Assembly: GCA_029261165.1 (NCBI GenBank)
Contig: JAJDBV010000028.1
Coordinates: forward strand, 1-64,000
Origin: Nitrospirota bacterium
GTDB lineage: Bacteria > Nitrospirota > Nitrospiria > SBBL01 > JAADHI01
Reading direction: 5' to 3'
DNA: 64,000 nucleotides
Positions 1-64,000 of this stretch are shown here, in pieces; position 1 is the first letter of the stretch, and every line of letters starts with the position of its first letter. The notes under the pieces were generated by a model. The model was not told the DNA's origin, ran no database searches, and saw nothing but the letters and a program-made list of their open reading frames with translations. The translations under genes were made by a program, and so were the position numbers.

Positions 1-1
1 T

Positions 2-21
2 GGTGTGGGACGTCCCACACC
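2..21. promoter_or_regulatory. Perfect 20-bp palindrome, copy 1 of candidate parS/operator
   Basis: GGTGTGGGACGTCCCACACC is a perfect 20-bp dyad. Variants of the same core recur at 218-235 and 453-480, all upstream of parA. Short palindromes repeated upstream of a par operon are typical of ParB-binding centromere sites or partition-operon operators. It differs from the chromosomal parS consensus, so the assignment rests on position and repetition. Confidence 0.6.
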
Positions 22-217
22 TTACCTTTAAACATAGGTGCAAGGACCAAAATACGAATACAATCACTATCTGGGACACACGAGCTCATCCTGTCTTTTG
101 AATTTTAAATTTGAAGGGCTGGAAAATATGGATAAGTTCAGACATTACTGAATAGAAGAACCCGCCGCAGACGCATTTGGACTGTGATCGGTATGAGTTT
201 CATGGAATCCTCACAGA

Positions 218-235
218 GTGTCGGACGTCCCACAT
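218..235. promoter_or_regulatory. Degenerate copy 2 of the par palindrome
   Basis: GTGTCGGACGTCCCACAT keeps the GGACGTCC centre of copy 1 but has two mismatched arm pairs. Its centre lies 215 bp from copy 1 and 240 bp from copy 3. It is probably a weaker binding site of the same protein. Confidence 0.5.
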
Positions 236-452
236 CTGCAGGCTAGAAACACAGATACACAAAACCATTTAAAGACTCCGCCTAGAAAAGGCGAGAATGG
301 TGAATATCATGCCCCTTTGCTCCTCTCACAGACAACACCAACCAAAGGACATCAATTCAACATCCTACATCTTACGTGTAATTTTACAACTTGATTAATG
401 ACAAAACACAATATATAGTACCGATAATACTTTTAGCGCTACAAAGAATACC

Positions 453-480
453 ATAGAGTGTGGGATATCCCACACCCTAT
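453..480. promoter_or_regulatory. Extended par palindrome, copy 3, upstream of parA promoter
   Basis: The core GTGTGGGATATCCCACAC (458-475) is a perfect 18-bp dyad. Apart from one mismatched pair the symmetry extends over 453-480. It sits about 70 bp upstream of the candidate parA -35 box at 552. The binding protein could be ParB, or the ParA N-terminal helix-turn-helix acting as autorepressor. Confidence 0.6.
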
Positions 481-551
481 ATTTTAGGGTAAAAACCAAC
501 ATATTGAAAATCTACAGATAAATACCTACAATATCTACTTACACTATTTAC

Positions 552-580
552 TTGACATCTACTCTTTCCTTTGCTATGTA
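552..580 (+). promoter_or_regulatory. Candidate parAB promoter
   Basis: TTGACA at 552-557, a 17-bp spacer, then TATGTA at 575-580. The -35 is perfect and the -10 is weak. Transcription would start near 587, about 40 bp before the parA start codon. Confidence 0.45.
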
Positions 581-628
581 GGTAAACATTGTATCTATAG
601 ATGTTTTACATACACCTAGGATATCCTC

Positions 629-1657
629 TTGGAAAGTACTGAATACACACACAATTACACGATGAATCGGCAGGATTTTGCCAATATTCTCGGTGTCTCG
701 CAAAGTACAATAATTAAATGGGAGAAAGAGGGTCTCACCCCGGATAGAATCCCCTGGGGAAAAGCAACGCGTAGACGATACACTATAAACCATGTCCTTG
801 AAGCCCGTAACCGCTATAGACCCCTTCCAAAACTCCCCCCTCTCACACTTCTTTTCTGGCTATTAAAGGGTGGTGTCGGAAAAACAACAATTAGCTTTAA
901 CCTCGCCGGAGCGCTTTCGCGGATGGGCTACCGCGTCTTAGCAATCGATCTGGATGGCCAATCTCATCTCACCACCTGTTTTGGAATTCCCTATGCGGAC
1001 CAGGATAACCTAAACACACTCTATAATATTTTCTACGGTGAAGAAGAGGAGTCGGCAACCCTAAAAGACACAATCATCCAACTATCCCCGACCCTGGACC
1101 TTATCCCATCATCACTTGATACGGCGGCAGTGGATCTATTCCTGATCGGCGAAACTGATATAGAAAAAAGGCTCTACTACTTAAAAAGTTTAATCGACTC
1201 GATTAGCCACAACTACGATTTCATCATAATGGACGCACCACCCAATATTAATCTCCTCAACATTAACGCATTCCTGGCTTCTGACCAGATCATCGCCCCA
1301 ATGCTTACAGACTTCTTATCTCACCACTCTCTGTCCCTCTTGTACGACACAATCGAATCATTAAGCACCACGTTCAAAGATCAACCCGTTCGATTGCCCG
1401 AAATCAAACTTCTGGCAAATAACTTTGACATCCGGAATAACATCTGCCAGGAATCTCTCGGAAGACTCAAAACAGGGGCTCATGCATCACAACTATTAAA
1501 AACCGTGATCAGCCGAAGTACGGCACTGACGGAATCCGGAAAAAACATGACGCCTATCTTCAACTTTTCCCCACGCAGTAATGGCGCTAAAGATATCATG
1601 GCTCTTACCGCTGAAATCAGTGAAAACAGATTAGAGGGATCATCAAATGCCCAATGA
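629..1657 (+). CDS. parA: ParA-family partition ATPase with N-terminal MerR-like HTH
   Basis: Partition ATPase that would segregate the replicon with the ParB encoded next. Residues about 12-60 form a MerR/Xre-like helix-turn-helix, as in plasmid ParAs that repress their own operon. The deviant Walker A motif KGGVGKTT lies near residues 80-87, and the FIIMDAPP strand carries the Walker B region. The start is taken as TTG at 629 because AGGA (618-621) sits seven bases upstream; the in-frame ATG at 662 has no ribosome-binding site. It overlaps parB by 11 bp, which suggests translational coupling. The 342-aa length fits type Ia plasmid ParAs. Autorepression through the upstream palindromes is inferred. 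Confidence 0.9.
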   Translation: MESTEYTHNYTMNRQDFANILGVSQSTIIKWEKEGLTPDRIPWGKATRRRYTINHVLEARNRYRPLPKLPPLTLLFWLLKGGVGKTTISFNLAGALSRMGYRVLAIDLDGQSHLTTCFGIPYADQDNLNTLYNIFYGEEEESATLKDTIIQLSPTLDLIPSSLDTAAVDLFLIGETDIEKRLYYLKSLIDSISHNYDFIIMDAPPNINLLNINAFLASDQIIAPMLTDFLSHHSLSLLYDTIESLSTTFKDQPVRLPEIKLLANNFDIRNNICQESLGRLKTGAHASQLLKTVISRSTALTESGKNMTPIFNFSPRSNGAKDIMALTAEISENRLEGSSNAQ

Positions 1658-2609
1658 CAAAGAAAACCCCACTAATTCTAAATCTACAAAACCCGTTCCG
1701 ACCAAGAAAGCAATCGGAGCAGGCTGGGACGCGCTTGATAAAAAACACACCGCGCCAAGGCCGTGGAATATTGGACTGAGAGGCAGCCTTGGACGGGAAG
1801 ATAAAAAGGAATCACAATCCTCCTATCAACTTATCCCATTAAGTAAGATCCATACCGACCCTCATCAGCCCCGCCGGGTCTTCAACCAAGTCACGATATC
1901 CTCACTCGCCCAATCGATATCCGACCCTGACGTCGGACTAATTGAACCGATTGTCGTTCGCCCAATTTCTCCGCCAGGCCATTATCAATTGATTGCAGGA
2001 GAACGTCGATTCAGGGCATGCCAATCTCTAAAACATGAAACTATAAAATCAGTCATCCTCGATGTGACAGACATTCAAGCCTACAAGATTTCGATTATCG
2101 AAAACCTCAATCGAGAAAATCTAAACCCTATTGAAAAAGCCGTCGCATTTAAGGAACTCCTCAACAAAAACATTTTCAAGAACCAAACAGAGATGGCGAC
2201 TGAACTTTGTGTCACCCGAACATCTCTTGTTAAGTCACTTCGTTTATTAGAACGTCTCAGCGCGGAGGCAATTGGAACTTACTTCACTCATGCTGATTAC
2301 ATCACGGAGGGACACCTCCATGCGGTAATGCGGGCACCCCATACCGACCAAAAGGCCATCATCAAAAAGGTAAAAGCAGAAAACTGGTCTGTTCAACAAT
2401 TGAGAGACTACGTCACATCAACCTACTTTTCCACCACCCGATCCAATACCGTCGGGATCAAGGAAAAACGGCATAATTGGTTCGACCTTGAGATCCACGT
2501 CAGGCCTAAAATCACAAAATCGGAAATTCAAGAGCTTTTAAAAACACTGAAAGGGACAATTGATAAGCTGAAAAAACTTGAAAAAGAGAAAGAAGAACAA
2601 TCGTCTTAA
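1647..2609 (+). CDS. parB: ParB/Spo0J-family partition protein
   Basis: Centromere-binding partner of ParA. The N-terminus has the ParA-contacting pattern KKAIGAGWDAL. The ParB nuclease-like/CTPase domain follows (PLSKIHTDPHQPRR, then the C-motif GERRFRAC near residue 118), then NLNRENLNPIEKA and a helix-turn-helix at about 165-195. A charged Lys/Glu-rich tail ends the protein. In known ParBs the GERRFR box binds CTP and lets the protein spread from parS. Its start codon lies inside the end of parA. The likely targets are the three palindromes upstream of parA. Confidence 0.9.
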   Translation: MPNDKENPTNSKSTKPVPTKKAIGAGWDALDKKHTAPRPWNIGLRGSLGREDKKESQSSYQLIPLSKIHTDPHQPRRVFNQVTISSLAQSISDPDVGLIEPIVVRPISPPGHYQLIAGERRFRACQSLKHETIKSVILDVTDIQAYKISIIENLNRENLNPIEKAVAFKELLNKNIFKNQTEMATELCVTRTSLVKSLRLLERLSAEAIGTYFTHADYITEGHLHAVMRAPHTDQKAIIKKVKAENWSVQQLRDYVTSTYFSTTRSNTVGIKEKRHNWFDLEIHVRPKITKSEIQELLKTLKGTIDKLKKLEKEKEEQSS

Positions 2610-2620
2610 CAGGGTAATTT

Positions 2621-2669
2621 AGGGTAGTTGAGAGGAAGACCAAAACACGAACAGGGGAGTTCAAAGGAA
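2621..2669 (+). repeat. Two outlying iterons
   Basis: Copies at 2621-2637 (AGGGTAGTTGAGAGGAA) and 2653-2669 (AGGGGAGTTCAAAGGAA), 32 bp apart. They match the main array at 2834-2958 but stand off from it by about 165 bp. Outlying iterons often serve copy-number control or handcuffing, which is an inference here. Confidence 0.6.
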
Positions 2670-2833
2670 GGATTTTGTGGCTTTGGATGAGTATCGACCA
2701 ATAAGCCCCTAAATTTCATCGCCCAAACCCTAGGCACCTTTTTGCTTTTGTTTGCTCACAGTCACCACCTTGGAACGCAGAGAAGTCTTCTGGCTATACG
2801 TTCCAAAAGGATTGAATTCAAATAAACGCGGGT

Positions 2834-2958
2834 AGGGGAGTTCAAAGGAACAACAGGGTAGTTCGAAGGAATTAATAGGGGAGTTGAAAGGAAGGGAAGG
2901 GTAGTTCAAAGGAAGCAATCAAGTAGTTGAAAGGCAGGCACAAGGTAGTTGGAAGGAA
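2834..2958 (+). repeat. Six-copy iteron array, 21-22 bp period
   Basis: Copies start at 2834, 2855, 2877, 2898, 2920 and 2942, so the spacing is 21-22 bp, two helical turns. This puts all sites on one face of the DNA. The consensus is close to AGGGTAGTTCAAAGGAA; the fifth copy (2920-2936) is the most degenerate. All point the same way, towards rep. This is the expected binding array for the initiator encoded immediately downstream. Confidence 0.85.
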
Positions 2959-3070
2959 GAAGAATCTTGTAAGATTTTGTTTTTGCTGAGCTTTTCGTGT
3001 CCTATAACTATAATAATAAAATAAGTTTTTAAATAGCTTGAATATTAAAACAAAAACCAAGGATGCTATT

Positions 3071-4168
3071 GTGAACAAGTCCTTAAAAACAGTAGATCAA
3101 AATCCAAAAAAAGGGAAAGTTGAATGTAACTTCGAAGAATTTCCTTATTTCATTCCTTCCACTAAAAACCTAAAAGAACAGAAAGAAATTATTTTCTCCA
3201 GAACGGTAACAAACTCTAAAGGTCATACGCTCAGCCAGGAATGGATTGTGCGTGCAGAACACGGGAACCACCTACCAGGAAGTTTTGAAGCAGATGTAAA
3301 ACGTGCATTAGACCAACTCGTCTTCGATATTGGGTTTGAAACTGTTTTACAAACCGGGTCAATAAAGTTTTCCCTCTATCAGATCGCAGATATCCTTGGA
3401 CTTGATCATGGCGGCTGGACCTGGAAAAGGATTCGGGAAGCCCTCGAAAGATTGAAAACGACAAATATCCACTCCAAGCATTCTTTTTATATTAAAGGCC
3501 GAGATACTTACATAGACGACATCTTTACCTTCCTGGAGCAAGTCCGGTTTTTAAAAGTTGTAGAGGGAAAGAGGACAAGGCATGCGACTTGTGAAGTCCG
3601 GTTTTCCAAGTACATTCTCGAAAGTTTAAAAAACCATTACATTAAACCCTTCGACTTCGGGTTTTATTGGTCTCTAAAAGATCCCATCCCAAAAAGACTG
3701 TATTCCCTTTTTGATAAAAGAGGCTACAGATCATCGAAACTCACCTTTGATCTCATCGAACTCGGGCGAACCATCCCACTGACACCACGACCACCTTCAA
3801 AAATTAAACAGGGGATTCTGCCCGGTCTTACCGTTTTAAAGAATCGGGGATATATTAAGGATTTTGCCTTCTTAAAATCGAAACCAATGAAAGATGTCTT
3901 GATGGTTTATTTGAAAAAGAAAGGCGAGGTCGATCCGGAAGTTAAAGAAATTGCGGATTCACTGTACGACGCCATGGTGAGACATCTGGGTGCGTCGGAA
4001 AGCTCTGAAAAACGTTTCCGGAAAATATCGGAAACGATCCCGCCTAATTTGGTTTATCGGGCTATCTCTGAAATTAAGGAAGAAGAAAGAGACGGGGAGG
4101 TTCGATCACCGAGGGGTTTGTTTTTTACGAAGATTGGGAGGTATTTGAAAGAAGCCTCCACCACTTAA
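3071..4168 (+). CDS. Plasmid replication initiator (RPA/RepA-like)
   Basis: Initiator that would bind the iterons just upstream. The sequence is a double winged-helix arrangement: SLYQIADILGL and KRIREALERL suggest a first DNA-reading domain near residues 100-140, and FYWSLKDPIPKRLYSLFDKR a second. The pattern resembles the replication initiator A (RPA) family. GTG at 3071 is chosen because AAGGA (3059-3063) lies seven bases upstream; a TTG at 3038 in the same frame has no good ribosome-binding site and would add 11 residues. Position beside iterons and parAB strongly supports the role, though exact family membership is less certain. Confidence 0.8.
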   Translation: MNKSLKTVDQNPKKGKVECNFEEFPYFIPSTKNLKEQKEIIFSRTVTNSKGHTLSQEWIVRAEHGNHLPGSFEADVKRALDQLVFDIGFETVLQTGSIKFSLYQIADILGLDHGGWTWKRIREALERLKTTNIHSKHSFYIKGRDTYIDDIFTFLEQVRFLKVVEGKRTRHATCEVRFSKYILESLKNHYIKPFDFGFYWSLKDPIPKRLYSLFDKRGYRSSKLTFDLIELGRTIPLTPRPPSKIKQGILPGLTVLKNRGYIKDFAFLKSKPMKDVLMVYLKKKGEVDPEVKEIADSLYDAMVRHLGASESSEKRFRKISETIPPNLVYRAISEIKEEERDGEVRSPRGLFFTKIGRYLKEASTT

Positions 4169-4170
4169 AA

Positions 4171-4392
4171 TCTACTGCGAGCGACTAATGCACTCAATGG
4201 ACACGATTTTCCAGAACGTTTCTCTCTCACCGTATGGGCACTCTTTTTATGTAACGGCTCAGCTCGGCCCTCTTTTCCTCCATGCCATCGTTCCTTCGGT
4301 GCTCGTAATCCTCACGTAGGAGAGCTACGCTCCGGTTCCTGTGCGCCTTGTGCCTTGGCCTGAAGGAAAACCCCACCCATCTGAACCGTTAC
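4171..4392. repeat. Dispersed repeat family A, copy 1
   Basis: Begins with TCTACTGCGAGC right after the rep stop codon. It is about 85-90% identical by eye to 40857-41080, with partial relatives at 10855, 59758 and 63166. Conserved blocks include TCTCTCTCACCGTAT, TTTCCTCCATGCCATCGTT and a small hairpin around CGTAG/CTACG (about 4318-4332). No intact reading frame is conserved. It may be a non-coding mobile or structured element. The remainder of the gap to 4562 holds repeat R57 copy 1 and nothing else I can identify. Confidence 0.65.
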
Positions 4393-4471
4393 TTGGTTTT
4401 ACTCTCTAACACCGCCTAGAAAGATGGGGGTTGCGCTTGCTATACGTATTCTATATTTTGGAGAAAAATCC

Positions 4472-4530
4472 AGTCGGGTAAGGGAGGCGCAAAAAAAGCT
4501 GCCTTATAGGACGGGGATGATAATGTTAGC
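4472..4530. repeat. R57 boundary repeat, copy 1
   Basis: AGTCGGGTAAGGGAGGCGC, then an A-run and GATAATGTTAGC at the end. Closely similar 56-59 bp copies occur at 9664-9720 and 10735-10790. Together they bracket the accessory genes between rep and the Rhs gene. A related shorter match (GGACGGGTAGGGGAGC) is at about 24067. Function is unknown; a recombination boundary is one possibility. Confidence 0.65.
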
Positions 4531-4562
4531 TTGCTAAAAAACAAAGAGAATAAGGAGAAAAT

Positions 4563-5333
4563 GTGAGTAACAATAATGCAACACGAAGGAAATATAAAAA
4601 GGATTTTCTAAAAGAAGTGATTGTTAGAATAGATTTTGATACTCCATTGCCTATAGCTATAAAGGGACCTGCGAAAAATATATACGATACAGTGAAAGAA
4701 CGATTTCCTATAACTGAAGAAAAAAAAGTTATGGGAAAAGAGCTTTTGATAGGGCCAGATGTGACAAAAGAACGTTCAATTGAATCGAAGGAATGGCACT
4801 ATTACGGGATAAATAGGGAGAAACACTTAACAATAACGCCTAATATGATGGTTATTGAATACAATAAATACAAATATTACGAAATGCTGCGGGAAGATTT
4901 CTTATCCGTTTCAGACGCTCTATTCAATGCTTACCCCAGATTACAGGTCAAGAGATTAGGGTTACGGTATATTGACAATATTGATATCCCCGGGGGAAAC
5001 CCTACGGAGTGGGATAAATATCTTAAGCCTGAATTAAACACTATATTTACTATCGCCGAAAACAAAGAAACAATATCAAGAGCTTTTCATGTTTTGGAGT
5101 TTAATTATGGAGAGGATTTTCTTAGGTTTCAATTTGGGATGTTTAACCCTGATTATCCGGCTCCAATAAAGAAAAAAATATACACGCTGGATTATGATAT
5201 GTATGTAACAAAATTATTGGACAAAACAGATATAGGGGAAACCCTAGATCATTTTCATGAAAAAGTTAATCGTTTTTTCGAGGAAATAATTACGGGTAAT
5301 TTACGAAAAATCATGGAGCCTTTAGATGGATAA
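4563..5333 (+). CDS. TIGR04255-family protein
   Basis: A 256-aa cytosolic protein with no membrane segment. The pattern RLGLRYIDNIDIPG near residues 136-150 and a C-terminal helix FHEKVNRFFEEII match the sporadically distributed TIGR04255 family, whose biochemical role is unknown. GTG at 4563 is supported by GGAG at 4554-4557. It starts a three-gene unit with overlapping downstream genes (8 bp, then 4 bp), so the products probably act together. The unit is AT-rich compared with the neighbouring restriction-modification gene, which points to separate acquisition. A mobile-defence or toxin-antitoxin role would be a guess from context. Confidence 0.7.
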   Translation: MSNNNATRRKYKKDFLKEVIVRIDFDTPLPIAIKGPAKNIYDTVKERFPITEEKKVMGKELLIGPDVTKERSIESKEWHYYGINREKHLTITPNMMVIEYNKYKYYEMLREDFLSVSDALFNAYPRLQVKRLGLRYIDNIDIPGGNPTEWDKYLKPELNTIFTIAENKETISRAFHVLEFNYGEDFLRFQFGMFNPDYPAPIKKKIYTLDYDMYVTKLLDKTDIGETLDHFHEKVNRFFEEIITGNLRKIMEPLDG

Positions 5334-5517
5334 AGAATCAGTATTTTCAGCTGAGTATGACATTAACAATACTACCGACTCCCAATCATCTATACAGGAG
5401 AAGAGTCCTGTGTCGAAAGATAAAGAAAAGAATGAAGTTTTAAATAAAATTGAATCGGATTATGACCTCTCCAAACCCAGACGTAAATTAATTCGTGCCA
5501 GGATTATCCGGAGATGA
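5326..5517 (+). CDS. Small hydrophilic protein of the TIGR04255 unit
   Basis: 63 aa, overlapping the gene before by 8 bp and the gene after by 4 bp. The N-terminal half is acidic and Ser/Asn-rich, probably disordered. The C-terminus is strongly basic (KPRRKLIRARIIRR). I do not recognise a family. Tight overlap on both sides supports a real, translationally coupled gene; it could be an adaptor or antitoxin-like partner, but nothing in the sequence proves that. Confidence 0.55.
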   Translation: MDKESVFSAEYDINNTTDSQSSIQEKSPVSKDKEKNEVLNKIESDYDLSKPRRKLIRARIIRR

Positions 5518-6074
5518 AAAATGTAAGAATTCGGAAAAGAGCGCGAATATCCCAAGGAGATATTTATAAGGATGTTGAATTTATAGAGTATGCAATTGAA
5601 AAAGCGGGCGTGATTGAAATTTCAAAAATTATTTTCCCCTTTGTAGTTGTACTCACGCAAGATTGCGACCTAAATCAAGATTATACAGTTCGTTGGGCAA
5701 AGAACGGGGCTTCTAATCATGATAAAAAAATAATTTCAGTCATTGTTGCTCCTTTATACAATGTAGAATATGTTTATAGTGGCGAGCATCTATCTGAGTT
5801 AAATATGACTATGGCAGAAATTAAGAAAGAAAAAACACCAGGAAATACCCTAAGACAAAATAAAACCCCTCGGTATCATTATCTAGAATTTCCTCCTAGT
5901 GTGCCTATTGTTTCATCTGTATTAGATTTTAAACATTACTTTACAGTAAATGTGGAGTACTTAAAAAAACATAAAAAGGCAAATTTTATTTGTCAGATAG
6001 GGCCACTTTATAGGGAAGATGTGTCACAAAGATTTTCTAGTTATTTATCACGGATAGGTCTTCCAGAAAAATGA
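5514..6074 (+). CDS. Unknown protein with TQDCDL motif
   Basis: 186 aa, starting in an ATGA overlap with the small gene before it. The N-terminus is basic (MKNVRIRKRARISQGD). A buried strand PFVVVLTQDCDLNQDY near residues 43-58 has the look of an active-site loop with Cys and two Asp residues. The later half contains a His- and Tyr-rich segment (RYHYLEFPP). No membrane segments. I recognise the QGDIY...TQDCDL layout as recurring in uncharacterised proteins but know no function. The AT content matches the two upstream genes. Confidence 0.6.
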   Translation: MKNVRIRKRARISQGDIYKDVEFIEYAIEKAGVIEISKIIFPFVVVLTQDCDLNQDYTVRWAKNGASNHDKKIISVIVAPLYNVEYVYSGEHLSELNMTMAEIKKEKTPGNTLRQNKTPRYHYLEFPPSVPIVSSVLDFKHYFTVNVEYLKKHKKANFICQIGPLYREDVSQRFSSYLSRIGLPEK

Positions 6075-6078
6075 AACA

Positions 6079-6138
6079 AGCTAACAATATGCTGCACACG
6101 GACTCGCTAACTGCTCGTCAGTGAGCGCACCGTTAGTG
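6079..6138 (+). repeat. attC-like site after the TIGR04255 unit
   Basis: Starts with AGCTAACAA five bases after a stop codon and ends with CGTTAGTG, 60 bp in all. The outer ends are complementary (CTAAC/GTTAG). The centre folds as CGCTAACTG-CTCGT-CAGTGAGCG with one mismatch. Size, position behind a coding unit, and the TAAC...GTTA ends resemble integron attC sites. No integron integrase gene is seen in the window, so this remains a candidate. Confidence 0.4.
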
Positions 6139-6185
6139 TCATATACGAGATTCGTAATACAGGATCGATAGAAGGCACTTATGTC

Positions 6186-9100
6186 ATGAATAGGAGCACC
6201 TTGATCCACAGCGCCCTTCAAGACTTTGCCGCTGCGGTAACGTCCAAGATGACGCAATTGACCGCCGGTGAGCCGGAAGACCAGGTGCGTGGGCCTTTCG
6301 AAAACTTCATTGGGGGCGTGGCTACCGCCTTAGGCTGGAACGTCGTCTGTACCGGCGAAACGCCCTTGCCCGGACGCCTCGGCCGTCCCGATTATGCCAT
6401 CCATCTCAACCAACTGCTCGCCGGATACGTCGAACTCAAGGCCCCCGGCGTGGGCGCGACCGCAAGCCGCTTCAAGGGCCACAATCGCGACCAGTTCAAA
6501 CGATTCTCGGCCATTCCTAATATCCTCTATACCGACGGAAACGAATGGGCGCTCTACCGCGGCGGTGAACTGGTGGACAAAGTCGTTCGTCTTTCGGGCG
6601 ACGTTGCCGCCGACGGCAAGAAGGTCGCCACACCCCAGAACGCCCACGCCGTCGAACGCCTCTTGCGCGTTTTCCTCTCATGGCAGCCCTTCATCCCAAC
6701 CGACCGCAAGGGCAAGATTGACCTCAAGGGCTTCGCCGACCTCATCGCCCCGCTTTGCCGGATGCTGCGCGAAGACGTAACCGACGCGCTCAAAGACCCG
6801 GCATCACCACTCGTCCAGCTCGCAAAAGACTGGCGGCAATTGCTCTTTCCCGACGCGCCGGACCAGCAATTCGCCGACGCCTACGCCCAAACCGTTGCCT
6901 TCGCCCTTCTTCTTGGGCGCAGCGAAGGGGCCGATCCGCTCACGCTTGACAGTGCCGAAGCCGCCCTCGCCGCCCAGCACAATCTTCTTTCCCGCGCCCT
7001 GCAAGTCCTAACCGACCCTAGCGCACGCGCTGAAATCGCCGCCTCGCTCGATCTGCTCCTGCGCGTCATTGCCGTGGTGCCCCCCGCCACGCTCACTGGC
7101 CCTGAAGACCCCTGGCTTTACTTTTACGAGGACTTCCTCGCCGCCTACGATCCAAAATTGCGCAAGGACGCCGGGGCCTACTATACTCCAGTCGAGGTCG
7201 TCCGCGCCCAGGTCCGCTTGATCGATGACCTGCTCGTTAACCGCCTGAACAAGCCGCTGGGGTTCGCCGACCCCGGCGTCGTCACGCTCGACCCCGCAGC
7301 CGGTACGGGCACCTATCTGCTCGGCGTCATCGAACACGCCCTAGGCCGTATCGAAGCCGAACAGGGGGCGGGCGCCGTCGCAGGGCAGGCCACCGCCTTG
7401 GCCAACAACCTCTACGGCTTCGAACTCATGGTCGGCCCCTATGCCGTGAGTGAACTCCGCGTCAGTCGCGCCCTGCTCGACCGTGGCGCGGCGCTGCCTA
7501 AAGACGGAACGCACGTTTATCTGACTGACACACTCGAAAGCCCCCACGCCAAACCACCTCAATTGCCACTGTTTCTCAAACCCATCGCCGAGCAGCACAC
7601 CAAGGCACTCAAGGTCAAAAGCAACGTCCCCGTCATCGTCTGCCTCGGTAATCCGCCCTACGACAGGCACGGTGCGGTGGATAGCGAAAACGAGCACAAC
7701 CTGTCTCGATATGGTGGATGGGTTCGTTTTGACGACCCTTTAGCAGATGATACGAAAAAAGACAAGAGAGGAAAGCAGAGGAAACTCAAAACGGCCCAAG
7801 CCAGGTTGGCGGAAAGACAGCGCCGCTCGATTCTCCGAAGTTTCATTGATCCCGCCACCGCCGCTGGGCACGGCGTCCACGTCAAGAACCTCTACAACCT
7901 CTACGTCTATTTCTGGCGCTGGTCGCTCTGGAAGGTCTTCGAGCATAAGACGGCCCACGGCCCGGGCGTCGTCAGTTTCATAAGCGCCTCAAGTTATCTC
8001 GACGGCGACGCCTTCTGCGGGATGCGCGAGCATATGCGCCGACAGTGTGATGAGGTCTGGATTCTCGACCTCGGAGGAGAGGGGCGTGGCACGCGCCAGA
8101 CCGACAACGTCTTCGCCATCCAGACACCCGTTGCCATCGCCGTGGCGGTCCGCACGAAGAAGGCGAAGAAGGACAAGCCCGCCGAGGTCCATTACGCACG
8201 GATCGAAGGATCGCGCAACGCCAAACTCGCCAAACTCGACGCCATCGCCGATCTCTCGAAAGTGAATTGGAGGATCTGCCACGGCGACTGGCAGGCTCCG
8301 TTCCGCCCGGAGGGCAAGGGCGGTTATTTCGGCTGGCCGCTCCTGACGGACCTAATGCCTTGGCAGCCAACAGGTGTAATGGCTGGAAGAACATGGGTGA
8401 TTGCGCCAACTCATGAGTACCTTCAAGAACGTTGGCGTCGCCTTATAAGTGTGTCGGCCAACGAGAGAGCCACGTTGTTCATCGAAAATGCGACTGGGAG
8501 AAAGATCACAGATAAGGCTCTTGCCTTACGCCCACCTCGTAACAGGCTGCCGGATATCCGATCTCTTCCCAAGAATGCACCCTCTCCAAGCATTGAACCT
8601 TTCGGATTCAGGTTTCTGGATAGGCAATTGATCGTGTCCGATGGGCGATTGATAGACCGCCCATGTCCTGACCTATGGGCCTGTATTTCAGCCAGCCAGA
8701 TATTCCTATCATCGCTTCTAAATCATCCTCTTGGTTCAGGACCGGCTCTGACTGCATTTGCAGATATTCCTGATAAGCACGCCTTTCGTGGTTCATACGG
8801 AGGGAAAAACGTCTTTCCTCTTTACCGCAATGCTGGCGCTTCGGAGGCCAACATCCTGCCCGGCCTGCTCGAATTTCTGTCCGTGACCTACTACAAGCGC
8901 AAGAAGGTGACGCAGGATGATTTTGTGGCCTACGTGTACGGCGTGCTGGCGCAGCCGGACTTTACGGCGCGTTTTCTCAAGGAACTAGAGACGCGCGAGC
9001 TTCGCGTGCCCATCACCAAGGATGCCGCACTGTTCGAGCAGGTCCGCGACGCAGGTGCGCGGCTGCTCTGGTTGCACACCTACGGCGAGCGCTTCGTTCC

Positions 9101-9581
9101 CAAGGGCAAGCAACGTGGCAATGTCCCGGTCGGCGCGGCGAAATGCATGAAGACCGTCCCTGGCCACGCCGACGGCTACCCCGAAGCATTCGAGTACAAC
9201 GACGCGACCCGAACGCTCCACGTGGGCGAGGGCGAGTTCGCGCCCGTCGCGCCGGAGGTCTTCGCCTTCGAGGTCTCGGGCCTCAAGGTCGTGCATTCGT
9301 GGCTCAAGTACCGCATGAAGAAAGGCGCGGGCAAGAAGTCGTCACCCCTCGACGATATCCGCCCCGAACGCTGGACCAGCCAGTTCACGACCGAACTGCT
9401 CGATCTCCTCAGGGTACTGGAAGCGACCATCGAGGGCTATCCCGAACAGGCGAAACTACTGGAAGCAGTCGTCGAGGGCGAATGCTTCCAAGCAGATGGA
9501 CTACCAGATGTTCCACACTGGATGCGCAAGCCACCGACCGACCGCGGAGGCGACCTGTTCGATGGGCTGGATGACAGCTAA
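6186..9581 (+). CDS. Type ISP-like restriction-modification enzyme (no helicase)
   Basis: A 1131-aa single-chain restriction-modification protein. The N-terminus carries a PD-(D/E)xK nuclease signature: RPDYAIH (D69) followed by YVELKAPG (E83, K85). An N6-adenine methyltransferase core follows, with motif I LDPAAGTGTYL near residue 368 and motif IV NPPY near residue 489. The C-terminal ~400 residues fit an ISP-type target-recognition region. Classic type ISP enzymes of about 1550-1600 aa have an SF2 helicase between nuclease and methyltransferase; none is present here, so it is better described as a shortened ISP/type IIG-like enzyme. It is markedly GC-rich relative to both flanks, with an attC-like sequence at each end, so it was probably acquired on its own. 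Confidence 0.85.
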   Translation: MNRSTLIHSALQDFAAAVTSKMTQLTAGEPEDQVRGPFENFIGGVATALGWNVVCTGETPLPGRLGRPDYAIHLNQLLAGYVELKAPGVGATASRFKGHNRDQFKRFSAIPNILYTDGNEWALYRGGELVDKVVRLSGDVAADGKKVATPQNAHAVERLLRVFLSWQPFIPTDRKGKIDLKGFADLIAPLCRMLREDVTDALKDPASPLVQLAKDWRQLLFPDAPDQQFADAYAQTVAFALLLGRSEGADPLTLDSAEAALAAQHNLLSRALQVLTDPSARAEIAASLDLLLRVIAVVPPATLTGPEDPWLYFYEDFLAAYDPKLRKDAGAYYTPVEVVRAQVRLIDDLLVNRLNKPLGFADPGVVTLDPAAGTGTYLLGVIEHALGRIEAEQGAGAVAGQATALANNLYGFELMVGPYAVSELRVSRALLDRGAALPKDGTHVYLTDTLESPHAKPPQLPLFLKPIAEQHTKALKVKSNVPVIVCLGNPPYDRHGAVDSENEHNLSRYGGWVRFDDPLADDTKKDKRGKQRKLKTAQARLAERQRRSILRSFIDPATAAGHGVHVKNLYNLYVYFWRWSLWKVFEHKTAHGPGVVSFISASSYLDGDAFCGMREHMRRQCDEVWILDLGGEGRGTRQTDNVFAIQTPVAIAVAVRTKKAKKDKPAEVHYARIEGSRNAKLAKLDAIADLSKVNWRICHGDWQAPFRPEGKGGYFGWPLLTDLMPWQPTGVMAGRTWVIAPTHEYLQERWRRLISVSANERATLFIENATGRKITDKALALRPPRNRLPDIRSLPKNAPSPSIEPFGFRFLDRQLIVSDGRLIDRPCPDLWACISASQIFLSSLLNHPLGSGPALTAFADIPDKHAFRGSYGGKNVFPLYRNAGASEANILPGLLEFLSVTYYKRKKVTQDDFVAYVYGVLAQPDFTARFLKELETRELRVPITKDAALFEQVRDAGARLLWLHTYGERFVPKGKQRGNVPVGAAKCMKTVPGHADGYPEAFEYNDATRTLHVGEGEFAPVAPEVFAFEVSGLKVVHSWLKYRMKKGAGKKSSPLDDIRPERWTSQFTTELLDLLRVLEATIEGYPEQAKLLEAVVEGECFQADGLPDVPHWMRKPPTDRGGDLFDGLDDS

Positions 9582-9648
9582 CAAGGCAAATCCACTCGGA
9601 CAGCAATTCTGCTGCGCTCCATTTCCGCCGGGAGCTCCGACGTTACAA
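9576..9648 (+). repeat. attC-like site overlapping the restriction-modification stop
   Basis: AGCTAACAAGG begins at the stop codon of the restriction-modification gene and the site ends in CGACGTTAC. Between them CAGCA-ATTC-TGCTG (about 9601-9614) forms a hairpin, and CTCGGA/CTCCGA-type blocks lie in the arms. The layout resembles gammaproteobacterial-style attC sites. It is longer and less symmetrical than the copy at 6079. Confidence 0.4.
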
Positions 9649-9663
9649 TCCCTTGAACGCAGG

Positions 9664-9720
9664 AGTCGGGTAGGGGAGGCGCAAAAAAAGATGCCTATTA
9701 GGACGGGTAGGATAATGTTT
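9664..9720. repeat. R57 boundary repeat, copy 2
   Basis: AGTCGGGTAGGGGAGGCGC, A-run, then GACGGGTAGGATAATGTTT. It is nearly identical to 4472-4530 apart from a few substitutions, and lies between the restriction-modification gene and the next accessory gene. Confidence 0.65.
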
Positions 9721-9775
9721 TGTGTTTTAAGAATACCCGGTTTCGACCCAAAGTGAACACTCATGTACTAAATAA

Positions 9776-10618
9776 ATGGTAATGAAAAAAATGGCAATGG
9801 AAAATTTATCTTCAGTGTTTATTGGTATAGTGGATATTTTAGGGCATAAAAAAGCCGAACAGCATATCGATCAATATGGTCCTCAAGCTGCTTCTGCCAA
9901 ACTTGGGGGAGTGTATAACACCTTGAATAAATATACGTTAGTTTACAATAATAATGATAATGGGGTTCGTTGGTTACAATATCTCGATGGTTACGTTTTC
10001 TATTCTGAAACAAACAATGTAGCGCACCTAGCTACAATGATCAAAGACGCGAGTAAACTAATCGCCCTATCCTTAATTGAATCAATACCGTTAAGAATTG
10101 CGATTACACAAGGTGATATTAAGATTATCAAATCAGATGAGGATGGTCTTTCAGTTACGGGTTCAGGGTGGACTGCGTTACAAAAATTAGAGAATTCCTT
10201 GGATTGGATGGGAGGCTGGTTGTATCTTCCCAGTTATGATAATCACCACCATCCAACGGTAACAAAGTTAATCAGTACGACACATCTCATTGTCCAGCAG
10301 AACTGTTGCTCGGAACCGACACAGAATTTTACAGCGCCGTTTAAAGGGAACAATACATATTCAGAAGAGAGAGCATGGTTCCTTAACTGGCATAAGGTTT
10401 TACATCAACAAAATCATGAAAACGAGAAGCTGATTAAGAATTGGTGGCTAAACTATACGCACGTTAATATTAATGGAAATCCAGATGTGCAACAAAAGCA
10501 AAAAAACACAATTGCGTTTGCACATTATTGCAACATTCTCTACCAGAGTGCCAACTTGATCTATCACTCCAAGGTAGTTCCTGATCTGAAAATAAGTGAA
10601 ATTAGTTCAAGTAATTAA
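9776..10618 (+). CDS. Cyclase-like (degenerate class III nucleotidyl cyclase?) protein
   Basis: 280 aa, no membrane segments. The order IGIVDILGH (about residues 17-25), YLDGYVFYSE (~69), RIAITQGDI (~107) and GSGWTALQKLE (~124) follows the class III nucleotidyl cyclase pattern (metal-binding Asp, FGD loop, I-x-G-x-G strand, substrate loop). The canonical residues are imperfect, so activity is not assured. Several in-frame ATGs (9776, 9782, 9791, 9797) lie close together without a clear ribosome-binding site. It stands alone between two R57 repeats and has no adjacent effector of the sort seen in Pycsar defence. An unrelated fold remains possible. Confidence 0.4.
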   Translation: MVMKKMAMENLSSVFIGIVDILGHKKAEQHIDQYGPQAASAKLGGVYNTLNKYTLVYNNNDNGVRWLQYLDGYVFYSETNNVAHLATMIKDASKLIALSLIESIPLRIAITQGDIKIIKSDEDGLSVTGSGWTALQKLENSLDWMGGWLYLPSYDNHHHPTVTKLISTTHLIVQQNCCSEPTQNFTAPFKGNNTYSEERAWFLNWHKVLHQQNHENEKLIKNWWLNYTHVNINGNPDVQQKQKNTIAFAHYCNILYQSANLIYHSKVVPDLKISEISSSN

Positions 10619-10734
10619 AACAATATTTTCTGATAAATTTAATGGCTGATTTTGGCCTATAGCTGTCATGGGGGCAACATTTGGGCCTCTGGCAATTCCA
10701 TTCGTTTTTTAATCAAAGGGGAAGATCACCTCGG

Positions 10735-10790
10735 AGTCGGGGAGGGGAGCCAGAAAAAAAGGCTATTGAGGCGGGTAGGATAATATTAGG
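10735..10790. repeat. R57 boundary repeat, copy 3
   Basis: AGTCGGGGAGGGGAGCC, A-run, then GCGGGTAGGATAATATTAGG. It is the most diverged of the three copies and closes the accessory block before the Rhs gene. Confidence 0.6.
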
Positions 10791-10854
10791 CTTATTCGCC
10801 AGAAAAGCGTGAAATGGTTCCAATAGTCCTGATTTTTCTTGTGTTTGTTGTGTC

Positions 10855-10892
10855 GATGGTCCATTTTCCAAAACATTTCTCTCTCACCGTAA
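10855..10892. repeat. Fragment of dispersed repeat A
   Basis: Matches the segment of copy 1 that reads CAATGGACACGATTTTCC through TCTCTCACCGTA, with a few substitutions. It is a ~38-bp remnant. The rest of 10619-11099 holds R57 copy 3 and a terminator; I see no gene there. Confidence 0.5.
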
Positions 10893-10929
10893 GAGCCAGC
10901 TTAAGATCCCACCTTAATGAATGAATCGA

Positions 10930-10960
10930 GGTACCTGACAGAACTGACAGGTACCTTTTT
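10930..10960 (+). terminator. Rho-independent terminator
   Basis: GGTACCTG (10930-10937) pairs with CAGGTACC (10948-10955) and is followed by TTTTT. It separates the accessory block from the Rhs gene. Confidence 0.75.
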
Positions 10961-11099
10961 GTGAGTTAGATGCTATAAGAGTGTTTCTTTTGGAGGTTCC
11001 CAGATTGTCTGCATCCACTTTTTATCAGGCTTATTGTGGTGAATTTGACATTCCGTAATGAAATAAGTAACGTTCAGCAATTGTGCTCAGGAGATTTCC

Positions 11100-14000
11100 A
11101 TGAGTAGTAAGTCGCCACAAGGGACAGTGAAGCAAACGAACAAGGTGTCCCGATCCTTGCGTCGCTCCTCTCTCATCCCAACCATTCTTCTAACATCGTT
11201 CATTACACTCCTCTTGATCATTACATCTTTTGCAACAGCACAAGCGGTGAGTCCTTCAAAGTTTGTTGTCCTGGGCGAAGAATCGGTTCGTATCAGAGAG
11301 GGGAGTTCCATCGCCAGTGGAGATATCGGTGCGAATCTCCCTAGTCCGGGACCACCTACAGGAGTAGGGCGGGTTGTCATCGACCGGGATGTGATCCTCC
11401 TTGACCCGACATCCCGTGTCATGGCCGATACTGTCGTGATAGATGGCGGGGCACAAGTCTATAACGTTCACTATAACGACCTGGTCTCCGATGGCGTGAT
11501 CTTAGGATCACAGATTACCCCGCTTTCCCTCCCACTGACAACCCTCCCGAGCATCCCTGTTTTTACAGAGGGCATCCCGGACATAGAAGTCCCCGATGAC
11601 AGCAGCCTCACGCTCGGAGCCGGAAGTTACGATTCCTTTACAGTCCGTTCGGGGGCGAGTGTCACCTTCACGGGTGGGATCTACAACTTTAAATCGTGGA
11701 ATATCCATAAAGGAGCAAGCCTCAGCTTCAATGCGCCAACCGAGATCCGAATCAAAGAGAAGCTTGAAGTAAAAGAAGGTGCCTCCATAGGGCCATCCCC
11801 AAGCAGTCCGGGCATCACGGGTGCCGATATCAAGATCATCATCACCGGGATCAACGGCCTTCTCGGGGGGGTTAATGAAATCCCTCAAGCCGCTTCCTTC
11901 GAGCGGATGGGATCTCTCCAGGCTAATGTCTATGTGCCCAACGGGACCTTGCTGATCGGGGACAGTTCGGTGATCACTGGGGCCTTCCTGGGTAAATGGG
12001 TTGATATCGGGAGATCCGTCTCACTGACCCATGAGGCGGCACGTTTTACCGGTCCAATGACCACCCCTCGTTCAGCCCACACTGCCACATTACTTCCTGA
12101 CGCTGGCATCCTGATCACCGGGGGTAAAAACGGGACCCTCCCTCTGGTCACCGCCGAACGCCTTGATCCGACGACCCTCACCTTTGGTCCGCTCACAGGC
12201 AACCTGGCAGCGGCACGCTCAGGTCACACTGCATCCGCTCTGGCCGATCAAACACACCTCCTCATTGCTGGAGAGAAAAGCGGGGGTACCCTGACCCTCT
12301 CAGAGCTCTTCCACCCGGGAACAGGCTTATTCTCTAACGTCATGGATACGCTTCGCATCCCCCGCGCCGGCCAGACTGCGACTGTTCTTTTGGATGGACG
12401 GGTCCTGATCATCGGAGGCCAGGAGACCGTCACGACCGATTCCTCAGAAGTCTTTGACGCCCAGAGCGTGATAATATTCAAACCCTCATTTGATCCGACT
12501 GAAGGGAGCTTCATCCTTTTGCCGAATCTCCTCTCCACACCACGTCGGAACCACACGGCGACACTCATGCCGGATGGAAGCGTCTTGATCATCGGAGGAG
12601 AGAACGACCTTGGATTGCTCGGCTCCGCCGAGCGCTTTGATCCAACAACAGAAACCTTTACGCCCTTAACGGCGTTAATGACCACCCCCAGAGCAGGCCA
12701 CACGGCAAACCTGCTGCCCGACGGACGTGTCCTGCTCTTAGGGGGAAGGGGGACAGCAGGCTTCCTGGACACTGCCGAGATATTTGATCCTGTTACCGGG
12801 ACCTTTTCCCCGACCACACCCGGTCTAATCATCCCGAGTGCCGAGCATACCGCGACACTCCTACCCTTTGGCGAGATCCTGATCACCGGAGGGGAGAACA
12901 GCACAGGCACGCTCTCCGCGACAAGCCTTTATGATCCCAAGTTGGTGGATACAACCCTACCCGCGGTAGCGGCACTCAGTCTCTCTGCCGGGGCAACCGA
13001 TGTTGATCTAACCGAAGTGATCGGGCTCCGATTCTCGGAGCCGGTGGATATCACAACACTGACGGGCGTCAACGTCTCTCTCTCAGGGGGTGGATCTCCA
13101 GCAAATGCCACCATAAGTGGCAGCGAAGAAGGCCTACTCGCCTTTATCGTCCCAACGACAAAACTAACTGCCGGGACTGTCTATACCTTGTCTCTTTCCC
13201 CGGCCATCACCGATACGTCAGGAAATTCCCTTGCACCGTTCTCTTCGACTTTCACGACCGTAAACGCCCCGGTCATCGCAACGGTCACGCCCGGTCATGG
13301 ACCGATCGGACAGGCCGTCACAATCACCGGCCAGAACTTTGACCCCTCGGCCCCGACATTGAATGTTGTTTCTTTTGAGGGGATCAATGCCTTGGTGACC
13401 TTGGCCACCGCAACGCTGCTGGAGGTCTCTGTCCCCTCCGGTGTCCCAACTGGGGTGGGAACGTTGACGGTAAAGACACGAGGCGGAACGGCGAGCATTC
13501 CTTTCACTATTGATAGCACGGCCCCCGTTCTGACCTCTCTTTCGCCGGTATCAGTCCCGGCGGGGAGTGCCGCCTTTACCCTGACACTTAACGGTAGTAA
13601 TTTCTTTGCAACCTCGACAGTTCAATTCGGGGCAACGACGCTTACATCAACCTTCATTAGTAACAGCCAGTTACAAGCCAGCATTCCGGCTTCGGCTATC
13701 GCATCTCCCGGAACAGTCCAGGTCACCGTGGTCAATCCGGCCCCGAACGGGGGGACCTCCAACGCGCTTGCTTTCGAAGTGATTGGCCCAGTCATTCAAA
13801 GCGTGACCCCCACAAGCGGTCCCGTCGGGACGCCGGTCACGATCACCGGACTGAACTTCGACCCAACCGCCTCTAATAATAATCTTTCCTTCAATGGTAC
13901 ATCAGCCATCATTACCTCGGCCACGACCACAGAGATCAAGACGACGGTCCCGTTAGGGGCGAGCACCGGTCCAATCTCACTCACCACACCAACCGGGACG

Positions 14001-17000
14001 GCAAGCGGCGGTACCTTTACGGTGGTCTTATCCGCAGACTTCTCAATAACGGCGTCTCCATTGTCCATTGATGTTGCCCCAGGAGGCCAAATTGCCATCC
14101 AGGTCCTCCTTTCTGGAGCGGGAGTTTCCCCTTATTCCGGCCTCGTCGGCTTGACCGTCGGGACCTTGCCCACGGGAGTCACCTCCTTTTTCTCGCCCTC
14201 AATCGGACAAACCGGCCAGGCATCGTTTCTCAACATCTTCACGCCCACAACCTTGGCGGCAGGTGCGTATCCGATAACAATACAAGCACAGGGCAATATC
14301 GACGGCCAGGCGATCACGCGTGTCGCAAATATCACCCTCAATGTCCTTCCTCCGGGAACAACCACCCTTTCGGGCCAGATACTGGCCTCCGAAACGGGCG
14401 ACCCTCTTGCAAATATTCTTGTGAAGACTGGCGGAACTACTGTCACGACCGATAGCGCGGGGAACTTTTTCTTTTCAAATATTTCGACAGGAACGCAGCT
14501 CCTGCTTATCGACGGCACCCCGGCGGGGACGGCTGTAGCTTCTTACCCGATTGATCTACCAGTCCAGGTAGATATCGTTGCAGGAACCAGTAATGTCCTT
14601 TCCTATCCAGTGTATCTGCATGAAGTGAATACAAAAAACTTCACCTTGCTGGATACAAGCCTGGGAGATGTGATTGTCTCCGATCCGGACATTCCTCTCT
14701 TTGAGCTCACCATTCCTCAGGGCACACAGATTATCGGGTGGGACGGGCTTCCGAATACAAAAATGTCGATTAAACGAGTTCCAATTGATCGGCTCCCACT
14801 CCCGCCGGTTTCTGGAGTCGCAACGACTAAAAGCGTCTACATGTTCCACTTTTTCAAAGCCGGGGGCGGGACGCCGACGGTCCCCATCCCCGTAAAATAC
14901 CCGAATGATGCTGGACTCGTACCCGGCACAAGTGTCGATCTTTATTATTATGATGAAGAACCCTTTGCCGATCCGACTTCACACCAGTGGAAAAAATTCG
15001 GGACGGGGACGGTTTCTTCCGATGCTCGCCAAATCGTGTCCGATCCCGGCGTCGGAATTCCAAAATTTTGCTGCGGCGGCGTCTTTGCAACCTGGGTAAT
15101 TGATGTCTTCAACGGTGACCCTACGCCCGACAATCCACCGAAAGGCGGCGATCCAGTTGATCTCTCTACAGGGACCTTCGGGCTCCAGAAAACGGACATG
15201 GTACTTCCGGGAATTTTCCCAACTCAATTGATCCGATATTATACCGCGCGAAACGAACCTCTGAATTCTCTCATACCGGGTCCCTTCGGTCCGGGAACAA
15301 ATCACAACTACAACCATCGACTAATTCCATTTGGAAACACAGATGAAGCCTTGCTCCTTCTCAAGGCTGATGATGGACGAGCGGTCTTTTCGATCAATCC
15401 GGATGGGACTTTCATAAACTTGACCACGCCATCGCTTAACGGGGTCGTCGTGAGTATTGGGGTGGGAGGTATTAGAACCCTCCGCTATAAAGACGGCAGG
15501 AAGTGGATTTTCTCCGACACGGGTTTCCTTATACGCGTTGAAGACCACATTGGGAATGGAGTGGATCTGATTCGCAACGATGGAATCTTAACAAAAATAG
15601 TCCAGCTGGGAGGCCGGGAAATCCTATTGGACTATGATAATTCATCACGCATTATAAGATTGACCGACCCCTTGGGGAGAGTGGTTCAATATACCTACGA
15701 TGGTACCGGGCTCTTAAATGCTGTAATCGATCCTGAGGGCGGGATAACCCGCTATACTTATGATGGAATAAAACGAATGACAACCATCACAGATGCCCGA
15801 GGGATACTCTTTTTGACCAATGAGTATGACAATAATGATCGGGTCATACGCCAGACCAATGCCGAAGGCGGTGTCTTTCAATTCTTCTATTTCGGGCCTG
15901 ATGGTCGTGCGCTACTTGATGTACCAGAAGTTATTTGGCTTCCGTTTAGAAACCCATTTTGCGGCCCCACAGAGGTGATTGATGCAGCAACGGCGATCCC
16001 ACCGGGAAGGCCCTGTGTCATTCGAAAAATTTGGCCCGGCCCAGCGGACAGTCTGGTTACACAGACCATTGTGATCGATCCGAAAGGAACCCCAAGCTCG
16101 TACCGCTTCACTACGGCGGGGTATCCAAGCGAAATCACAGACGCCTCAGGACGAACGACCCAATTTGAGCGGGCGAATGGAACGAATCAACTTATTTCTA
16201 CGACAGATCATTTGGATCGAAAGACAAGCTTTACCTATGATGCGTTTAATAACCTCCTGACCTCGACCGATCCCGAAGGCAATACAACCACCTTTACCTA
16301 TGAACCTAATTTTAATAAAGTTACGACCATTACGGATGCCCTGGCACAGGTGACGTCTTTTACCTACGATTTACAAGGAAATCTCCTGAGGACCACTGAT
16401 CCCTCCGGGGCGGTGACCACAATGACCTACAATGCCAAGGGTCAACCCATCACGGTTACCGATCCTCTAGCGAATATGACCCGCTTTAGTTACGATTCTT
16501 TTGGGGATCTCATCACGACCACAGACCCCCTCGGCAATATCACCTCCCGGGTTTACGATGCCGTCTCTCGACTTTTGGCGGTGACCGATCCGAGAGGAGA
16601 AAGCACCGGATTTATCTACGATAACCTCAATCGGGTCACCACAATAAACGATCCCGGAAACAATGCCACCCAGTTTACGTATGACCCTAATGGCAATCTC
16701 TTAACGGTTTCAGATGCGAATAACAATACAACGACTTATACCTATGACCTGCAAGACCGTCTGGACACAAGGACCGATCCATTATTAAGAAGTGAAACGT
16801 ACGCCTACGACCTCAACGGTAACCTGACAACCTTTACAGATCGGAAGGGACAGGTCACGATCTTTGCCTCCGATCCGCTTGATCGGAGAGTTAGAGCAGA
16901 CTATGCCGATGTGGCACAAACCGGGTTTGTCTACGATACAGCAGGCAGGCTGGATGAGATCATAGAAGGGACATCGACGATTAAATTTACCTACGACAAT

Positions 17001-18443
17001 CTGGATCGGCTGGCCTCGGAGCTCACGTCGCAAGGGGTGTTGTCCTATACCTATGATGCCCTGGGAAGAAGAACCTCCATGGCGGTGAATGGTGGTCTGC
17101 CTGTGAATTATCAGTACGATCTTAACTCCCGCCTGACACAGGTGGCACAGGGGTCACAGATTGTAGGTCTGGGATATGATGTTTCTGGAAGAAGAACCAG
17201 TCTGAGTTATCCAAACGGGACCAGTACGAGTTATGCCTATGACGCGGCCAGTCGAATCACTAATATTACCCATAAGGCAGGAGTAACCCCATTTGAGCGT
17301 TTGACCTATACCTATGATGCGGCGGGCAACCGGACAAGTCTGGATCGGACGAATGGCTCCGCCATCTTATTGCCAGATGCAGTTCAAGCTGCTTATGACG
17401 CTGCGAATGAACAGATCAGGCTTAATAGTACCACACCGAATTTGAATTATGATGCGAATGGAAATTTGCTTTCTCAGACCGATGCGAGCGGGACGACGAA
17501 CTATACTTGGGATGCGCGGAATCGACTGATGGGCATCACCGGGCCGACGACAACGGCCAGCTTTGTTTATGATGCCCTGGGGCGAAGGACGAGTAAAACC
17601 ATCAACGGCGTTAAGACCGATTATCAGTATGATGGGAATGACATTGTTTCTGAGATCGGCGGCGGGGCGGTTGGGGCAAGTTATATAAGATCTTTGAATA
17701 TTGATGAGCCGTTTGTGCGGCAGTCGAGTGGGAATGAATATTATCATGTGGATGCTTTGGGGAGTACGCTGGATCTGACAGATCAGAGTGGTGCTGTTGT
17801 AACGACCTATGAGTATGAAGCATTCGGGAAGACCACGATAAATGGGACCTCATTAAATCCGTTTCAGTATACGGGAAGAGAAAATGATGGTACGGGGCTG
17901 TACTATTATAGGGCTAGGTATCATAGTGGCTTGCTACAAAGATTTATTAGTCAAGATCTAATTTGGTTTGGCGATTTTAATCTTTATGCGTATGTAAAGA
18001 ATCAACCCATCAGATATTTTGATCCATTTGGGTTGGCATATTTTGCAAAGAGACCCTTAAATCCCCTTTTTCTTATGATCAACAGTCCACTGCTTGATTT
18101 GTTAAATCTAGAAGCAAGTCATGAGCAGCTAATATTTGAGGATGGAGAACTGCCTAGCAGTAAAGGACAGCCTAGCAATTTAGGATTTTTCCTGGATGGT
18201 GTGGGCGAAGATCCACATTTTGGGGAATATCAAGATAAATATAAAAAAGTAGGTCGTAAGTATGATGATGCTTTGATGCGTAAGGTTGTTAAAGAAGTAG
18301 AGCCAAAAACTTACTGTGTCGTAAGGAATAATTGTCAAGATTGGGCAGATAAAGTTCGCGAAAAATACAAAGAATTGGAGAATAAGAAAAACCGACGTCT
18401 TTGTTTAAATTTTGGCGGCCGCAAATCTAAGCTTTGTTCATGA
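11100..18443 (+). CDS. Giant secreted Rhs/YD-repeat protein with variable C-terminal tip
   Basis: 2447 aa. A basic leader plus hydrophobic helix (about residues 28-48, ending ATAQA) is a Sec signal. Then come a parallel-beta-like region (50-315), six or so kelch repeats (320-615, motif RxGHTATLLPDGxVLIxGG), a Big_5-type Ig domain (617-720), three IPT/TIG domains (722-977), a carboxypeptidase-regulatory-like domain (~1085-1165), a DUF6531-like entry (GDPVDLSTGTF, ~1347), YD repeats (1500-2180) and the Rhs core (YYYRARYHS ... YFDPFG, ~2250-2312). The last ~135 residues are unrelated to the shell and AT-richer: SHEQLIFEDG and NNCQDWADKV recall His/Cys permuted papain-like (NlpC/LRAT) folds. An AGGAG sequence precedes the ATG. 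It is likely a surface or polymorphic toxin; the tip activity is inferred. Confidence 0.85.
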   Translation: MSSKSPQGTVKQTNKVSRSLRRSSLIPTILLTSFITLLLIITSFATAQAVSPSKFVVLGEESVRIREGSSIASGDIGANLPSPGPPTGVGRVVIDRDVILLDPTSRVMADTVVIDGGAQVYNVHYNDLVSDGVILGSQITPLSLPLTTLPSIPVFTEGIPDIEVPDDSSLTLGAGSYDSFTVRSGASVTFTGGIYNFKSWNIHKGASLSFNAPTEIRIKEKLEVKEGASIGPSPSSPGITGADIKIIITGINGLLGGVNEIPQAASFERMGSLQANVYVPNGTLLIGDSSVITGAFLGKWVDIGRSVSLTHEAARFTGPMTTPRSAHTATLLPDAGILITGGKNGTLPLVTAERLDPTTLTFGPLTGNLAAARSGHTASALADQTHLLIAGEKSGGTLTLSELFHPGTGLFSNVMDTLRIPRAGQTATVLLDGRVLIIGGQETVTTDSSEVFDAQSVIIFKPSFDPTEGSFILLPNLLSTPRRNHTATLMPDGSVLIIGGENDLGLLGSAERFDPTTETFTPLTALMTTPRAGHTANLLPDGRVLLLGGRGTAGFLDTAEIFDPVTGTFSPTTPGLIIPSAEHTATLLPFGEILITGGENSTGTLSATSLYDPKLVDTTLPAVAALSLSAGATDVDLTEVIGLRFSEPVDITTLTGVNVSLSGGGSPANATISGSEEGLLAFIVPTTKLTAGTVYTLSLSPAITDTSGNSLAPFSSTFTTVNAPVIATVTPGHGPIGQAVTITGQNFDPSAPTLNVVSFEGINALVTLATATLLEVSVPSGVPTGVGTLTVKTRGGTASIPFTIDSTAPVLTSLSPVSVPAGSAAFTLTLNGSNFFATSTVQFGATTLTSTFISNSQLQASIPASAIASPGTVQVTVVNPAPNGGTSNALAFEVIGPVIQSVTPTSGPVGTPVTITGLNFDPTASNNNLSFNGTSAIITSATTTEIKTTVPLGASTGPISLTTPTGTASGGTFTVVLSADFSITASPLSIDVAPGGQIAIQVLLSGAGVSPYSGLVGLTVGTLPTGVTSFFSPSIGQTGQASFLNIFTPTTLAAGAYPITIQAQGNIDGQAITRVANITLNVLPPGTTTLSGQILASETGDPLANILVKTGGTTVTTDSAGNFFFSNISTGTQLLLIDGTPAGTAVASYPIDLPVQVDIVAGTSNVLSYPVYLHEVNTKNFTLLDTSLGDVIVSDPDIPLFELTIPQGTQIIGWDGLPNTKMSIKRVPIDRLPLPPVSGVATTKSVYMFHFFKAGGGTPTVPIPVKYPNDAGLVPGTSVDLYYYDEEPFADPTSHQWKKFGTGTVSSDARQIVSDPGVGIPKFCCGGVFATWVIDVFNGDPTPDNPPKGGDPVDLSTGTFGLQKTDMVLPGIFPTQLIRYYTARNEPLNSLIPGPFGPGTNHNYNHRLIPFGNTDEALLLLKADDGRAVFSINPDGTFINLTTPSLNGVVVSIGVGGIRTLRYKDGRKWIFSDTGFLIRVEDHIGNGVDLIRNDGILTKIVQLGGREILLDYDNSSRIIRLTDPLGRVVQYTYDGTGLLNAVIDPEGGITRYTYDGIKRMTTITDARGILFLTNEYDNNDRVIRQTNAEGGVFQFFYFGPDGRALLDVPEVIWLPFRNPFCGPTEVIDAATAIPPGRPCVIRKIWPGPADSLVTQTIVIDPKGTPSSYRFTTAGYPSEITDASGRTTQFERANGTNQLISTTDHLDRKTSFTYDAFNNLLTSTDPEGNTTTFTYEPNFNKVTTITDALAQVTSFTYDLQGNLLRTTDPSGAVTTMTYNAKGQPITVTDPLANMTRFSYDSFGDLITTTDPLGNITSRVYDAVSRLLAVTDPRGESTGFIYDNLNRVTTINDPGNNATQFTYDPNGNLLTVSDANNNTTTYTYDLQDRLDTRTDPLLRSETYAYDLNGNLTTFTDRKGQVTIFASDPLDRRVRADYADVAQTGFVYDTAGRLDEIIEGTSTIKFTYDNLDRLASELTSQGVLSYTYDALGRRTSMAVNGGLPVNYQYDLNSRLTQVAQGSQIVGLGYDVSGRRTSLSYPNGTSTSYAYDAASRITNITHKAGVTPFERLTYTYDAAGNRTSLDRTNGSAILLPDAVQAAYDAANEQIRLNSTTPNLNYDANGNLLSQTDASGTTNYTWDARNRLMGITGPTTTASFVYDALGRRTSKTINGVKTDYQYDGNDIVSEIGGGAVGASYIRSLNIDEPFVRQSSGNEYYHVDALGSTLDLTDQSGAVVTTYEYEAFGKTTINGTSLNPFQYTGRENDGTGLYYYRARYHSGLLQRFISQDLIWFGDFNLYAYVKNQPIRYFDPFGLAYFAKRPLNPLFLMINSPLLDLLNLEASHEQLIFEDGELPSSKGQPSNLGFFLDGVGEDPHFGEYQDKYKKVGRKYDDALMRKVVKEVEPKTYCVVRNNCQDWADKVREKYKELENKKNRRLCLNFGGRKSKLCS

Positions 18444-18473
18444 CTAAAAGATCTTTAACTAAGGGAAGTCAGA

Positions 18474-19361
18474 ATGAGAATGTTTTTTTTGTGCCTATTT
18501 TTTTTGGACTCAGTATTTTCGAATAAAGTGGCGCACGCAAGTGACTTGTCTGGGAAGTTAATCTACGCGAATGGGACTAATATTATAAGATCGCTTGATC
18601 TATCAACATTGAAGCATGAAATTTTACATAAAGAGCCTTTTGGGATATTCATCAACAATCTAAGCAAGATAACAGAAACAAGATTTATCTATCAAGATTG
18701 CGATGGTACTAGGAAACCAGGTTGCCTGTTGCAGGAATTTGATATTGAGAACAAGTCTGTTAAAACATGGCGTTCGGGTCATATACCTACTTACGTTAAG
18801 GAAAGCAATAGTATATTTTTTTATGAAAGTGCTCCTGATACAGGGGAGGAATGGTTATTTGTCGTAAATTTAGAAGCAATCGGGAATGCGAAAAAAGTGA
18901 TGAGAGCTCCCTCTACACATAAAACCCAGAATGGGATACCATATTCCTATAAGGGACCCGTTGTTCAAATTTCACCTGACCAAGTGATATTTGTCGGTGA
19001 AGATGATGGGATATGGATATATCAGATTTCGAATTCAAAGCTGATATCGACAGATATTAAAAACATCCGTCCTATATTTTGGCTGGACAAAACAAAGGAA
19101 CTTATTGGTTATAACTGGGAATCAAAAGGAATTGTCCGGTATGATTTAAAGTCGAAGAGAATAGAGCAATTACCCCAATTTAAAGCGAGTTCTGGGTTTG
19201 TCTATATCCCGAATTATGACACAGTAATCTCCTGGGAGGGTCGGTTGCATTTTTTTATATCTGAACGATTTGATATTTTTTCATACCATCTTGGCAGTGG
19301 AGAAAGAATGAAAATTGTTCCTAACCATCACATAAGTAGTGGAATCTGGTTCCAGAAGTGA
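18474..19361 (+). CDS. Exported beta-propeller-like protein, possible Rhs immunity
   Basis: 295 aa starting 30 bp after the Rhs stop, with AAGGGAAG as ribosome-binding site. The first ~22 residues are a signal peptide ending in AHAS. The rest repeats short strand-rich blocks (for example GKLIYANG, IFFYESA, IWIYQIS, IVRYDLKSKR), as in WD40/TolB-like propellers. Immunity genes normally sit directly after the toxin tip, and this gene shares the low-GC composition of that tip. An exported immunity protein would fit a toxin acting in the periplasm. No family match is recognised. Confidence 0.5.
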   Translation: MRMFFLCLFFLDSVFSNKVAHASDLSGKLIYANGTNIIRSLDLSTLKHEILHKEPFGIFINNLSKITETRFIYQDCDGTRKPGCLLQEFDIENKSVKTWRSGHIPTYVKESNSIFFYESAPDTGEEWLFVVNLEAIGNAKKVMRAPSTHKTQNGIPYSYKGPVVQISPDQVIFVGEDDGIWIYQISNSKLISTDIKNIRPIFWLDKTKELIGYNWESKGIVRYDLKSKRIEQLPQFKASSGFVYIPNYDTVISWEGRLHFFISERFDIFSYHLGSGERMKIVPNHHISSGIWFQK

Positions 19362-19555
19362 TGTTGAGAACGGAGCTACCCTCTTTTATGGGAAATGATT
19401 TCACTTTAAGCGGTTGTGGGTTATGAGGGGTCAAGTCGCTTTTAGTCTAAAGTGAGATAAAATTGATCCAGGCTCAACCAATTGGCTTATAAGGATTGAA
19501 GGCTATGATGACAATTAGCCTCGGGATTCATCCTTCCAGATATGTTAAAAATAAT

Positions 19556-19863
19556 CTCCGGACCACCACGGATCCCCTCGGGAATGTCACCTCCCGGGTT
19601 TACGATACCGTCTCTCGTCTTTTGGCGGTAACCGATCCGAGAGGAGAAACCACCGGTTTTATCTACGATAACCTCAACCGGGTCACCACAATAAACGATC
19701 CCGGAAACAATGCCACCCAGTTTACGTATGACCCTAATGGCAATCTTTTAACGGTTTCAGATGCGAATAACAATACAACGACTTATACCTATGACCTGCA
19801 AGACCGTCTGGATACAAGAACCGATCCATTGTTAAGGAGTGAATCGTATCTCTATGATCTCAC
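19556..19863 (+). pseudogene. Truncated Rhs-repeat fragment
   Basis: About 305 bp nearly identical (roughly 95% by eye) to 16513-16818 of the big Rhs gene, covering four YD repeats (for example GFIYDNLNRVTTINDPGNN). It is preceded by unrelated sequence and stops at the left end of the IS3-family element. Displaced partial Rhs copies are normal in Rhs loci and can serve as donors for tip exchange. An open frame runs from 19496 to 19897 by chance into the IS. Confidence 0.75.
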
Positions 19864-19939
19864 AGAAGTGGACCCCGGAAATGGGACAGTGGCATAAGTG
19901 ATCTTCCTGAGGTATCTTAAACGACCACAGGAGGAAAAG

Positions 19940-20167
19940 ATGAAAAGGAAAAGGCGGAATCATTTACCCGGATTTAAAGCCAAAGTCGCACTGGCCGCAA
20001 TTAAAGGCGACAGGACGTTATCGGAGCTTTCAGAGCAATTTGATGTCCACCAGAATCAAATTCAAGACTGGAAAAAACAATTACTCGATCAGGCCGCATC
20101 GGTGTTTGGCAGCAGTCAGGATCGTCAGAAGGCCGATGAATCTCAAAGGCCGATGAATCTCATTTGA
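19940..20167 (+). pseudogene. IS3 orfA, frameshifted by a 17-bp tandem duplication
   Basis: ATG at 19940 follows CAGGAGGAAAAG. The product is the usual IS3 OrfA helix-turn-helix (FKAKVALAAIKGDRTLSELSEQF ... QIQDWKKQLL). At 20129-20145 and 20146-20162 the 17-mer AAGGCCGATGAATCTCA is present twice in tandem, which shifts the frame and ends it at 20167. With a single copy the frame would run on to LENDFLAKALGR and stop at 20238, just before orfB, as in normal elements. The element is therefore probably inactive. Confidence 0.85.
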
Positions 20168-20240
20168 AGAACCTGCATGCCAAGATTGGAGAACTGGCAT
20201 TAGAAAATGATTTTTTAGCCAAAGCGCTCGGGCGTTAAGC

Positions 20241-21092
20241 ATGTCTGAGCGCAGAGGGAGAATAGACCGTGAGCATGCCCTTCCCGTTATCCGACAATGT
20301 ACGGCACTTGGTCTCTGTCGGTCCTCGGCTTATAGATCGCCCGGCGAGGTAAATGAGGCTGACATTGAGTTGATGCGAAAGATAGATGTATTGCATCTGC
20401 GACATCCGTTTAAAGGGTCGAGGCGGTTGCGTGATGATCTATGGGATGACTATGGCCTGCAAGTTAATCGGAAAAGGGTTCAGCGATTGATGAGAATCAT
20501 GGGGATACGTGCACTCTACCCAAGGGCCAAAACCACCGGCCCCAACCCTCAGCACAAAGTCTATCCCTATTTGTTGCGGGATTTGGAGATTAAGCAAGTG
20601 AACCAGGTGTGGTGTACTGACATCACGTACATCCCCATGCGCAAGGGCTTTTTGTATCTGGTGGTCATCATGGATTGGCATTCCAGGAAAGTCCTCTCTT
20701 GGCGATTATCCAATAGCCTGGATACTGCGCCTTGTATTGAGGCCCTGGAAGAAGCCATTGCAAAACATGGAACACCAAAGATATTCAACAGTGACCAGGG
20801 CTGCCAATTTACAAGTGATGGCTTTACAGGCGTCCTTAGAGACAACGACATAAAGATCAGCATGGATGGCAAGGGACGTTGGATAGATAATGTGTTTATC
20901 GAGCGGCTCTGGCGGAGCCTGAAATACGAGGAGGTTTACCTCAAAGCCTATGACGCGGTAGCACAGGCAAAAAAGAACATTGGGGTTTGGTTGACGTTTT
21001 ATAATCAAGACAGGCGGCATGCCAGTCTGAATAGAATGACACCCGATCAGGTTTACTATGCGTTGCCATCAGGACTCCCAAAGGCAGCATGA
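20241..21092 (+). CDS. IS3-family transposase OrfB
   Basis: 283 aa. An N-terminal HTH_21-type region (DIELMRKIDVLHLRHPFKGSRRL) precedes an rve integrase core with the DDE triad in WCTDITYIP, FNSDQGCQF and FIERLWRSLKYE, and the closing YNQDRRHASLNRMTP. It follows the expected end of an intact orfA by two bases. The gene itself is whole, but the OrfA partner is frameshifted. Confidence 0.9.
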   Translation: MSERRGRIDREHALPVIRQCTALGLCRSSAYRSPGEVNEADIELMRKIDVLHLRHPFKGSRRLRDDLWDDYGLQVNRKRVQRLMRIMGIRALYPRAKTTGPNPQHKVYPYLLRDLEIKQVNQVWCTDITYIPMRKGFLYLVVIMDWHSRKVLSWRLSNSLDTAPCIEALEEAIAKHGTPKIFNSDQGCQFTSDGFTGVLRDNDIKISMDGKGRWIDNVFIERLWRSLKYEEVYLKAYDAVAQAKKNIGVWLTFYNQDRRHASLNRMTPDQVYYALPSGLPKAA

Positions 21093-21158
21093 AACGGACT
21101 CAGGATTTCACTTATAAAAGATAATTCACTGTGTCAGGTATGGGGTCCACTTCTGTGG

Positions 21159-21428
21159 TCTCTGGGCACAACTCTTCTGGGGATGGGTAAAGCATCGTTA
21201 GCACTAAAGTATTTAGAAGATGCCTTAGAAAATACAAAAAAAAGAGCCGATGTTAATCAAGACGTACTGGATCTTAGATATTCGGACTTAGCAGAGGCGC
21301 TAAATGTATTGGAAAGGTACAAAGATTCATTAAAAGTTATCCAAGAAGGTCTTAAGAAGTTAAAAGGTTCTAAAAGGAAACACTTGGAAGATTTACGAAA
21401 AAAAACTCTTTTATTGGTTAATGGATAA
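21159..21428 (+). pseudogene. C-terminal fragment of a TPR protein
   Basis: The frame is open straight out of the IS right end and encodes helical repeats (LGTTLLGMGKASLALKYLEDAL, then DLAEALNVLERYKDSLKVIQEGL) typical of tetratricopeptides. A possible restart is the ATG at 21183. The front of the gene is missing, presumably lost when the IS3 element inserted or by a linked deletion. Confidence 0.6.
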
Positions 21429-21526
21429 ATAGTGGTCAAATCGTTTAGGGACGGATCTTCTATTCTGAAAATGAATGCATGAACGAAGGCAGAGGAAGAA
21501 ATAAACCAAGCCAATATAAGGATTGT

Positions 21527-22540
21527 ATGATTCAAAATGATTACATAAGAAAAATCACCCGGCTGGCGATATATAGTTTGGTTGTCTTGTTCCTAGCTTG
21601 CTCAATCACGGCTCACGCTGCTCCCGCCGAATTTTTCTACGATGCTCAGGGGCGGCTGGTTGGCGTAAAAGACGAAACGGGGAGCATGGCTATTCACCGC
21701 TATGATGCTGTTGGGAACCTGCTTTCCATTGATACCTTTTCGCCGACGGCGGGAAACGTCGGGATCTTTCTGCTGCTGCCCGAAAAAGGCGTAGTGGGAG
21801 AGAACATCGATATCCAGGGGTTTGGCTTCAGCAATGTGACCACCTTGAATACAGTCACCTTCAATGGCACCCCCGCCACCGTCGTCGCTGCAAGCTTTGA
21901 TACCCTCACCGTCACCGTGCCCATTGGCGCGACCACCGGTCCTGTTGTCGTGACCAATGCCACCGGGAGCGCCACCAGTCCTCAGCCTTTCACCATTTCG
22001 AACGTACCCACGATTTCCGGCATCGTCCCCGAAGAAGTGCCCCAGGGAACAAGCAATTTTGTTGTGATTTCCGGAAGCAAGCTGACAAATGTGACCGGGG
22101 TTACCTTCCTGTCCACCGGCCTTTCCGCCATCCTCCGATCAGGGGCCACATCCGAATCGATACCCCTTACCCTGCAAGTGGCTATCACGACCCCGCCCGG
22201 TGATTATGGCTTTTCCTTAACAACGTCCAACGGTACAATACAGAGTGGACTGATTAAGATTGGCGTTCGTAATCCCGTCCCAAGGATTACGATGACCAAT
22301 CCAATCAGCGTGTTTCTCCCGAGACCTCCCGCGCCCACTTCCGGTTCCGGCCCGGCACTCAGCACGGCCTCAGGACCAAGCATATTTTTTCCTATTCCGC
22401 CCAGTCCGGTTTCCCCAACGGGTCCGGCAGCCAGTTCAGTCCCGGGACCCAGTGTTTTTTTCCCACCACTATCTGATCCGGTCTCGCCGTCCGGAAGCAG
22501 TATGAGTATTGCGCCGCCTGAAAGTGTATTAATGCCCTAA
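21527..22540 (+). CDS. Secreted YD-repeat/IPT protein
   Basis: ATG at 21527 is preferred because AAGGA (21518-21522) lies just upstream; an ATG at 21479 in frame has none. The protein starts with a signal peptide (about residues 12-32, ending AHAA). Two YD motifs follow (FFYDAQGRLVGVKD, HRYDAVGNLLSID), then an IPT/TIG domain (~55-140) and a second Ig-like unit (~140-225). The tail is Pro/Ser-rich with three near-repeats of GPSIFFP/PSPVSPTG. Probably a surface protein related to the big Rhs shell but lacking core and tip. Confidence 0.7.
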   Translation: MIQNDYIRKITRLAIYSLVVLFLACSITAHAAPAEFFYDAQGRLVGVKDETGSMAIHRYDAVGNLLSIDTFSPTAGNVGIFLLLPEKGVVGENIDIQGFGFSNVTTLNTVTFNGTPATVVAASFDTLTVTVPIGATTGPVVVTNATGSATSPQPFTISNVPTISGIVPEEVPQGTSNFVVISGSKLTNVTGVTFLSTGLSAILRSGATSESIPLTLQVAITTPPGDYGFSLTTSNGTIQSGLIKIGVRNPVPRITMTNPISVFLPRPPAPTSGSGPALSTASGPSIFFPIPPSPVSPTGPAASSVPGPSVFFPPLSDPVSPSGSSMSIAPPESVLMP

Positions 22541-22577
22541 TGGTTTATGTCTTACCAAGTATAGAAAGGAGTAGATC

Positions 22578-23948
22578 ATGAGAATAGAACGAGGAAAACG
22601 ATGGTTTCAAGGAATCTGTTTTATTGTAGTGTCCCTCTGGGCGGCTATAGCGACCGCCCAGACCTACAACAGCGGGAGTACCGGCACCCTTCCCTTAAAC
22701 CCGACTGCCAGTATTACACTGAACCTGCCAGCAGACGGTATCCTTAACTATACCAATGTGACCATACCGGCTGGCATTACTGTGACCTTCAATCAAAACA
22801 CAAACAATACCCCCGTAACCATCCTGGCGACGGGAGATGTGAACATTGCTGGAGTAATCAGTGTCAATGGGGTGAATGGGCGACCAATTTCAGAAACACC
22901 CAATCTTGGAAGCGCTGGAGGTCCGGGAGGGTTTGCCGGAGGATCAGGAGGAACCCGTTCGGCAAATCCTGTCCCTGGAGCGAATGGCCTCGGTCCGGGA
23001 GGCGGTGCACGGGGTATTAATGGTATTTATGGTGCCCCGGTGGGTTTTGATTCTCTCATCCCGCTTTTTGGCGGTTCCGGAGGCGGGGGCGGCGGTACCT
23101 TTCCCGGAAACCCACCCTTCGCAGGAGCCTCCGGAGGCGGCGGAGGGGGTGCCATCGCCATCGTGTCCTCAACCCGAATCGTATTAACCGGATCCGTAAC
23201 CGCCAACGGTGGAGACGGCGGGCCCAGAGGTGCATTTATTACCTGTGATTTGAGTGGCGGCGCAGGGTCGGGGGGTGCGATCCGCTTGGTTGCCCCGGAA
23301 ATAACCGGGACCGGTTCCTTGGCTGCTGTAAATGGGAATTTTGGATGTTCTGCTACTTCCACTTCTTCCGGAATCGTCCGACTGGAAGCCTTCAATCTCA
23401 CCTACACCGGTGCCAGCACCCCAATGTATAATACATCGGCTTCTCCCGGACCCGTGACAGCAGCAAGCACACCCCCTTTAATCAACCTGCCGACCCTGTC
23501 AATCACATCGGTGGGCGGGATCGCCTCCTCGGCAAACCCTACCGGATCGTACACGAGTGCAGACATCTCCCTTCCGGCAACAGCGGTCAACCCCGTTCCG
23601 GTGAACCTTACCGCCACAAACACCCCTGTCGGGACAGTCTTTACGGTGAGACTCATCCCTCAGTTTGCTCCTAAAGTAGACGTCACTAGCGCCCCCTCAA
23701 CCGGCACCTTTTCGAGTTCGACCACCACATCCAACGTGAGCTTTCCCGTCGGTCAGGTCAGTCTTATAAACGCCTTTGCGAGTTTTACCCTGACAGCACA
23801 GGTTGCAAGCCTCTACCCCCTGATTGACGGCGAACCGGTCGAGCGCATCATGCTGGCCGCCAACTACGGTGGTCCTTCGACGGTCACACTCATTACAAAA
23901 TCGGGGAAAAAGGTCACAGCAGACCAATTGTTGAGAGGGGGCCGATAG
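22578..23948 (+). CDS. Secreted Gly-rich adhesin-like protein
   Basis: 456 aa with a signal peptide (RWFQGICFIVVSLWAAIATAQ). AAAGGAG precedes the ATG. The N-terminal ~80 residues are Thr/Asn-rich beta structure (LPADGILNYTNVTIPAGITVTF). A strongly Gly-rich stretch (~110-200, GGSGGGGGG) and a beta-rich C-terminal half follow, without a recognisable anchor. The pattern resembles beta-helix surface proteins of environmental bacteria. Function unknown. A terminator follows at 23992. Confidence 0.65.
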   Translation: MRIERGKRWFQGICFIVVSLWAAIATAQTYNSGSTGTLPLNPTASITLNLPADGILNYTNVTIPAGITVTFNQNTNNTPVTILATGDVNIAGVISVNGVNGRPISETPNLGSAGGPGGFAGGSGGTRSANPVPGANGLGPGGGARGINGIYGAPVGFDSLIPLFGGSGGGGGGTFPGNPPFAGASGGGGGGAIAIVSSTRIVLTGSVTANGGDGGPRGAFITCDLSGGAGSGGAIRLVAPEITGTGSLAAVNGNFGCSATSTSSGIVRLEAFNLTYTGASTPMYNTSASPGPVTAASTPPLINLPTLSITSVGGIASSANPTGSYTSADISLPATAVNPVPVNLTATNTPVGTVFTVRLIPQFAPKVDVTSAPSTGTFSSSTTTSNVSFPVGQVSLINAFASFTLTAQVASLYPLIDGEPVERIMLAANYGGPSTVTLITKSGKKVTADQLLRGGR

Positions 23949-23991
23949 GAAGGGACAGAAGAATTTAGACTAATCTTTGTTGACTAACTTT

Positions 23992-24021
23992 AAGGGCGGG
24001 ACGAAAGTCTCGCCCTTTCTT
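23992..24021 (+). terminator. Rho-independent terminator
   Basis: AAGGGCGGGAC, loop GAAA, GTCTCGCCCTT with one G-T pair, then TCTTATTT. It ends the secreted-protein block. Confidence 0.7.
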
Positions 24022-24093
24022 ATTTCCTCTAGTTTTGATACATAAGGACTTCTTTCCAGTAAATTCGGACGGGTAGGGGAGCAGCGAATTCAT

Positions 24094-24478
24094 ATGATCG
24101 CAACACATAACCCAATAACGAACCCAGCCATGAAGACCATTCAGGAAACATTAACGGGAATTGTGAATCGGGTGACCTACCATAACCCCGAAAGCGGCTG
24201 GTCCGTCTTGCGTGTCCAGCCTTTCAATCGCCCGGAAGGGCAGGAGACCGTTACCGTTCATCAAACCAAAGTCTTTGCCGGGGCCACGATGGAATTTCGT
24301 GGGGCCTGAACAATCAGTCCCAAATATGGTCGGCAGTTTAAAGCAATCGAAGCCATCGAGGATGGGTCTCGCGAAGCCAAAAACCGGCCACAGCAGCGTC
24401 ACTGGAGAAATACCTCGGATCAGGCATGATCAAAAGTATTGGCCCGGCCATAAAATTACTGAAAGAAGACCACAGATA
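24094..24478 (+). pseudogene. RecD2-like helicase, N-terminal remnant
   Basis: From ATG 24130 the frame reads MKTIQETLTGIVNRVTYHNPESGWSVL in substance, the RecD2/TraA-type N-terminal OB domain (shown here only by its key residues: HNPESGWSVLRV). A TGA at 24307-24309 stands where the family has Trp, followed in the same frame by TISPKYGRQFKAIEAIE. A later shift moves to another frame encoding KPATAASLEKYLGSGMIKSIGP, the helix-hairpin-helix start. The ATPase part is absent. It is clearly dead. Confidence 0.8.
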
Positions 24479-25158
24479 AAAATAAACCCACGTAAAACAA
24501 CCCAAAAACCCCTTACAACCACGCCCTGGCGGGCCGCATTCGCGGTGTTTGTAAGATATCGGGGTTAATATCATTTCCCTTCAATAGAATCAAAGACTTA
24601 GGCCATATTTCAGTGCAGGCATATGTGCGGAACTCGCGTGAAAATAGATGCCTTCGGCGTCCTTCGGACATCATTTCCACGCTTCGCACGGCTGTTTAGC
24701 TGATGAATCACCGCTAAATCAACCTGCTCAGCGCTCGTTCCGCAAGCGGAAAGGTTGTGTAACACATTGAATATATTGGTAAATATCTTTTAGATTCCAC
24801 TGGAAACCCGTATTCCTGTAAACCTTAATATTCTGGAACCCCTCCCTTACACGGAAAAGCTTTAGGTCTATGGTTTGTTAAGATGACTATTTTGAGGTTC
24901 CGCCAGGTGATTACAAAAAAATCACACGAGTTATCATAAAAGATTGATAACATTGACAAATTCTAGATAGATTTCCGTCGGAAACCTATTAGACATTAAT
25001 TCAGATATGATCATAAAGGATGTATTATTTATTAAACAAAAATAAGAGCTTTTTTGACCCGGGAAAAAAGGCTTCCAAAGCATCGGCCTGGAGAAGTTTA
25101 GGCGCTGTAAATTTTTTTCAATAAACCTTAAAATAGTGCTTGCAATGCAATTATTAAT
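24479..25158. other. Gene-free AT-rich region before the transfer operon; candidate oriT/regulatory region
   Basis: No supportable gene. It holds nested dyads: TTTAGC at 24695-24700 with GCTAAA at 24713-24718 enclosing TGATGAATCA, and GTTATCA (24930) with TGATAAC (24945-24951), next to TTGACA at 24954. Lying directly upstream of the transfer genes, it is the natural place for an oriT and operon promoter, but no known nic site is recognised. Confidence 0.35.
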
Positions 25159-25818
25159 GTGATAAATACCTCAGCTATGAAATTTAAGAAGGCCAACCCG
25201 AAAACAAGAAAGCTCCTCAAGATTTCAAATTCCGACCGGAAATTCCGCCTACTTCAAGCGGATCGAGCCTTCCTTCGTGACCTCTCCCGGCTTCACATTC
25301 TTTCGGAAAATCTTGCGGGGGCAAATCATTATCAGCATTTGAAAGGCGGGGCGACACGTTCGTTACGCCGTCTGGAAAGTGCAGGGATCATTCTCAGGGA
25401 AAAACGATATATACCGGGAAGGGGTATAGATTACGTCTGTCAATTTTCAAGTCAGGAGATGGCACGTGCCTGGGGAGGGCGTCTTCCGGCGACAGGCGCA
25501 AGGCGGAATGAATTCCATGAACTGATCACGTCGGAGTTGTACTACAAAACAGGAAGGCCTAAGGATTTCCGATTGGCGGATCAATTAACGCTTTCAGAAG
25601 TTAAAGCCTTTCATGGGCATCGGCCAGACGCGGTCTTTACCGATTCTGAAACAGGTCAACCCGTCGCAGTTGAGGCGGACAGCGGCCATTACAATAAAAA
25701 GCAGATCATGACGAAACTTTCACGGTGGAGAGGCTACCGTCAGGTCTGGGGCCAGCCCGAAAGGGTTTCCGCCCATGTACCGACGAGCGCAAATGTCTAC
25801 GTGCATGTTTTGAGCTAA
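25159..25818 (+). CDS. Replication-relaxation (Replic_Relax)-like wHTH protein
   Basis: 219 aa. An N-terminal winged helix (about residues 25-95, LQADRAFLRDLSRLHILSENL...RLESAGIILREKRYI) precedes a C-terminal domain with HRPDAVF, VAVEADSGHY and WGQPERVSAHVP, the pattern of PF13814-type proteins encoded with mobilisation genes. The PD...E-x-D layout is reminiscent of a PD-(D/E)xK core, but catalysis is not shown. Start is GTG 25159 or ATG 25177; neither has a clear ribosome-binding site. First gene of the transfer operon. Confidence 0.6.
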   Translation: MINTSAMKFKKANPKTRKLLKISNSDRKFRLLQADRAFLRDLSRLHILSENLAGANHYQHLKGGATRSLRRLESAGIILREKRYIPGRGIDYVCQFSSQEMARAWGGRLPATGARRNEFHELITSELYYKTGRPKDFRLADQLTLSEVKAFHGHRPDAVFTDSETGQPVAVEADSGHYNKKQIMTKLSRWRGYRQVWGQPERVSAHVPTSANVYVHVLS

Positions 25819-25844
25819 TCAGGAAGGGATGAGAAGGAGGGATT

Positions 25845-26696
25845 ATGAAACTTGAAGATAAAATTGCAGAACGACGGCAAGAGGCAGAAGGGAAGGGGAG
25901 AGGGACGAAAAAAGCGAAGGTGATAAAAAAAGAAGCCGAAGCGCCGGCCGGGCAGGAAAAAAAGCTTGTAACCGTGGCAGATGAGAAGGCCTTTATTATT
26001 CCCATTGACCAGATAGAGGTCCAGACTCAAGCGAGAAAGACATTTTTTGACTTGGAAGGGCTTGCCAAGACGATCAATGAACGAGGTCAGCTTCAGCCGA
26101 TTGTTCTCAAAAAGATCGAAGATGAAAAATATCTATTGGTTGATGGAGAGCGGCGCTTGCGTGCCATCCGAGAGATATTGAAGCAAAAAACAATTCGCGC
26201 CGTTTTGCAGGATGTTGAACTCGACGGGTCTGAACTCCGGCTGACCCAGCTGATTGCAAATCGGCAAAGGGACGACTATCCGCCTATGGAACTTGCCGAG
26301 GAATTGAAAGGTTTAAAAGATAAATACAACTTTACCGATTCTGACCTGGCAGATCGGCTTGGCATGAATAAGTCATGGATATATAAACAGCGTTCTCTTG
26401 CTGACGCGCCTCCCGAGATTAAAGATAAAATCCGTAGTGGAAGCCTCGCCGCAACGACATATCTAAACAATAAAATTGCGATGCACGAGAAACGCAGCCG
26501 GAAAGTGTTTTTGAAGCTGCCCTACGATGACGCGGTAAACCTTGCGAAGCTTCTACAAAAGCTGTCAGAGCATATGGACGATACAGCAACAATAGATGTT
26601 GGGGAAAAACCGAGGAAAAAAGAACTGCTTTCTATTCTGACGCAACGCGCAGTCGATTTGCTGGCCCAAATGAGTGAGGAAGAAAAGGATCAATAA
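25845..26696 (+). CDS. Second ParB/Spo0J-family protein
   Basis: 283 aa, with AAGGAGG upstream. A Lys/Glu-rich N-terminus precedes the ParB domain: IPIDQIEVQTQARK, GQLQPIVLKK, DGERRLRAIRE (CTP-box near residue 100), then ANRQRDDYPPMELAEEL and a helix-turn-helix. It has no ParA partner next to it and sits at the head of the transfer genes, so it may act as a transfer regulator, an oriT-binding factor or an accessory partition protein rather than the main ParB. Confidence 0.8.
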   Translation: MKLEDKIAERRQEAEGKGRGTKKAKVIKKEAEAPAGQEKKLVTVADEKAFIIPIDQIEVQTQARKTFFDLEGLAKTINERGQLQPIVLKKIEDEKYLLVDGERRLRAIREILKQKTIRAVLQDVELDGSELRLTQLIANRQRDDYPPMELAEELKGLKDKYNFTDSDLADRLGMNKSWIYKQRSLADAPPEIKDKIRSGSLAATTYLNNKIAMHEKRSRKVFLKLPYDDAVNLAKLLQKLSEHMDDTATIDVGEKPRKKELLSILTQRAVDLLAQMSEEEKDQ

Positions 26697-27350
26697 ATGA
26701 GATTGGCCTGTTTGAGTCCCGCACAGCAGACGGTATTAGAAAGCTTTAAGCGCTTGGGCTATGCGACTTTGAATCAAGTTCAATACTGGTCTGAAAATAC
26801 TTTGGCACATGTTTGGAGGTCATTGGTTTATCTTCAGTCCGGAGGACTAGTGGAGTGTGAGAAACAGGTCCGACCCCATGTCTGGAAATTGTCCCGGATG
26901 GGGTCTCGTTTAGTTGGTCAGCCCTTGCCTTCAGGTTTTCGGCAATCATCCTGGTCTGTGATGGCCCACATCTGCCATCGAAATCAGGTTGAAATATTCC
27001 TAAGGGAAAGCCTATCCGGTTTCCAGTTTCTAAAAAAGACCGCCTTGCTTCGTCTGGGATTAAATCCCTCTCATGGAGAACATGCCGGGAAACAAGAAGG
27101 AAAGATCCTGTTTATTCTCCTTGATGATTTCCTCATGGGTTCAGATCGGATCACAAGGGTATTGTCCCGAGCACATAAGAAAAATCCGAAATATTGCAAG
27201 CTCAACAGATCGGTCAACTGGAGCATGGTTCTCAATGACTACCTGGTTGTTACCACCGACCGATACCAACAGACAAAGCACGAACGATGGATAAATAAAA
27301 AAAACATCAAGGCTGAGCTGATCTATCTTCCGCCTTTGTGGGCCTACTAA
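26697..27350 (+). CDS. Winged-helix protein of the transfer operon
   Basis: 217 aa beginning directly after the ParB-like stop. Residues 1-70 form a winged helix (SPAQQTVLESFKRLGYATLNQVQYW). The C-terminal part is weakly similar in layout to the replication-relaxation protein two genes upstream (both wHTH plus a basic C-terminal domain). No catalytic motif is visible. It probably binds DNA during transfer initiation or regulates the operon. Confidence 0.5.
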   Translation: MRLACLSPAQQTVLESFKRLGYATLNQVQYWSENTLAHVWRSLVYLQSGGLVECEKQVRPHVWKLSRMGSRLVGQPLPSGFRQSSWSVMAHICHRNQVEIFLRESLSGFQFLKKTALLRLGLNPSHGEHAGKQEGKILFILLDDFLMGSDRITRVLSRAHKKNPKYCKLNRSVNWSMVLNDYLVVTTDRYQQTKHERWINKKNIKAELIYLPPLWAY

Positions 27351-27390
27351 GAATTACGCCGGGATTCCGGCGTTTAATAAAGGAAAAACA

Positions 27391-28980
27391 ATGAAACAGA
27401 TCTTGATGATGATGGTGTCTGTTCTTATCCTGGACCTGGTGATCGCAGCTTCTTTTTTTGACCTGTCCTGGCGGGTTTCTGGACTTTCGCTCTTTATTTT
27501 CACCGTTTCATTTATTCTCTTAAAACCTCGAAAAAGGAAGGCCACGGAGACCGAGGGCTGGATCTTAGGTGAAGCCCAGGAGTTAACTGATCCCAACCAT
27601 CCTGTTTATGTCAAGAAAGCCGTGATCTGTCAGAAGGTCTTGAATTTCGGAGTCCTCGGTATCGGGGCGCAGGGGACCGGAAAAACCGAGTCCGTTATCC
27701 TGGGACAATTAAAAGCCGTGAAAGGATACTCTCCGAACTCCGGTTTTACCCTCTTTGACGGCAAGGGCGATATCGACACCTATAAAAAATTTGTCGCGAT
27801 GGAGGAGAGGCCCGACTTTTTCTTCTCCAGCGAACTTCCCGGTTCTGATTCGATCAATATCCTGTCGGGACAGGTTTCCGATGTCATCGACCGCCTGACC
27901 ACCTTATTGATCGGGGAGACAAGCACAACCAGTTTTTATGCGGATGATCAGCGTGCCGTCCTTTCCCGTATTGTCCCGCTTCTTTTGAATATCGGAATCC
28001 CGGTCAACTTGCGCGACCTTTATGTCGTACTGACCGTGGACGAAGCAGGGGAAGAGTTGCTTAAAATATCCCGTCGCCGGGGCCTAGATGCGTCCGTTAT
28101 TCAATTTGCCGAGACCTGGTTTAATCAAGCGACAAAGACACGGCTGAAAAACATATCGGGCCTCTTGAACCGACTCATGATCTTTATCACCGGGCCGAAT
28201 TCAGACCGGCTCAATTGTTACGCGCCGGATATCTCCATTCATGAGATTGTCGAAACGGGTCAGACCTTTTACGCCCATTTGCCCTTAACGGAATTTTCCA
28301 AAGACGTGGCTGTTGCGATCATCAGCATGTTTGAAGTGGAAGCCCGAAAACGACAACTGGCCGGAAACGAAGGGGTTTATGTTTTTCCGCTTTTTTTTGA
28401 CGATTGGAGCGGATTTTTCCACGCAGGATTTGCGCCCTTTTCGGCGCGGTGCCGATCTGCCGCCATGCCCCTGTCTTTTGGTTTCCAATCCAAGGCGCAC
28501 TTGGACGCCGTGAGTCATACCTATTTAGATGCCCTGGACGATACCATCACCACAAAAATCATCATGCGCATCCAGGGCAGCGGTACAGCCAACTATGTGC
28601 GGAAACTGCTCTGTGAATATGAGACGCCTGAAATCTCACAATCGGATTCTATTATTAAAGGGGAAACAATGTTTATGACAAAACAAGACCGGATTGACCC
28701 CAGAGCATTACGGGAACTTAATCCGGGAGAAGCTTTTGTTTCAACACTGGTTGAAGAAGGCGGAAAGACCAAAAACCCCTTGTGGCGGGTTCAATTAACC
28801 CGACCGGATTTCACAGGCTGGGAAAAAATATCACTCCCGTCTGCCAGAGAACATGAAGAAGGGGAAGGCCTGAATTTCTGGAAGAAATACATGGGCAATG
28901 AAGACTCAAAAATCCTTCAAGGCTTAATTGCAGAGATTACCGAAGCCCAGGCAGAAACACAAAGGGAGGTCACATGCTGA
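27391..28980 (+). CDS. VirD4/TraD-like coupling ATPase
   Basis: 529 aa. Two hydrophobic segments in the first ~48 residues anchor it in the inner membrane. Walker A GIGAQGTGKTES lies near residues 90-101. A Walker B-like strand YVFPLFFDDWSGFF is near 330, with DD in place of the usual DE. FGFQSKAHLDAV follows, as in TraG/TraD C-terminal regions. It would bring the relaxosome substrate to the T4SS channel. The next gene overlaps its end by 7 bp. Confidence 0.8.
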   Translation: MKQILMMMVSVLILDLVIAASFFDLSWRVSGLSLFIFTVSFILLKPRKRKATETEGWILGEAQELTDPNHPVYVKKAVICQKVLNFGVLGIGAQGTGKTESVILGQLKAVKGYSPNSGFTLFDGKGDIDTYKKFVAMEERPDFFFSSELPGSDSINILSGQVSDVIDRLTTLLIGETSTTSFYADDQRAVLSRIVPLLLNIGIPVNLRDLYVVLTVDEAGEELLKISRRRGLDASVIQFAETWFNQATKTRLKNISGLLNRLMIFITGPNSDRLNCYAPDISIHEIVETGQTFYAHLPLTEFSKDVAVAIISMFEVEARKRQLAGNEGVYVFPLFFDDWSGFFHAGFAPFSARCRSAAMPLSFGFQSKAHLDAVSHTYLDALDDTITTKIIMRIQGSGTANYVRKLLCEYETPEISQSDSIIKGETMFMTKQDRIDPRALRELNPGEAFVSTLVEEGGKTKNPLWRVQLTRPDFTGWEKISLPSAREHEEGEGLNFWKKYMGNEDSKILQGLIAEITEAQAETQREVTC

Positions 28981-29330
28981 CCTGGATTCGCTTATGGCCT
29001 GTTTTTGTCTTTCCGGTACTCGGCCTCAACCTGATTGGTTTCTTCCCGACCGGTGGCTATCAAGGCCAATATTATGGCGGAGGTCCGGTTCGGGAATGGG
29101 CGGTAAATACCTTTTTACTGCCTCTTCTTTCTGTACCGCAGGCCGAGAAGGTCGTCGCTTGGTTCTCCCAGGCGACGGTTATGGAAGAATGTTTTTTATA
29201 CGGGATCATTGCATTGAATCTGAACGTTTTTCTAATGCCTGTCTTTTATGGTCTTGGAAATATGATCATAAAAATAAACAACTGGATATCCATCAAGGAA
29301 CTACAACTCAAAAGAAGCGCCGCAAGGTAA
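28974..29330 (+). CDS. Small inner-membrane protein of the transfer operon
   Basis: 118 aa, overlapping the coupling ATPase gene by 7 bp. It has an N-terminal hydrophobic helix (LWPVFVFPVLGLNLIGFF) and a C-terminal one (IIALNLNVFLMPVFYGLGNMII). No family recognised. Coupling to the ATPase gene suggests an accessory membrane partner of the transfer apparatus. Confidence 0.55.
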   Translation: MLTWIRLWPVFVFPVLGLNLIGFFPTGGYQGQYYGGGPVREWAVNTFLLPLLSVPQAEKVVAWFSQATVMEECFLYGIIALNLNVFLMPVFYGLGNMIIKINNWISIKELQLKRSAAR

Positions 29331-29339
29331 AATAATTGA

Positions 29340-29433
29340 AGAACCCCGCCGCAGAGCGGCGAGGATTCTCCGACCCGAAAGGAGGAGTACTTTATTTATA
29401 TTCGCTCTCTAACCCCGCCCTAGAAGGGCGAGG
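29340..29433. repeat. Two short GC-rich hairpins (REP/IS605-end-like)
   Basis: CGCCGC-AGA-GCGGCG (about 29345-29360) and CCGCCCT-AGA-AGGGCGAGG (about 29414-29434), about 70 bp apart in the gap before the pilin gene. Similar CGCCTAGAAAAGGCG and CCCCGTCCGGAAGGGCGGGG hairpins occur near 281 and 52038. This type is common at IS200/IS605 ends and in REP elements. No transposase is present here. Confidence 0.5.
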
Positions 29434-29500
29434 AATGCGCTCGCTATGCGTGTTTAACCGGAATCCTTTAGGGGATTCCATAAAAAAGGAGAAAAAGACA

Positions 29501-29851
29501 ATGAAAAAACATATCTTCTCAGGTATCTTTGCCCTCACGCTTTTATTGACTGCCGTCGCGGTTCCGGTCTCCGTTCCTGTGTTTCAAACGGAAGCTCACG
29601 CCCAGGCGAAACTCCCGACATATATCAAGGGCGGCGGAAATGTAAAAACCCGCATGATGGCAAAAGGGAAAACCGCGACGGAACTCATCTCGCTTTTGGC
29701 CGTGATGCTCGGCACCGCCGCCGTGATTGTCGGCGGCATAAAGCTGGGCATGAACAACAAGCAGGGCGGGAAGGAACTTATTATCGGCGGGGTCTCCTGT
29801 CTGTTGATTGTCGGGATGGCCTATGGTGTCGCCAATCTGGTTGTCAAATAA
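29501..29851 (+). CDS. VirB2/TrbC-like pilin precursor
   Basis: ATG at 29501 is supported by AAGGAG about nine bases upstream. The ~117-aa product has a long signal peptide (residues 1-33, ending EAHAQA) and two hydrophobic helices (about 60-80 and 90-112) split by a short basic loop (KLGMNNKQGGK). This is the layout of conjugative major pilins. It lies just before VirB3/VirB4-like genes. A longer frame from 29336 is not favoured because it lacks signals. Confidence 0.7.
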   Translation: MKKHIFSGIFALTLLLTAVAVPVSVPVFQTEAHAQAKLPTYIKGGGNVKTRMMAKGKTATELISLLAVMLGTAAVIVGGIKLGMNNKQGGKELIIGGVSCLLIVGMAYGVANLVVK

Positions 29852-29865
29852 GAAGGGAAAGTGCC

Positions 29866-30165
29866 ATGAAGCGTTCACGAATGGTAAAGACCATTCTTCC
29901 GGGTCTGTACCTGATAGTAAGCCAGGTCTTTGAAAGAACTGCGGAGGCCGCCGTCAACAATGCGCGGCTTGAGGCGGCGGGGAGAGAAATCACGGAGCTG
30001 ATTGTGCTCTTATCTGTGATCGCTGCAACCATCGGTATCTTGATGGGTGCGATCAAAATCAGAAAAGGCCTGCAGGCTGAGGGAAAAGATGTCATTACCG
30101 GAAGCTGTGTTTGCCTTTTTGTTGCTTCTTCTCTATACATGATCATTTCCCTGGTCTCAGGATAA
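29866..30165 (+). CDS. Second VirB2-like pilin/membrane protein
   Basis: 99 aa. It has two hydrophobic helices (ELIVLLSVIAATIGILMGAI and SCVCLFVASSLYMIISLV) flanking a basic loop (KIRKGLQAEGKD), parallel to the preceding pilin gene but shorter, with the N-terminus less signal-like. GAAGGGAAAG precedes the ATG. It may be a minor pilin or a diverged paralogue. Confidence 0.55.
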   Translation: MKRSRMVKTILPGLYLIVSQVFERTAEAAVNNARLEAAGREITELIVLLSVIAATIGILMGAIKIRKGLQAEGKDVITGSCVCLFVASSLYMIISLVSG

Positions 30166-30168
30166 ACG

Positions 30169-30441
30169 ATGCCAGCATTTAACAGCCGGTTGAAGCCAAA
30201 GAAAATAGGACATATGCCTTTGTATTCTGTGATCGGCATGTTAGGCATGCTCATTACGGGGGTGCTTTCCATCGTTCTTCCGATGCTGTTCAAGCTGGTG
30301 ATGATAGTCCTGTTCGGGGCTTGTTTTTTCATGGCCGGATTCTGTTTCTGGGTTGGCGATGAGATTCCCTTTATTCCCATTAAACTTGCAAACAAACGAG
30401 AAAAAAACCGCGTCACTTCAGAAACCTGGACGGACGCTTAG
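30169..30441 (+). CDS. VirB3-like membrane protein
   Basis: 90 aa with two adjacent hydrophobic helices (about residues 18-38 and 41-62), beginning three bases after the previous stop and ending right against the VirB4-like gene. Size, topology and place between pilin and VirB4 are those of VirB3/TrbD. Sequence similarity alone is weak. Confidence 0.6.
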   Translation: MPAFNSRLKPKKIGHMPLYSVIGMLGMLITGVLSIVLPMLFKLVMIVLFGACFFMAGFCFWVGDEIPFIPIKLANKREKNRVTSETWTDA

Positions 30442-32799
30442 ATGCTGACAAATAGAAAACAATACCCTGATTTATATTCCTGGAGCCACCCTCTGGGCGA
30501 CACTGTCCTTGCCCATCAGGACGGAGCCGTCTCCGTTTATATTGATTGGGCGGGTTTTGATGTTGAGATGCTCTCGGAACTTGAACGCAGGAGTGTCTCA
30601 GCGGACTTGTTGTCCGCGCTCAATACCCTTGAGCCGGGATACTGTGCGGAGTTTCATTTCTGGCGCGAGTGGGATGCATCTTTAGCCCAGGACTATCGGA
30701 ATCGGAAGATGAAGCGGGGCAGTGAATTTGCGGCCGCAATCCGAAAGGCCCAGGCAGACCATCTGGCCCAATACGGCATGTCCAACCAGGTGGGGCTTGT
30801 TCTGACCAAAGAGCCGAAGAACTCTTTTTGGGGCGGGGCGAAAACCGCCTTAAAGAATCAAAGCCGGTCCGCTAACGCACTGATGGAGCGAGCGGAGATA
30901 CTGGCCTCAAAGCTACCGGGGGGAAGGCTTGCGCCCTTGCAAACATACTATGACCGTATCACTCAAAGCTATGACCGGAAGCGTTTCAACAAAAAGCGGA
31001 TCTTCCGTTACGATCCAAAATTTTTGCTCTCCGAGTCGATCTTAGCCGAAGCACCGTCCACCAAGGCGGACGATCATATCCTGATTGGCGGAGAGAGAAG
31101 CAAGGTCTTGCTGCTCCACCTCTACCCGGATTCCTATCCTGGATGGTTTTTGTTTTTATCTACACTCAGTATTCCTTTGCATATTTCCTTCATCTTGAGA
31201 TCAACAGATAAAACGGCAACCTTACAACAGGCCGAGCGGGAAAGTCGCCTGGCGGAAGGCACCTTGAGCGAACGAGGAGGGGAGGATCAATCTCATAAGA
31301 TAGAAGCGCTTTCAAACTTCAGGGCCTACATTGTCGCGAATAACCTTCCGGTCTTTCAAAACAGCTTTGTCATTCATCTGCATGGTTCCCTCGAAGAAAA
31401 CAATCGCTACGCCACCATTATTTCGGACTGGATTGAAAAAAATCAGGGCCAAATCCGAGACCAGGATTACATACAGCATCCGTACTGGCGCACTGCCCAG
31501 CCGGGACAGGGCTATCGAAGCTCGATGTGGAGACCCGACGAAGGAGAGCAGATCGCAAACATGATTCCGGCCCAGGTCTTCAAGTCCGGAGAGGCCGACC
31601 CGGAGTCGTTGAGGCTAGGGGAGTCGGGGCAGCTGATCGGTTTTAGCCTGCTAAATCAACCCGTAGCCCATTCACTCACCGTCGCAATGACAGGAGGGGG
31701 AAAAGGAGTCGATAAAATCGCGACCATTGCTGAGACCTATCCCTTTGGTATGGACTGGTATATTCAGGAAGTCGGCCCGACCTATCGCTACGTTGTTGAA
31801 GGTTTCGGCGGCGCTTATACGCAGATCGATCCACGGTATACCGTGGTGAATCCTTTGCCGCCCTATAAACTGGCGGATCACAACGCGAAACGGCCATTAG
31901 ACCCCATCGTTGCGGGGACAACGGCAAATGCCCTGGCCTTTCTACTCACAGACGGTCGTACTACCTTGACTGTACATGAAACCGCCGCTGTGCAATCGGC
32001 ATTGCAGTTGCTTTATTCGGTGCCCTCCTCTGATAAAGCCCCTCTTTTACCAGACTTACTTTCCGAACTTGAATCGTATGATGTTGAGCAAAAAGAACAG
32101 CAAAAGGCGGCTCGGGAAATGGCCGCCAACCTTTCGAGTTTTCTGGAAACCACGGAGGGGCGACTTTTTAGTCAAGCCTCCAATCTGGCGATCACTGAGG
32201 GCATCTGCGGGGTTGACTTGAAGGATGTGGACAAGGCGAACCCGAAATTATTGAAGTTCTACCTGATATTCATCTCTTTGCAGTACAGCCATCTGGCCTT
32301 TTCCGGGAAAAGACCCTCAACATGTCTTTTCGATGAGTTCCACAAATTTATCCGGGTTTCTCCTGAGATTGTCGGGTCGTTTATTTCGATGATCACCCGT
32401 ACCGGGCGGAAGGACTATAACTTTGCCGACATCGTGACGCAGGGGACCAGTGAAATTGATGCGATTGAAAAAGAAGTGATCAACAGTATGCCGCTGAGAT
32501 CTTTACTGTACAGGGGTGATGAATGGGAGGACATTGGAAAACGCATCAACATGCCGGACACGCCTTTAAACATTTGGAAGCAGTTTCCCTATCCCATGAG
32601 GATGGACTGGCGACCGGCCATTCGATCCGTTGCGTCTGATTACTACAATCTACACCTGACCTTTCCCAATATCATCCTCGATCTTGGAAATACGAATCCG
32701 GACGATCTTAAAATAAAAGAGCAAATCGCCAAAGACATAGATGATCCTTTAGAACGCTTAAGCCTGTTCAGACAATACAAAGAGGGGATTTTGAAATGA
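30442..32799 (+). CDS. virB4: VirB4-like T4SS ATPase with unusual Walker A
   Basis: 785 aa. The C-terminal ATPase follows the VirB4 layout: Walker A region MTGGGKGVDK at residues 416-425, the FGGAYTQIDP strand soon after, and Walker B STCLFDEFHKF near residue 630. The hydroxyl residue that normally follows the Walker A Lys is Gly (K421, G422), so nucleotide handling may differ. The N-terminal half is the usual variable VirB4 region. It starts right after the VirB3-like stop and overlaps the next gene by 4 bp. Confidence 0.8.
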   Translation: MLTNRKQYPDLYSWSHPLGDTVLAHQDGAVSVYIDWAGFDVEMLSELERRSVSADLLSALNTLEPGYCAEFHFWREWDASLAQDYRNRKMKRGSEFAAAIRKAQADHLAQYGMSNQVGLVLTKEPKNSFWGGAKTALKNQSRSANALMERAEILASKLPGGRLAPLQTYYDRITQSYDRKRFNKKRIFRYDPKFLLSESILAEAPSTKADDHILIGGERSKVLLLHLYPDSYPGWFLFLSTLSIPLHISFILRSTDKTATLQQAERESRLAEGTLSERGGEDQSHKIEALSNFRAYIVANNLPVFQNSFVIHLHGSLEENNRYATIISDWIEKNQGQIRDQDYIQHPYWRTAQPGQGYRSSMWRPDEGEQIANMIPAQVFKSGEADPESLRLGESGQLIGFSLLNQPVAHSLTVAMTGGGKGVDKIATIAETYPFGMDWYIQEVGPTYRYVVEGFGGAYTQIDPRYTVVNPLPPYKLADHNAKRPLDPIVAGTTANALAFLLTDGRTTLTVHETAAVQSALQLLYSVPSSDKAPLLPDLLSELESYDVEQKEQQKAAREMAANLSSFLETTEGRLFSQASNLAITEGICGVDLKDVDKANPKLLKFYLIFISLQYSHLAFSGKRPSTCLFDEFHKFIRVSPEIVGSFISMITRTGRKDYNFADIVTQGTSEIDAIEKEVINSMPLRSLLYRGDEWEDIGKRINMPDTPLNIWKQFPYPMRMDWRPAIRSVASDYYNLHLTFPNIILDLGNTNPDDLKIKEQIAKDIDDPLERLSLFRQYKEGILK

Positions 32800-33431
32800 A
32801 AAGATCTGGTGCCTTCGTCCTGATAATTCTTTTACTTCTTGTGGCCGTCCCGCCCAGGCCTGCCACAGCAATAATGACCTTTGACCCGACTGCAAACAAG
32901 ACCCTGATGGCGATTTGGGGAAAACTTACCGTGATGTATACGACCATAAAAGGTCATTTGGACACCGCAGTTGAAATGGAAGAGATCATGTCGGACGCCA
33001 ATGCAACTTATCAGACGATTTCCAATCTGGACATCAGCGAAATCGCGGAGGATTTTAAATCAGGCGATATCCTGAACGGCGCGGGGCCGTTTGGAAAATT
33101 AGGGATGCTCCAGCTTGAAATAGAAGATAAGGTTTCGGCAGGGGAGGACCATGTCGATTATGCCGTGGCGCAAAAAAATCGGATTCAAAACTTAAGGCGG
33201 CTGGCAAAGTTAAAAACCGCATCATTCAAGAACATGGGCAAAGCAAGCCGGGATTTAAAAGAGCGAGACTCCAGCCAGATTACCGCGCAATCCACCGCGA
33301 CCCTGGCGGCCTTAGCAACGATTGAAGAAGATAGAAAAGGGAAGAAGGCCATTGCGGAGGCTAGGGCGAAAAATGAGGAACGAAAAACTATCCGACAGCT
33401 GGGGAAAATCTACACGGCGATGGGGAAATAA
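32796..33431 (+). CDS. VirB5/TrbJ-like periplasmic protein
   Basis: 211 aa. It has a clear signal peptide (SGAFVLIILLLLVAVPPRPATA). The mature part is almost all helical, with coiled-coil-like stretches (MEEIMSDANATYQTISNL, LRRLAKLKTASFKNMGKASRDLKER). This is the usual form of VirB5/TrbJ minor pilins, and the position between VirB4 and VirB6 fits. ATGA overlap with the VirB4-like gene. Confidence 0.65.
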   Translation: MKRSGAFVLIILLLLVAVPPRPATAIMTFDPTANKTLMAIWGKLTVMYTTIKGHLDTAVEMEEIMSDANATYQTISNLDISEIAEDFKSGDILNGAGPFGKLGMLQLEIEDKVSAGEDHVDYAVAQKNRIQNLRRLAKLKTASFKNMGKASRDLKERDSSQITAQSTATLAALATIEEDRKGKKAIAEARAKNEERKTIRQLGKIYTAMGK

Positions 33432-34709
33432 TTGAAAGCGATTGAACTTCTGGTCTTATCACTTGATCCGAGTCGGGTTTACCACTTCGGGGAACAAGTT
33501 GCCTGGACGGTCTTCACCTATATTACCCCGGTTCTTTTGGTGATTGCTGTTGCGGTGAGAACCCTCGAAACCCAATTGGATAACACAACCTCCATGGGAA
33601 AATGGGAACGGGCCATCCGGGATTTTTTCCTCTTTGGTTTTTTGATCGGTTCTTATTTCGGCATCATGATGATGTTTAATGTCCTCATGAACGAAATTTA
33701 TGTGTTGACGCATGATCTCGGAAATTTTGAGCTGCTTGCCCAGGAGATGAAACGACTACTCGCAGATGCAAACCAGGGGGAAGAAGGGAAGATCGGCACG
33801 GCCTGGCGTAATTTCAACTTCTGGCTGCGGGATATTTACCGTTTGATCATGACTGTATTCTTTTGGGCTTCAAGCCTTTTTGTGATTACGACGCATGTCA
33901 TCCTGAAAGGGGCGCATGGGATGATCTACACCTTTGTCCTGGTCTATGGGCTGATTGCCATCCCGCTATCCATGACCTCCAATTTTAAACTGCTTAAAGG
34001 CTGGGCCACGCTTCTTGGTGGAACGCTGCTTTGGCCGATTGTGGAAGGTCTGCTCATCGGGTTTTTCGGCGTACTGTTTCAGGATGCCTCCCAGGAGATC
34101 ATCAATATCGGGGGTGTGCGGGCCTATCAAAATGATCGTGATTTCAAGGCCTTTTTTTCCGTCGTCAATGTGACCCTGGCCTTTATGATGATTTTGGCTC
34201 CGGTCATCTCAGCCACCCTTGTCGCAAATGCCAATTCAATGTTTGCCCTTGTTGCGCCCTTCGCGTCCGGGGCCATGTCGGTAGGTTTGGGTGCACTGGC
34301 CGCAGGAAAAGCCGTGGTACCGGGCGGGAAAGGGTTTGGAGTTTTAAGGTCAGGTGCAACAACAATGGGTTTGATCGGTCCCGGTGCCCTGGCAGGAGAG
34401 GGCGGGTCTGCAGGTGGATCTGGCGGAAGTTCAAGTGTGGCGTCTTACAGTGGTGGTCCGAGTGCGCGCGCTGGTGGCGATTCCACTTCATCATCAGGTG
34501 GAGCAACTTCAGTCCGCGGCGCTTCCAGTGCCGGAGTTGAAGCGAGACCGAGTGACAGCGGCCCGTCGGCACGCAGTGGTGATGGGAGCAAGGACGCACC
34601 AGAGGCCTCACTGTCTGCCAAGGAAGAAAAGAGAATAAAGAGCCAGAAAGGACATTTTGTAAATCAGGCGCGGAAAAAGACCAACATCAAAAAGGATGAC
34701 TTATTATGA
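33432..34709 (+). CDS. VirB6/TrbL-like polytopic membrane protein
   Basis: 425 aa starting at TTG 33432 with GGGG just upstream. About six hydrophobic segments cover residues 20-290. The last ~130 residues are Gly/Ser/Ala-rich low complexity, ending in a Lys-rich tail (KKTNIKKDDLL). TrbL/VirB6 proteins have this shape. It overlaps the next gene by 4 bp. Confidence 0.7.
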   Translation: MKAIELLVLSLDPSRVYHFGEQVAWTVFTYITPVLLVIAVAVRTLETQLDNTTSMGKWERAIRDFFLFGFLIGSYFGIMMMFNVLMNEIYVLTHDLGNFELLAQEMKRLLADANQGEEGKIGTAWRNFNFWLRDIYRLIMTVFFWASSLFVITTHVILKGAHGMIYTFVLVYGLIAIPLSMTSNFKLLKGWATLLGGTLLWPIVEGLLIGFFGVLFQDASQEIINIGGVRAYQNDRDFKAFFSVVNVTLAFMMILAPVISATLVANANSMFALVAPFASGAMSVGLGALAAGKAVVPGGKGFGVLRSGATTMGLIGPGALAGEGGSAGGSGGSSSVASYSGGPSARAGGDSTSSSGGATSVRGASSAGVEARPSDSGPSARSGDGSKDAPEASLSAKEEKRIKSQKGHFVNQARKKTNIKKDDLL

Positions 34710-35023
34710 GCCAGATTGGTAATATTTCCAGAAAAATTGACATTATGAAAGAAAACAGGGAAAATGTATCCCTTTCAGCTCCGGCGAAGATCGAGAAAAA
34801 TAATTTATTAAAAGCCCATGGTCAAACCGGTTGGTTGATTGTGCGCCTTCAGCGCTATGCTTTGCTGGGATGGGGACTTTTTTTCGTTCTGTTTTTTATC
34901 TTACTGGGATCGTATTTTCTAAACATGGTTCTGCCAAGGCCGGTGATGGTGGTAGACAGCGAAGGCCAGTATGTAGGCGATGTGGATTCCTGGAGCCGGT
35001 CAAACGGCATGAGGACGAACTGA
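34706..35023 (+). CDS. VirB8-like protein, N-terminal membrane part
   Basis: 105 aa. A cytosolic N-terminus (1-48) is followed by one transmembrane helix (YALLGWGLFFVLFFILLGSYFL) and the short strand RPVMVVDSEGQYVGDV, as in VirB8 just after its membrane helix. It then stops at 35021 (TGA) in a TGATG overlap with the next frame, which continues the VirB8 pattern. Either the gene is split into two coupled genes or a frameshift has occurred. Confidence 0.65.
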   Translation: MSQIGNISRKIDIMKENRENVSLSAPAKIEKNNLLKAHGQTGWLIVRLQRYALLGWGLFFVLFFILLGSYFLNMVLPRPVMVVDSEGQYVGDVDSWSRSNGMRTN

Positions 35024-35409
35024 TGAGTGCGGGCAAGAGGTTCCTGTCCTTTTACTTGTCGATGAACAGCGAAACGATTTTTGAAGACTACGCCATTGCA
35101 ATGAATATGATGGAAAAACCACTTTTTGATCAAACAAAGGAAAATATTCAAAAAGACGGATATCTTGCCCGGATTTCAAAGGCAAGATCGAGATCCCACA
35201 TTGAATTTGAGAAGGGCGAGGACGGCACACGGATCATCGAGCGAAAAGAATTGGAATCAACCAGCCGCTATAAAGGGGTCTTGACGATCTTTCCCTTAGA
35301 AGGGCCACCCGTTGAAAGCCCTTACGATATCACCCTATTTATGAAAGCGGTTCCTAGCACGTCATTAAGGACATCGGGCATTGAAATTACTGCGATTCAC
35401 GATAATTAG
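35023..35409 (+). CDS. VirB8-like periplasmic domain, separate frame
   Basis: 128 aa from ATG at 35023. AGKRFLSFYLSMNSETIFEDYAIAMNMM matches the first helices of the VirB8 periplasmic domain in character, and the rest is strand-rich (YLARISKARSRSHIEFE, YKGVLTIFPLEGPP). It lacks its own membrane anchor or signal. The frame is also open upstream of 35023, in register with DEL, supporting one ancestral VirB8 gene broken near 35005-35020. Confidence 0.6.
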   Translation: MSAGKRFLSFYLSMNSETIFEDYAIAMNMMEKPLFDQTKENIQKDGYLARISKARSRSHIEFEKGEDGTRIIERKELESTSRYKGVLTIFPLEGPPVESPYDITLFMKAVPSTSLRTSGIEITAIHDN

Positions 35410-36298
35410 TCTTTTTTTATCTTCTTTTTTTCTGGGAATGGCTTCGGCTGAGCCGAGGGAAAAGACGGTGACCTTAAAAAAGATCACCCATCTGGTGGTC
35501 GAGATTGTGCCGGATCTGGGTACACATTTTATCTTCCCCTTCGTGCTGGACGAGGGGGACAGCGCCATTCCCTTCACGATGGTTTCCACCAACAAGGTCT
35601 TCTCTACCGAGCGAAAAGAAAAACGCAATTCTTTTGTGGTTCTGATTGACCGTGAGAAAATACCTCCTCAGTTTCAGGGTGGAGAAATGCCCCAATATTT
35701 TGGGAATTTATTCCTGACGGTAGGGGATTACATGGTCTCCATCGAGCTTCGTACCACGAATGACCTGACTCGACATTATACGGACATTGTCTTTAAGTTT
35801 GGGGCGATCGAGCAGGAGATCCTGATTCAGAAGGTGATTAAAAAGCGGCTGGAAAAACTGGAAGCGGAACACAGCCAGCGGATGGCCGAGATTGAAAGTC
35901 TCGCTGAGAAAAAAGTGATCGGAAAATTGGGAGCGCTTGCGATTCGCACACCCAGTACCAGGAAGATCAAAGAGGAAACAATTGAACGTTTGGGTGGGGG
36001 CGAAGTTGTCTTATATGTGGACCGATCTTTAAGCTATGGTCCCTTTCTCTCCATCGTCTATGAAATTGAAAACAAGGGGAAGAGTGGTTTGACAATTACA
36101 GATATTAATCTTATGCAGGAAAACACCATATTAGGCAGTAAGGTCGAACTTAAGATAGAGAAGGAATTGCCGCCGAGATTGATGCCCGATCAGATCCATA
36201 AAGGGGTGATCTCCATGACAAAAGATCTTGTCATCCCGGAGGAGTTATTGACTTTACAGGTTTCTACGAATAGAGGAGACATCGAAACCACATGGTGA
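35381..36298 (+). CDS. VirB9/TraK-like exported protein
   Basis: 305 aa, TTG start at 35381 with AAGGA about ten bases upstream, overlapping the previous gene by 29 bp. The signal peptide FTIISLFLSSFFLGMASA is clear. A strand-rich N-terminal domain, a charged helix (KKRLEKLEAEHSQRMAEIE) and a strand-rich C-terminal domain (VVLYVDRSLSYGPFLSIVYEIEN) fit the two-domain VirB9/TraK outer-ring proteins. The assignment leans on position between VirB8 and VirB10. Confidence 0.6.
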   Translation: MKLLRFTIISLFLSSFFLGMASAEPREKTVTLKKITHLVVEIVPDLGTHFIFPFVLDEGDSAIPFTMVSTNKVFSTERKEKRNSFVVLIDREKIPPQFQGGEMPQYFGNLFLTVGDYMVSIELRTTNDLTRHYTDIVFKFGAIEQEILIQKVIKKRLEKLEAEHSQRMAEIESLAEKKVIGKLGALAIRTPSTRKIKEETIERLGGGEVVLYVDRSLSYGPFLSIVYEIENKGKSGLTITDINLMQENTILGSKVELKIEKELPPRLMPDQIHKGVISMTKDLVIPEELLTLQVSTNRGDIETTW

Positions 36299-37302
36299 TG
36301 GTTTTTCTACTGATATTGCTCTTTCCGCTTCCCGCGCAGGCCATAACGGCGGATGAGTTACGAGAGTTGTCTAATGTCTGGGAGGAAAGCGAACGGGAGC
36401 GGGCCGGGCGGATTGAGACGAGAGACCTAAATAAACTGATCCCGAAGAAACCTGCACAGAAAAGCCCTCCATTAAAACCGGAACAAGCGAAGGAAGATCG
36501 GCCTGTGGCCGTCAAAAAGGATTTGACAGTGATTGTTCAGGAGGAAGTTCAGAAAAAGGTTCCTGATCAACCTAAATCGAAGAAATATGAGAAGGAGGAA
36601 GGTCAGCCGGACGGTATCCAAGAGGGTCACACCTTCATATCCGTTCCTGAGGCGGAAGCGGCTCTTTTGCCAGGGCGGCTTCCGCCTAAAATGTTTAAAC
36701 AGAATATGGACGGGAAATATTTTCCACCGCCGCGTCAAGGCGGGTTCGGGGCCATTACGGATGCCGTGAGCCCGGAACAGACACAGATGTTCGGAATTCC
36801 TATCGGGACGTGGATCAAAGCAGAACTCAAAAGATCGGCAAGCAATGCAGAGCCGGGCTTAATTGAGATTTATACCACGGAAGAAGTCAGTGGGAAGAAA
36901 AAAATATTGCCATCGGGGTCCACCCTTTTTGCCAGAAAAGCGTATAACGCCGGGACGAAAAAACTGGACTTGATCGTGGAAAAAGGAATCACCCCGCAAG
37001 AACTTGAATTTGAAGTGCAGGGGCTGGTGTTTGATCTTCACAAATCAGCGGGTTTGATTGGCAACATTACAACCGATTCCCAGATGATCGTTGAGCGGTC
37101 AACGTCGAAAGGTTTAATTGCGGCAGGGGAGCAAGTGATAGATAACATTGCCGGTTCCACGATCATCGGGGCGGCAGGGTCCGCCGCCGCAGAATCATTA
37201 TTCAGTGACAGTGCAGATGTTGTCCATGAGACAAAAAAGCTGAAGCAGACGATCCGGTCGGCCCCTCAAGCCTTGCTGATCCGCGTGGAGGAAACCTTTT
37301 AG
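36292..37302 (+). CDS. VirB10/TrbI-like core protein
   Basis: 336 aa. It has an N-terminal hydrophobic segment (VFLLILLFPLPAQA), a Pro/Lys-rich linker (~45-110), then a beta-barrel domain with GTWIKAELKRS, PGLIEIYTTEEV, LPSGSTLFARK, and GLVFDLHKSAGLIGNI, the order seen in VirB10/TrbI. The N-terminal hydrophobic run ends in AQA like a cleavable signal, which would differ from the classic inner-membrane-anchored VirB10. Overlaps the VirB9-like gene by 7 bp. Confidence 0.7.
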   Translation: MVMVFLLILLFPLPAQAITADELRELSNVWEESERERAGRIETRDLNKLIPKKPAQKSPPLKPEQAKEDRPVAVKKDLTVIVQEEVQKKVPDQPKSKKYEKEEGQPDGIQEGHTFISVPEAEAALLPGRLPPKMFKQNMDGKYFPPPRQGGFGAITDAVSPEQTQMFGIPIGTWIKAELKRSASNAEPGLIEIYTTEEVSGKKKILPSGSTLFARKAYNAGTKKLDLIVEKGITPQELEFEVQGLVFDLHKSAGLIGNITTDSQMIVERSTSKGLIAAGEQVIDNIAGSTIIGAAGSAAAESLFSDSADVVHETKKLKQTIRSAPQALLIRVEETF

Positions 37303-37872
37303 ATGCGGGTTTGGGTTTTTACGCTTCTGTTTATCGGAATGATCCCTGCAATCTCCTCCGCGCGATCCTGGAAGGCCGGGCTGATGATCGGTGGGGGAGT
37401 TGTATCAGTTGATGACCCAGCGGGAAGCACTGAAGTCAAAACACACCTCACTTTTCTAAACGGCATCGCGACGATTCCTTACAGGAGAGATCGTCGGTTT
37501 TTTGTTCATCTTTTTCACAACCGGTTTGATCTCGACACCAGTAACAACAAGGTATCCGGAGAAGTGAAAAGCCTGGGACTCAACACCTCCTACCAAACAA
37601 AACTGAGGCTTTCACGACACTGGAAGCCATGGGTCGGAGGGGGACTCGGATTTTCAAACGACACATTCAAAAACCGGATTCTGCTCGATAATGAAGGGTT
37701 TATCATTAGAGAGTTTCCGAATCGGGAGAAAGAGGCAATCAATCTCCTGCTCAATGCCAGTATGATCTTAAAACAAATGCGTCCTTTTGATCTTGGGGTA
37801 CATTTTCAGTATGAATTTCCGATCTCAGGGGATATCCAGCGATTCACCGTGGCGGCGACAATACTTTATTAA
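37303..37872 (+). CDS. Outer-membrane beta-barrel-like protein
   Basis: 189 aa beginning directly after the VirB10-like stop. Signal peptide FTLLFIGMIPAISSA. The mature part alternates amphipathic strands (for example KAGLMIGGGVV, HLTFLNGIATIPYRR, FDLGVHFQYEF) and ends in an aromatic residue (ILY), typical of small outer-membrane barrels. Its place at the end of the T4SS operon suggests a transfer- or exclusion-related surface role. Confidence 0.55.
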   Translation: MRVWVFTLLFIGMIPAISSARSWKAGLMIGGGVVSVDDPAGSTEVKTHLTFLNGIATIPYRRDRRFFVHLFHNRFDLDTSNNKVSGEVKSLGLNTSYQTKLRLSRHWKPWVGGGLGFSNDTFKNRILLDNEGFIIREFPNREKEAINLLLNASMILKQMRPFDLGVHFQYEFPISGDIQRFTVAATILY

Positions 37873-37893
37873 AGCTCATATTCATAAAGGACC

Positions 37894-40857
37894 ATGTTCA
37901 TGTTGAGACGACTTAGGACTTTCTCCATCTTGTTTTTCTTATTGACGCTGATCTCTTGTGGAAGTAGCGGTGGGGATGCGCCGTCAAGAAGACCCTCGGC
38001 AACGGTTGACGGCTTTGCTGTCGATGCGCAGATTACCGGCGGGAGCGTTACCGTATATTCATACATAAACGCTCAAAAAGGATCTGTTCTCGGGTCGGCG
38101 GTCACGGATGATACAGGGTTTTACAGCATCACATTGCAGGGACCCGACCAGCCAATTCTGATTGAGGTCAGAGGCGGCTCCTACATCGAGGAGGCGAGCG
38201 GAGCGGGGATTACCCTTAATGATGGCCAGATCCTTCGGGCGGTCACTTTTTACAAGTCAGGGTTCCCTGTCCGTTTGATGGTCACGCCCTTCACCAACAT
38301 TACGGCAGGCTTGATTGAATATCAGACGAAGTCGGGGACACCTGTAGAAATTGCCATTACGGATGCCACGTCAGCGATCTCAGCGATGGCTGGAGTCGAT
38401 ATTCTGACCACCGTACCGCTGAATATTACCGACTTGAAAAATGCAAGGATGAGCTTAACGGCTGGATTAAAGTACGGGTTTCTGGCTGCAGCAATATCAA
38501 GCTGGACGGCTGAAGCGAGTGTGCTCAATGGAGCGAATGTTCATTTAATTTGGAATTCGATCTCCTTATCGCAGGTGATGTATAGGGATATTTCTGAGGA
38601 TGGCTTGCTTGACGGGAAGGGGATCAACCCAAATAGCGGCACAATCGTTGATCTTGGATTTGGGCTCGTTCCGCTTGACGCCAATACCTATCGCGTTGAA
38701 TTCGCCCGGCATTTAATGAAGATGGCCGGAAGTGAAGAGAATAAGACGGGGATTGGATTTTCCGAGGTGCTTTTAGAGGCTGATCGACTGGCCGGGATGA
38801 CACACCAGATATTTAATGGTCTTCCGACAGTTCCCCTGGATACGACAGGGCCGGTCATTGATCCGATTGAGGCAGAGGGGCTGTTTCATAATGACAGCTT
38901 GACCTTTGCTGTGGATGTTTCTGATACCGTCGGGATTAAATCGGTTTTCTTTGACCTTGATGGCGTCGCTATCGGCCAGGCGATTGATCCTCAAAACCCT
39001 GCTGTTTTAATCAATACCAATTTGTACACAGATGGCGGGCATACTATCGGTGTGAGGGCGACTGACAATCTTGAAAACGAAACTTACCGTCAGTTTGCGA
39101 TCAAGTTTGCCAACAGCGGCGCAGTTGTGAACGTTCTCTCCTCCACCACAGTAAATAGTTCACCCGTCATCCTTTCAGGAGATTATATTGATAACGGAGT
39201 AGGGATTCAATCGATTACGGTCCAAGGTTTGCCAGCCGATATCAATGCTGTTGATAAGACCTGGAATGTTTCAATTCCTCTGGTTCCACCGAATCCGACG
39301 CAATCAGCGGCTTTTGTGAAAACAGTGCCGATTGTGATTAAAGATAACCTTGATATTGAAAATACTAAACTCGTCACGGTTACGATGGACACGATTAAAC
39401 CCGCAATTGATCCATTCTATAGTGTTGCTACCTTCGTAGTAGGGACAGATACTTTTACCGAAAGTCTTTCTTTTGCGGCTACATCAGGTATTCCACTCCG
39501 AATTGAGACAGACAAGATCTCCTTGAATGGGGTACCAATTCTTGAGGGGGCTCTCGGGATAAACTTCATTCCATACATTGTTATTCATGTTAATGACCCG
39601 AACGTAAACGCAGTTTTTACCCCAGAGAATGAAATTACAGCGGACATTCAATATAAATTAAAGGGATCTATTGTGGCTCCTTGGCATTCTCTTGTTCCAG
39701 TTGATACTGCCAATAATTATCGGTTTATTATCCCTCTTGTTTCTGAGTTGCTTCATCCAGACTGGCAATTGGCAACACCTCAAGACCAACATGAGATAGA
39801 AATAAGAATTAAAGATAGGGCCGGCAATGCAACTGATCTTAGGTTTCCGTTTCAAGCTGAATTTGTGCCACCGCCCCCGGTGGTCACATCAACTGCAATA
39901 AATGCTTTTAATAAACCGTTTCCTAATCGGGCGGAACTTTACGGGAAAGTCCTTTCGGTTTCAGAACATCTCATTTCAAACAACACAAACTTTCCAATCC
40001 TTTTTTCTCTTTCTGACCCTGCAATCCATACAGTGGTAAAGGTTGCCGAGGAAGCGGTTCGAAAACTTGAAGGCAATAAAATCACGCAAGAAGATTGGCG
40101 GATACAATACCGTTATTGGCTCATAAAGATGTTTGACGTGCCGATTCAAGTAATGGAAGATCCAAACGCCACCTGGCAATCAACCACGAGTGTAGACTTA
40201 AAAAATAAAGACCCGAATACTGGTGCCATCACGCAAACAACGGTCTCCCCAAACCTCCCCGCAACAGGACCCACAATATCATTTCCAACGGAACAACTCC
40301 CTCTCTCTACAAGCACACTCTGGGAATCCTTTCATCCTCCTCTTGCAGATACTACCGGGATGAACTATTTTGGACCAATACCTTCGGGCGACCCTCGAAT
40401 ATTAGCCACATTCGCCTACTTTCCTTCAGCCGGGAATTTCTTGCAAAGGCGGACAGTAACGTCTTATCAATGGGCTACAGGGTCTCCAAGGAATGAATAT
40501 CTTCTCTTTTCCGAAACCAATAATTTCCTAACGGATCATTTTGAAGTAAGAAATAATGTCGGAGAGCGGAAGCTTTCAATAAACGGATTTTATCGAATCC
40601 CGCCAAAAACAACCTATACGATCAATAAATATGTACTAACCCCTCAACTAACATTTTATAATGACACCGAAGTCGGAAACCGCGAAACCTTCGTAAGCGC
40701 CACCCCGAAGAAATATGACCTTTCCATTGCATGGACAATTAACAACCAGATCGACATCAAAATTGTTCACGATACAGGTTTTGAGAAGGCTTTAGAGATG
40801 GTCGCGGTTGATGTGGTTCGGGGGGGTACACCGGCCACATATACCATAACCCGCTGA
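37894..40857 (+). CDS. Large lipoprotein with Ig-like domains
   Basis: 987 aa. The lipobox LISC at about residues 23-26 follows a hydrophobic signal (FSILFFLLTLISC). A transthyretin/carboxypeptidase-regulatory-like domain (GFAVDAQITGGSVTVYSY..., ~40-110) is followed by a helical segment. Two or more Ig-like folds of the type VSDTVGIKSVFFDLDG and ATDNLENETYRQFAIKF come next, then a long C-terminal region I do not recognise. It lies 21 bp after the T4SS barrel gene and may be co-transcribed. It could be a surface adhesin or exclusion protein. Confidence 0.65.
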   Translation: MFMLRRLRTFSILFFLLTLISCGSSGGDAPSRRPSATVDGFAVDAQITGGSVTVYSYINAQKGSVLGSAVTDDTGFYSITLQGPDQPILIEVRGGSYIEEASGAGITLNDGQILRAVTFYKSGFPVRLMVTPFTNITAGLIEYQTKSGTPVEIAITDATSAISAMAGVDILTTVPLNITDLKNARMSLTAGLKYGFLAAAISSWTAEASVLNGANVHLIWNSISLSQVMYRDISEDGLLDGKGINPNSGTIVDLGFGLVPLDANTYRVEFARHLMKMAGSEENKTGIGFSEVLLEADRLAGMTHQIFNGLPTVPLDTTGPVIDPIEAEGLFHNDSLTFAVDVSDTVGIKSVFFDLDGVAIGQAIDPQNPAVLINTNLYTDGGHTIGVRATDNLENETYRQFAIKFANSGAVVNVLSSTTVNSSPVILSGDYIDNGVGIQSITVQGLPADINAVDKTWNVSIPLVPPNPTQSAAFVKTVPIVIKDNLDIENTKLVTVTMDTIKPAIDPFYSVATFVVGTDTFTESLSFAATSGIPLRIETDKISLNGVPILEGALGINFIPYIVIHVNDPNVNAVFTPENEITADIQYKLKGSIVAPWHSLVPVDTANNYRFIIPLVSELLHPDWQLATPQDQHEIEIRIKDRAGNATDLRFPFQAEFVPPPPVVTSTAINAFNKPFPNRAELYGKVLSVSEHLISNNTNFPILFSLSDPAIHTVVKVAEEAVRKLEGNKITQEDWRIQYRYWLIKMFDVPIQVMEDPNATWQSTTSVDLKNKDPNTGAITQTTVSPNLPATGPTISFPTEQLPLSTSTLWESFHPPLADTTGMNYFGPIPSGDPRILATFAYFPSAGNFLQRRTVTSYQWATGSPRNEYLLFSETNNFLTDHFEVRNNVGERKLSINGFYRIPPKTTYTINKYVLTPQLTFYNDTEVGNRETFVSATPKKYDLSIAWTINNQIDIKIVHDTGFEKALEMVAVDVVRGGTPATYTITR

Positions 40858-41345
40858 ATCTACTACGAGCGCCTCATGCACTCAATGGACACGACTTTCC
40901 AGAACATTCCTCACTCACCGTATTAATACCCTTTATATGTAACGGTTCAACTCGGCCCGCCTTTCCTCCATGCCATCGTTCCTTCGGCGCTCGAAATCCT
41001 CACGTAAGAGGACTACGCTCCGGTTCCTGTGCGCCTTGTGCCTCAGCCTGAAGGAAAATCCCACCCATCTGAACCGTTACTTCATTTCATAACGACATCT
41101 TAGTGGAACTTCTTAAATTATTTCCTAAACAACCGCTCTCGCTACGATTCCATATTTTCAGGAGCTTGCCCGGCTATTCCTCCAGGCCATCGTTGTTGTG
41201 GTACTCATAATCCTCAAGTATAGACACACACGCTGCGGTTTCTCCGCTCCTCGCCCTGAAGGATGGGTCTCGCGAAGCCAAAATCCCGGCAAGCGGAATA
41301 GCTAAAAGCGGCCTTTTTAAAGAGATTTGGAACTGGGGAGTTATC
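40857..41345. repeat. Dispersed repeat family A, longest copy
   Basis: The first ~224 bp (40857-41080) match 4171-4392, again starting right behind a stop codon. A second block (about 41130-41345, CTCTCGCTACGATTCCATAT through GGAACTGGGGAGTTATCTTA) matches the distal part of the copy at 63166-63515. It includes GATGGGTCTCGCGAAGCC, also present in the recD2 remnant at about 24363. The remainder up to 41532 contains only a doubtful 69-codon frame. Confidence 0.65.
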
Positions 41346-41532
41346 TTACCTATACGTTAACCTTGGAATGCTGGAGATATATTGATTACGGGATGGAATC
41401 AATAACCGACTCAGCCCTACCATTGATGTCAGACCTAACATCAGAGATGGTACGATTATTGGGGCAGGTCACAGAGAATAGCCCGCTAACGATTATCGTT
41501 AAGGGTTGCAACCATGAATCGATCCGCTGTTC

Positions 41533-44500
41533 CTAAAGCCGCTGCCCTTGCTCCAGGACTTCCCGAATCACACGCCCCATGTCAGAGGGAGTGAAAGGCT
41601 TCGAGAGAACCGTATACAGTTCCAGATTACCCTTTTTTTTGGTTTGATCGGAAATATCGTGACCGGAGGAGATGATCACCTTCAAAGCGGGATCAAGCGC
41701 ACGGAGGCGCCGGAGTACCTCCCAGCCTGACTCGTGAGGCATGGTCAGGTCGAGGATGACAATCTTGATGCGCCTACGTTCTTCTTTGAAGATATCCAGG
41801 GCTTGATTCCCTCCTTCGGCTAACAATACCGTGTGCCCTTGTCGCTCCAGGGCAACTTTGCCGAGTTCCCGTATGAATTCATCGTCATCGACAATCATGA
41901 TCGTCATGGGGTCATGCGTCACAGGTTTATCCGCCAGCTTTTGATGCGTTGCTTCGACAGGACGTCCGGTCCGAGGAAGGTAGACCTCAAAGGTGGTTCC
42001 TTCGTCCTTGGCTGTTCTCAGGTCGATCCATCCTTTGTGTCTTTTAACGATCCCGTGGGTGGACGCCAAGCCAAGACCGGTTCCCTTGCCAATCTCCTTG
42101 GTTGTGAAAAATGGTTCAAAGAGATGAGGGACAGCAGCCTCATCGATACCAGATCCATTATCGGAAACAGAGAGGCAAACGAAATCACCTATTTTTGCAT
42201 TAAGGTGCGCTTTACAATACTCACGATCAAGATGAACATTTTTCAGCTTGATTTCTATCAAAGGCTTAAAATTGTCTCTTGCGAGCATACATTCCTTCAG
42301 GGTATCCCGTGAATTCACGCACAGATTTACAATGACCTGATGGATCTGGTCTGTGTCGATGTGAGCAGGCCACAGATTATCAGACGATTCAACGGTAATT
42401 TCTATTTTCCGGTCAATAGCTTGCCGGAGAAGGTGTTCAACCTCCAAAGTAAGGTCCGACAGAGATTGAGATTTGAGGTTTATGGGGGTCTGGTGACTGA
42501 AGGAAAGAAGTTCTTTTGTCAGTCTGGCCGCACGCTGCGCAGCCTTTCGAACCATGAAGAGGGGGTCTTGTACCTTGGGTTGATTCAAGGTCTGCTCCAG
42601 GAGGATTTCAACATATCCAATGATAGGGGTTAAAAGGTTATTGAATTCGTGTGCGACCCCACCGGCGAGTTGGCCGATGGTTTCGAGTTTCTGGGTCTGG
42701 CGAAGCTGTTTCTCCATTTCCTTCCGTTCCGAAATATCGTTGAAGAGACTTGTGTAATTGGTGGTTTTTCCCGTTTCGTCCTTGATGGCGATGATCGAGA
42801 GCCATTTCGGGTAGACTGTTCCGTTCTTTTTCCTGTCCCAGATTTCTCCCTGCCACTGACCGGTGGCGGAGAGGATGTTCCACATCTCCTGATAAAATGC
42901 TTTGTCATGTTTTCCGGATTGAAACATCCGAGGGGTCTGTCCGATCACCTCCTCCTCCGAATAGCCTGTGACCTCTATGAATGCGGGATTGACTGAGATG
43001 ATTTTTTCGTCGGCGTCGGTGATCAGTACCGCCTCGGCTGCTGAATTAATAACGGTGCTAGAGAGACGGTCTTTTGCCTCTGCCTGCCTCTGTTCTGTGA
43101 AATCATGAATGACCGACAAGAGAAATGGTTTCTCTTTGACCTTAATCACACTTACGGTCACCTCAACATCCCGGGTTAGACCTTCTTTTGTGCGATGCTT
43201 CGTTTGGAAGGTCTTTCTCCTTATGGCCAAGATATCTTCGATATGTTTCTTGGTATCAGCTTCTGTTTTAACGGCTTCAAAATCAGAAATCTTGAACCCA
43301 ATGAACTCCTCCCGGGTGTATCCTAAACTCTGATGTGCTTTTTCGTTGAAAGCAACAATTCGTCCGGTATTCGGCTCAATAAGAAAAATAGAGTCGGTCG
43401 ATTGTTCAAAGATGGTACGGAATTGCACTTCCGAATCTTGAAGGCTTTGTTCTGTTTTTTTTCGCTCAGAGATTTCGGTCATTAAAGTTTCGAGCGCCAT
43501 TGCCCGCTCTTCTCTTTGTCTGATAATCAAGAGCAGATAGGAGGCAAGGAATCCCGCTACGACAAATATGCCGATGGGGGATGCAGTTTCCCACCACTGC
43601 AAGCCTTTTCTGAAATCAAGGGTTGTGCCGGTGGCAAGAATCCGCCACTCATGGCCAGCGACGGAGAAGCGCTTTTCCAGGATCAGTTCATTCGATTCCA
43701 GATTCGTTTCTCGGCTCAGGCCACTTTCACCGCCTTTGAAGGCCTCAGTAAAGAGAAGATCTCCTCCCAAGTCAGTCGTTATACCTTCAATCCGGATCTC
43801 TATCTGTGCTTGAGCAAGAGGATGCAGGGCCTCCTCTAACATGGCACCAATTCGATGCACAGAAAGGACAAATCCCTCCAAATGTGCTTTCCGCTCTGCC
43901 ACAGTCTCAATGGCGGTACCATTTTGATAGACAGGGACGAAGACCAATATTTCTTTCTGATCCTCTTTTTCCTGCATAAGGTTGACTGGCCCGCTCGACG
44001 TTATCTCGCCAGATGCCCAGGCGCTTTTCAAGGTCGCTCTTCTTTCCGGATGAGAAGCAAGATCAAAACCTAATGCTTCTTCGTTCCCTTGGTAGGGTTC
44101 GACATAATAGACGGGAAAATAGTACTCTCTCTCCTCCGCCTGGACCATCCCGCCATCCAGACCCAGTTCTTGGATTTTAAAATCAGGAAAGAGATTTTTG
44201 GCCTTTTCTTCAAAGTCGTGTCGCTTATCCGCGGTGACGTGGGGAATCCATTCGAATGCCTGAATGTTTTTATGAGTCAACAACAGGTTATTGGCGAAGA
44301 TGCCAAATTCTTCCTTTGTGACTTCTTGAGAGGCGCCATAGAATGCATTGAGGGATTCGACGGTCTCTATCGAATGCTTGAAGGTCTCTTCAATAAGAGA
44401 CAGGCGCTCTTGGGAGATCCGGTAAAAACTTTTGCTGGCCCGCTCCGCTTGATGATTATTAATGACTAAGAAGGCGACATAGGCCAGTACGGTACCGGAA

Positions 44501-44586
44501 AGGGCCAGAATAAAAACAGGAAAAAAGGTTCGTAAGTTTTGGCAGGGACGTTTTTGCTGTTGAATGACCTCAGGGATATTATTCAT
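41533..44586 (-). CDS. CHASE-PAS-PAS hybrid sensor histidine kinase
   Basis: 1017 aa. Membrane helix at ~21-42, an extracytoplasmic CHASE domain (~80-300), a second membrane helix ~335-357, PAS domains at ~385-500 and ~507-630, a HisKA domain with GGVAHEFNNLL (His near 645), and an HATPase with N box NLCVNSRD (~753) and G boxes DNGSGI and GKGTGLGLAS. A C-terminal receiver follows (~894-1010; DDDE, and phospho-acceptor Asp in VILDLTMP). CHASE domains sense small ligands. No dedicated response regulator gene is adjacent; phosphotransfer may be internal or to a distant partner. Confidence 0.9.
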   Translation of the reverse strand: MNNIPEVIQQQKRPCQNLRTFFPVFILALSGTVLAYVAFLVINNHQAERASKSFYRISQERLSLIEETFKHSIETVESLNAFYGASQEVTKEEFGIFANNLLLTHKNIQAFEWIPHVTADKRHDFEEKAKNLFPDFKIQELGLDGGMVQAEEREYYFPVYYVEPYQGNEEALGFDLASHPERRATLKSAWASGEITSSGPVNLMQEKEDQKEILVFVPVYQNGTAIETVAERKAHLEGFVLSVHRIGAMLEEALHPLAQAQIEIRIEGITTDLGGDLLFTEAFKGGESGLSRETNLESNELILEKRFSVAGHEWRILATGTTLDFRKGLQWWETASPIGIFVVAGFLASYLLLIIRQREERAMALETLMTEISERKKTEQSLQDSEVQFRTIFEQSTDSIFLIEPNTGRIVAFNEKAHQSLGYTREEFIGFKISDFEAVKTEADTKKHIEDILAIRRKTFQTKHRTKEGLTRDVEVTVSVIKVKEKPFLLSVIHDFTEQRQAEAKDRLSSTVINSAAEAVLITDADEKIISVNPAFIEVTGYSEEEVIGQTPRMFQSGKHDKAFYQEMWNILSATGQWQGEIWDRKKNGTVYPKWLSIIAIKDETGKTTNYTSLFNDISERKEMEKQLRQTQKLETIGQLAGGVAHEFNNLLTPIIGYVEILLEQTLNQPKVQDPLFMVRKAAQRAARLTKELLSFSHQTPINLKSQSLSDLTLEVEHLLRQAIDRKIEITVESSDNLWPAHIDTDQIHQVIVNLCVNSRDTLKECMLARDNFKPLIEIKLKNVHLDREYCKAHLNAKIGDFVCLSVSDNGSGIDEAAVPHLFEPFFTTKEIGKGTGLGLASTHGIVKRHKGWIDLRTAKDEGTTFEVYLPRTGRPVEATHQKLADKPVTHDPMTIMIVDDDEFIRELGKVALERQGHTVLLAEGGNQALDIFKEERRRIKIVILDLTMPHESGWEVLRRLRALDPALKVIISSGHDISDQTKKKGNLELYTVLSKPFTPSDMGRVIREVLEQGQRL

Positions 44587-44736
44587 TTACACCATGCCTT
44601 CAGGCTACAATTAAACCAATTTCGGGATGGAATCAAATCTTCGAAACAATTTTCGACAGCCCTAGCTTGCCGGTTCTTCCCCGAAGTTTTTCTGAATGAT
44701 CGCCACCTCATCCAGATTCTTGATAAGGGCTTCCTG

Positions 44737-45195
44737 TCAGGCGAACTGGAATGGCTCAGAGATATCTTTCAAAATCTTATTAGCTACAATCGAAGGCTCT
44801 TTCGTATCAGAAATTTCTGAAAGAATGACTATAAACTCGTCACCTCCTTGGCGGGAAACCGTGTCTGTTTCACGAACGTAATGCAGTAGCCGCCTGGCAA
44901 CCTCTTTTAGAACTTCATCTCCGGCAATATGACCAAAAGTGTCGTTAACCTGCTTAAACCCATCCAGGTCGACTAAAAGAAGCGCTGCTTTTCTATTATT
45001 TCGCTTAACAAATTTCACTGCTTGAGAAATACGTTTAATGCAAAGTATTCGGTTAGGCAACTCTGTAAGTGTATCATAGTGTGCTTGAAGGTGAAGCTTA
45101 TCCGCATCCTCTTTCTGCTTCGTAATGTCACTGAAGAGACCCGTGTACTGGACAACATCTCCCCATTCACGCTTGATTGCTGTGATTGAGAGCCA
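44737..45195 (-). pseudogene. Diguanylate cyclase (PAS-GGDEF) remnant
   Basis: The frame gives the end of a PAS domain (WLSITAIKREWGDVV, YTGLFSDITKQKE), then HYDTLTELPNRI and a GGDEF domain with LLVDLDGFKQVNDTFGH and RQGGDEF. The PAS front is missing and the cyclase stops at 44737 (ISEPFQFA), before the usual C-terminal strands. The catalytic loop is intact but the fold is not complete. It lies behind the hybrid kinase in the same orientation. Confidence 0.7.
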
Positions 45196-45346
45196 TTATT
45201 GAGTCCCACCTTGGGCCTATTTCTGTCTTCCTTAACAATTTCTGACAGTACCTTCAGTAAAACGATGAATTCCATCTGAAAGCATGCACAGATTCGAGTG
45301 GATCTCAACGCTCACTTTCAGGGAAAAAGTGATGCTTGGTCTCTTC

Positions 45347-45574
45347 CTACATCAAGGAGAAGTGGAAGGTCACGGACTTGAGATGTCCGCATCCACATCT
45401 CACCATCGCGGCACAACTCACTTTGGTTGGATCATTGAAGTTGACAATTACTTTGAGGTCATCGCAGTGGCAACTTATAGTCTGATCCCTAATCGACTCT
45501 TCGATATGTTGTTTACAGCGCTCCCTTGTTTCAGGCTTCAAGGTTTCATCTAAAAAACGGTAGCTATTTCCCAT
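45347..45574 (-). CDS. Small Cys-rich hypothetical protein
   Basis: 75 aa with AGAGGAG four bases before the ATG. Contains CHCDD and CAAMVRCGCGH, a spacing that could bind a metal. No family recognised. It follows the 58-aa gene by about a dozen bases, in the same orientation, and may belong to the same leftward transcript. A frame on the other strand over the same DNA has no ribosome-binding site. Confidence 0.4.
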   Translation of the reverse strand: MGNSYRFLDETLKPETRERCKQHIEESIRDQTISCHCDDLKVIVNFNDPTKVSCAAMVRCGCGHLKSVTFHFSLM

Positions 45575-45585
45575 AAACTCCTCTC

Positions 45586-45759
45586 TTACTTGCCCCTCGG
45601 AAGGGTAGCTTTCAACCTCTTAATCTCTTCCAAAACTTCCTCTTTTTTTAGGACCCCCTTCGCCTCCAGAAGGTTCATGATTGCCTCTTGAAAAAATATA
45701 TTGCTCATCATCAATTCTTCAAATGAAGCCACTTCTTTTGGATCGAGTTTTTCTGCCAT
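45586..45759 (-). CDS. Small helical hypothetical protein
   Basis: The ATG at 45759 lies eight bases behind GGAG, better than a GTG at 45768 that abuts the ribosome-binding site. The ~57-aa product is helical (KEVASFEELMMSNIFFQEAIMNLLEAKGVLKKEEVLEEIKRLK shown by key residues FEELMMSN and EEVLEEIKRL), with charged heptad-like spacing. Function unknown. Confidence 0.5.
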   Translation of the reverse strand: MAEKLDPKEVASFEELMMSNIFFQEAIMNLLEAKGVLKKEEVLEEIKRLKATLPRGK

Positions 45760-45777
45760 AAAAGTCACTCCTTATTA

Positions 45778-46446
45778 TCAAAAATGCGCATTGATCACTG
45801 GAAGCCATTTCAAGCCATCAGGATTATTCCCAGCATAATTAATTACTCCAATCTGCATGCCATTGAGGTGCTCCGCATAGTTAAACACCCCGATCTGAAC
45901 ACCGTTGACCTGCTTGGCAAAGTTAAGCCCCCCAATGGCTAATCCATTCAAATTCATATTCATAACTGGAAGGAAGCCGGTTATTCCTCCAATAGCAATA
46001 CCATTTACTTGTGAACTTCCTTGGAACGTCCCCCCAATAATAATTCCATTTACTTCATGAGCAAATCCCCATCCGACCCCAATGGCAATACCAGTAACTT
46101 TGTCCTGAGCCATAAATCCCGAAATAGTAATTCCAGTTGTTTCGACATCGGCTCCTTGTAAGAAAACGCTTACCGATAATCCTCGTATCTTTTTTGACAC
46201 TGGCCAAAATGATAACGAGATGCCATTGATTTCATCTAACCATTTTTCTTCTGGTGGCCGAGATCTGCTACTCCCGTCTGCGGTTCCAGTCGCGAGACTG
46301 AAGCCATCAACAATATTCCCATCAGATCTAATATTACCTATCCCTATGCCGTTACCTTTTCTATTTATAGAAACACCCGGATAAGCCGATGCGTCACCGA
46401 CAAAAACAGCCAAAAGAATTGTGAAACCAACAACGAAATTTCTCAT
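45778..46446 (-). CDS. LA_2272-like surface repeat protein
   Basis: 222 aa with a signal peptide (VVGFTILLAVFVGDASA). The mature part has about nine repeats of the type VNGIxIGxxN spaced about 15-20 residues, for example VNGIIIGG, VNGIAIGG, LNGLAIGG, VNGVQIGVFNYA, LNGMQIGVINYA. This is the pattern of LA_2272-type surface repeats, which would stack as a beta-solenoid. It starts 2 bp after the preceding gene. Confidence 0.7.
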   Translation of the reverse strand: MRNFVVGFTILLAVFVGDASAYPGVSINRKGNGIGIGNIRSDGNIVDGFSLATGTADGSSRSRPPEEKWLDEINGISLSFWPVSKKIRGLSVSVFLQGADVETTGITISGFMAQDKVTGIAIGVGWGFAHEVNGIIIGGTFQGSSQVNGIAIGGITGFLPVMNMNLNGLAIGGLNFAKQVNGVQIGVFNYAEHLNGMQIGVINYAGNNPDGLKWLPVINAHF

Positions 46447-46447
46447 C

Positions 46448-47080
46448 TCAACTCTCCTCCTCTATTCCTATATCGTCATCTAAGATATCAATTGTTGTCC
46501 ATCCAAGGACGAAATCCAGGAGTTCCGCTATACTAAACCCGAATCGGAGTGTTGGACCAAACCCTGCGGCAACTTCAATTTGAGTAAAGTACCGCCACTT
46601 AGCACTACTTCCTCCAATAAAAGTCCCGAAAAAATAAGCTGCCTCGTATCGATAAGTTTTGTGTCTCAATCTCAATCGGTCTATCTTTTTGAATGAAGGT
46701 TCATGATCGGGAACTGGACCAAAAAAATTTTCAACTATGAGGAAGACAGGGATGGGAATTGGAGGCCAAGCTCCTCCGACAGAAACATCAAAAATATCAC
46801 TGTTGGGCTTCTCCTCATTGATAACACTAGATACGAACTCAGATACTCCCGAAAACCCGACATAAAAAGTCTCACCGCCCCGTAATCCGACGACATCACT
46901 GTTGAAAAGTCCTCCCAAGGGAATGAAGCTGATTCTTGCGTATGTACCGATCCCGCCACCAGCCGAAAGAGAAAAGATATCTGCGGCGTCCCGGCTACGA
47001 TCAGAAAAATATCCTGATGTTGCACATCCACACAATACCGCAACTAAGGCGCATATTAATGTAAGCTTAAGAGCTCTCAT
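46448..47080 (-). CDS. Putative outer-membrane lipoprotein
   Basis: 210 aa with a lipobox LCGC near residue 18 and a Ser/Gly after the Cys. The rest is strand-rich with Gly and aromatic residues (GGGIGTYARISFIPLGG, YRYEAAYFFGTFIGG). Preceded by a GAGG site and paired with the LA_2272-like gene (2-bp gap). The sequence resembles small lipoproteins of unknown function seen beside such repeat proteins. Confidence 0.6.
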   Translation of the reverse strand: MRALKLTLICALVAVLCGCATSGYFSDRSRDAADIFSLSAGGGIGTYARISFIPLGGLFNSDVVGLRGGETFYVGFSGVSEFVSSVINEEKPNSDIFDVSVGGAWPPIPIPVFLIVENFFGPVPDHEPSFKKIDRLRLRHKTYRYEAAYFFGTFIGGSSAKWRYFTQIEVAAGFGPTLRFGFSIAELLDFVLGWTTIDILDDDIGIEEES

Positions 47081-47134
47081 CTCATTGCCTCCATTCCTAT
47101 CTTAAATTCCTCTGTCAGAATTTAGTTCGTCTCC

Positions 47135-48073
47135 TTACCAAAGTCCCGGTTGTTTCGTTCTTTCAATCATGGTCTCGATACCATCCTCAATCTCTGAGAG
47201 GAAATCAAATCCAGTACGGCCCTCTATTGCATCAACAGATGTAATATGTTTTGGTAAGTTGTTTGTTTCTAATCTCCTATTCGGCATAACAAAAGCGATC
47301 ACTTCAACTTGAATCGGATCAAAAATGATCTTAAAGAAGTGTGACGGAACCGCAACATTATTCTTTCCGATTGTTTTTGTGGGTCCCTCAAATATCGGTC
47401 CAGTGATAATATATAATTCTCCTCTCTCGGTAGTCCATTTACGTACCCGCTCTTCTAGGACTCTCCAGATCCCACGATTAAACCCTGCTCCAACTTGAGG
47501 AACGATATTAGAGAGCAGGAAACTCTCACTCATTGCCCTTGAACTCCATTTCATCGCTCCGGCAGGGGCCATGTGTCCCCTGTCATAACCACTCTTTTTG
47601 TAATCATTGAGTGCGGCTCGGTTTTTCTTATCTAAATCGGGATCAGGCCTGAAGTGATCAATACGAGGGAACCTTCCAGCCACTCTTCTTCTAGTGAGAT
47701 GATAGATGACCCAGTCTGCAACCTTAAGGTCAGCATCATGAGAAAGTGCATAGCCAAGCCGACAAAGGAGATCCGGTCCTTCGCTTGGTGCTCCATATTT
47801 AAGATGTTCGCAGTCTGAGAGATCCGCTTGAATCGTTGGAGAGGGAGCAGAAGGAGGTACAGCTGGTTTGGGAGGTTCATTAGGACTTCGCAAAGTCCGT
47901 TGCATTTCTGCTTTGCTGGCAAATGATCGACCCGAAAGTTGTCCTTTATGACATTCGTAAATACCTGCCTTCCGGTTGTTGTGACAACCAAAAGTATCAA
48001 GTCTTCCCCGATGTGCAAGGGTAGGGGAGGCAGAGAGAAGGAATGACAAAATTATTATGGATAATGTCCGCAT
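47135..48073 (-). CDS. Secreted YHYH-type DNA/RNA non-specific endonuclease
   Basis: 312 aa with a signal peptide (LSIIILSFLLSASPTLA). Residues ~21-45 (HRGRLDTFGCHNNRK ... YECHKG) resemble the YHYH metal-binding module. The catalytic domain has YDRGHMAPA (Asp164, His167), the following LLSNIVPQ (N189) and FNRGIWRVLEE (N199), the signature of His-Me-finger nucleases of the NucA/EndoG type. It would cut DNA or RNA outside the cytoplasm. The downstream gene in the same direction may encode a partner. Confidence 0.85.
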   Translation of the reverse strand: MRTLSIIILSFLLSASPTLAHRGRLDTFGCHNNRKAGIYECHKGQLSGRSFASKAEMQRTLRSPNEPPKPAVPPSAPSPTIQADLSDCEHLKYGAPSEGPDLLCRLGYALSHDADLKVADWVIYHLTRRRVAGRFPRIDHFRPDPDLDKKNRAALNDYKKSGYDRGHMAPAGAMKWSSRAMSESFLLSNIVPQVGAGFNRGIWRVLEERVRKWTTERGELYIITGPIFEGPTKTIGKNNVAVPSHFFKIIFDPIQVEVIAFVMPNRRLETNNLPKHITSVDAIEGRTGFDFLSEIEDGIETMIERTKQPGLW

Positions 48074-48092
48074 CTCAATTGTTCCCTTTAAA

Positions 48093-48509
48093 TTACTTCA
48101 TGTCTTTCAGGAGCAATATGATTCCATCAATCGCTTGCAGGTGTGATTGACCTTGAATCCTCAGTGCGATGTAGGCTGAGAGAGTTACAGCATAGGTGTG
48201 CCTGGTTCTTCGATCTGTGACAATGCGATCCATCCCCTCCATGATCGTCAGGATCTTTTCTTTAATGCCGTTCTCAGTGAGTTGATCTTGGGCCGCCACA
48301 CTCAAACTAGAAATGTCGCGTTTTTCCTCACCGTAAGCGAGCGAAAGGCTTGCCAATAAAGTCCTAAAACTCGCAATTGTGAAGTGATCATCGGAAATAG
48401 GGAAATCAGAATCTTCTACGGCAAGTCTGTGTTCTAACGAGTCGTCGGCAAGGGTAGGGGAGGGAGAGAGAAGGAGGGCAAATAAAATGATCAGGTATTT
48501 ACGTCTCAC
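48093..48509 (-). CDS. Small exported protein upstream of the nuclease gene
   Basis: 138 aa from a GTG start at 48509 with AAAGGA upstream. It has a signal peptide (LIILFALLLSPSPTLA) similar to that of the nuclease (both share the pattern SxSPTLA). The mature part is helical (FTIASFRTLLASLSLAYGE, LTIMEGMDRIV). It lies 19 bp upstream of the nuclease gene on the same strand, so they are probably co-expressed. A nuclease inhibitor is possible but unproven. Confidence 0.5.
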   Translation of the reverse strand: MRRKYLIILFALLLSPSPTLADDSLEHRLAVEDSDFPISDDHFTIASFRTLLASLSLAYGEEKRDISSLSVAAQDQLTENGIKEKILTIMEGMDRIVTDRRTRHTYAVTLSAYIALRIQGQSHLQAIDGIILLLKDMK

Positions 48510-48575
48510 GGGAAAGATCCTTTTGGGATATTAAAAGAGGAGGTGTGAGGAAACCGCCGACTCGCCTGATGATAC

Positions 48576-48676
48576 TACGTTATCGGTCTTTTTGTCTCCT
48601 CACCGTACGGAAGAGCACGCCTTGATCGCCAAAAAGACATCTAGCCTTGTCTCCCAGGCGACTTGCCGGTTTACCA
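48576..48676. repeat. Dispersed repeat B, copy 1
   Basis: TACGTTATCGGTCTTTTTGT through GACTTGCCGGTTTACC; matches 54131-54235 with about 80-85% identity by eye. It carries the same CTCACCGTA block as repeat A. No conserved reading frame. Confidence 0.6.
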
Positions 48677-48753
48677 AATCAGAGACGACTTACGGATATA
48701 GAGCTATCAGGGGAAGAGCAAGATCATACAAAAGATGTTTTTCATCCGAACTC

Positions 48754-49803
48754 CTAAACAATCATGACGTTATATCCTTCGGCTAATCGAAACTGCCATT
48801 GGCCCTCAATCTTCCAAAATAAAAAGGTATATCCGTCAATACGTAAATCGTCAAAATATTTGTATTTAATCAGTACAAGGGCTCGCGTACGATCTGGGTT
48901 CAAGGCTACCTCTCCAAAAGTTAAGTCGATCGGAAGCTTCTTCTCCGTCTCCCAAATCTTATCAACGACTCTATGGATGGGGAAATAGGACTCATGGCTT
49001 CCCGGTCTTGCTTCCACATCCCGCTGATAATATGACACTTGGTGGCCCGGTTTGACCGGCTTCCCTTTTTCGGTGTTTTCAAGGACCATCCAGGGGGTAA
49101 GACGTTCAAAGGTGGCCATAAACTCCAGAACGAGCTCTCGGATGGCCTCTTCATCCGGCATCTCCGGAGGTTGCGTAAACTCGGGTCCGCCCCGGTTGAG
49201 CCAGTCCATAGCCCCCTCATATTGTAGAAAGGCCTTGTCGAAGTCTCTTTGCGGGTAGGGGGCATGCTCCGGCGAGGCCATTACAAGCTGATCTTGCCAA
49301 AATTGGAGATACGGGAGATACTCCGATTGGCCTGCAAGGACTTTAGGAATAAAGGCCCGGTTGAAACCTTGTCGCGGTATCGGGAGCTCCTTTTCTATTT
49401 CTACATAATCCTTACACCTTGGGTCGGTGAGGTTCACCACATGAAGGCAGACTTTTAGCCTTGCCAGCATGGTTACGTCAGAGCGATCAAATAAGAGATC
49501 CATTAGCTCAGTCGACCCTCCATCCTCAAAATACATCAGGGTCTCTGAGATCACTCCGACGTCCCACCCGTCCCCTTGTTTTATGGCCTCCTTCAAGCGA
49601 GAATACAGGACCGGAATCATCTCATCTCCAAGACGAAAGAGCTGAAAAAGGCTTTCATCGTGATACTTCTTATAATTATCCCGATCAATGAGTCGGTCCA
49701 CCAGTTGCTCTTCTCTCGTCTTCTCACTCAACTCCTCTGCATGCCCCAGAGATACCGACAGGCTGGCGAACACAAAAACTAGAACCAAGATCCTTCTCAT
49801 CAT
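48754..49803 (-). CDS. Exported protein, tandem paralogue 1
   Basis: ATG at 49803 follows TAGGA; an extended frame back to 49857 lacks a ribosome-binding site and would overlap the neighbour. About 349 aa, signal peptide VLVFVFASLSVSLGHA. Shares with the next gene blocks such as EKTREEQLVD, GQSEYLPYLQ, KAFLQYEGAMDWLNRGGPEF, and LPIDLTFGEVALNPDRTRA. Helical N-terminal two-thirds, strand-rich C-terminal third (YTFLFWKIEGQWQFRLAEG). Function unknown. Confidence 0.6.
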   Translation of the reverse strand: MMRRILVLVFVFASLSVSLGHAEELSEKTREEQLVDRLIDRDNYKKYHDESLFQLFRLGDEMIPVLYSRLKEAIKQGDGWDVGVISETLMYFEDGGSTELMDLLFDRSDVTMLARLKVCLHVVNLTDPRCKDYVEIEKELPIPRQGFNRAFIPKVLAGQSEYLPYLQFWQDQLVMASPEHAPYPQRDFDKAFLQYEGAMDWLNRGGPEFTQPPEMPDEEAIRELVLEFMATFERLTPWMVLENTEKGKPVKPGHQVSYYQRDVEARPGSHESYFPIHRVVDKIWETEKKLPIDLTFGEVALNPDRTRALVLIKYKYFDDLRIDGYTFLFWKIEGQWQFRLAEGYNVMIV

Positions 49804-49811
49804 TATTATTC

Positions 49812-50903
49812 CTAACCAGTTGTAAGTTTTTCGCCTTGGGCTAATCGAAACCGCCATTCCCCCTCAACCTTCCAAAATAAAAAGGTATATCCGAACCAGC
49901 CATTTTTCTCATACCGACGATACTTAACAAATGCAAGAGCTCGTGTACGATCCGGGTTAAAGGCAATCTCTTCAGAAGTTAAGTCAATCGGAAGCTTCTT
50001 CTCCGTCTCCCAGATCTTACGAACAACTCTATTGATGGGAAAACGGGACTCAGGGCTACCCGGTCTTGCTTCCTCATCCCGTTGATAATAAGATACCCGA
50101 TGGCCCGGCTTGACTGGTTTCCCTTTCTCCGCGTTTTCTAGGATCAGCCAGGGAGTCAAGCGTTCAAAGGTGGTCATGAACTCTAAGATATATTCTCGGA
50201 TGGCCTCTTTATCCGGCATCCCCGGAGATTCCTTGAACTCGGGTTCACCCCGATTAAGCCAGTCCATAGCCCCCTCATATTGTAAAGAGGCCTTATCGAA
50301 GTTTCTTTGGGGGTGGGAGGACTGATTGGGCGGGGCAATTTCTAACTGATCTTGCCGCGATTGGAGGTAAGGGAGATACTCCGATTGGCCAGCAAGGACA
50401 ACGGGGATAAAGCCAAGGTCGAAAAACCTCTGCGGTATCGAAGGATCCTTTTCTTCTTTTACATAGTCTACATACTTCTTACACCTTGGGTCGATGACGT
50501 TCGCCACATGACGGCAGTGCTTATATCTGCGTTCTTCTAAGTATGTGATCTGAGGATTACCCAAAATAAGATCAATTGCCTCATCCGGTCCGCCATCTTC
50601 AAATAAAACCAAAGCCTGTGCCAATCCCAAGACTTTGTAAGAAACCTTGATATTATCTGCCTTCTTCAACTCCTCCTTGAATCGTGAGAGGAGATGTGGA
50701 ACCACCATATCTCCGACACGAAATATCTCCTGAAAGCCAACAGGCGAATCGTTAGATCCACCACCGAGGAACCCATCCACTAGCCTCTCTTCTCTTGTCT
50801 TCTCAATAAACTCCTGCGTATGCCCAAAGTAAGGAACCAGAAAGAGGCTAACGGAGATCATTCCTAGTACAAAGAGGATCAAGATCTTTCTTTTTATTTT
50901 CAT
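49812..50903 (-). CDS. Exported protein, tandem paralogue 2
   Basis: 363 aa with a signal peptide (ILILFVLGMISVSLFLVPYFGHTQ). It is the upstream copy, 8 bp from paralogue 1, and about 60% identical by eye over the C-terminal half (GAMDWLNRGEPEF, ERLTPWLILENAEKGKPVKPGH, YTFLFWKVEGEWRFRLAQG). The N-terminal helical part is more diverged. A local tandem duplication is the likely origin. No family recognised. Confidence 0.6.
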   Translation of the reverse strand: MKIKRKILILFVLGMISVSLFLVPYFGHTQEFIEKTREERLVDGFLGGGSNDSPVGFQEIFRVGDMVVPHLLSRFKEELKKADNIKVSYKVLGLAQALVLFEDGGPDEAIDLILGNPQITYLEERRYKHCRHVANVIDPRCKKYVDYVKEEKDPSIPQRFFDLGFIPVVLAGQSEYLPYLQSRQDQLEIAPPNQSSHPQRNFDKASLQYEGAMDWLNRGEPEFKESPGMPDKEAIREYILEFMTTFERLTPWLILENAEKGKPVKPGHRVSYYQRDEEARPGSPESRFPINRVVRKIWETEKKLPIDLTSEEIAFNPDRTRALAFVKYRRYEKNGWFGYTFLFWKVEGEWRFRLAQGEKLTTG

Positions 50904-51035
50904 CGGTTCCTTTTGGGCTAAGCCATACCTTTTACGAATGAATATCTTTCACTCTGGTTCCTAACCAGTTGACCATAAGCCATGGATAGACACAGGGATA
51001 CAAGTAAACCATTACTACCAGAAACCCAATATTAA

Positions 51036-51848
51036 TCATCCATAGATGGGCCGATCTTTATCTATCGGTTTCACAACAAACGCTTCGCCCTCTGAATCAA
51101 CCGTCCACTCATTTGGCCCAAGGGGTGTAAAATAAGGGGCCAATTCCTGGATGAGATGCTCACTAAAGTCGAGTGCCTGCTGAATGCGCTGACCGAAAAC
51201 CGCCCCCAACCATGTTCCACCCTTGACTTCAACGCGAAGCCATTTTTCTTGGACTTCTACGGTCAAGATCAGATCAAGATCACTTAATGCGTCGGTTGCG
51301 GCTCGGAGAGCATTATCGAGCGTTCGCCCATTTGTCTGGGAAGAGACTGAGTCCGAGTTCCAGTCTTTCGTCACTTGTCGTTCTGCCGGAGGAAGCTTAC
51401 TGAAATCCCCTAAGCAAAAAAGGTTAACGCGGCTCATTTCGAGCTGATACCATGACCGAAAACCTCCACGATCGGTTTGTTTATAAGGCCAATAGTCCAT
51501 TATCAGGTTCTCGAAATAGGCGAGCACCCATAGTTCCCCCACGCGGGCCTTCATCTTTGGCCTCAGCCAGCGCCGTCGAATATGATATTCTGTCCCCCCC
51601 CTAGCTTGCAGAAGCCTTTGAAGATCGCTTGCTAGAAACCAATACCGCCGCAAGAAACATATAAGGACCCCCATAAAAAGTGAAACCCACGCGAGCAAGG
51701 TCAGAGCTTCCTCTTTTTGGGGCGGAGCCGACTGAAAAACTACTAAAACAGCAAACAAAAATATTGCGAGGCCCATAAAGACTACGAACCAAAATATCAT
51801 TTGAAACCATAGGTCTAATGCAGCTACGTTCTTTCCGCGCCAGTCCAT
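51036..51848 (-). CDS. Inner-membrane protein of unknown function
   Basis: 270 aa with AGGAG eight bases before the ATG. Two hydrophobic helices (MIFWFVVFMGLAIFLFAVLVV and LTLLAWVSLFMGVLICFL, about residues 17-72) are followed by a ~200-residue cytosolic domain with Trp and charged residues. No catalytic motif found. Leftward like its neighbours. Confidence 0.55.
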   Translation of the reverse strand: MDWRGKNVAALDLWFQMIFWFVVFMGLAIFLFAVLVVFQSAPPQKEEALTLLAWVSLFMGVLICFLRRYWFLASDLQRLLQARGGTEYHIRRRWLRPKMKARVGELWVLAYFENLIMDYWPYKQTDRGGFRSWYQLEMSRVNLFCLGDFSKLPPAERQVTKDWNSDSVSSQTNGRTLDNALRAATDALSDLDLILTVEVQEKWLRVEVKGGTWLGAVFGQRIQQALDFSEHLIQELAPYFTPLGPNEWTVDSEGEAFVVKPIDKDRPIYG

Positions 51849-52293
51849 TTATCCAACTCCTATTAGATCCGGTGCCGGTCCAACGGCATAGATCCTCCTC
51901 CGGTAAGGCCATAGAAGACCTGTGGAAATACCTCCATACTAAACAATTTACGATACCTGCCAGAATGACCCGCTTGGAAGAGCGGGGATGGATGCTGCCC
52001 GGAGCAAAACAGAGGCAAAACTTTTTGGTTCAAAAAGCCCCGTCCGGAAGGGCGGGGTTCTTTACTTCTGACAGATGCATCCCAAGCGCTTTCTGTCGAT
52101 AAACTACTATTATACCAGGGGTTTATCTTTTGAGGGTTGCAGGGAACAATAATCCATCTTAGAAAGCGTTAACCTTGGAATGTTGAAGAGTTACTGATTA
52201 TAGGAAGAAGGGAACAACGAATATGAGAGGTTGAGCGCTGAGGATCGGTGCGAAGGCGTGGCCCGACGAGAAGGATTTCGCCCGCTATGCGGG
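51849..52293. other. Gene-free stretch with a terminator and a short repeat
   Basis: No supportable gene. It contains the hairpin at 52032-52057 and a 15-20 bp match (GTTAACCTTGGAATG, about 52167) to the edge of repeat A at about 41357. Nothing else recognisable. Confidence 0.5.
52032..52057 (-). terminator. Terminator for leftward transcription
   Basis: On the minus strand CCCCGCCC-TTCC-GGACGGGG (one G-T pair) is followed by CTTTTTG. It lies downstream of the 52294-52644 gene. Confidence 0.6.
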
Positions 52294-52644
52294 TTAAATC
52301 ATACTAAACAATACAACCAGAACCAAAGAAGCATAATACATGTTGAGATACTTTTTATCTCTTGTGCTTAGACCGCCATATTTATTGGGAAATAGATAAC
52401 GACGACTGAAGGAAACGAAATAAAGAAATACCTTTCCGGCAATGACAAGTTGTGGCACAAATAGACCTATCGCGTAGACCATCATTATCCCGCCCATAAC
52501 GTCACCACTGCACCTGAAATCAGTCATAATGCAGCCAAAAGAAAAGATGGCAACATAAACGAGATTATTGATAAACCCCAGACAGAACATCCGAGGCTTA
52601 ATACATCCAGAGACTATTTTATTGTCTATTTCTTCCAACAGCAT
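52294..52644 (-). CDS. Small polytopic membrane protein
   Basis: 116 aa with three hydrophobic segments (VYVAIFSFGCIM; GGIMMVYAIGLFVPQLVIAG; MYYASLVLVVLFSMI). No ribosome-binding site is clear at the ATG. No family recognised. Divergent from the cytochrome locus at 52727. Confidence 0.5.
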   Translation of the reverse strand: MLLEEIDNKIVSGCIKPRMFCLGFINNLVYVAIFSFGCIMTDFRCSGDVMGGIMMVYAIGLFVPQLVIAGKVFLYFVSFSRRYLFPNKYGGLSTRDKKYLNMYYASLVLVVLFSMI

Positions 52645-52691
52645 GGGGCGATTCTCTATGTTATTGTTTAATCTGAGTGCTTAAATCCGAA

Positions 52692-52720
52692 TTGACACAC
52701 GCTCGAAGCGTGATTATAAT
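52692..52720 (+). promoter_or_regulatory. Consensus sigma-70 promoter with dyad in the spacer
   Basis: TTGACA (52692-52697), 17 bp, TATAAT (52715-52720). The spacer contains CACGCT-CGA-AGCGTG, a dyad suited to a regulator seated between the boxes. The next ATG is at 52727, where transcription itself should begin. Confidence 0.85.
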
Positions 52721-52726
52721 TTAGCT

Positions 52727-53128
52727 ATGAATAAGCGCCCTCCGTCAAAAAGACTATCTTCTATCTTTAGACTACTCCTTGTCTGTTTTTTTATCTGGGG
52801 GATTTGTCCCTGGGATAACTCTTCTGCGGTCGCCCAGCCTTTAAATGCGGCTCAAGTCCGGCACGGCCATCAAGAGGGAGACAATACACATCACGCCTCT
52901 GAGGGGGCCGAACATACCTGCTCCGGGTCGGTATCTGTTTTTAAACAGGAATCAACCTGGGGGGGAAGTTCTCTTAAATCTCTCCCTGAAAATTGTTCTT
53001 TTGTTTCAATCGTTTTTCTACCCCACCTTTATCAACCGTACCTTCTTTCGCTGCCCGTTTCAGAAGCCCCGGAGCTACCTAGCCGTTTTTCTAATCTTTA
53101 TCAATTCAACTCATCCCTTCTTCTTTAG
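52727..53128 (+). CDS. Small exported His-containing protein, probably leaderless
   Basis: 133 aa, signal peptide RLLLVCFFIWGICPWDNSSAVAQ. The mature part has scattered His residues (RHGHQEGDNTHHASEGAEH) and a single Cys, suggesting metal contact. The ATG lies only six bases after TATAAT, so the mRNA probably starts at or near the AUG; no in-frame Met follows in the signal region. Coupled to a c-type cytochrome gene downstream. Function unknown. Confidence 0.55.
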   Translation: MNKRPPSKRLSSIFRLLLVCFFIWGICPWDNSSAVAQPLNAAQVRHGHQEGDNTHHASEGAEHTCSGSVSVFKQESTWGGSSLKSLPENCSFVSIVFLPHLYQPYLLSLPVSEAPELPSRFSNLYQFNSSLLL

Positions 53129-53225
53129 GACCCCTTTTCTAAGCCCAACGAAAGAGCTTCCGGATAACCGTTCACCAACATTCCGGAGATTAATCCGCTA
53201 TTTGAAAAGGAAGAGAGGGGATAAG

Positions 53226-53837
53226 ATGAAAAATGTTATCATCACAATAGGTATTACCATAACAATTTCCACGCTTTTAGGTCTGACGGTGGTCTATGCC
53301 GGACTGTTTAATGTGTCCGCATCATGGAAAGATCCGGCGCTGGTCCGCTGGGTATTGGCCACCACACGGGAGAATGCCGTAAAAAGCCGTGCAGCCTCGA
53401 TCAAAGTCCCGCCCATGAAAGGGGCGCAACAGGTTGAAGAAGGCTTCCGCAGCTTTCGTGAGATGTGTGCAAGCTGCCATACGCCGCCGGGCACTCCCGT
53501 ATCACCGGTCGCCAAGGGATTGAATCCTGAGCCGCCGGACCTTGCCAGACGGGCCGAACAAATGTCTTCCGCCGAGCTGTTTTGGGTAATTAAAAACGGC
53601 ATCCGGATGACTGGCATGCCAGCCTGGGGACCGACCCACGAAGACGCCGAACTCTGGAATATCGTTGCATTTGTAAAGACCTTGCCTGAAATGAGCAGTG
53701 ATGATTACCGGACACTGGATCAGCAAGCTCCAGAGGGACACGGCCATAGTGGCGGTGGACACAACGATAAAGGGAGTGAACCCGGTCTCGGTGATGATTC
53801 GCATCACGATGATTTTGGTGGCGGGCACACGCATTGA
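53226..53837 (+). CDS. Exported c-type cytochrome with His-rich tail
   Basis: 203 aa; ATG at 53226 is supported by GAGGGGATAAG. A signal or anchor helix is at residues 4-25. The haem site CASCH is at 81-85 and a likely axial Met at 131 (MTGMPAWG). The C-terminal ~35 residues are rich in His, Gly and Asp (GHGHSGGGHND ... DDSHHDDFGGGHTH), a probable metal-binding tail. It would carry electrons in the periplasm. Lies 97 bp after the small His-containing gene, probably on one transcript. Confidence 0.85.
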   Translation: MKNVIITIGITITISTLLGLTVVYAGLFNVSASWKDPALVRWVLATTRENAVKSRAASIKVPPMKGAQQVEEGFRSFREMCASCHTPPGTPVSPVAKGLNPEPPDLARRAEQMSSAELFWVIKNGIRMTGMPAWGPTHEDAELWNIVAFVKTLPEMSSDDYRTLDQQAPEGHGHSGGGHNDKGSEPGLGDDSHHDDFGGGHTH

Positions 53838-54470
53838 TGAGTATAGGGGGTGTACTCTTAAAAACATAGGGCCAGAATATTAAGCAGGTGATTTTTCAAA
53901 TAGGATATATGCCGAGAAATATGACCAGCACCATTTCTCGTTAAGGAAGCCTCTATTTCCCACATTTCAGATTGAAGAGTTAGGTTTGTGGATGTGGTTC
54001 AAAAACCGACCTCTCAGAATGCCCCAGGATCGACGATCTCAAACCGTCTGATGGGGTAGGACCCCAATTTCCATCATTATATATAGGGGGAAACCGTCGA
54101 TGGCTAGCGCGAGACCCATCCACCCGAAATACTGCGTTATCGGTCTTTTTGTCTCCTCACCGTACGGAAGAGTACGCCTCGATCTCCAACGAAGACCTCT
54201 GCCTTGTCTTTCAGCCGACTTGCCGGTTTCCAAGATCTCCGTCAATTCACCCCAAAATACAAACTACGCCTTAAACCCCAAAACCTTCTGAAATTGCAAT
54301 TCAAACGATTCTTCGCTTTATAGACCACTACTGACCAACTCATTTACAACTTCAGCCGGCAACGGTGATTTCAATCCGTGTAAAATTAATTTCCTTTCAG
54401 AGCATTATAGACTATCCCATAACGTCGTTTATGAGATATAATAGGTCCTTCATAACAAAAGGGCCTTTGT
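53838..54470. other. Gene-free stretch with repeat B
   Basis: No gene supported. It contains repeat B copy 2 (54131-54235) and, just before the recombinase gene, TATAAT at about 54436. The remainder shows nothing recognisable. Confidence 0.5.
54131..54235. repeat. Dispersed repeat B, copy 2
   Basis: ACTGCGTTATCGGTCTTTTT through GACTTGCCGGTTTCC; aligns over its length with 48576-48676. Both copies lie between genes. Confidence 0.6.
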
Positions 54471-55448
54471 ATGACCGAAGACTTTCCAATCCAAGCATCC
54501 AAACCTTTTTCACAGCTCCCATCAGTCCTGGCCGATCTGGGTGAATCTGCACAGCGGGTCTTTCTTGAGTTCTTTACCGCACAGATCAGAAACGCGAATA
54601 CACGCCAAGCCTACCTGCGCAATGTCTGCCGGTTTCTGGATTGGGTTGAAAGCAGAGGCGCAACGCTTCCAGAGATGAAGGCGATGCATGTTGCCCTGTA
54701 CATCGAGCAGCTCGGGAAACCGAAAGCCGACGGCGGCCAGGGTTACTCTGCCCCGACGATCAAACAGCATCTGGCGGCCTTGCGGGTCTTTGGGGCCTTC
54801 CTGGTGATCCGGCAGATCGTTCCCGCAAATCCGGCCGCCGATGTCCGGGGACCGAAACATGTTGTGACCACCGGCAAAACACCCGTCATGACAGGAGAGG
54901 ATGCCAGGGCTTTATTTGCCTCAATAGATACCTCCAAACCCAGCGGACTACGCGACAAGGCCATAATCGGGGTCATGGTCTACACCTTTGCCAGAATATC
55001 GGCTGTCTGTGATCTGGATATAAGCGACTACTATCAGGTTGGACGTCGAATGATGTTCCGGTTTCAGGAAAAAGGTGGACGCCACCATGTCATGCCCGCG
55101 CACCACACGGCCATCGAGTACATGGAAGCTTATGTGACTGCTCTAGGAGAACAAGATGGGCCGCTTTTCAGGTCCATGACCCGGAAACGAAATGGGTTCA
55201 CCCGCAGACGGCTTGATCGCCGGGAGGCCCTGGCGATAGTAAAGCGGCGCTGCAAGGCCGCCGGCCTTGGAGATCGTTTTACAAACCATACCTTCCGGGC
55301 AACCGGGATCACAGCATATCTGAAAAACGAAGGACAACTCGAACACGCGCAGTACATGGCGGGCCACGCCTCCCCCAGAACCACAAAACTCTACGACCGG
55401 CGGGCACAGGAAGCCAGCCTGGATGAAGTCGAACGGATTATTCTGTAA
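54471..55448 (+). CDS. Tyrosine site-specific recombinase
   Basis: 325 aa. A SAM-like core-binding domain (~30-115) precedes the catalytic domain with Arg175 (ARISAVCDL), Lys201 (EKGGRHH), His273-x-x-Arg276 (HTFRATG), His299 (GHASPRTT) and the nucleophile Tyr308 (KLYDRR). All catalytic residues are present. The layout is XerC/XerD-like phage integrase rather than IntI (the integron-specific extra helix is not seen). It may resolve plasmid dimers or move a neighbouring element. Confidence 0.85.
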   Translation: MTEDFPIQASKPFSQLPSVLADLGESAQRVFLEFFTAQIRNANTRQAYLRNVCRFLDWVESRGATLPEMKAMHVALYIEQLGKPKADGGQGYSAPTIKQHLAALRVFGAFLVIRQIVPANPAADVRGPKHVVTTGKTPVMTGEDARALFASIDTSKPSGLRDKAIIGVMVYTFARISAVCDLDISDYYQVGRRMMFRFQEKGGRHHVMPAHHTAIEYMEAYVTALGEQDGPLFRSMTRKRNGFTRRRLDRREALAIVKRRCKAAGLGDRFTNHTFRATGITAYLKNEGQLEHAQYMAGHASPRTTKLYDRRAQEASLDEVERIIL

Positions 55449-55539
55449 GGATAAAAAGTCTCAAAACCGCCCTTATGTTGCCGTCACCTTTTTGCCCTTG
55501 AGACAGCGCTTACCCTTTTTAGAAATATCTATTATATGG

Positions 55540-55887
55540 TCAGCCGAAAAAACATGAATATTGATCTTCCCCAACTACATTCAAAAACTCATCAAGTGTT
55601 TTAACTGTAGGGACAGGTTCGTAGGAATGCCACTTTAGGTCTGCTCTTTGCCAATAGACTTTCCATAGTTTCTGCGCCTTAACATATGTGGCTTTAGCGA
55701 CTGGTTGTTCAATTTTATTTGATGGATTATTCCATTGAGGCCGTATTTCAAAAACCTCAACACTTTGATTCTCGATTCGAAAACCAAGGTCAACTTCATT
55801 TCTAATATGAGCAGGTGGCCGATGTTTAGCCATAAATTTTTCAATGGCTTTTTCACACTTTTTAATTTCAAATTCACTTATTGCCAT
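55540..55887 (-). CDS. DUF3024 protein
   Basis: 115 aa. The middle section FEIRPQWNNPSN ... PVAKATYVKAQKLWKVYW ... DLKWHSYEP is the DUF3024 signature. Family function is unknown; length is typical. The ATG lacks an obvious ribosome-binding site. Stand-alone between a recombinase and a regulator gene. Confidence 0.75.
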   Translation of the reverse strand: MAISEFEIKKCEKAIEKFMAKHRPPAHIRNEVDLGFRIENQSVEVFEIRPQWNNPSNKIEQPVAKATYVKAQKLWKVYWQRADLKWHSYEPVPTVKTLDEFLNVVGEDQYSCFFG

Positions 55888-55917
55888 ACGCCACTTTCTC
55901 CGATGATATTTTACACA

Positions 55918-56163
55918 TTACGCTGAGCTAACCCGCCGCCCACAGACGCGACCCAAAGGCCGCAAAGTCTTGTGCAGTCGAGTTGAACAACTTTTTGCGG
56001 AGAACCTATTTAAGATAGACAAATGTGAAATAGTTATTGTTTTCATAATTTCATCGGCAAGACTGGAGATTTTTTTCCTAGAATCAATTTTGGGGAATTG
56101 CAACAAAATGGGCTCTAATTTGTGAGAAAGGATCCGAGCGATTTTCTCTACTTGTTTTTCCAT
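55918..56163 (-). CDS. Small protein behind an Xre regulator
   Basis: 81 aa; starts inside the end of the Xre gene (16-bp overlap). The first ~55 residues are helical (KQVEKIARILSHKLEPILLQF, SSLADEIMKTITISHL). The last ~22 (CSTRLHKTLRPLGRVCGRRVSSA) are basic and unlike the rest, as if the end had been replaced by foreign sequence. Family unknown. Confidence 0.4.
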   Translation of the reverse strand: MEKQVEKIARILSHKLEPILLQFPKIDSRKKISSLADEIMKTITISHLSILNRFSAKSCSTRLHKTLRPLGRVCGRRVSSA

Positions 56164-56534
56164 TCAACCATGCCAAATTTTATGGCAAGAGACCTATTCT
56201 TCTTTGCCCATAGTAAACACCATTCATTGATGCCGAGAAATTCACTATACCCATGCAATATTTCAGGGAGAATTTCCTTTACTTTCCCGGTTTCTATTGC
56301 TCTTAATCGATATTGTGGAACATTAAGTTCTTTTGCTACCTCTTTAATGGTTTTTCCAGTTTTCTCTCTCACTTCTTTGAATGTCTGAGAAATAGATAGC
56401 ATCCGAACCGTTGAATCGATGAGGCCCTTCGATAGAACCTGGTCTGCACCCTGAGGGAAAATGCCTCTCAAGTGCCGAGACATCTCCTCAACTTGATCAT
56501 TTTCTAGTATTTGAGTTTTGCTCGTTATCCTCAT
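56148..56534 (-). CDS. Xre-type helix-turn-helix regulator
   Basis: 128 aa. The HTH region REKTGKTIKEVAKELNVPQYRLRAIETGKVKEI (key residues KTIKEVAKEL and YRLRAIETG) lies near residues 57-90. The last part is Trp/Lys-rich. Probably a regulator or antitoxin of the overlapping downstream gene. Confidence 0.65.
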   Translation of the reverse strand: MRITSKTQILENDQVEEMSRHLRGIFPQGADQVLSKGLIDSTVRMLSISQTFKEVREKTGKTIKEVAKELNVPQYRLRAIETGKVKEILPEILHGYSEFLGINEWCLLWAKKNRSLAIKFGMVEWKNK

Positions 56535-56958
56535 GGAGTCATTCGGATTTGAAATATAACAATTGAGCTAACTCGCCGATCCTGAATTAAACTCGGACTG
56601 TCGAAGGGACCCTGAGCTCGAACTTAGCAAGGATCAGTCAAAATGACAATTAAAAAAAGAAACCTCAAAAACTGAACCTCGTTGTTGATATCGGAAAGAG
56701 CCAACTCGGTCAAAAAGTAAAATCAGTAAATAACCGAAATACATAAAACCGTCCCTAACTGTCGAACCGTTTCTTCCCGAAATACCCCCCTCTTGCTCTG
56801 AAAAATAATTTCGATAACTTGAACCGTTACAACATTATCCTCCTGATATTTTCCTATAGACAGAACAACCTTAAGGTTGTATGATGATGTTGTTAGCCAG
56901 TGCCCATAGTGGCCCCATCTCAGTGCCCTCAGTGGCCTTTCTATAAAAGGAGAAAGAT
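56535..56958. other. Gene-free stretch upstream of hicAB
   Basis: No gene supported. Near its right end are two direct repeats that may regulate hicAB (see 56898). The rest shows nothing recognisable. Confidence 0.5.
56898..56937. promoter_or_regulatory. Direct repeats, candidate hicAB operator
   Basis: CAGTGCCCATAGTGGCC at 56898-56914 and CAGTGCCCTCAGTGGCC at 56921-56937, 23 bp apart, two turns. They lie 22-61 bp before the hicA ATG. The downstream HicB carries an Xre domain and could bind here. Confidence 0.5.
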
Positions 56959-57141
56959 ATGAAGGGCAAGGAGTTGGTCAGGTTATTAAAAGAACATGGG
57001 TGAGCACTTGATCGCGTTTCAGGATCGCATCACATCATGGTCAAAGAAGGCAGGCGTCCTGTTCCGATTCCGGTACATGGAAATAAAGACCTGAATAAAA
57101 GTTTGCTCCATGGGATCTTAAAAGAGGCAGGAATAAAATGA
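56959..57141 (+). pseudogene. hicA: hicA toxin, nonsense codon at position 15
   Basis: From ATG 56959 the frame gives KGKELVRLLKEHG, then TGA at 57001-57003, then ALDRVSGSHHIMVKEG ... LLHGILKEAGIK in the same frame. HicA proteins have Trp or another residue here, so this is a point nonsense change (TGG to TGA would do it). The catalytic His (GSHH) survives. Its stop overlaps the hicB start as ATGA. AAAGGAG precedes the ATG. The toxin is not made unless the stop is read through. Confidence 0.85.
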
Positions 57142-57566
57142 AAGTTATCTATCCATTTCGGATCTGGAAGGAAGAAAAGGATTACCTGGTCCAAGGGTTT
57201 AAGCCATTGGAGAATGTCCTGACCTATGGTGAGAGCATCGAAGATGCCTTAAAAAATGGACGGGAGGCCCTGACTGGAGTTTTAGGAGCCATGTTAGATA
57301 ATGGCCAGCTTATCCCTGAACCCCCAAAAGTGAGAAAGGCAAAAGGTGTCTACGAGATCGAACCGAATCCTTCTGTAGCGATTCCGATCCTCGTGCGCAA
57401 GGCACGTGAAGAGGCGGGGTTGACGCTCGTTGATCTGGCCGAGAAATTGGGCGTGACCTATCAAGCTGTTCAGAAATGGGAACGATCAGGCACTAATCCA
57501 AAAGTGGCAACCCTGAATCGGGTTTTAGAGGCGTTGGGGAAGCGGCTGGAATTGGAAGTGGCATAA
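57138..57566 (+). CDS. hicB: HicB antitoxin with Xre domain
   Basis: 142 aa. The N-terminal HicB fold (YPFRIWKEEKDYLVQGFKPLENVLTYGESIEDALKN...by key residues YLVQGF and SIEDALKNGREAL) is followed by an Xre helix-turn-helix (LTLVDLAEKLGVTYQAVQKWERSG). It would neutralise HicA and repress the operon. It is whole, whereas its toxin is broken. Confidence 0.85.
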   Translation: MKVIYPFRIWKEEKDYLVQGFKPLENVLTYGESIEDALKNGREALTGVLGAMLDNGQLIPEPPKVRKAKGVYEIEPNPSVAIPILVRKAREEAGLTLVDLAEKLGVTYQAVQKWERSGTNPKVATLNRVLEALGKRLELEVA

Positions 57567-57625
57567 TGAAACGATCCATGCCGCCTCCCTTCTCCTCCAG
57601 TGTAGAAATTGTTGACTATCATTAA
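57566..57625 (+). pseudogene. higB: higB toxin remnant (last seven codons)
   Basis: The 19-codon frame begins in the hicB stop and ends VEIVDYH, the usual C-terminus of HigB toxins. The remainder of HigB is deleted. It lies 19 bp before higA, the normal higB-higA spacing. The deletion joined this tail to the hicB end. Confidence 0.65.
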
Positions 57626-57644
57626 AAACCACCTGGAGTAACGA

Positions 57645-57956
57645 ATGGTTAGGATACCGACAAATAGAGCGCCAACCCATCCTGGGGAAATGCTTCTTGA
57701 AGAGTTCTTAACCCCAATGGGGATCACTCAGAAGCAGCTCTCAAAGGAGATCCGTGTCCCCTACCAGCGGATCAATGAGATTGTGAATCAACGAAGGGGT
57801 GTTACCCCTGCAACAGCGCTAAGGCTCTCGAAGTTTTTTGGCACTTCGGAAGGTTTCTGGATGAACCTCCAGCTTCGCTGGGATTTATACAGAGCCAGCC
57901 GTTCCGAGGCCAATGCATTAGCAACCATTCGGCCCTACCGTTTGAAAGCATCGTAA
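57645..57956 (+). CDS. higA: HigA-family antitoxin
   Basis: 103 aa. The start APTHPGEMLLEEFLTPMGITQKQLSKEIRV and the segment NEIVNQRRGVTPATALRLSKFFGTSEGFWMNLQ (key residues PGEMLLEEF and GVTPATALRLS) are diagnostic of HigA/VapI-type antitoxins. It has GGAG in CACCTGGAGTAACG before the ATG. Its toxin gene is reduced to a remnant just upstream. Confidence 0.85.
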   Translation: MVRIPTNRAPTHPGEMLLEEFLTPMGITQKQLSKEIRVPYQRINEIVNQRRGVTPATALRLSKFFGTSEGFWMNLQLRWDLYRASRSEANALATIRPYRLKAS

Positions 57957-58018
57957 GCCGCGCATCAGTATTGAGAATATAACTTCCCCTTACCCCCTCC
58001 CAACACATCGGCATTATT

Positions 58019-58237
58019 TTAGGAAGCCCACTTCATATTTAATTTGCGGTTGTGAACAGCGCAATCACGAAGATAAAGATTGATCAGGCTCTGATAAGGA
58101 ATACCAGTACTTTCTGCCATAGACTTGAAATAAGAAACGGTGTCAATGTCCAACCGCATCGTTACAGGTTGCTTGAGCTGTTTGATGTAGGGGTTTTTTC
58201 GGCCTTTCATTTTTGAAAAATCATAATGGTCTCTCAT
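58019..58237 (-). CDS. brnA: BrnA-type antitoxin
   Basis: 72 aa. The region VTMRLDIDTVSYFKSMAESTGIPYQSLINLYLRD (key residues TMRLDIDTV and GIPYQSLINLYL) is a ribbon-helix-helix of the BrnA/CopG type. It overlaps the toxin gene upstream by 4 bp. It would neutralise BrnT and repress the pair. Confidence 0.8.
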   Translation of the reverse strand: MRDHYDFSKMKGRKNPYIKQLKQPVTMRLDIDTVSYFKSMAESTGIPYQSLINLYLRDCAVHNRKLNMKWAS

Positions 58238-58542
58238 TTTTTTAACCTCCGATATTCACGTTCCTCATCCTTATCCGCTTTCCTTGCTGAAATAACTCTA
58301 ATAACTGTCTCACTCTTCCGGAAGCAGTGGCATACAACGAGGACCCGTAACCTGAAACTCATTCCAAATAGAATGAAGCGGTCTTCATCATCCGAATGGT
58401 CCGGGTCGAAGAATTGGACTGCGTTCTCATCATGGAACACTGCACGCGCCTCATCAAAAGAAACACCATGTTTTTTGATGTTACTCTTCTCTTTCTTACG
58501 ATCCCATTCAAACCGCAACTCAGACATATTTACATTGTACAT
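58234..58542 (-). CDS. brnT: BrnT-type RNase toxin
   Basis: 102 aa. FEWDRKKEKSNIKKHGVSFDEARAVFHD and the later RVISARKADKDEEREYRR (key residues FEWDRKKEKSN and ISARKADKDEERE) are the BrnT signature. Start may be the ATG at 58542 or the one at 58527 (MSELRFEW); neither has a clear ribosome-binding site. Complete and paired with BrnA. Confidence 0.85.
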   Translation of the reverse strand: MYNVNMSELRFEWDRKKEKSNIKKHGVSFDEARAVFHDENAVQFFDPDHSDDEDRFILFGMSFRLRVLVVCHCFRKSETVIRVISARKADKDEEREYRRLKK

Positions 58543-58686
58543 ATGATATAGAAATTGATCAAGAGGCTTTTTGCAGTCAAATAAGAACTGCTCGTGCCAA
58601 CGAATGGAACTGTCCCGCTGTTTGGTAGCGCTCTAGCAAATTTGGATCTTCGATTGAACCGTGGATCGGGTGCAATGCATTGATAC

Positions 58687-59028
58687 TTATGTTCTCTTCC
58701 TCTTTGCACGTAGGGACGCATCAAAACCCTTCTGTGCCCAAAAAGTTAAATCCTCTGAGTTGTCGATGGATTCTTCAGGGGCCATGTAATAAGACATGAA
58801 GCATTTCTTGCCATTTTTTATATAAGAAAATCGAGTCAAACCCCTTTGCTCGAATATTTCTCTACTTTTCTTATCTGCCTTAATATAAAGCGTGTCATCC
58901 ACAACTATCGCTGAAATGAGGCCATTGAGATAAATTCCATGCCCTCCAAACATAGCTTTGGCTCTTACAGTACCGAAGCCTTCCAACATTTCCAATAAGT
59001 ATGAAACAAATTCGTCAGACCTACCCAT
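58687..59028 (-). CDS. TfoX/Sxy N-terminal-domain protein
   Basis: 113 aa. RAKAMFGGHGIYLNGLISAIVVDDTLYIK and GKKCFMSYYMAPEESID (key residues AMFGGHGIYL and MSYYMAPEE) fit the TfoX N-terminal domain. It lacks the C-terminal domain of full-length TfoX. In some bacteria TfoX regulates competence; stand-alone domains have no clear role. Confidence 0.75.
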   Translation of the reverse strand: MGRSDEFVSYLLEMLEGFGTVRAKAMFGGHGIYLNGLISAIVVDDTLYIKADKKSREIFEQRGLTRFSYIKNGKKCFMSYYMAPEESIDNSEDLTFWAQKGFDASLRAKRKRT

Positions 59029-59032
59029 GAAA

Positions 59033-59737
59033 TTATTCCGTCTCTACCCGCTCCCAACACATCGGCCCATCGTTCTGTGGTGAATTGACTGCTTTTGAAA
59101 CCGGATAATAGACCATCTCATGATCGGGATAGGGGAAAAATCCCCTGGCCACCTCATCCAGAGGAACACCCGGATCCAGCCAGGGATCGATTCCCTCCGG
59201 CCTTAAAATCACCGGCATTCGATTATGCACCTTCTTTAAGAGCGGATTGGCCCATGTCGTCAAGATCGTATAAGACCGAAGCGGCCGCCCTTCGGCATCC
59301 CGCCATTCATCCCAAAGCCCCGCAAAAGCAAAGGGAGCTTCTGATTTCATCATAATCCGCATCGGTGTCTTTGACTTTCCATCCTCTGATTTTTGCCACT
59401 CATAAAACCCGTCCGCCGGAACCAGACAACGCCGCTTGTTCACCAGGCGACGAAAGGAGGGCTTCTCATCGACCGTCTCACACCGGGCATTGATCATCTT
59501 GTTTCCGATCTTCATATCCTTGGCCCAGGAAGGAATCAAGCCCCACCGATAAAGATCCAGCACGCGGGTCCCTTCTACATTAAGAATGACCGGAGCGAGC
59601 TGAGACGGAGCAATGTTATAACCTCTTCCTGCCGGGGAAGCAGGCTGATCTGAACCGTGACCAAGACCTAAAGAAGACACACCAAAAAAAGAGAGGATTG
59701 TTTTAAGGGAGTTTGTTTGAGAATAGCGACCGCACAT
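59033..59737 (-). CDS. SRAP/HMCES-type abasic-site protein
   Basis: 234 aa. Met is followed by the catalytic Cys2 (MCGRYSQ). YNIAPSQ, LIPSWAK, NARCETV, CLVPADGFYEW and VHNRMPVIL are the conserved motifs of SOS-response-associated peptidases (YedK/HMCES). The family forms a protein-DNA crosslink at abasic sites in single-stranded DNA, a useful function during conjugative entry. The frame is whole. It ends 4 bp before the TfoX-like gene. Confidence 0.9.
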   Translation of the reverse strand: MCGRYSQTNSLKTILSFFGVSSLGLGHGSDQPASPAGRGYNIAPSQLAPVILNVEGTRVLDLYRWGLIPSWAKDMKIGNKMINARCETVDEKPSFRRLVNKRRCLVPADGFYEWQKSEDGKSKTPMRIMMKSEAPFAFAGLWDEWRDAEGRPLRSYTILTTWANPLLKKVHNRMPVILRPEGIDPWLDPGVPLDEVARGFFPYPDHEMVYYPVSKAVNSPQNDGPMCWERVETE

Positions 59738-59757
59738 GTGGTTTGCTTTGCTCTCCA

Positions 59758-59930
59758 GAATCTACTACGAATGCCTCATGCATTCAATGGACACGATTTT
59801 CCAGAACATTTCTCTCTCACCGTATAGACACATACGCCTCCGCTCAAAACAACCTGGAAAATTCCGTCCCTCAAACACCTTAGTCGCTCTCGCTACGATT
59901 CAACTTTTATATGATTAAAATCCCAACAGA
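59758..59930. repeat. Dispersed repeat family A, partial copy
   Basis: AGAATCTACTACGAATGCC through TCTCTCTCACCGTATAGACA matches the start of copies 1 and 2; the continuation (ACGCCTCCGCTCAAAACAAC to CTCTCGCTACGATTCAAC) matches the copy at 63182. Confidence 0.65.
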
Positions 59931-59987
59931 GACCATATATGAACCTCTAGCCCTGAACCAAAATCAATGCAGTCTAAACCGAGGAGT

Positions 59988-60395
59988 CTAAACCGATAGA
60001 TATTCATCGAGGAATTTCCGTGGCTTAATAACTGTAATCCCCCTAAACCCGGACACCGCTAACAATTGTTTGTCCCCACTGATGATCCATTGACATTTAC
60101 AGGAAATCGCACATGCTAGAAACTTGTCATCATCAGGATCTTTGCAGACAGGTTCAGATAAAGAAGGGGCCGAAACGATTTCTGCTCTGATGGTCAATAA
60201 GTCCAGGATTGGTTGAATATTAATAGACGGGAAATCACCGGACAATTCTTCTCCGACCCGTTGGTATTCCTCAAGGATTTCCGGAGAGACATTTAATTTT
60301 ACTTTTCCATCTCGCCATGCTTCAAGGATTTGATAAGGAGGACCGGCAAAGAAAACACCAGAGATCAAAACATTAGTGTCGAGGATGATCCTCAC
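59988..60395 (-). CDS. PIN-domain toxin (VapC-like)
   Basis: 135 aa. Acidic residues of the PIN fold appear as ILDTNVLISG (Asp6), E in EEYQRVGEEL, DPDDDKFLACAI and SGDKQLL. This subgroup (putative toxin, PIN family) is paired with AbrB-type antitoxins, as here; the two genes overlap by 4 bp. It would be an RNase. Confidence 0.85.
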   Translation of the reverse strand: MRIILDTNVLISGVFFAGPPYQILEAWRDGKVKLNVSPEILEEYQRVGEELSGDFPSINIQPILDLLTIRAEIVSAPSLSEPVCKDPDDDKFLACAISCKCQWIISGDKQLLAVSGFRGITVIKPRKFLDEYLSV

Positions 60396-60655
60396 TTCCG
60401 ATTTCTCACCTTAGCAATTGCCGCGGTGATATCCGACTTTTTCAATCCTGCTTTTTTGGCTTGTTTTCGTGCATCGGCAAGTAACTGATCGAACTCTTTC
60501 ATGGATGGAGGGGAAATTGCTTTTAGGATCACAACATCATTATCCCCCACGACCACAAATTGAGCCCCGGTTTTTAACTTCAGCCGCTTACGGATATTCT
60601 CCGGGATAACCACTTGCCCTTTAGAGGACATCTTTGTTGTCGCTAAATCTGACAT
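60392..60655 (-). CDS. AbrB/MazE-like antitoxin
   Basis: ATG at 60655 follows AGGAG. The ~87-aa product has the swapped-hairpin AbrB domain at its front (TTKMSSKGQVVIPENIRKRLKLKTG, key residues SKGQVVIPENIRK). A C-terminal helical tail (KEFDQLLADARKQAKKAG) would bind the toxin. An extended frame upstream lacks a ribosome-binding site. Confidence 0.85.
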   Translation of the reverse strand: MSDLATTKMSSKGQVVIPENIRKRLKLKTGAQFVVVGDNDVVILKAISPPSMKEFDQLLADARKQAKKAGLKKSDITAAIAKVRNRK

Positions 60656-60678
60656 CGCATCGCTCCTGTCATTAAAGC

Positions 60679-60721
60679 ATCTTACTAGTAAGATTATAGT
60701 ATAGAAGCGAGGACTTAGCAA
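60679..60721 (-). promoter_or_regulatory. Antitoxin promoter and palindromic operator
   Basis: On the minus strand TTGCTA (60716-60721), a 17-bp spacer and TATAAT (60693-60698). ATCTTACTAGTAAGAT (60679-60694) is a perfect 16-bp palindrome at the -10/start region, placed for AbrB autorepression. Confidence 0.75.
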
Positions 60722-60838
60722 GAAAGAAAAGAACTCGCTATGTGTAGTCAATCCTTCAACTACCGACAAATACCGGCCTTGTGGCCTCTGTTTTGGATTG
60801 CCGCTGTCCTAGGGAAGAGATTGTGGGGCCACGCCCCC

Positions 60839-60982
60839 TCACAGCGTTTTTTTCAAAACAGTCGAGGGCTTGAACCTGATTGATTTTGATGCCTTGATCT
60901 TAATCGTCTCGCCCGTCTGAGGGTTACGGCCCTTCCGGGCTTTCCGCTTTGTTAAAGTAAACGTCCCAAATCCAGGATAACT
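60839..60982 (-). pseudogene. HU-family DNA-binding protein, C-terminal part
   Basis: Minus-strand frame [23 protein letters not shown], then the beta-arm and C-terminal helix, ending VLKKTL and TGA at 60839-60841. The N-terminal part of the same gene is at 63000-63147, on the other side of a 2-kb IS element. The bases 60979-60982 (AACT) are the duplicated target. Confidence 0.85.
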
Positions 60983-61092
60983 AGTCGTCCCTGAAAAACA
61001 TATAACATATTGATATTATTGCTTTATATATTCAACAAGGTGTGTCATAATCACCAGGAATTGGCCTAAAACCTTCAAAAAGGTGGTGATTT

Positions 61093-62469
<1,377 letters not shown>

Positions 62470-62492
62470 TCAGCTGAAAAAGGAGGACTGAC

Positions 62493-63023
62493 ATGAAAAA
62501 AGAAGACACTGAATTTGATTTTGAAAAGGCCCTTAAGGCCATACAAAGCGGACAACCGCTCCTCGGGAAAGAGGGCATACTCACACCGCTGATCAGGGAT
62601 CTAACGGAAGCAGCACTTGAAGGAGAAATCGATTCCCACCTTGGACAAGAGATTGCGGCGAACCGTCGTAATGGGAAGAGTAAAAAGACAATCAAGGCGC
62701 TTAATGGTAATTTTGAGCTGAACACCCCTCGAGATCGGACCGGGACCTTTTCTCCTAAATTGGTCAAGAAACACCAAACCACACTCAGTGACGAGATTGA
62801 GCAGAAAATAATTGCCCTCTATGGGTTTGGGATGAGCTACAAGGACATCTCCAGCCATCTTCAGGAGATGTACGGGCTGGAGATCTCAAGCGGGACACTG
62901 GCCGCCGTGACCGACAAAATCCTTCACACCGTCCGGCAGTGGCAAGCTCGTCCATTGAAATCAGGGCCTCGCTTAACTTCGGCTTTTTCAGGGACGACTA
63001 ACTACACCGGCCTTCCTTCTTGA
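62493..63023 (+). pseudogene. IS256-family transposase, N-terminal fragment
   Basis: ATG at 62493 follows AAAAAGGAGGACTGAC. The frame gives LLGKEGILTPLIRDLTEAALEGEIDSHLGQ ... GNFELNTPRDR ... LYGFGMSYKDISSHLQEMYG (key residues LTEAALEGEID and GMSYKDISSHL), the conserved front of IS256/mutator transposases. It leaves homology after about residue 157 (QARPLKS) and reads through IS5 and HU sequence to 63023. The DDE core is absent. Confidence 0.85.
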
Positions 63024-63147
63024 CTGTTTTCCGAATCGTCTCAAAGGTCTCTTTAAGAATCGCATCAACCTGCTTTTTACTTACTTCTGTTTTCGTACTT
63101 TTAGAAACAGATTTTGAAATCTTCTCGAGTAGAGTGGCTTTGGTCAT
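63000..63147 (-). pseudogene. HU-family DNA-binding protein, N-terminal part
   Basis: Minus-strand ATG at 63147 follows AGGAG. The frame TKATLLEKISKSVSK ... VDAILKETFETIRKTVKKEGR is the HU N-terminal helical half. It breaks at the IS5 right end. With the C-terminal part it totals 288 bp after removal of the element and one 4-bp repeat. Confidence 0.85.
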
Positions 63148-63165
63148 GTGGGTTTCTCCTATTAT

Positions 63166-63515
63166 TATGTAACGGTTGAATCTACTGCGAGTGCCTCATG
63201 CACTCAATAGAAATGATTTTCCTGAACATTTCTCACTCACCGTATAGACACATACGCCTCCGTTCAAAACAACCTATAAAACCCCGTCCCTCAAGCACCT
63301 TAGTCACTCTCGCTACGATCCTATATTTTGCAGGTGCTTACCCGGCTTTTCCTCCATGCCATCGTTTTTGCGGTGCTCATAATCCTCACGTATAGACCCG
63401 CACGCTGCTATTTCTCCGCTCCTCGTGCCCTGCCCTGAAGAAAATTTTACTTAAGCGGAATATTTAAAAACGGCATTTTTCAAGCACTCAAGAACTGAGG
63501 ATTGATCTTACAAGT
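63166..63515. repeat. Dispersed repeat family A, second long copy
   Basis: Starts TGTAACGGTTGAATCTACTG. It shares its front with the copies at 4171, 40857 and 59758, and its rear (CTCTCGCTACGATCCTATAT through GGATTGATCTTAC) with 41130-41345. It lies just beyond the HU start. Confidence 0.65.
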
Positions 63516-63543
63516 CAACAATTTTGAGGATTTCGATAAGAAA

Positions 63544-64000
63544 TCAATGGCCGAGTAGAATGTCATCAAGTCGGCGTTCAGCATCCTCGTAGCCTGGCAT
63601 TACAGGTACATGAGCATGGGCATACTCCTCTGCCGTAACGGCATCGGCGAGTTGGTCAATGTCTGAATACTCTACAACAACTCTTGCAAAGTCTGAGTCG
63701 CTAGAGTCCGGCGTAAGACCAAGAAGGGAAGGCATTTGCAAAGGGAGCGCGCATCCCGAGAGAACTCGTTGTTTCAACGCTTCAACTTGAACGTCCTGGT
63801 CTGGTAGATGACGTGCTTGGCTTCTGATTGCCTGGCACGCATGACGTAGTACCCTCCTCGTTGTAGTGCGATGACCTAAAACGAAAAAAGTGATATCTTC
63901 ATGGCTAAAGGCGTATTCGCATCGCACCTTTTCGATGGCAGCGATTTCTTTCCTTGACGGCCGGATTTCCTTTAGCAGAGAAGCTGCCCATTGAGGCGTT
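63544..64000 (-). CDS. Hypothetical protein, 5' end beyond the window
   Basis: The leftward frame is open through the right edge of the window (it reads QWAASLLKEIRPSRKEI before any start), so the true start probably lies outside. A GTG at 63927 is possible but has no ribosome-binding site. The visible ~151 residues are helical and acidic, with an Arg/His-rich part (GHRTTTRRVLRHACQA). No family recognised. Confidence 0.5.
   Translation of the reverse strand, partial: TPQWAASLLKEIRPSRKEIAAIEKVRCEYAFSHEDITFFVLGHRTTTRRVLRHACQAIRSQARHLPDQDVQVEALKQRVLSGCALPLQMPSLLGLTPDSSDSDFARVVVEYSDIDQLADAVTAEEYAHAHVPVMPGYEDAERRLDDILLGH

What the first reader, a model, noticed from the sequence alone, without database searches (positions are those of the whole stretch)
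11100..19361. Sec-secreted 2447-aa Rhs with an H...NCxDW tip and an exported possible immunity protein
The Rhs shell carries its own Sec signal, kelch and IPT domains, unlike typical T6SS Rhs proteins. The last ~135 residues change composition and contain SHEQLIFEDG and NNCQDWADKV, a His/Cys arrangement recalling permuted papain-like enzymes. The next gene has a signal peptide and a propeller-like pattern, so protection would occur outside the cytoplasm.
Basis: partly seen in the sequence, partly recalled or inferred. Interest (0 to 1): 0.65.

Follow-up and report, generated by a model that had tools for sequence, protein, structure and literature searches.

The report
Secreted Rhs toxin with papain-like tip
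A bacterium of the phylum Nitrospirota (inferred) carries a giant secreted toxin whose tip looks like a rearranged papain-type enzyme that probably damages the envelope of rival cells, and the next gene probably makes an exported protein that protects the producer.

Summary
Window 11100-18443 encodes a 2447-aa Rhs protein with its own Sec signal, kelch/Big_5/TIG domains, a full Rhs shell ending at DPFGL (residue 2312) and a 135-aa low-GC tip. The next gene (18474-19361) encodes an exported protein with a six-fold, propeller-like repeat. No searched library names the tip. About 17 related tips were found in Nitrospirota, Kiritimatiellae and one Lysobacterales genome, almost all at the end of an Rhs chain. 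They conserve His2341 (12/12), Cys2412 (15/15), Tyr2405 (14/15) and a polar residue at 2360 (14/14). This is the signature and order of permuted NlpC/P60 enzymes (LRAT, YiiX, PPPDE). The tip profile aligns with LRAT over the NC box, above every shuffle. Foldseek found no significant fold match, so the fold is not proven. In 16 of 17 loci the next gene is a membrane, lipoprotein or Sec-exported protein, of several unrelated families. The best reading is an envelope-acting antibacterial tip, probably a lipid (acyl) hydrolase working like Salmonella Tox-Act1, with an envelope immunity protein. The 295-aa partner is unique to this locus. The same shell on contig C41 carries a different tip and partner. 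New variant of a known kind.

The parts
11100..18443 (+). Sec-exported Rhs polymorphic toxin, 2447 aa
   Evidence: ORF; domains; PF05593 in genome
11100..11246 (+). signal sequence, residues 1-49 (basic n-region, hydrophobic core, AQA cleavage-like site)
   Evidence: read from the translation; no signal-peptide predictor was available
12381..12938 (+). kelch-type beta-propeller region, residues 428-613 (best stretch; kelch starts about residue 318)
   Evidence: Pfam PF24681/PF13418; shell homologues match from residue 318
12948..13259 (+). bacterial Ig-like domain Big_5, residues 617-720
   Evidence: Pfam
13521..13988 (+). IPT/TIG domains, about residues 808-963
   Evidence: Pfam TIG, three stretches; NF058597 and NF047769
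15147..15383 (+). DUF6531, start of the Rhs shell, residues 1350-1428
   Evidence: Pfam
15633..17555 (+). Rhs/YD repeats forming the shell
   Evidence: PF05593 matches in G000:C21
17814..18035 (+). Rhs-associated core, residues 2239-2312, ending at DPFGL, the usual border before a variable tip
   Evidence: TIGR03696; coordinates
18036..18440 (+). variable tip, residues 2313-2447: predicted permuted NlpC/P60 (papain-like) domain; His2341 codon 18120-18122, Asn2360, Tyr2405, Cys2412 codon 18333-18335
   Evidence: alignment A3, conservation, AF2 model pLDDT 82, hhalign with LRAT
18474..19361 (+). candidate immunity protein, 295 aa, Sec-exported, six-bladed propeller-like repeat
   Evidence: repeat statistics; low-confidence all-beta model
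19562..19848 (+). displaced copy of Rhs repeat DNA, 94% identical over 287 bp to 16515-16801; probable relic of an earlier 3' end of the gene
   Evidence: blastn
20241..21092 (+). IS3-type transposase ORF between the cassette and the downstream genes
   Evidence: matching terminal repeats seen
21479..22540 (+). 353-aa exported protein with one Rhs repeat and a TIG domain; a similar gene also lies after the second shell on contig C41

Best explanation
A Sec-exported Rhs polymorphic toxin. The 2312-residue exported part (kelch, Ig-like and TIG domains plus the Rhs cocoon) carries an exchangeable 135-aa tip, presumably freed at the DPFGL border. The tip is a permuted NlpC/P60 enzyme using Cys2412, His2341, a polar residue (Asn2360) and Tyr2405. 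It most likely cuts an acyl bond in envelope lipids or lipoproteins of a competing cell; a peptide bond in the envelope is second choice. The 295-aa exported propeller-like protein next door protects the producer outside the cytoplasm. Shown: gene anatomy, tip exchange on the shell, conserved residues, and the envelope location class of the partners. Inferred: fold, catalysis, substrate, immunity and delivery.
For: (1) Tip family of about 17 members found by similarity and profile searches, nearly all directly after an Rhs core or in a cassette. (2) Conserved His 12/12, N/S/D 14/14, Tyr 14/15, NC 15/15. The Tyr-Cys distance is 7, as in PPPDE1 (Tyr101/Cys108, PMC3142127). (3) hhalign with bacterial LRAT scores 27.2 against a maximum of 20.3 in 40 column shuffles, and aligns MRxA...Y.L..NNC with the LRAT NC box. 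(4) Weak PPPDE match over the NC region for two members (best E 0.042). A neighbouring Rhs tip in L010 matches PPPDE at 6e-5, and the gene after it encodes an exported protein with a PD40 propeller hit. (5) AF2 model (pLDDT 82, pTM 0.75) puts His at a strand start and Cys at the N-cap of the long helix. (6) Next genes: of 16 candidates, 13 have 2-4 hydrophobic segments, one has one, one is a lipoprotein, one is Sec-exported. Among small window genes 2 of 12 have two or more segments. (7) Tox-Act1 of Salmonella has the same residue order, is toxic only in the periplasm, has a two-TM immunity protein and is a phospholipase (PMC12994826). (8) Tip exchange: the C41 shell, 77% identical at the N terminus, has another tip and partner; an M23 tip lies beside a shell relative.
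Against: Foldseek gave no significant match in PDB or the viral library; LRAT and YiiX were not recovered with confidence. The hhalign match to LRAT is only 28 columns with 26% probability, and YiiX and the PPPDE-like core do not match. Pfam hits are far below cut-off. The partner here has no credible homologue in 296 genomes of the phylum (the single weak hit is a chance match to a nitrilase-like protein) and is not membrane-bound as most others are. Exported partners could also be needed simply because the toxin itself passes through the periplasm. No route across the outer membrane was identified.
Confidence: 0.6

Rival explanations
1. The tip is a permuted papain-like cysteine peptidase or amidase acting on peptidoglycan or a periplasmic protein rather than on lipid.
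For: PPPDE is annotated as a peptidase and is the family most often hinted at by Pfam. An M23 cell-wall peptidase tip lies beside a shell relative. The partner here is soluble and exported, like inhibitors of cell-wall amidases (own knowledge).
Against: Most partners of this tip family are small polytopic membrane proteins, a poor location for a peptidoglycan-amidase inhibitor. Permuted members have hydrophobic, lipid-binding pockets (PMC3142127) and the studied toxin members Tox-Act1 and TseH act on phospholipid (PMC12994826).
Confidence: 0.22
2. The tip acts in the cytoplasm of the target (for example as a deubiquitinase-like or signalling peptidase), and the exported or membrane partners only protect the producer during export.
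For: The toxin crosses the producer's periplasm, so an exported partner would be placed there whatever the final target. PPPDE enzymes in eukaryotes work in the cytosol (own knowledge).
Against: A cytoplasmic toxin arriving from a sibling would need a cytoplasmic immunity protein, and none is seen next to the tips.
Confidence: 0.1
3. The tip is not an enzyme: it is a structural or inactive domain that merely keeps an NC motif, and the next gene is unrelated.
For: No fold match; no homologue of the 295-aa gene near other tips.
Against: Catalytic-type residues are among the most conserved positions across distant lineages, and the order tip then envelope protein is kept in 16 of 17 loci.
Confidence: 0.08

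Closest known systems
Tox-Act1/Imm-Act1 of Salmonella (permuted NlpC/P60 phospholipase, T6SS effector; PMC12994826)
   Same: His first, Cys near the C terminus; antibacterial setting; immunity in the envelope with two transmembrane helices, as for many partners of this tip family
   Different: Delivered by T6SS, not on a Sec-exported Rhs shell; His-Cys spacing 108 (H43, C151) against 71 here; no sequence link was tested; the partner in the window is an exported propeller-like protein
LRAT / H-rev107-like acyltransferases and YiiX/YaeF (permuted NlpC/P60; PMC3142127)
   Same: Order His, polar residue, Tyr, Cys; NC-box alignment with LRAT; H-box shape HxxLFFxDG recalls HxGIYIGDG
   Different: Not matched by the Pfam LRAT or Peptidase_C92 models; tip-specific conserved HE, FEDG, DxxMR and NCQDWA; no significant fold match
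PPPDE / Peptidase_C97
   Same: Weak hit over the NC region; Tyr-Cys spacing of 7 residues
   Different: E 0.042-0.078, far below the family cut-off
Bacterial teneurin-like proteins (TLPs; PMC13018210)
   Same: Rhs/YD shells with variable C-terminal toxins and a downstream immunity gene; one tip toxic only when exported
   Different: Here kelch, Big_5 and TIG domains precede the shell; the teneurin architecture was not tested for
WapA and other Sec/T2SS-route Rhs polymorphic toxins (PMC3482391)
   Same: Signal peptide, Rhs repeats, exchangeable tip, adjacent immunity gene
   Different: The tip hits none of the papain-like or Tox-HDC families described there, as far as Pfam models cover them; envelope partners instead of the usual cytoplasmic ones (own knowledge)

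Membership tests
Rhs polymorphic toxin | YD/RHS repeats ending in the Rhs-associated core and DPxGL border | tested here: met
   14 RHS stretches, TIGR03696 to residue 2312, then DPFGL|A
Rhs polymorphic toxin | Exchangeable C-terminal tip on a conserved shell | tested here: met
   C41 shell with a glycine-rich tip and 92-aa partner; same tip on otherwise different Rhs chains
Rhs polymorphic toxin | Adjacent immunity gene specific to the tip | tested here: inconclusive
   Adjacent envelope gene in 16 of 17 loci but of differing families; protection not testable here
Rhs polymorphic toxin | Tip is toxic to bacteria | not testable with these tools
   needs expression in E. coli
T6SS Rhs effector | PAAR or other T6SS-loading domain and no signal peptide | tested here: not met
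   no PAAR in Pfam scan; Sec-type N terminus
Permuted NlpC/P60 superfamily | His, polar residue, Tyr and Cys in that order, all conserved | tested here: met
   12/12, 14/14, 14/15, 15/15
Permuted NlpC/P60 superfamily | Statistically supported sequence or profile similarity | tested here: inconclusive
   LRAT hhalign score 27 against shuffle maximum 20, but 26% probability; Pfam below cut-off
Permuted NlpC/P60 superfamily | Papain-like fold | tested here: inconclusive
   good model but Foldseek E > 0.1 in both libraries
LRAT (PF04970) / YiiX (PF05708) / PPPDE (PF05903) | Match over the curated cut-off | tested here: not met
Tox-Act1 | Homology to Tox-Act1 | not tested
   no Tox-Act1 model appeared in the library hits; its sequence was not fetched

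The most novel reading that the evidence does not exclude
The tip founds a new clade of permuted NlpC/P60 lipid-cutting toxins spread among Rhs proteins of Nitrospirota and Kiritimatiellae. Its immunity has been solved in several unrelated ways, all in the envelope, including an exported six-bladed beta-propeller in the window (and another next to a PPPDE-like tip in L010), a fold that, to my knowledge, has not been described as an inhibitor of such toxins.
Probability: 0.35. Interest if true: 0.62.

Novelty: new variant of a known kind. Interest (0 to 1): 0.46.

Why it matters
Rhs tips are best known as cytoplasmic poisons delivered by T6SS. Here an Rhs lineage with its own export signal carries or neighbours envelope-type tips (permuted papain, M23 peptidase, glycine-rich), so the shell may be adapted to deliver to the periplasm or membrane. 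It adds an unnamed tip family with about 17 examples and a clear catalytic signature, and gives a direct test of whether permuted NlpC/P60 toxins outside Salmonella and Vibrio also attack lipids. The change of partner family with constant location is a clean case for studying how immunity is replaced.

Tried and rejected
T6SS Rhs: rejected, no PAAR and a signal sequence. Known defence protein: no PADLOC hit. Phage or plasmid carriage: no tip match in phages, plasmids or viral contigs. Homologue of the 295-aa gene: one hit in 296 genomes (L019/L020) lies in a nitrilase-like ORF and was rejected; no plasmid match. PDB sequence searches with the tip and its profile: chance hits only. Foldseek: no significant match. 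The single-sequence model of the 295-aa protein was too poor to search (pLDDT 44), so it was used only as a hint of all-beta content. Direct similarity between the 295-aa protein and the L010 exported propeller protein: none by BLAST. PPPDE-like tip of L010 in 148 genomes of the phylum: none. Tox-HDC was considered from PMC3482391 (H, D/N, C order) but the tip does not hit it in Pfam, and that family typically lacks immunity genes. A downstream exporter was looked for: the genes at 25-37 kb are a ParB/TrbI-containing, conjugation-like cluster, and no T2SS was found.

Full report
Observation. The 2447-aa ORF at 11100-18443 and the 295-aa ORF at 18474-19361 are real, co-directional and 30 bases apart, with a ribosome-binding-like AAGGGAAG before the second. 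The large protein starts with a basic segment, a long hydrophobic stretch and an AQA site. It then has kelch repeats, Big_5, TIG domains, DUF6531, RHS repeats and the Rhs-associated core, which ends at residue 2312 in DPFGL. GC falls from 52.4% in the shell to 37.5% in the tip and 36.8% in the 295-aa gene, typical of a swapped-in cassette.

The shell is a polymorphic-toxin shell. The same genome has a second copy on contig C41, 77% identical over the first 620 residues. It carries a glycine-rich tip (weak glycine-zipper match) and a 92-aa partner with two hydrophobic segments. In a relative (L044, contig C52 of G327), two further Rhs ORFs lie beside the shell homologue, and one ends in an M23 peptidase domain. 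Downstream of the window pair lies a 287-bp piece of Rhs DNA, 94% identical to 16515-16801, followed by an IS3-type element. The simplest reading is a relic of an older 3' end pushed downstream when the present tip came in, then cut by the insertion element (inference).

Tip relatives. A search of 84,980 species genomes and profile searches of whole genomes gave about 17 tips. They lie in Nitrospirota (L010/L017, L018), a Lysobacterales genome (L009), an unassigned genome (L011) and 8 of 288 genomes of the class of the Kiritimatiellae genome L012. Only the Lysobacterales one was found among 399 genomes of its phylum. No match was found in phages, plasmids or viral contigs. The phylum of the window is inferred as Nitrospirota, because G370, of the same phylum, carries a locus nearly identical to the Nitrospirae record L010. 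Tips sit after Rhs cores, or in arrays of Rhs-end plus tip plus small gene (L018, L053/L058, L010), as expected of exchangeable cassettes.

What the tip is. Across 15 aligned tips the conserved positions are His29 (tip numbering; 12 of 12), Asn/Ser/Asp48 (14 of 14), Tyr93 (14 of 15) and Asn99-Cys100 (15 of 15), plus Asp78, Met81, Arg82, Arg108 and Tyr111. Permuted NlpC/P60 enzymes are defined by His, a polar residue, Tyr and Cys in this order. In human PPPDE1 the Tyr and Cys are seven residues apart (PMC3142127), as here. In most tips the polar position lies about 13 residues after the His; the window tip has a six-residue insertion there. A profile comparison with bacterial LRAT proteins aligned the NC region (MRxAxxxV...YxL...NNC) with score 27.2, against 20.3 at most in 40 column-shuffled controls, but covered only 28 columns at 26% probability. 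A combined H-box plus NC-box pattern matched only LRAT proteins and tips in about 980,000 six-frame residues, and nothing in five shuffles. It was written after seeing both families, and the window tip itself misses it by one residue. The AF2 model is fairly confident (pLDDT 82, pTM 0.75), with His at the start of a strand and Cys at the first residue of the long helix. Foldseek found nothing significant in PDB or the viral library. Membership of the superfamily is therefore likely but not proven. I put it at about 0.8.

Where it acts. Of 17 tip loci, 16 have a next gene whose product is predicted to be in the envelope: 13 with two to four hydrophobic segments, one with one, one lipoprotein (L009; its gene holds N bases) and the Sec-exported protein of the window. 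One (L025) is followed by a radical-SAM-like gene. Only four pairs of partners are recognisably related, so the location is kept while the family changes. As a rough baseline, 2 of 12 window genes of up to 230 aa have two or more hydrophobic segments; the loci are not fully independent. In L010 a neighbouring tip with a PPPDE hit at 6e-5 (below Pfam's cut-off) is followed by an exported 308-aa protein with a PD40 propeller hit over cut-off, a second case of the arrangement seen in the window. Tox-Act1 of Salmonella gives the experimental precedent: a permuted NlpC/P60 phospholipase, toxic only in the periplasm, with a two-TM immunity protein (PMC12994826). A teneurin-like Rhs tip that is toxic only when exported is a second precedent for envelope action (PMC13018210).

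The 295-aa protein. It has six copies of a short motif ([IL]xx[FLVY][DNQH][IL]) spaced 40-52 residues, as in a six-bladed propeller. None of 20,000 shuffles reached six (motif chosen after the fact). Its single-sequence model is all-beta but of low confidence. No credible homologue was found in 296 genomes of the phylum or in plasmids. Its role as immunity rests on position, export and the pattern in the relatives.

Mechanism, by step. Shown by sequence: export signal, shell, tip, exchange, conserved residues, envelope class of partners. Inferred: Sec export, release at DPFGL, permuted-papain catalysis by Cys2412/His2341, attack on envelope lipid (about 0.55) or on an envelope peptide bond (about 0.22), and neutralisation by the 295-aa protein (about 0.75). 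Unknown: how the toxin leaves the cell and enters a target.

Noticed in passing
window 19562-21157: Displaced Rhs DNA (94% identical to 16515-16801) directly followed by an IS3-type element with matching ends (CACAGAAGTGGACCCC); no clear target duplication, which suggests a rearrangement.
   Followed up: partly
window 21130-21429: Remnant reading frame after the IS with a TPR-like sequence (by eye), possibly the partner gene of an earlier tip.
   Followed up: no
window 21479-23948 and L013 4577-7112: Two exported-type genes follow the shell in both copies (window and contig C41); the first of them (353 and 349 aa) look homologous, each with one Rhs repeat. Possibly accessory parts of the system.
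   Followed up: partly
window 6186-9581: 1131-aa protein with N6 DNA methylase and Type ISP specificity domains: a type ISP restriction-modification enzyme beside the Rhs locus.
   Followed up: no
window 25159-40857: Long co-directional cluster with ParB-like and TrbI-like proteins and several large proteins without a Pfam hit: looks like an integrated conjugative element.
   Followed up: partly
L010 9234-10966: Rhs-end cassette with a PPPDE-like tip (E 6e-5) followed by an exported protein with a PD40 propeller hit; second candidate propeller immunity to a permuted-papain tip.
   Followed up: partly
L018 243-1875 (minus strand): Array of Rhs-end cassettes, two of them with different NC-type tips, each of these followed by a small gene for a hydrophobic protein.
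   Followed up: partly
L044 38-1651 (minus strand): Rhs end fragment with an M23 peptidase tip, near a relative of the window shell.
   Followed up: partly
L013 7931-8290 (minus strand): Glycine-rich tip of the second shell copy, reminiscent of a membrane-inserting glycine zipper, with a 92-aa two-segment partner.
   Followed up: partly
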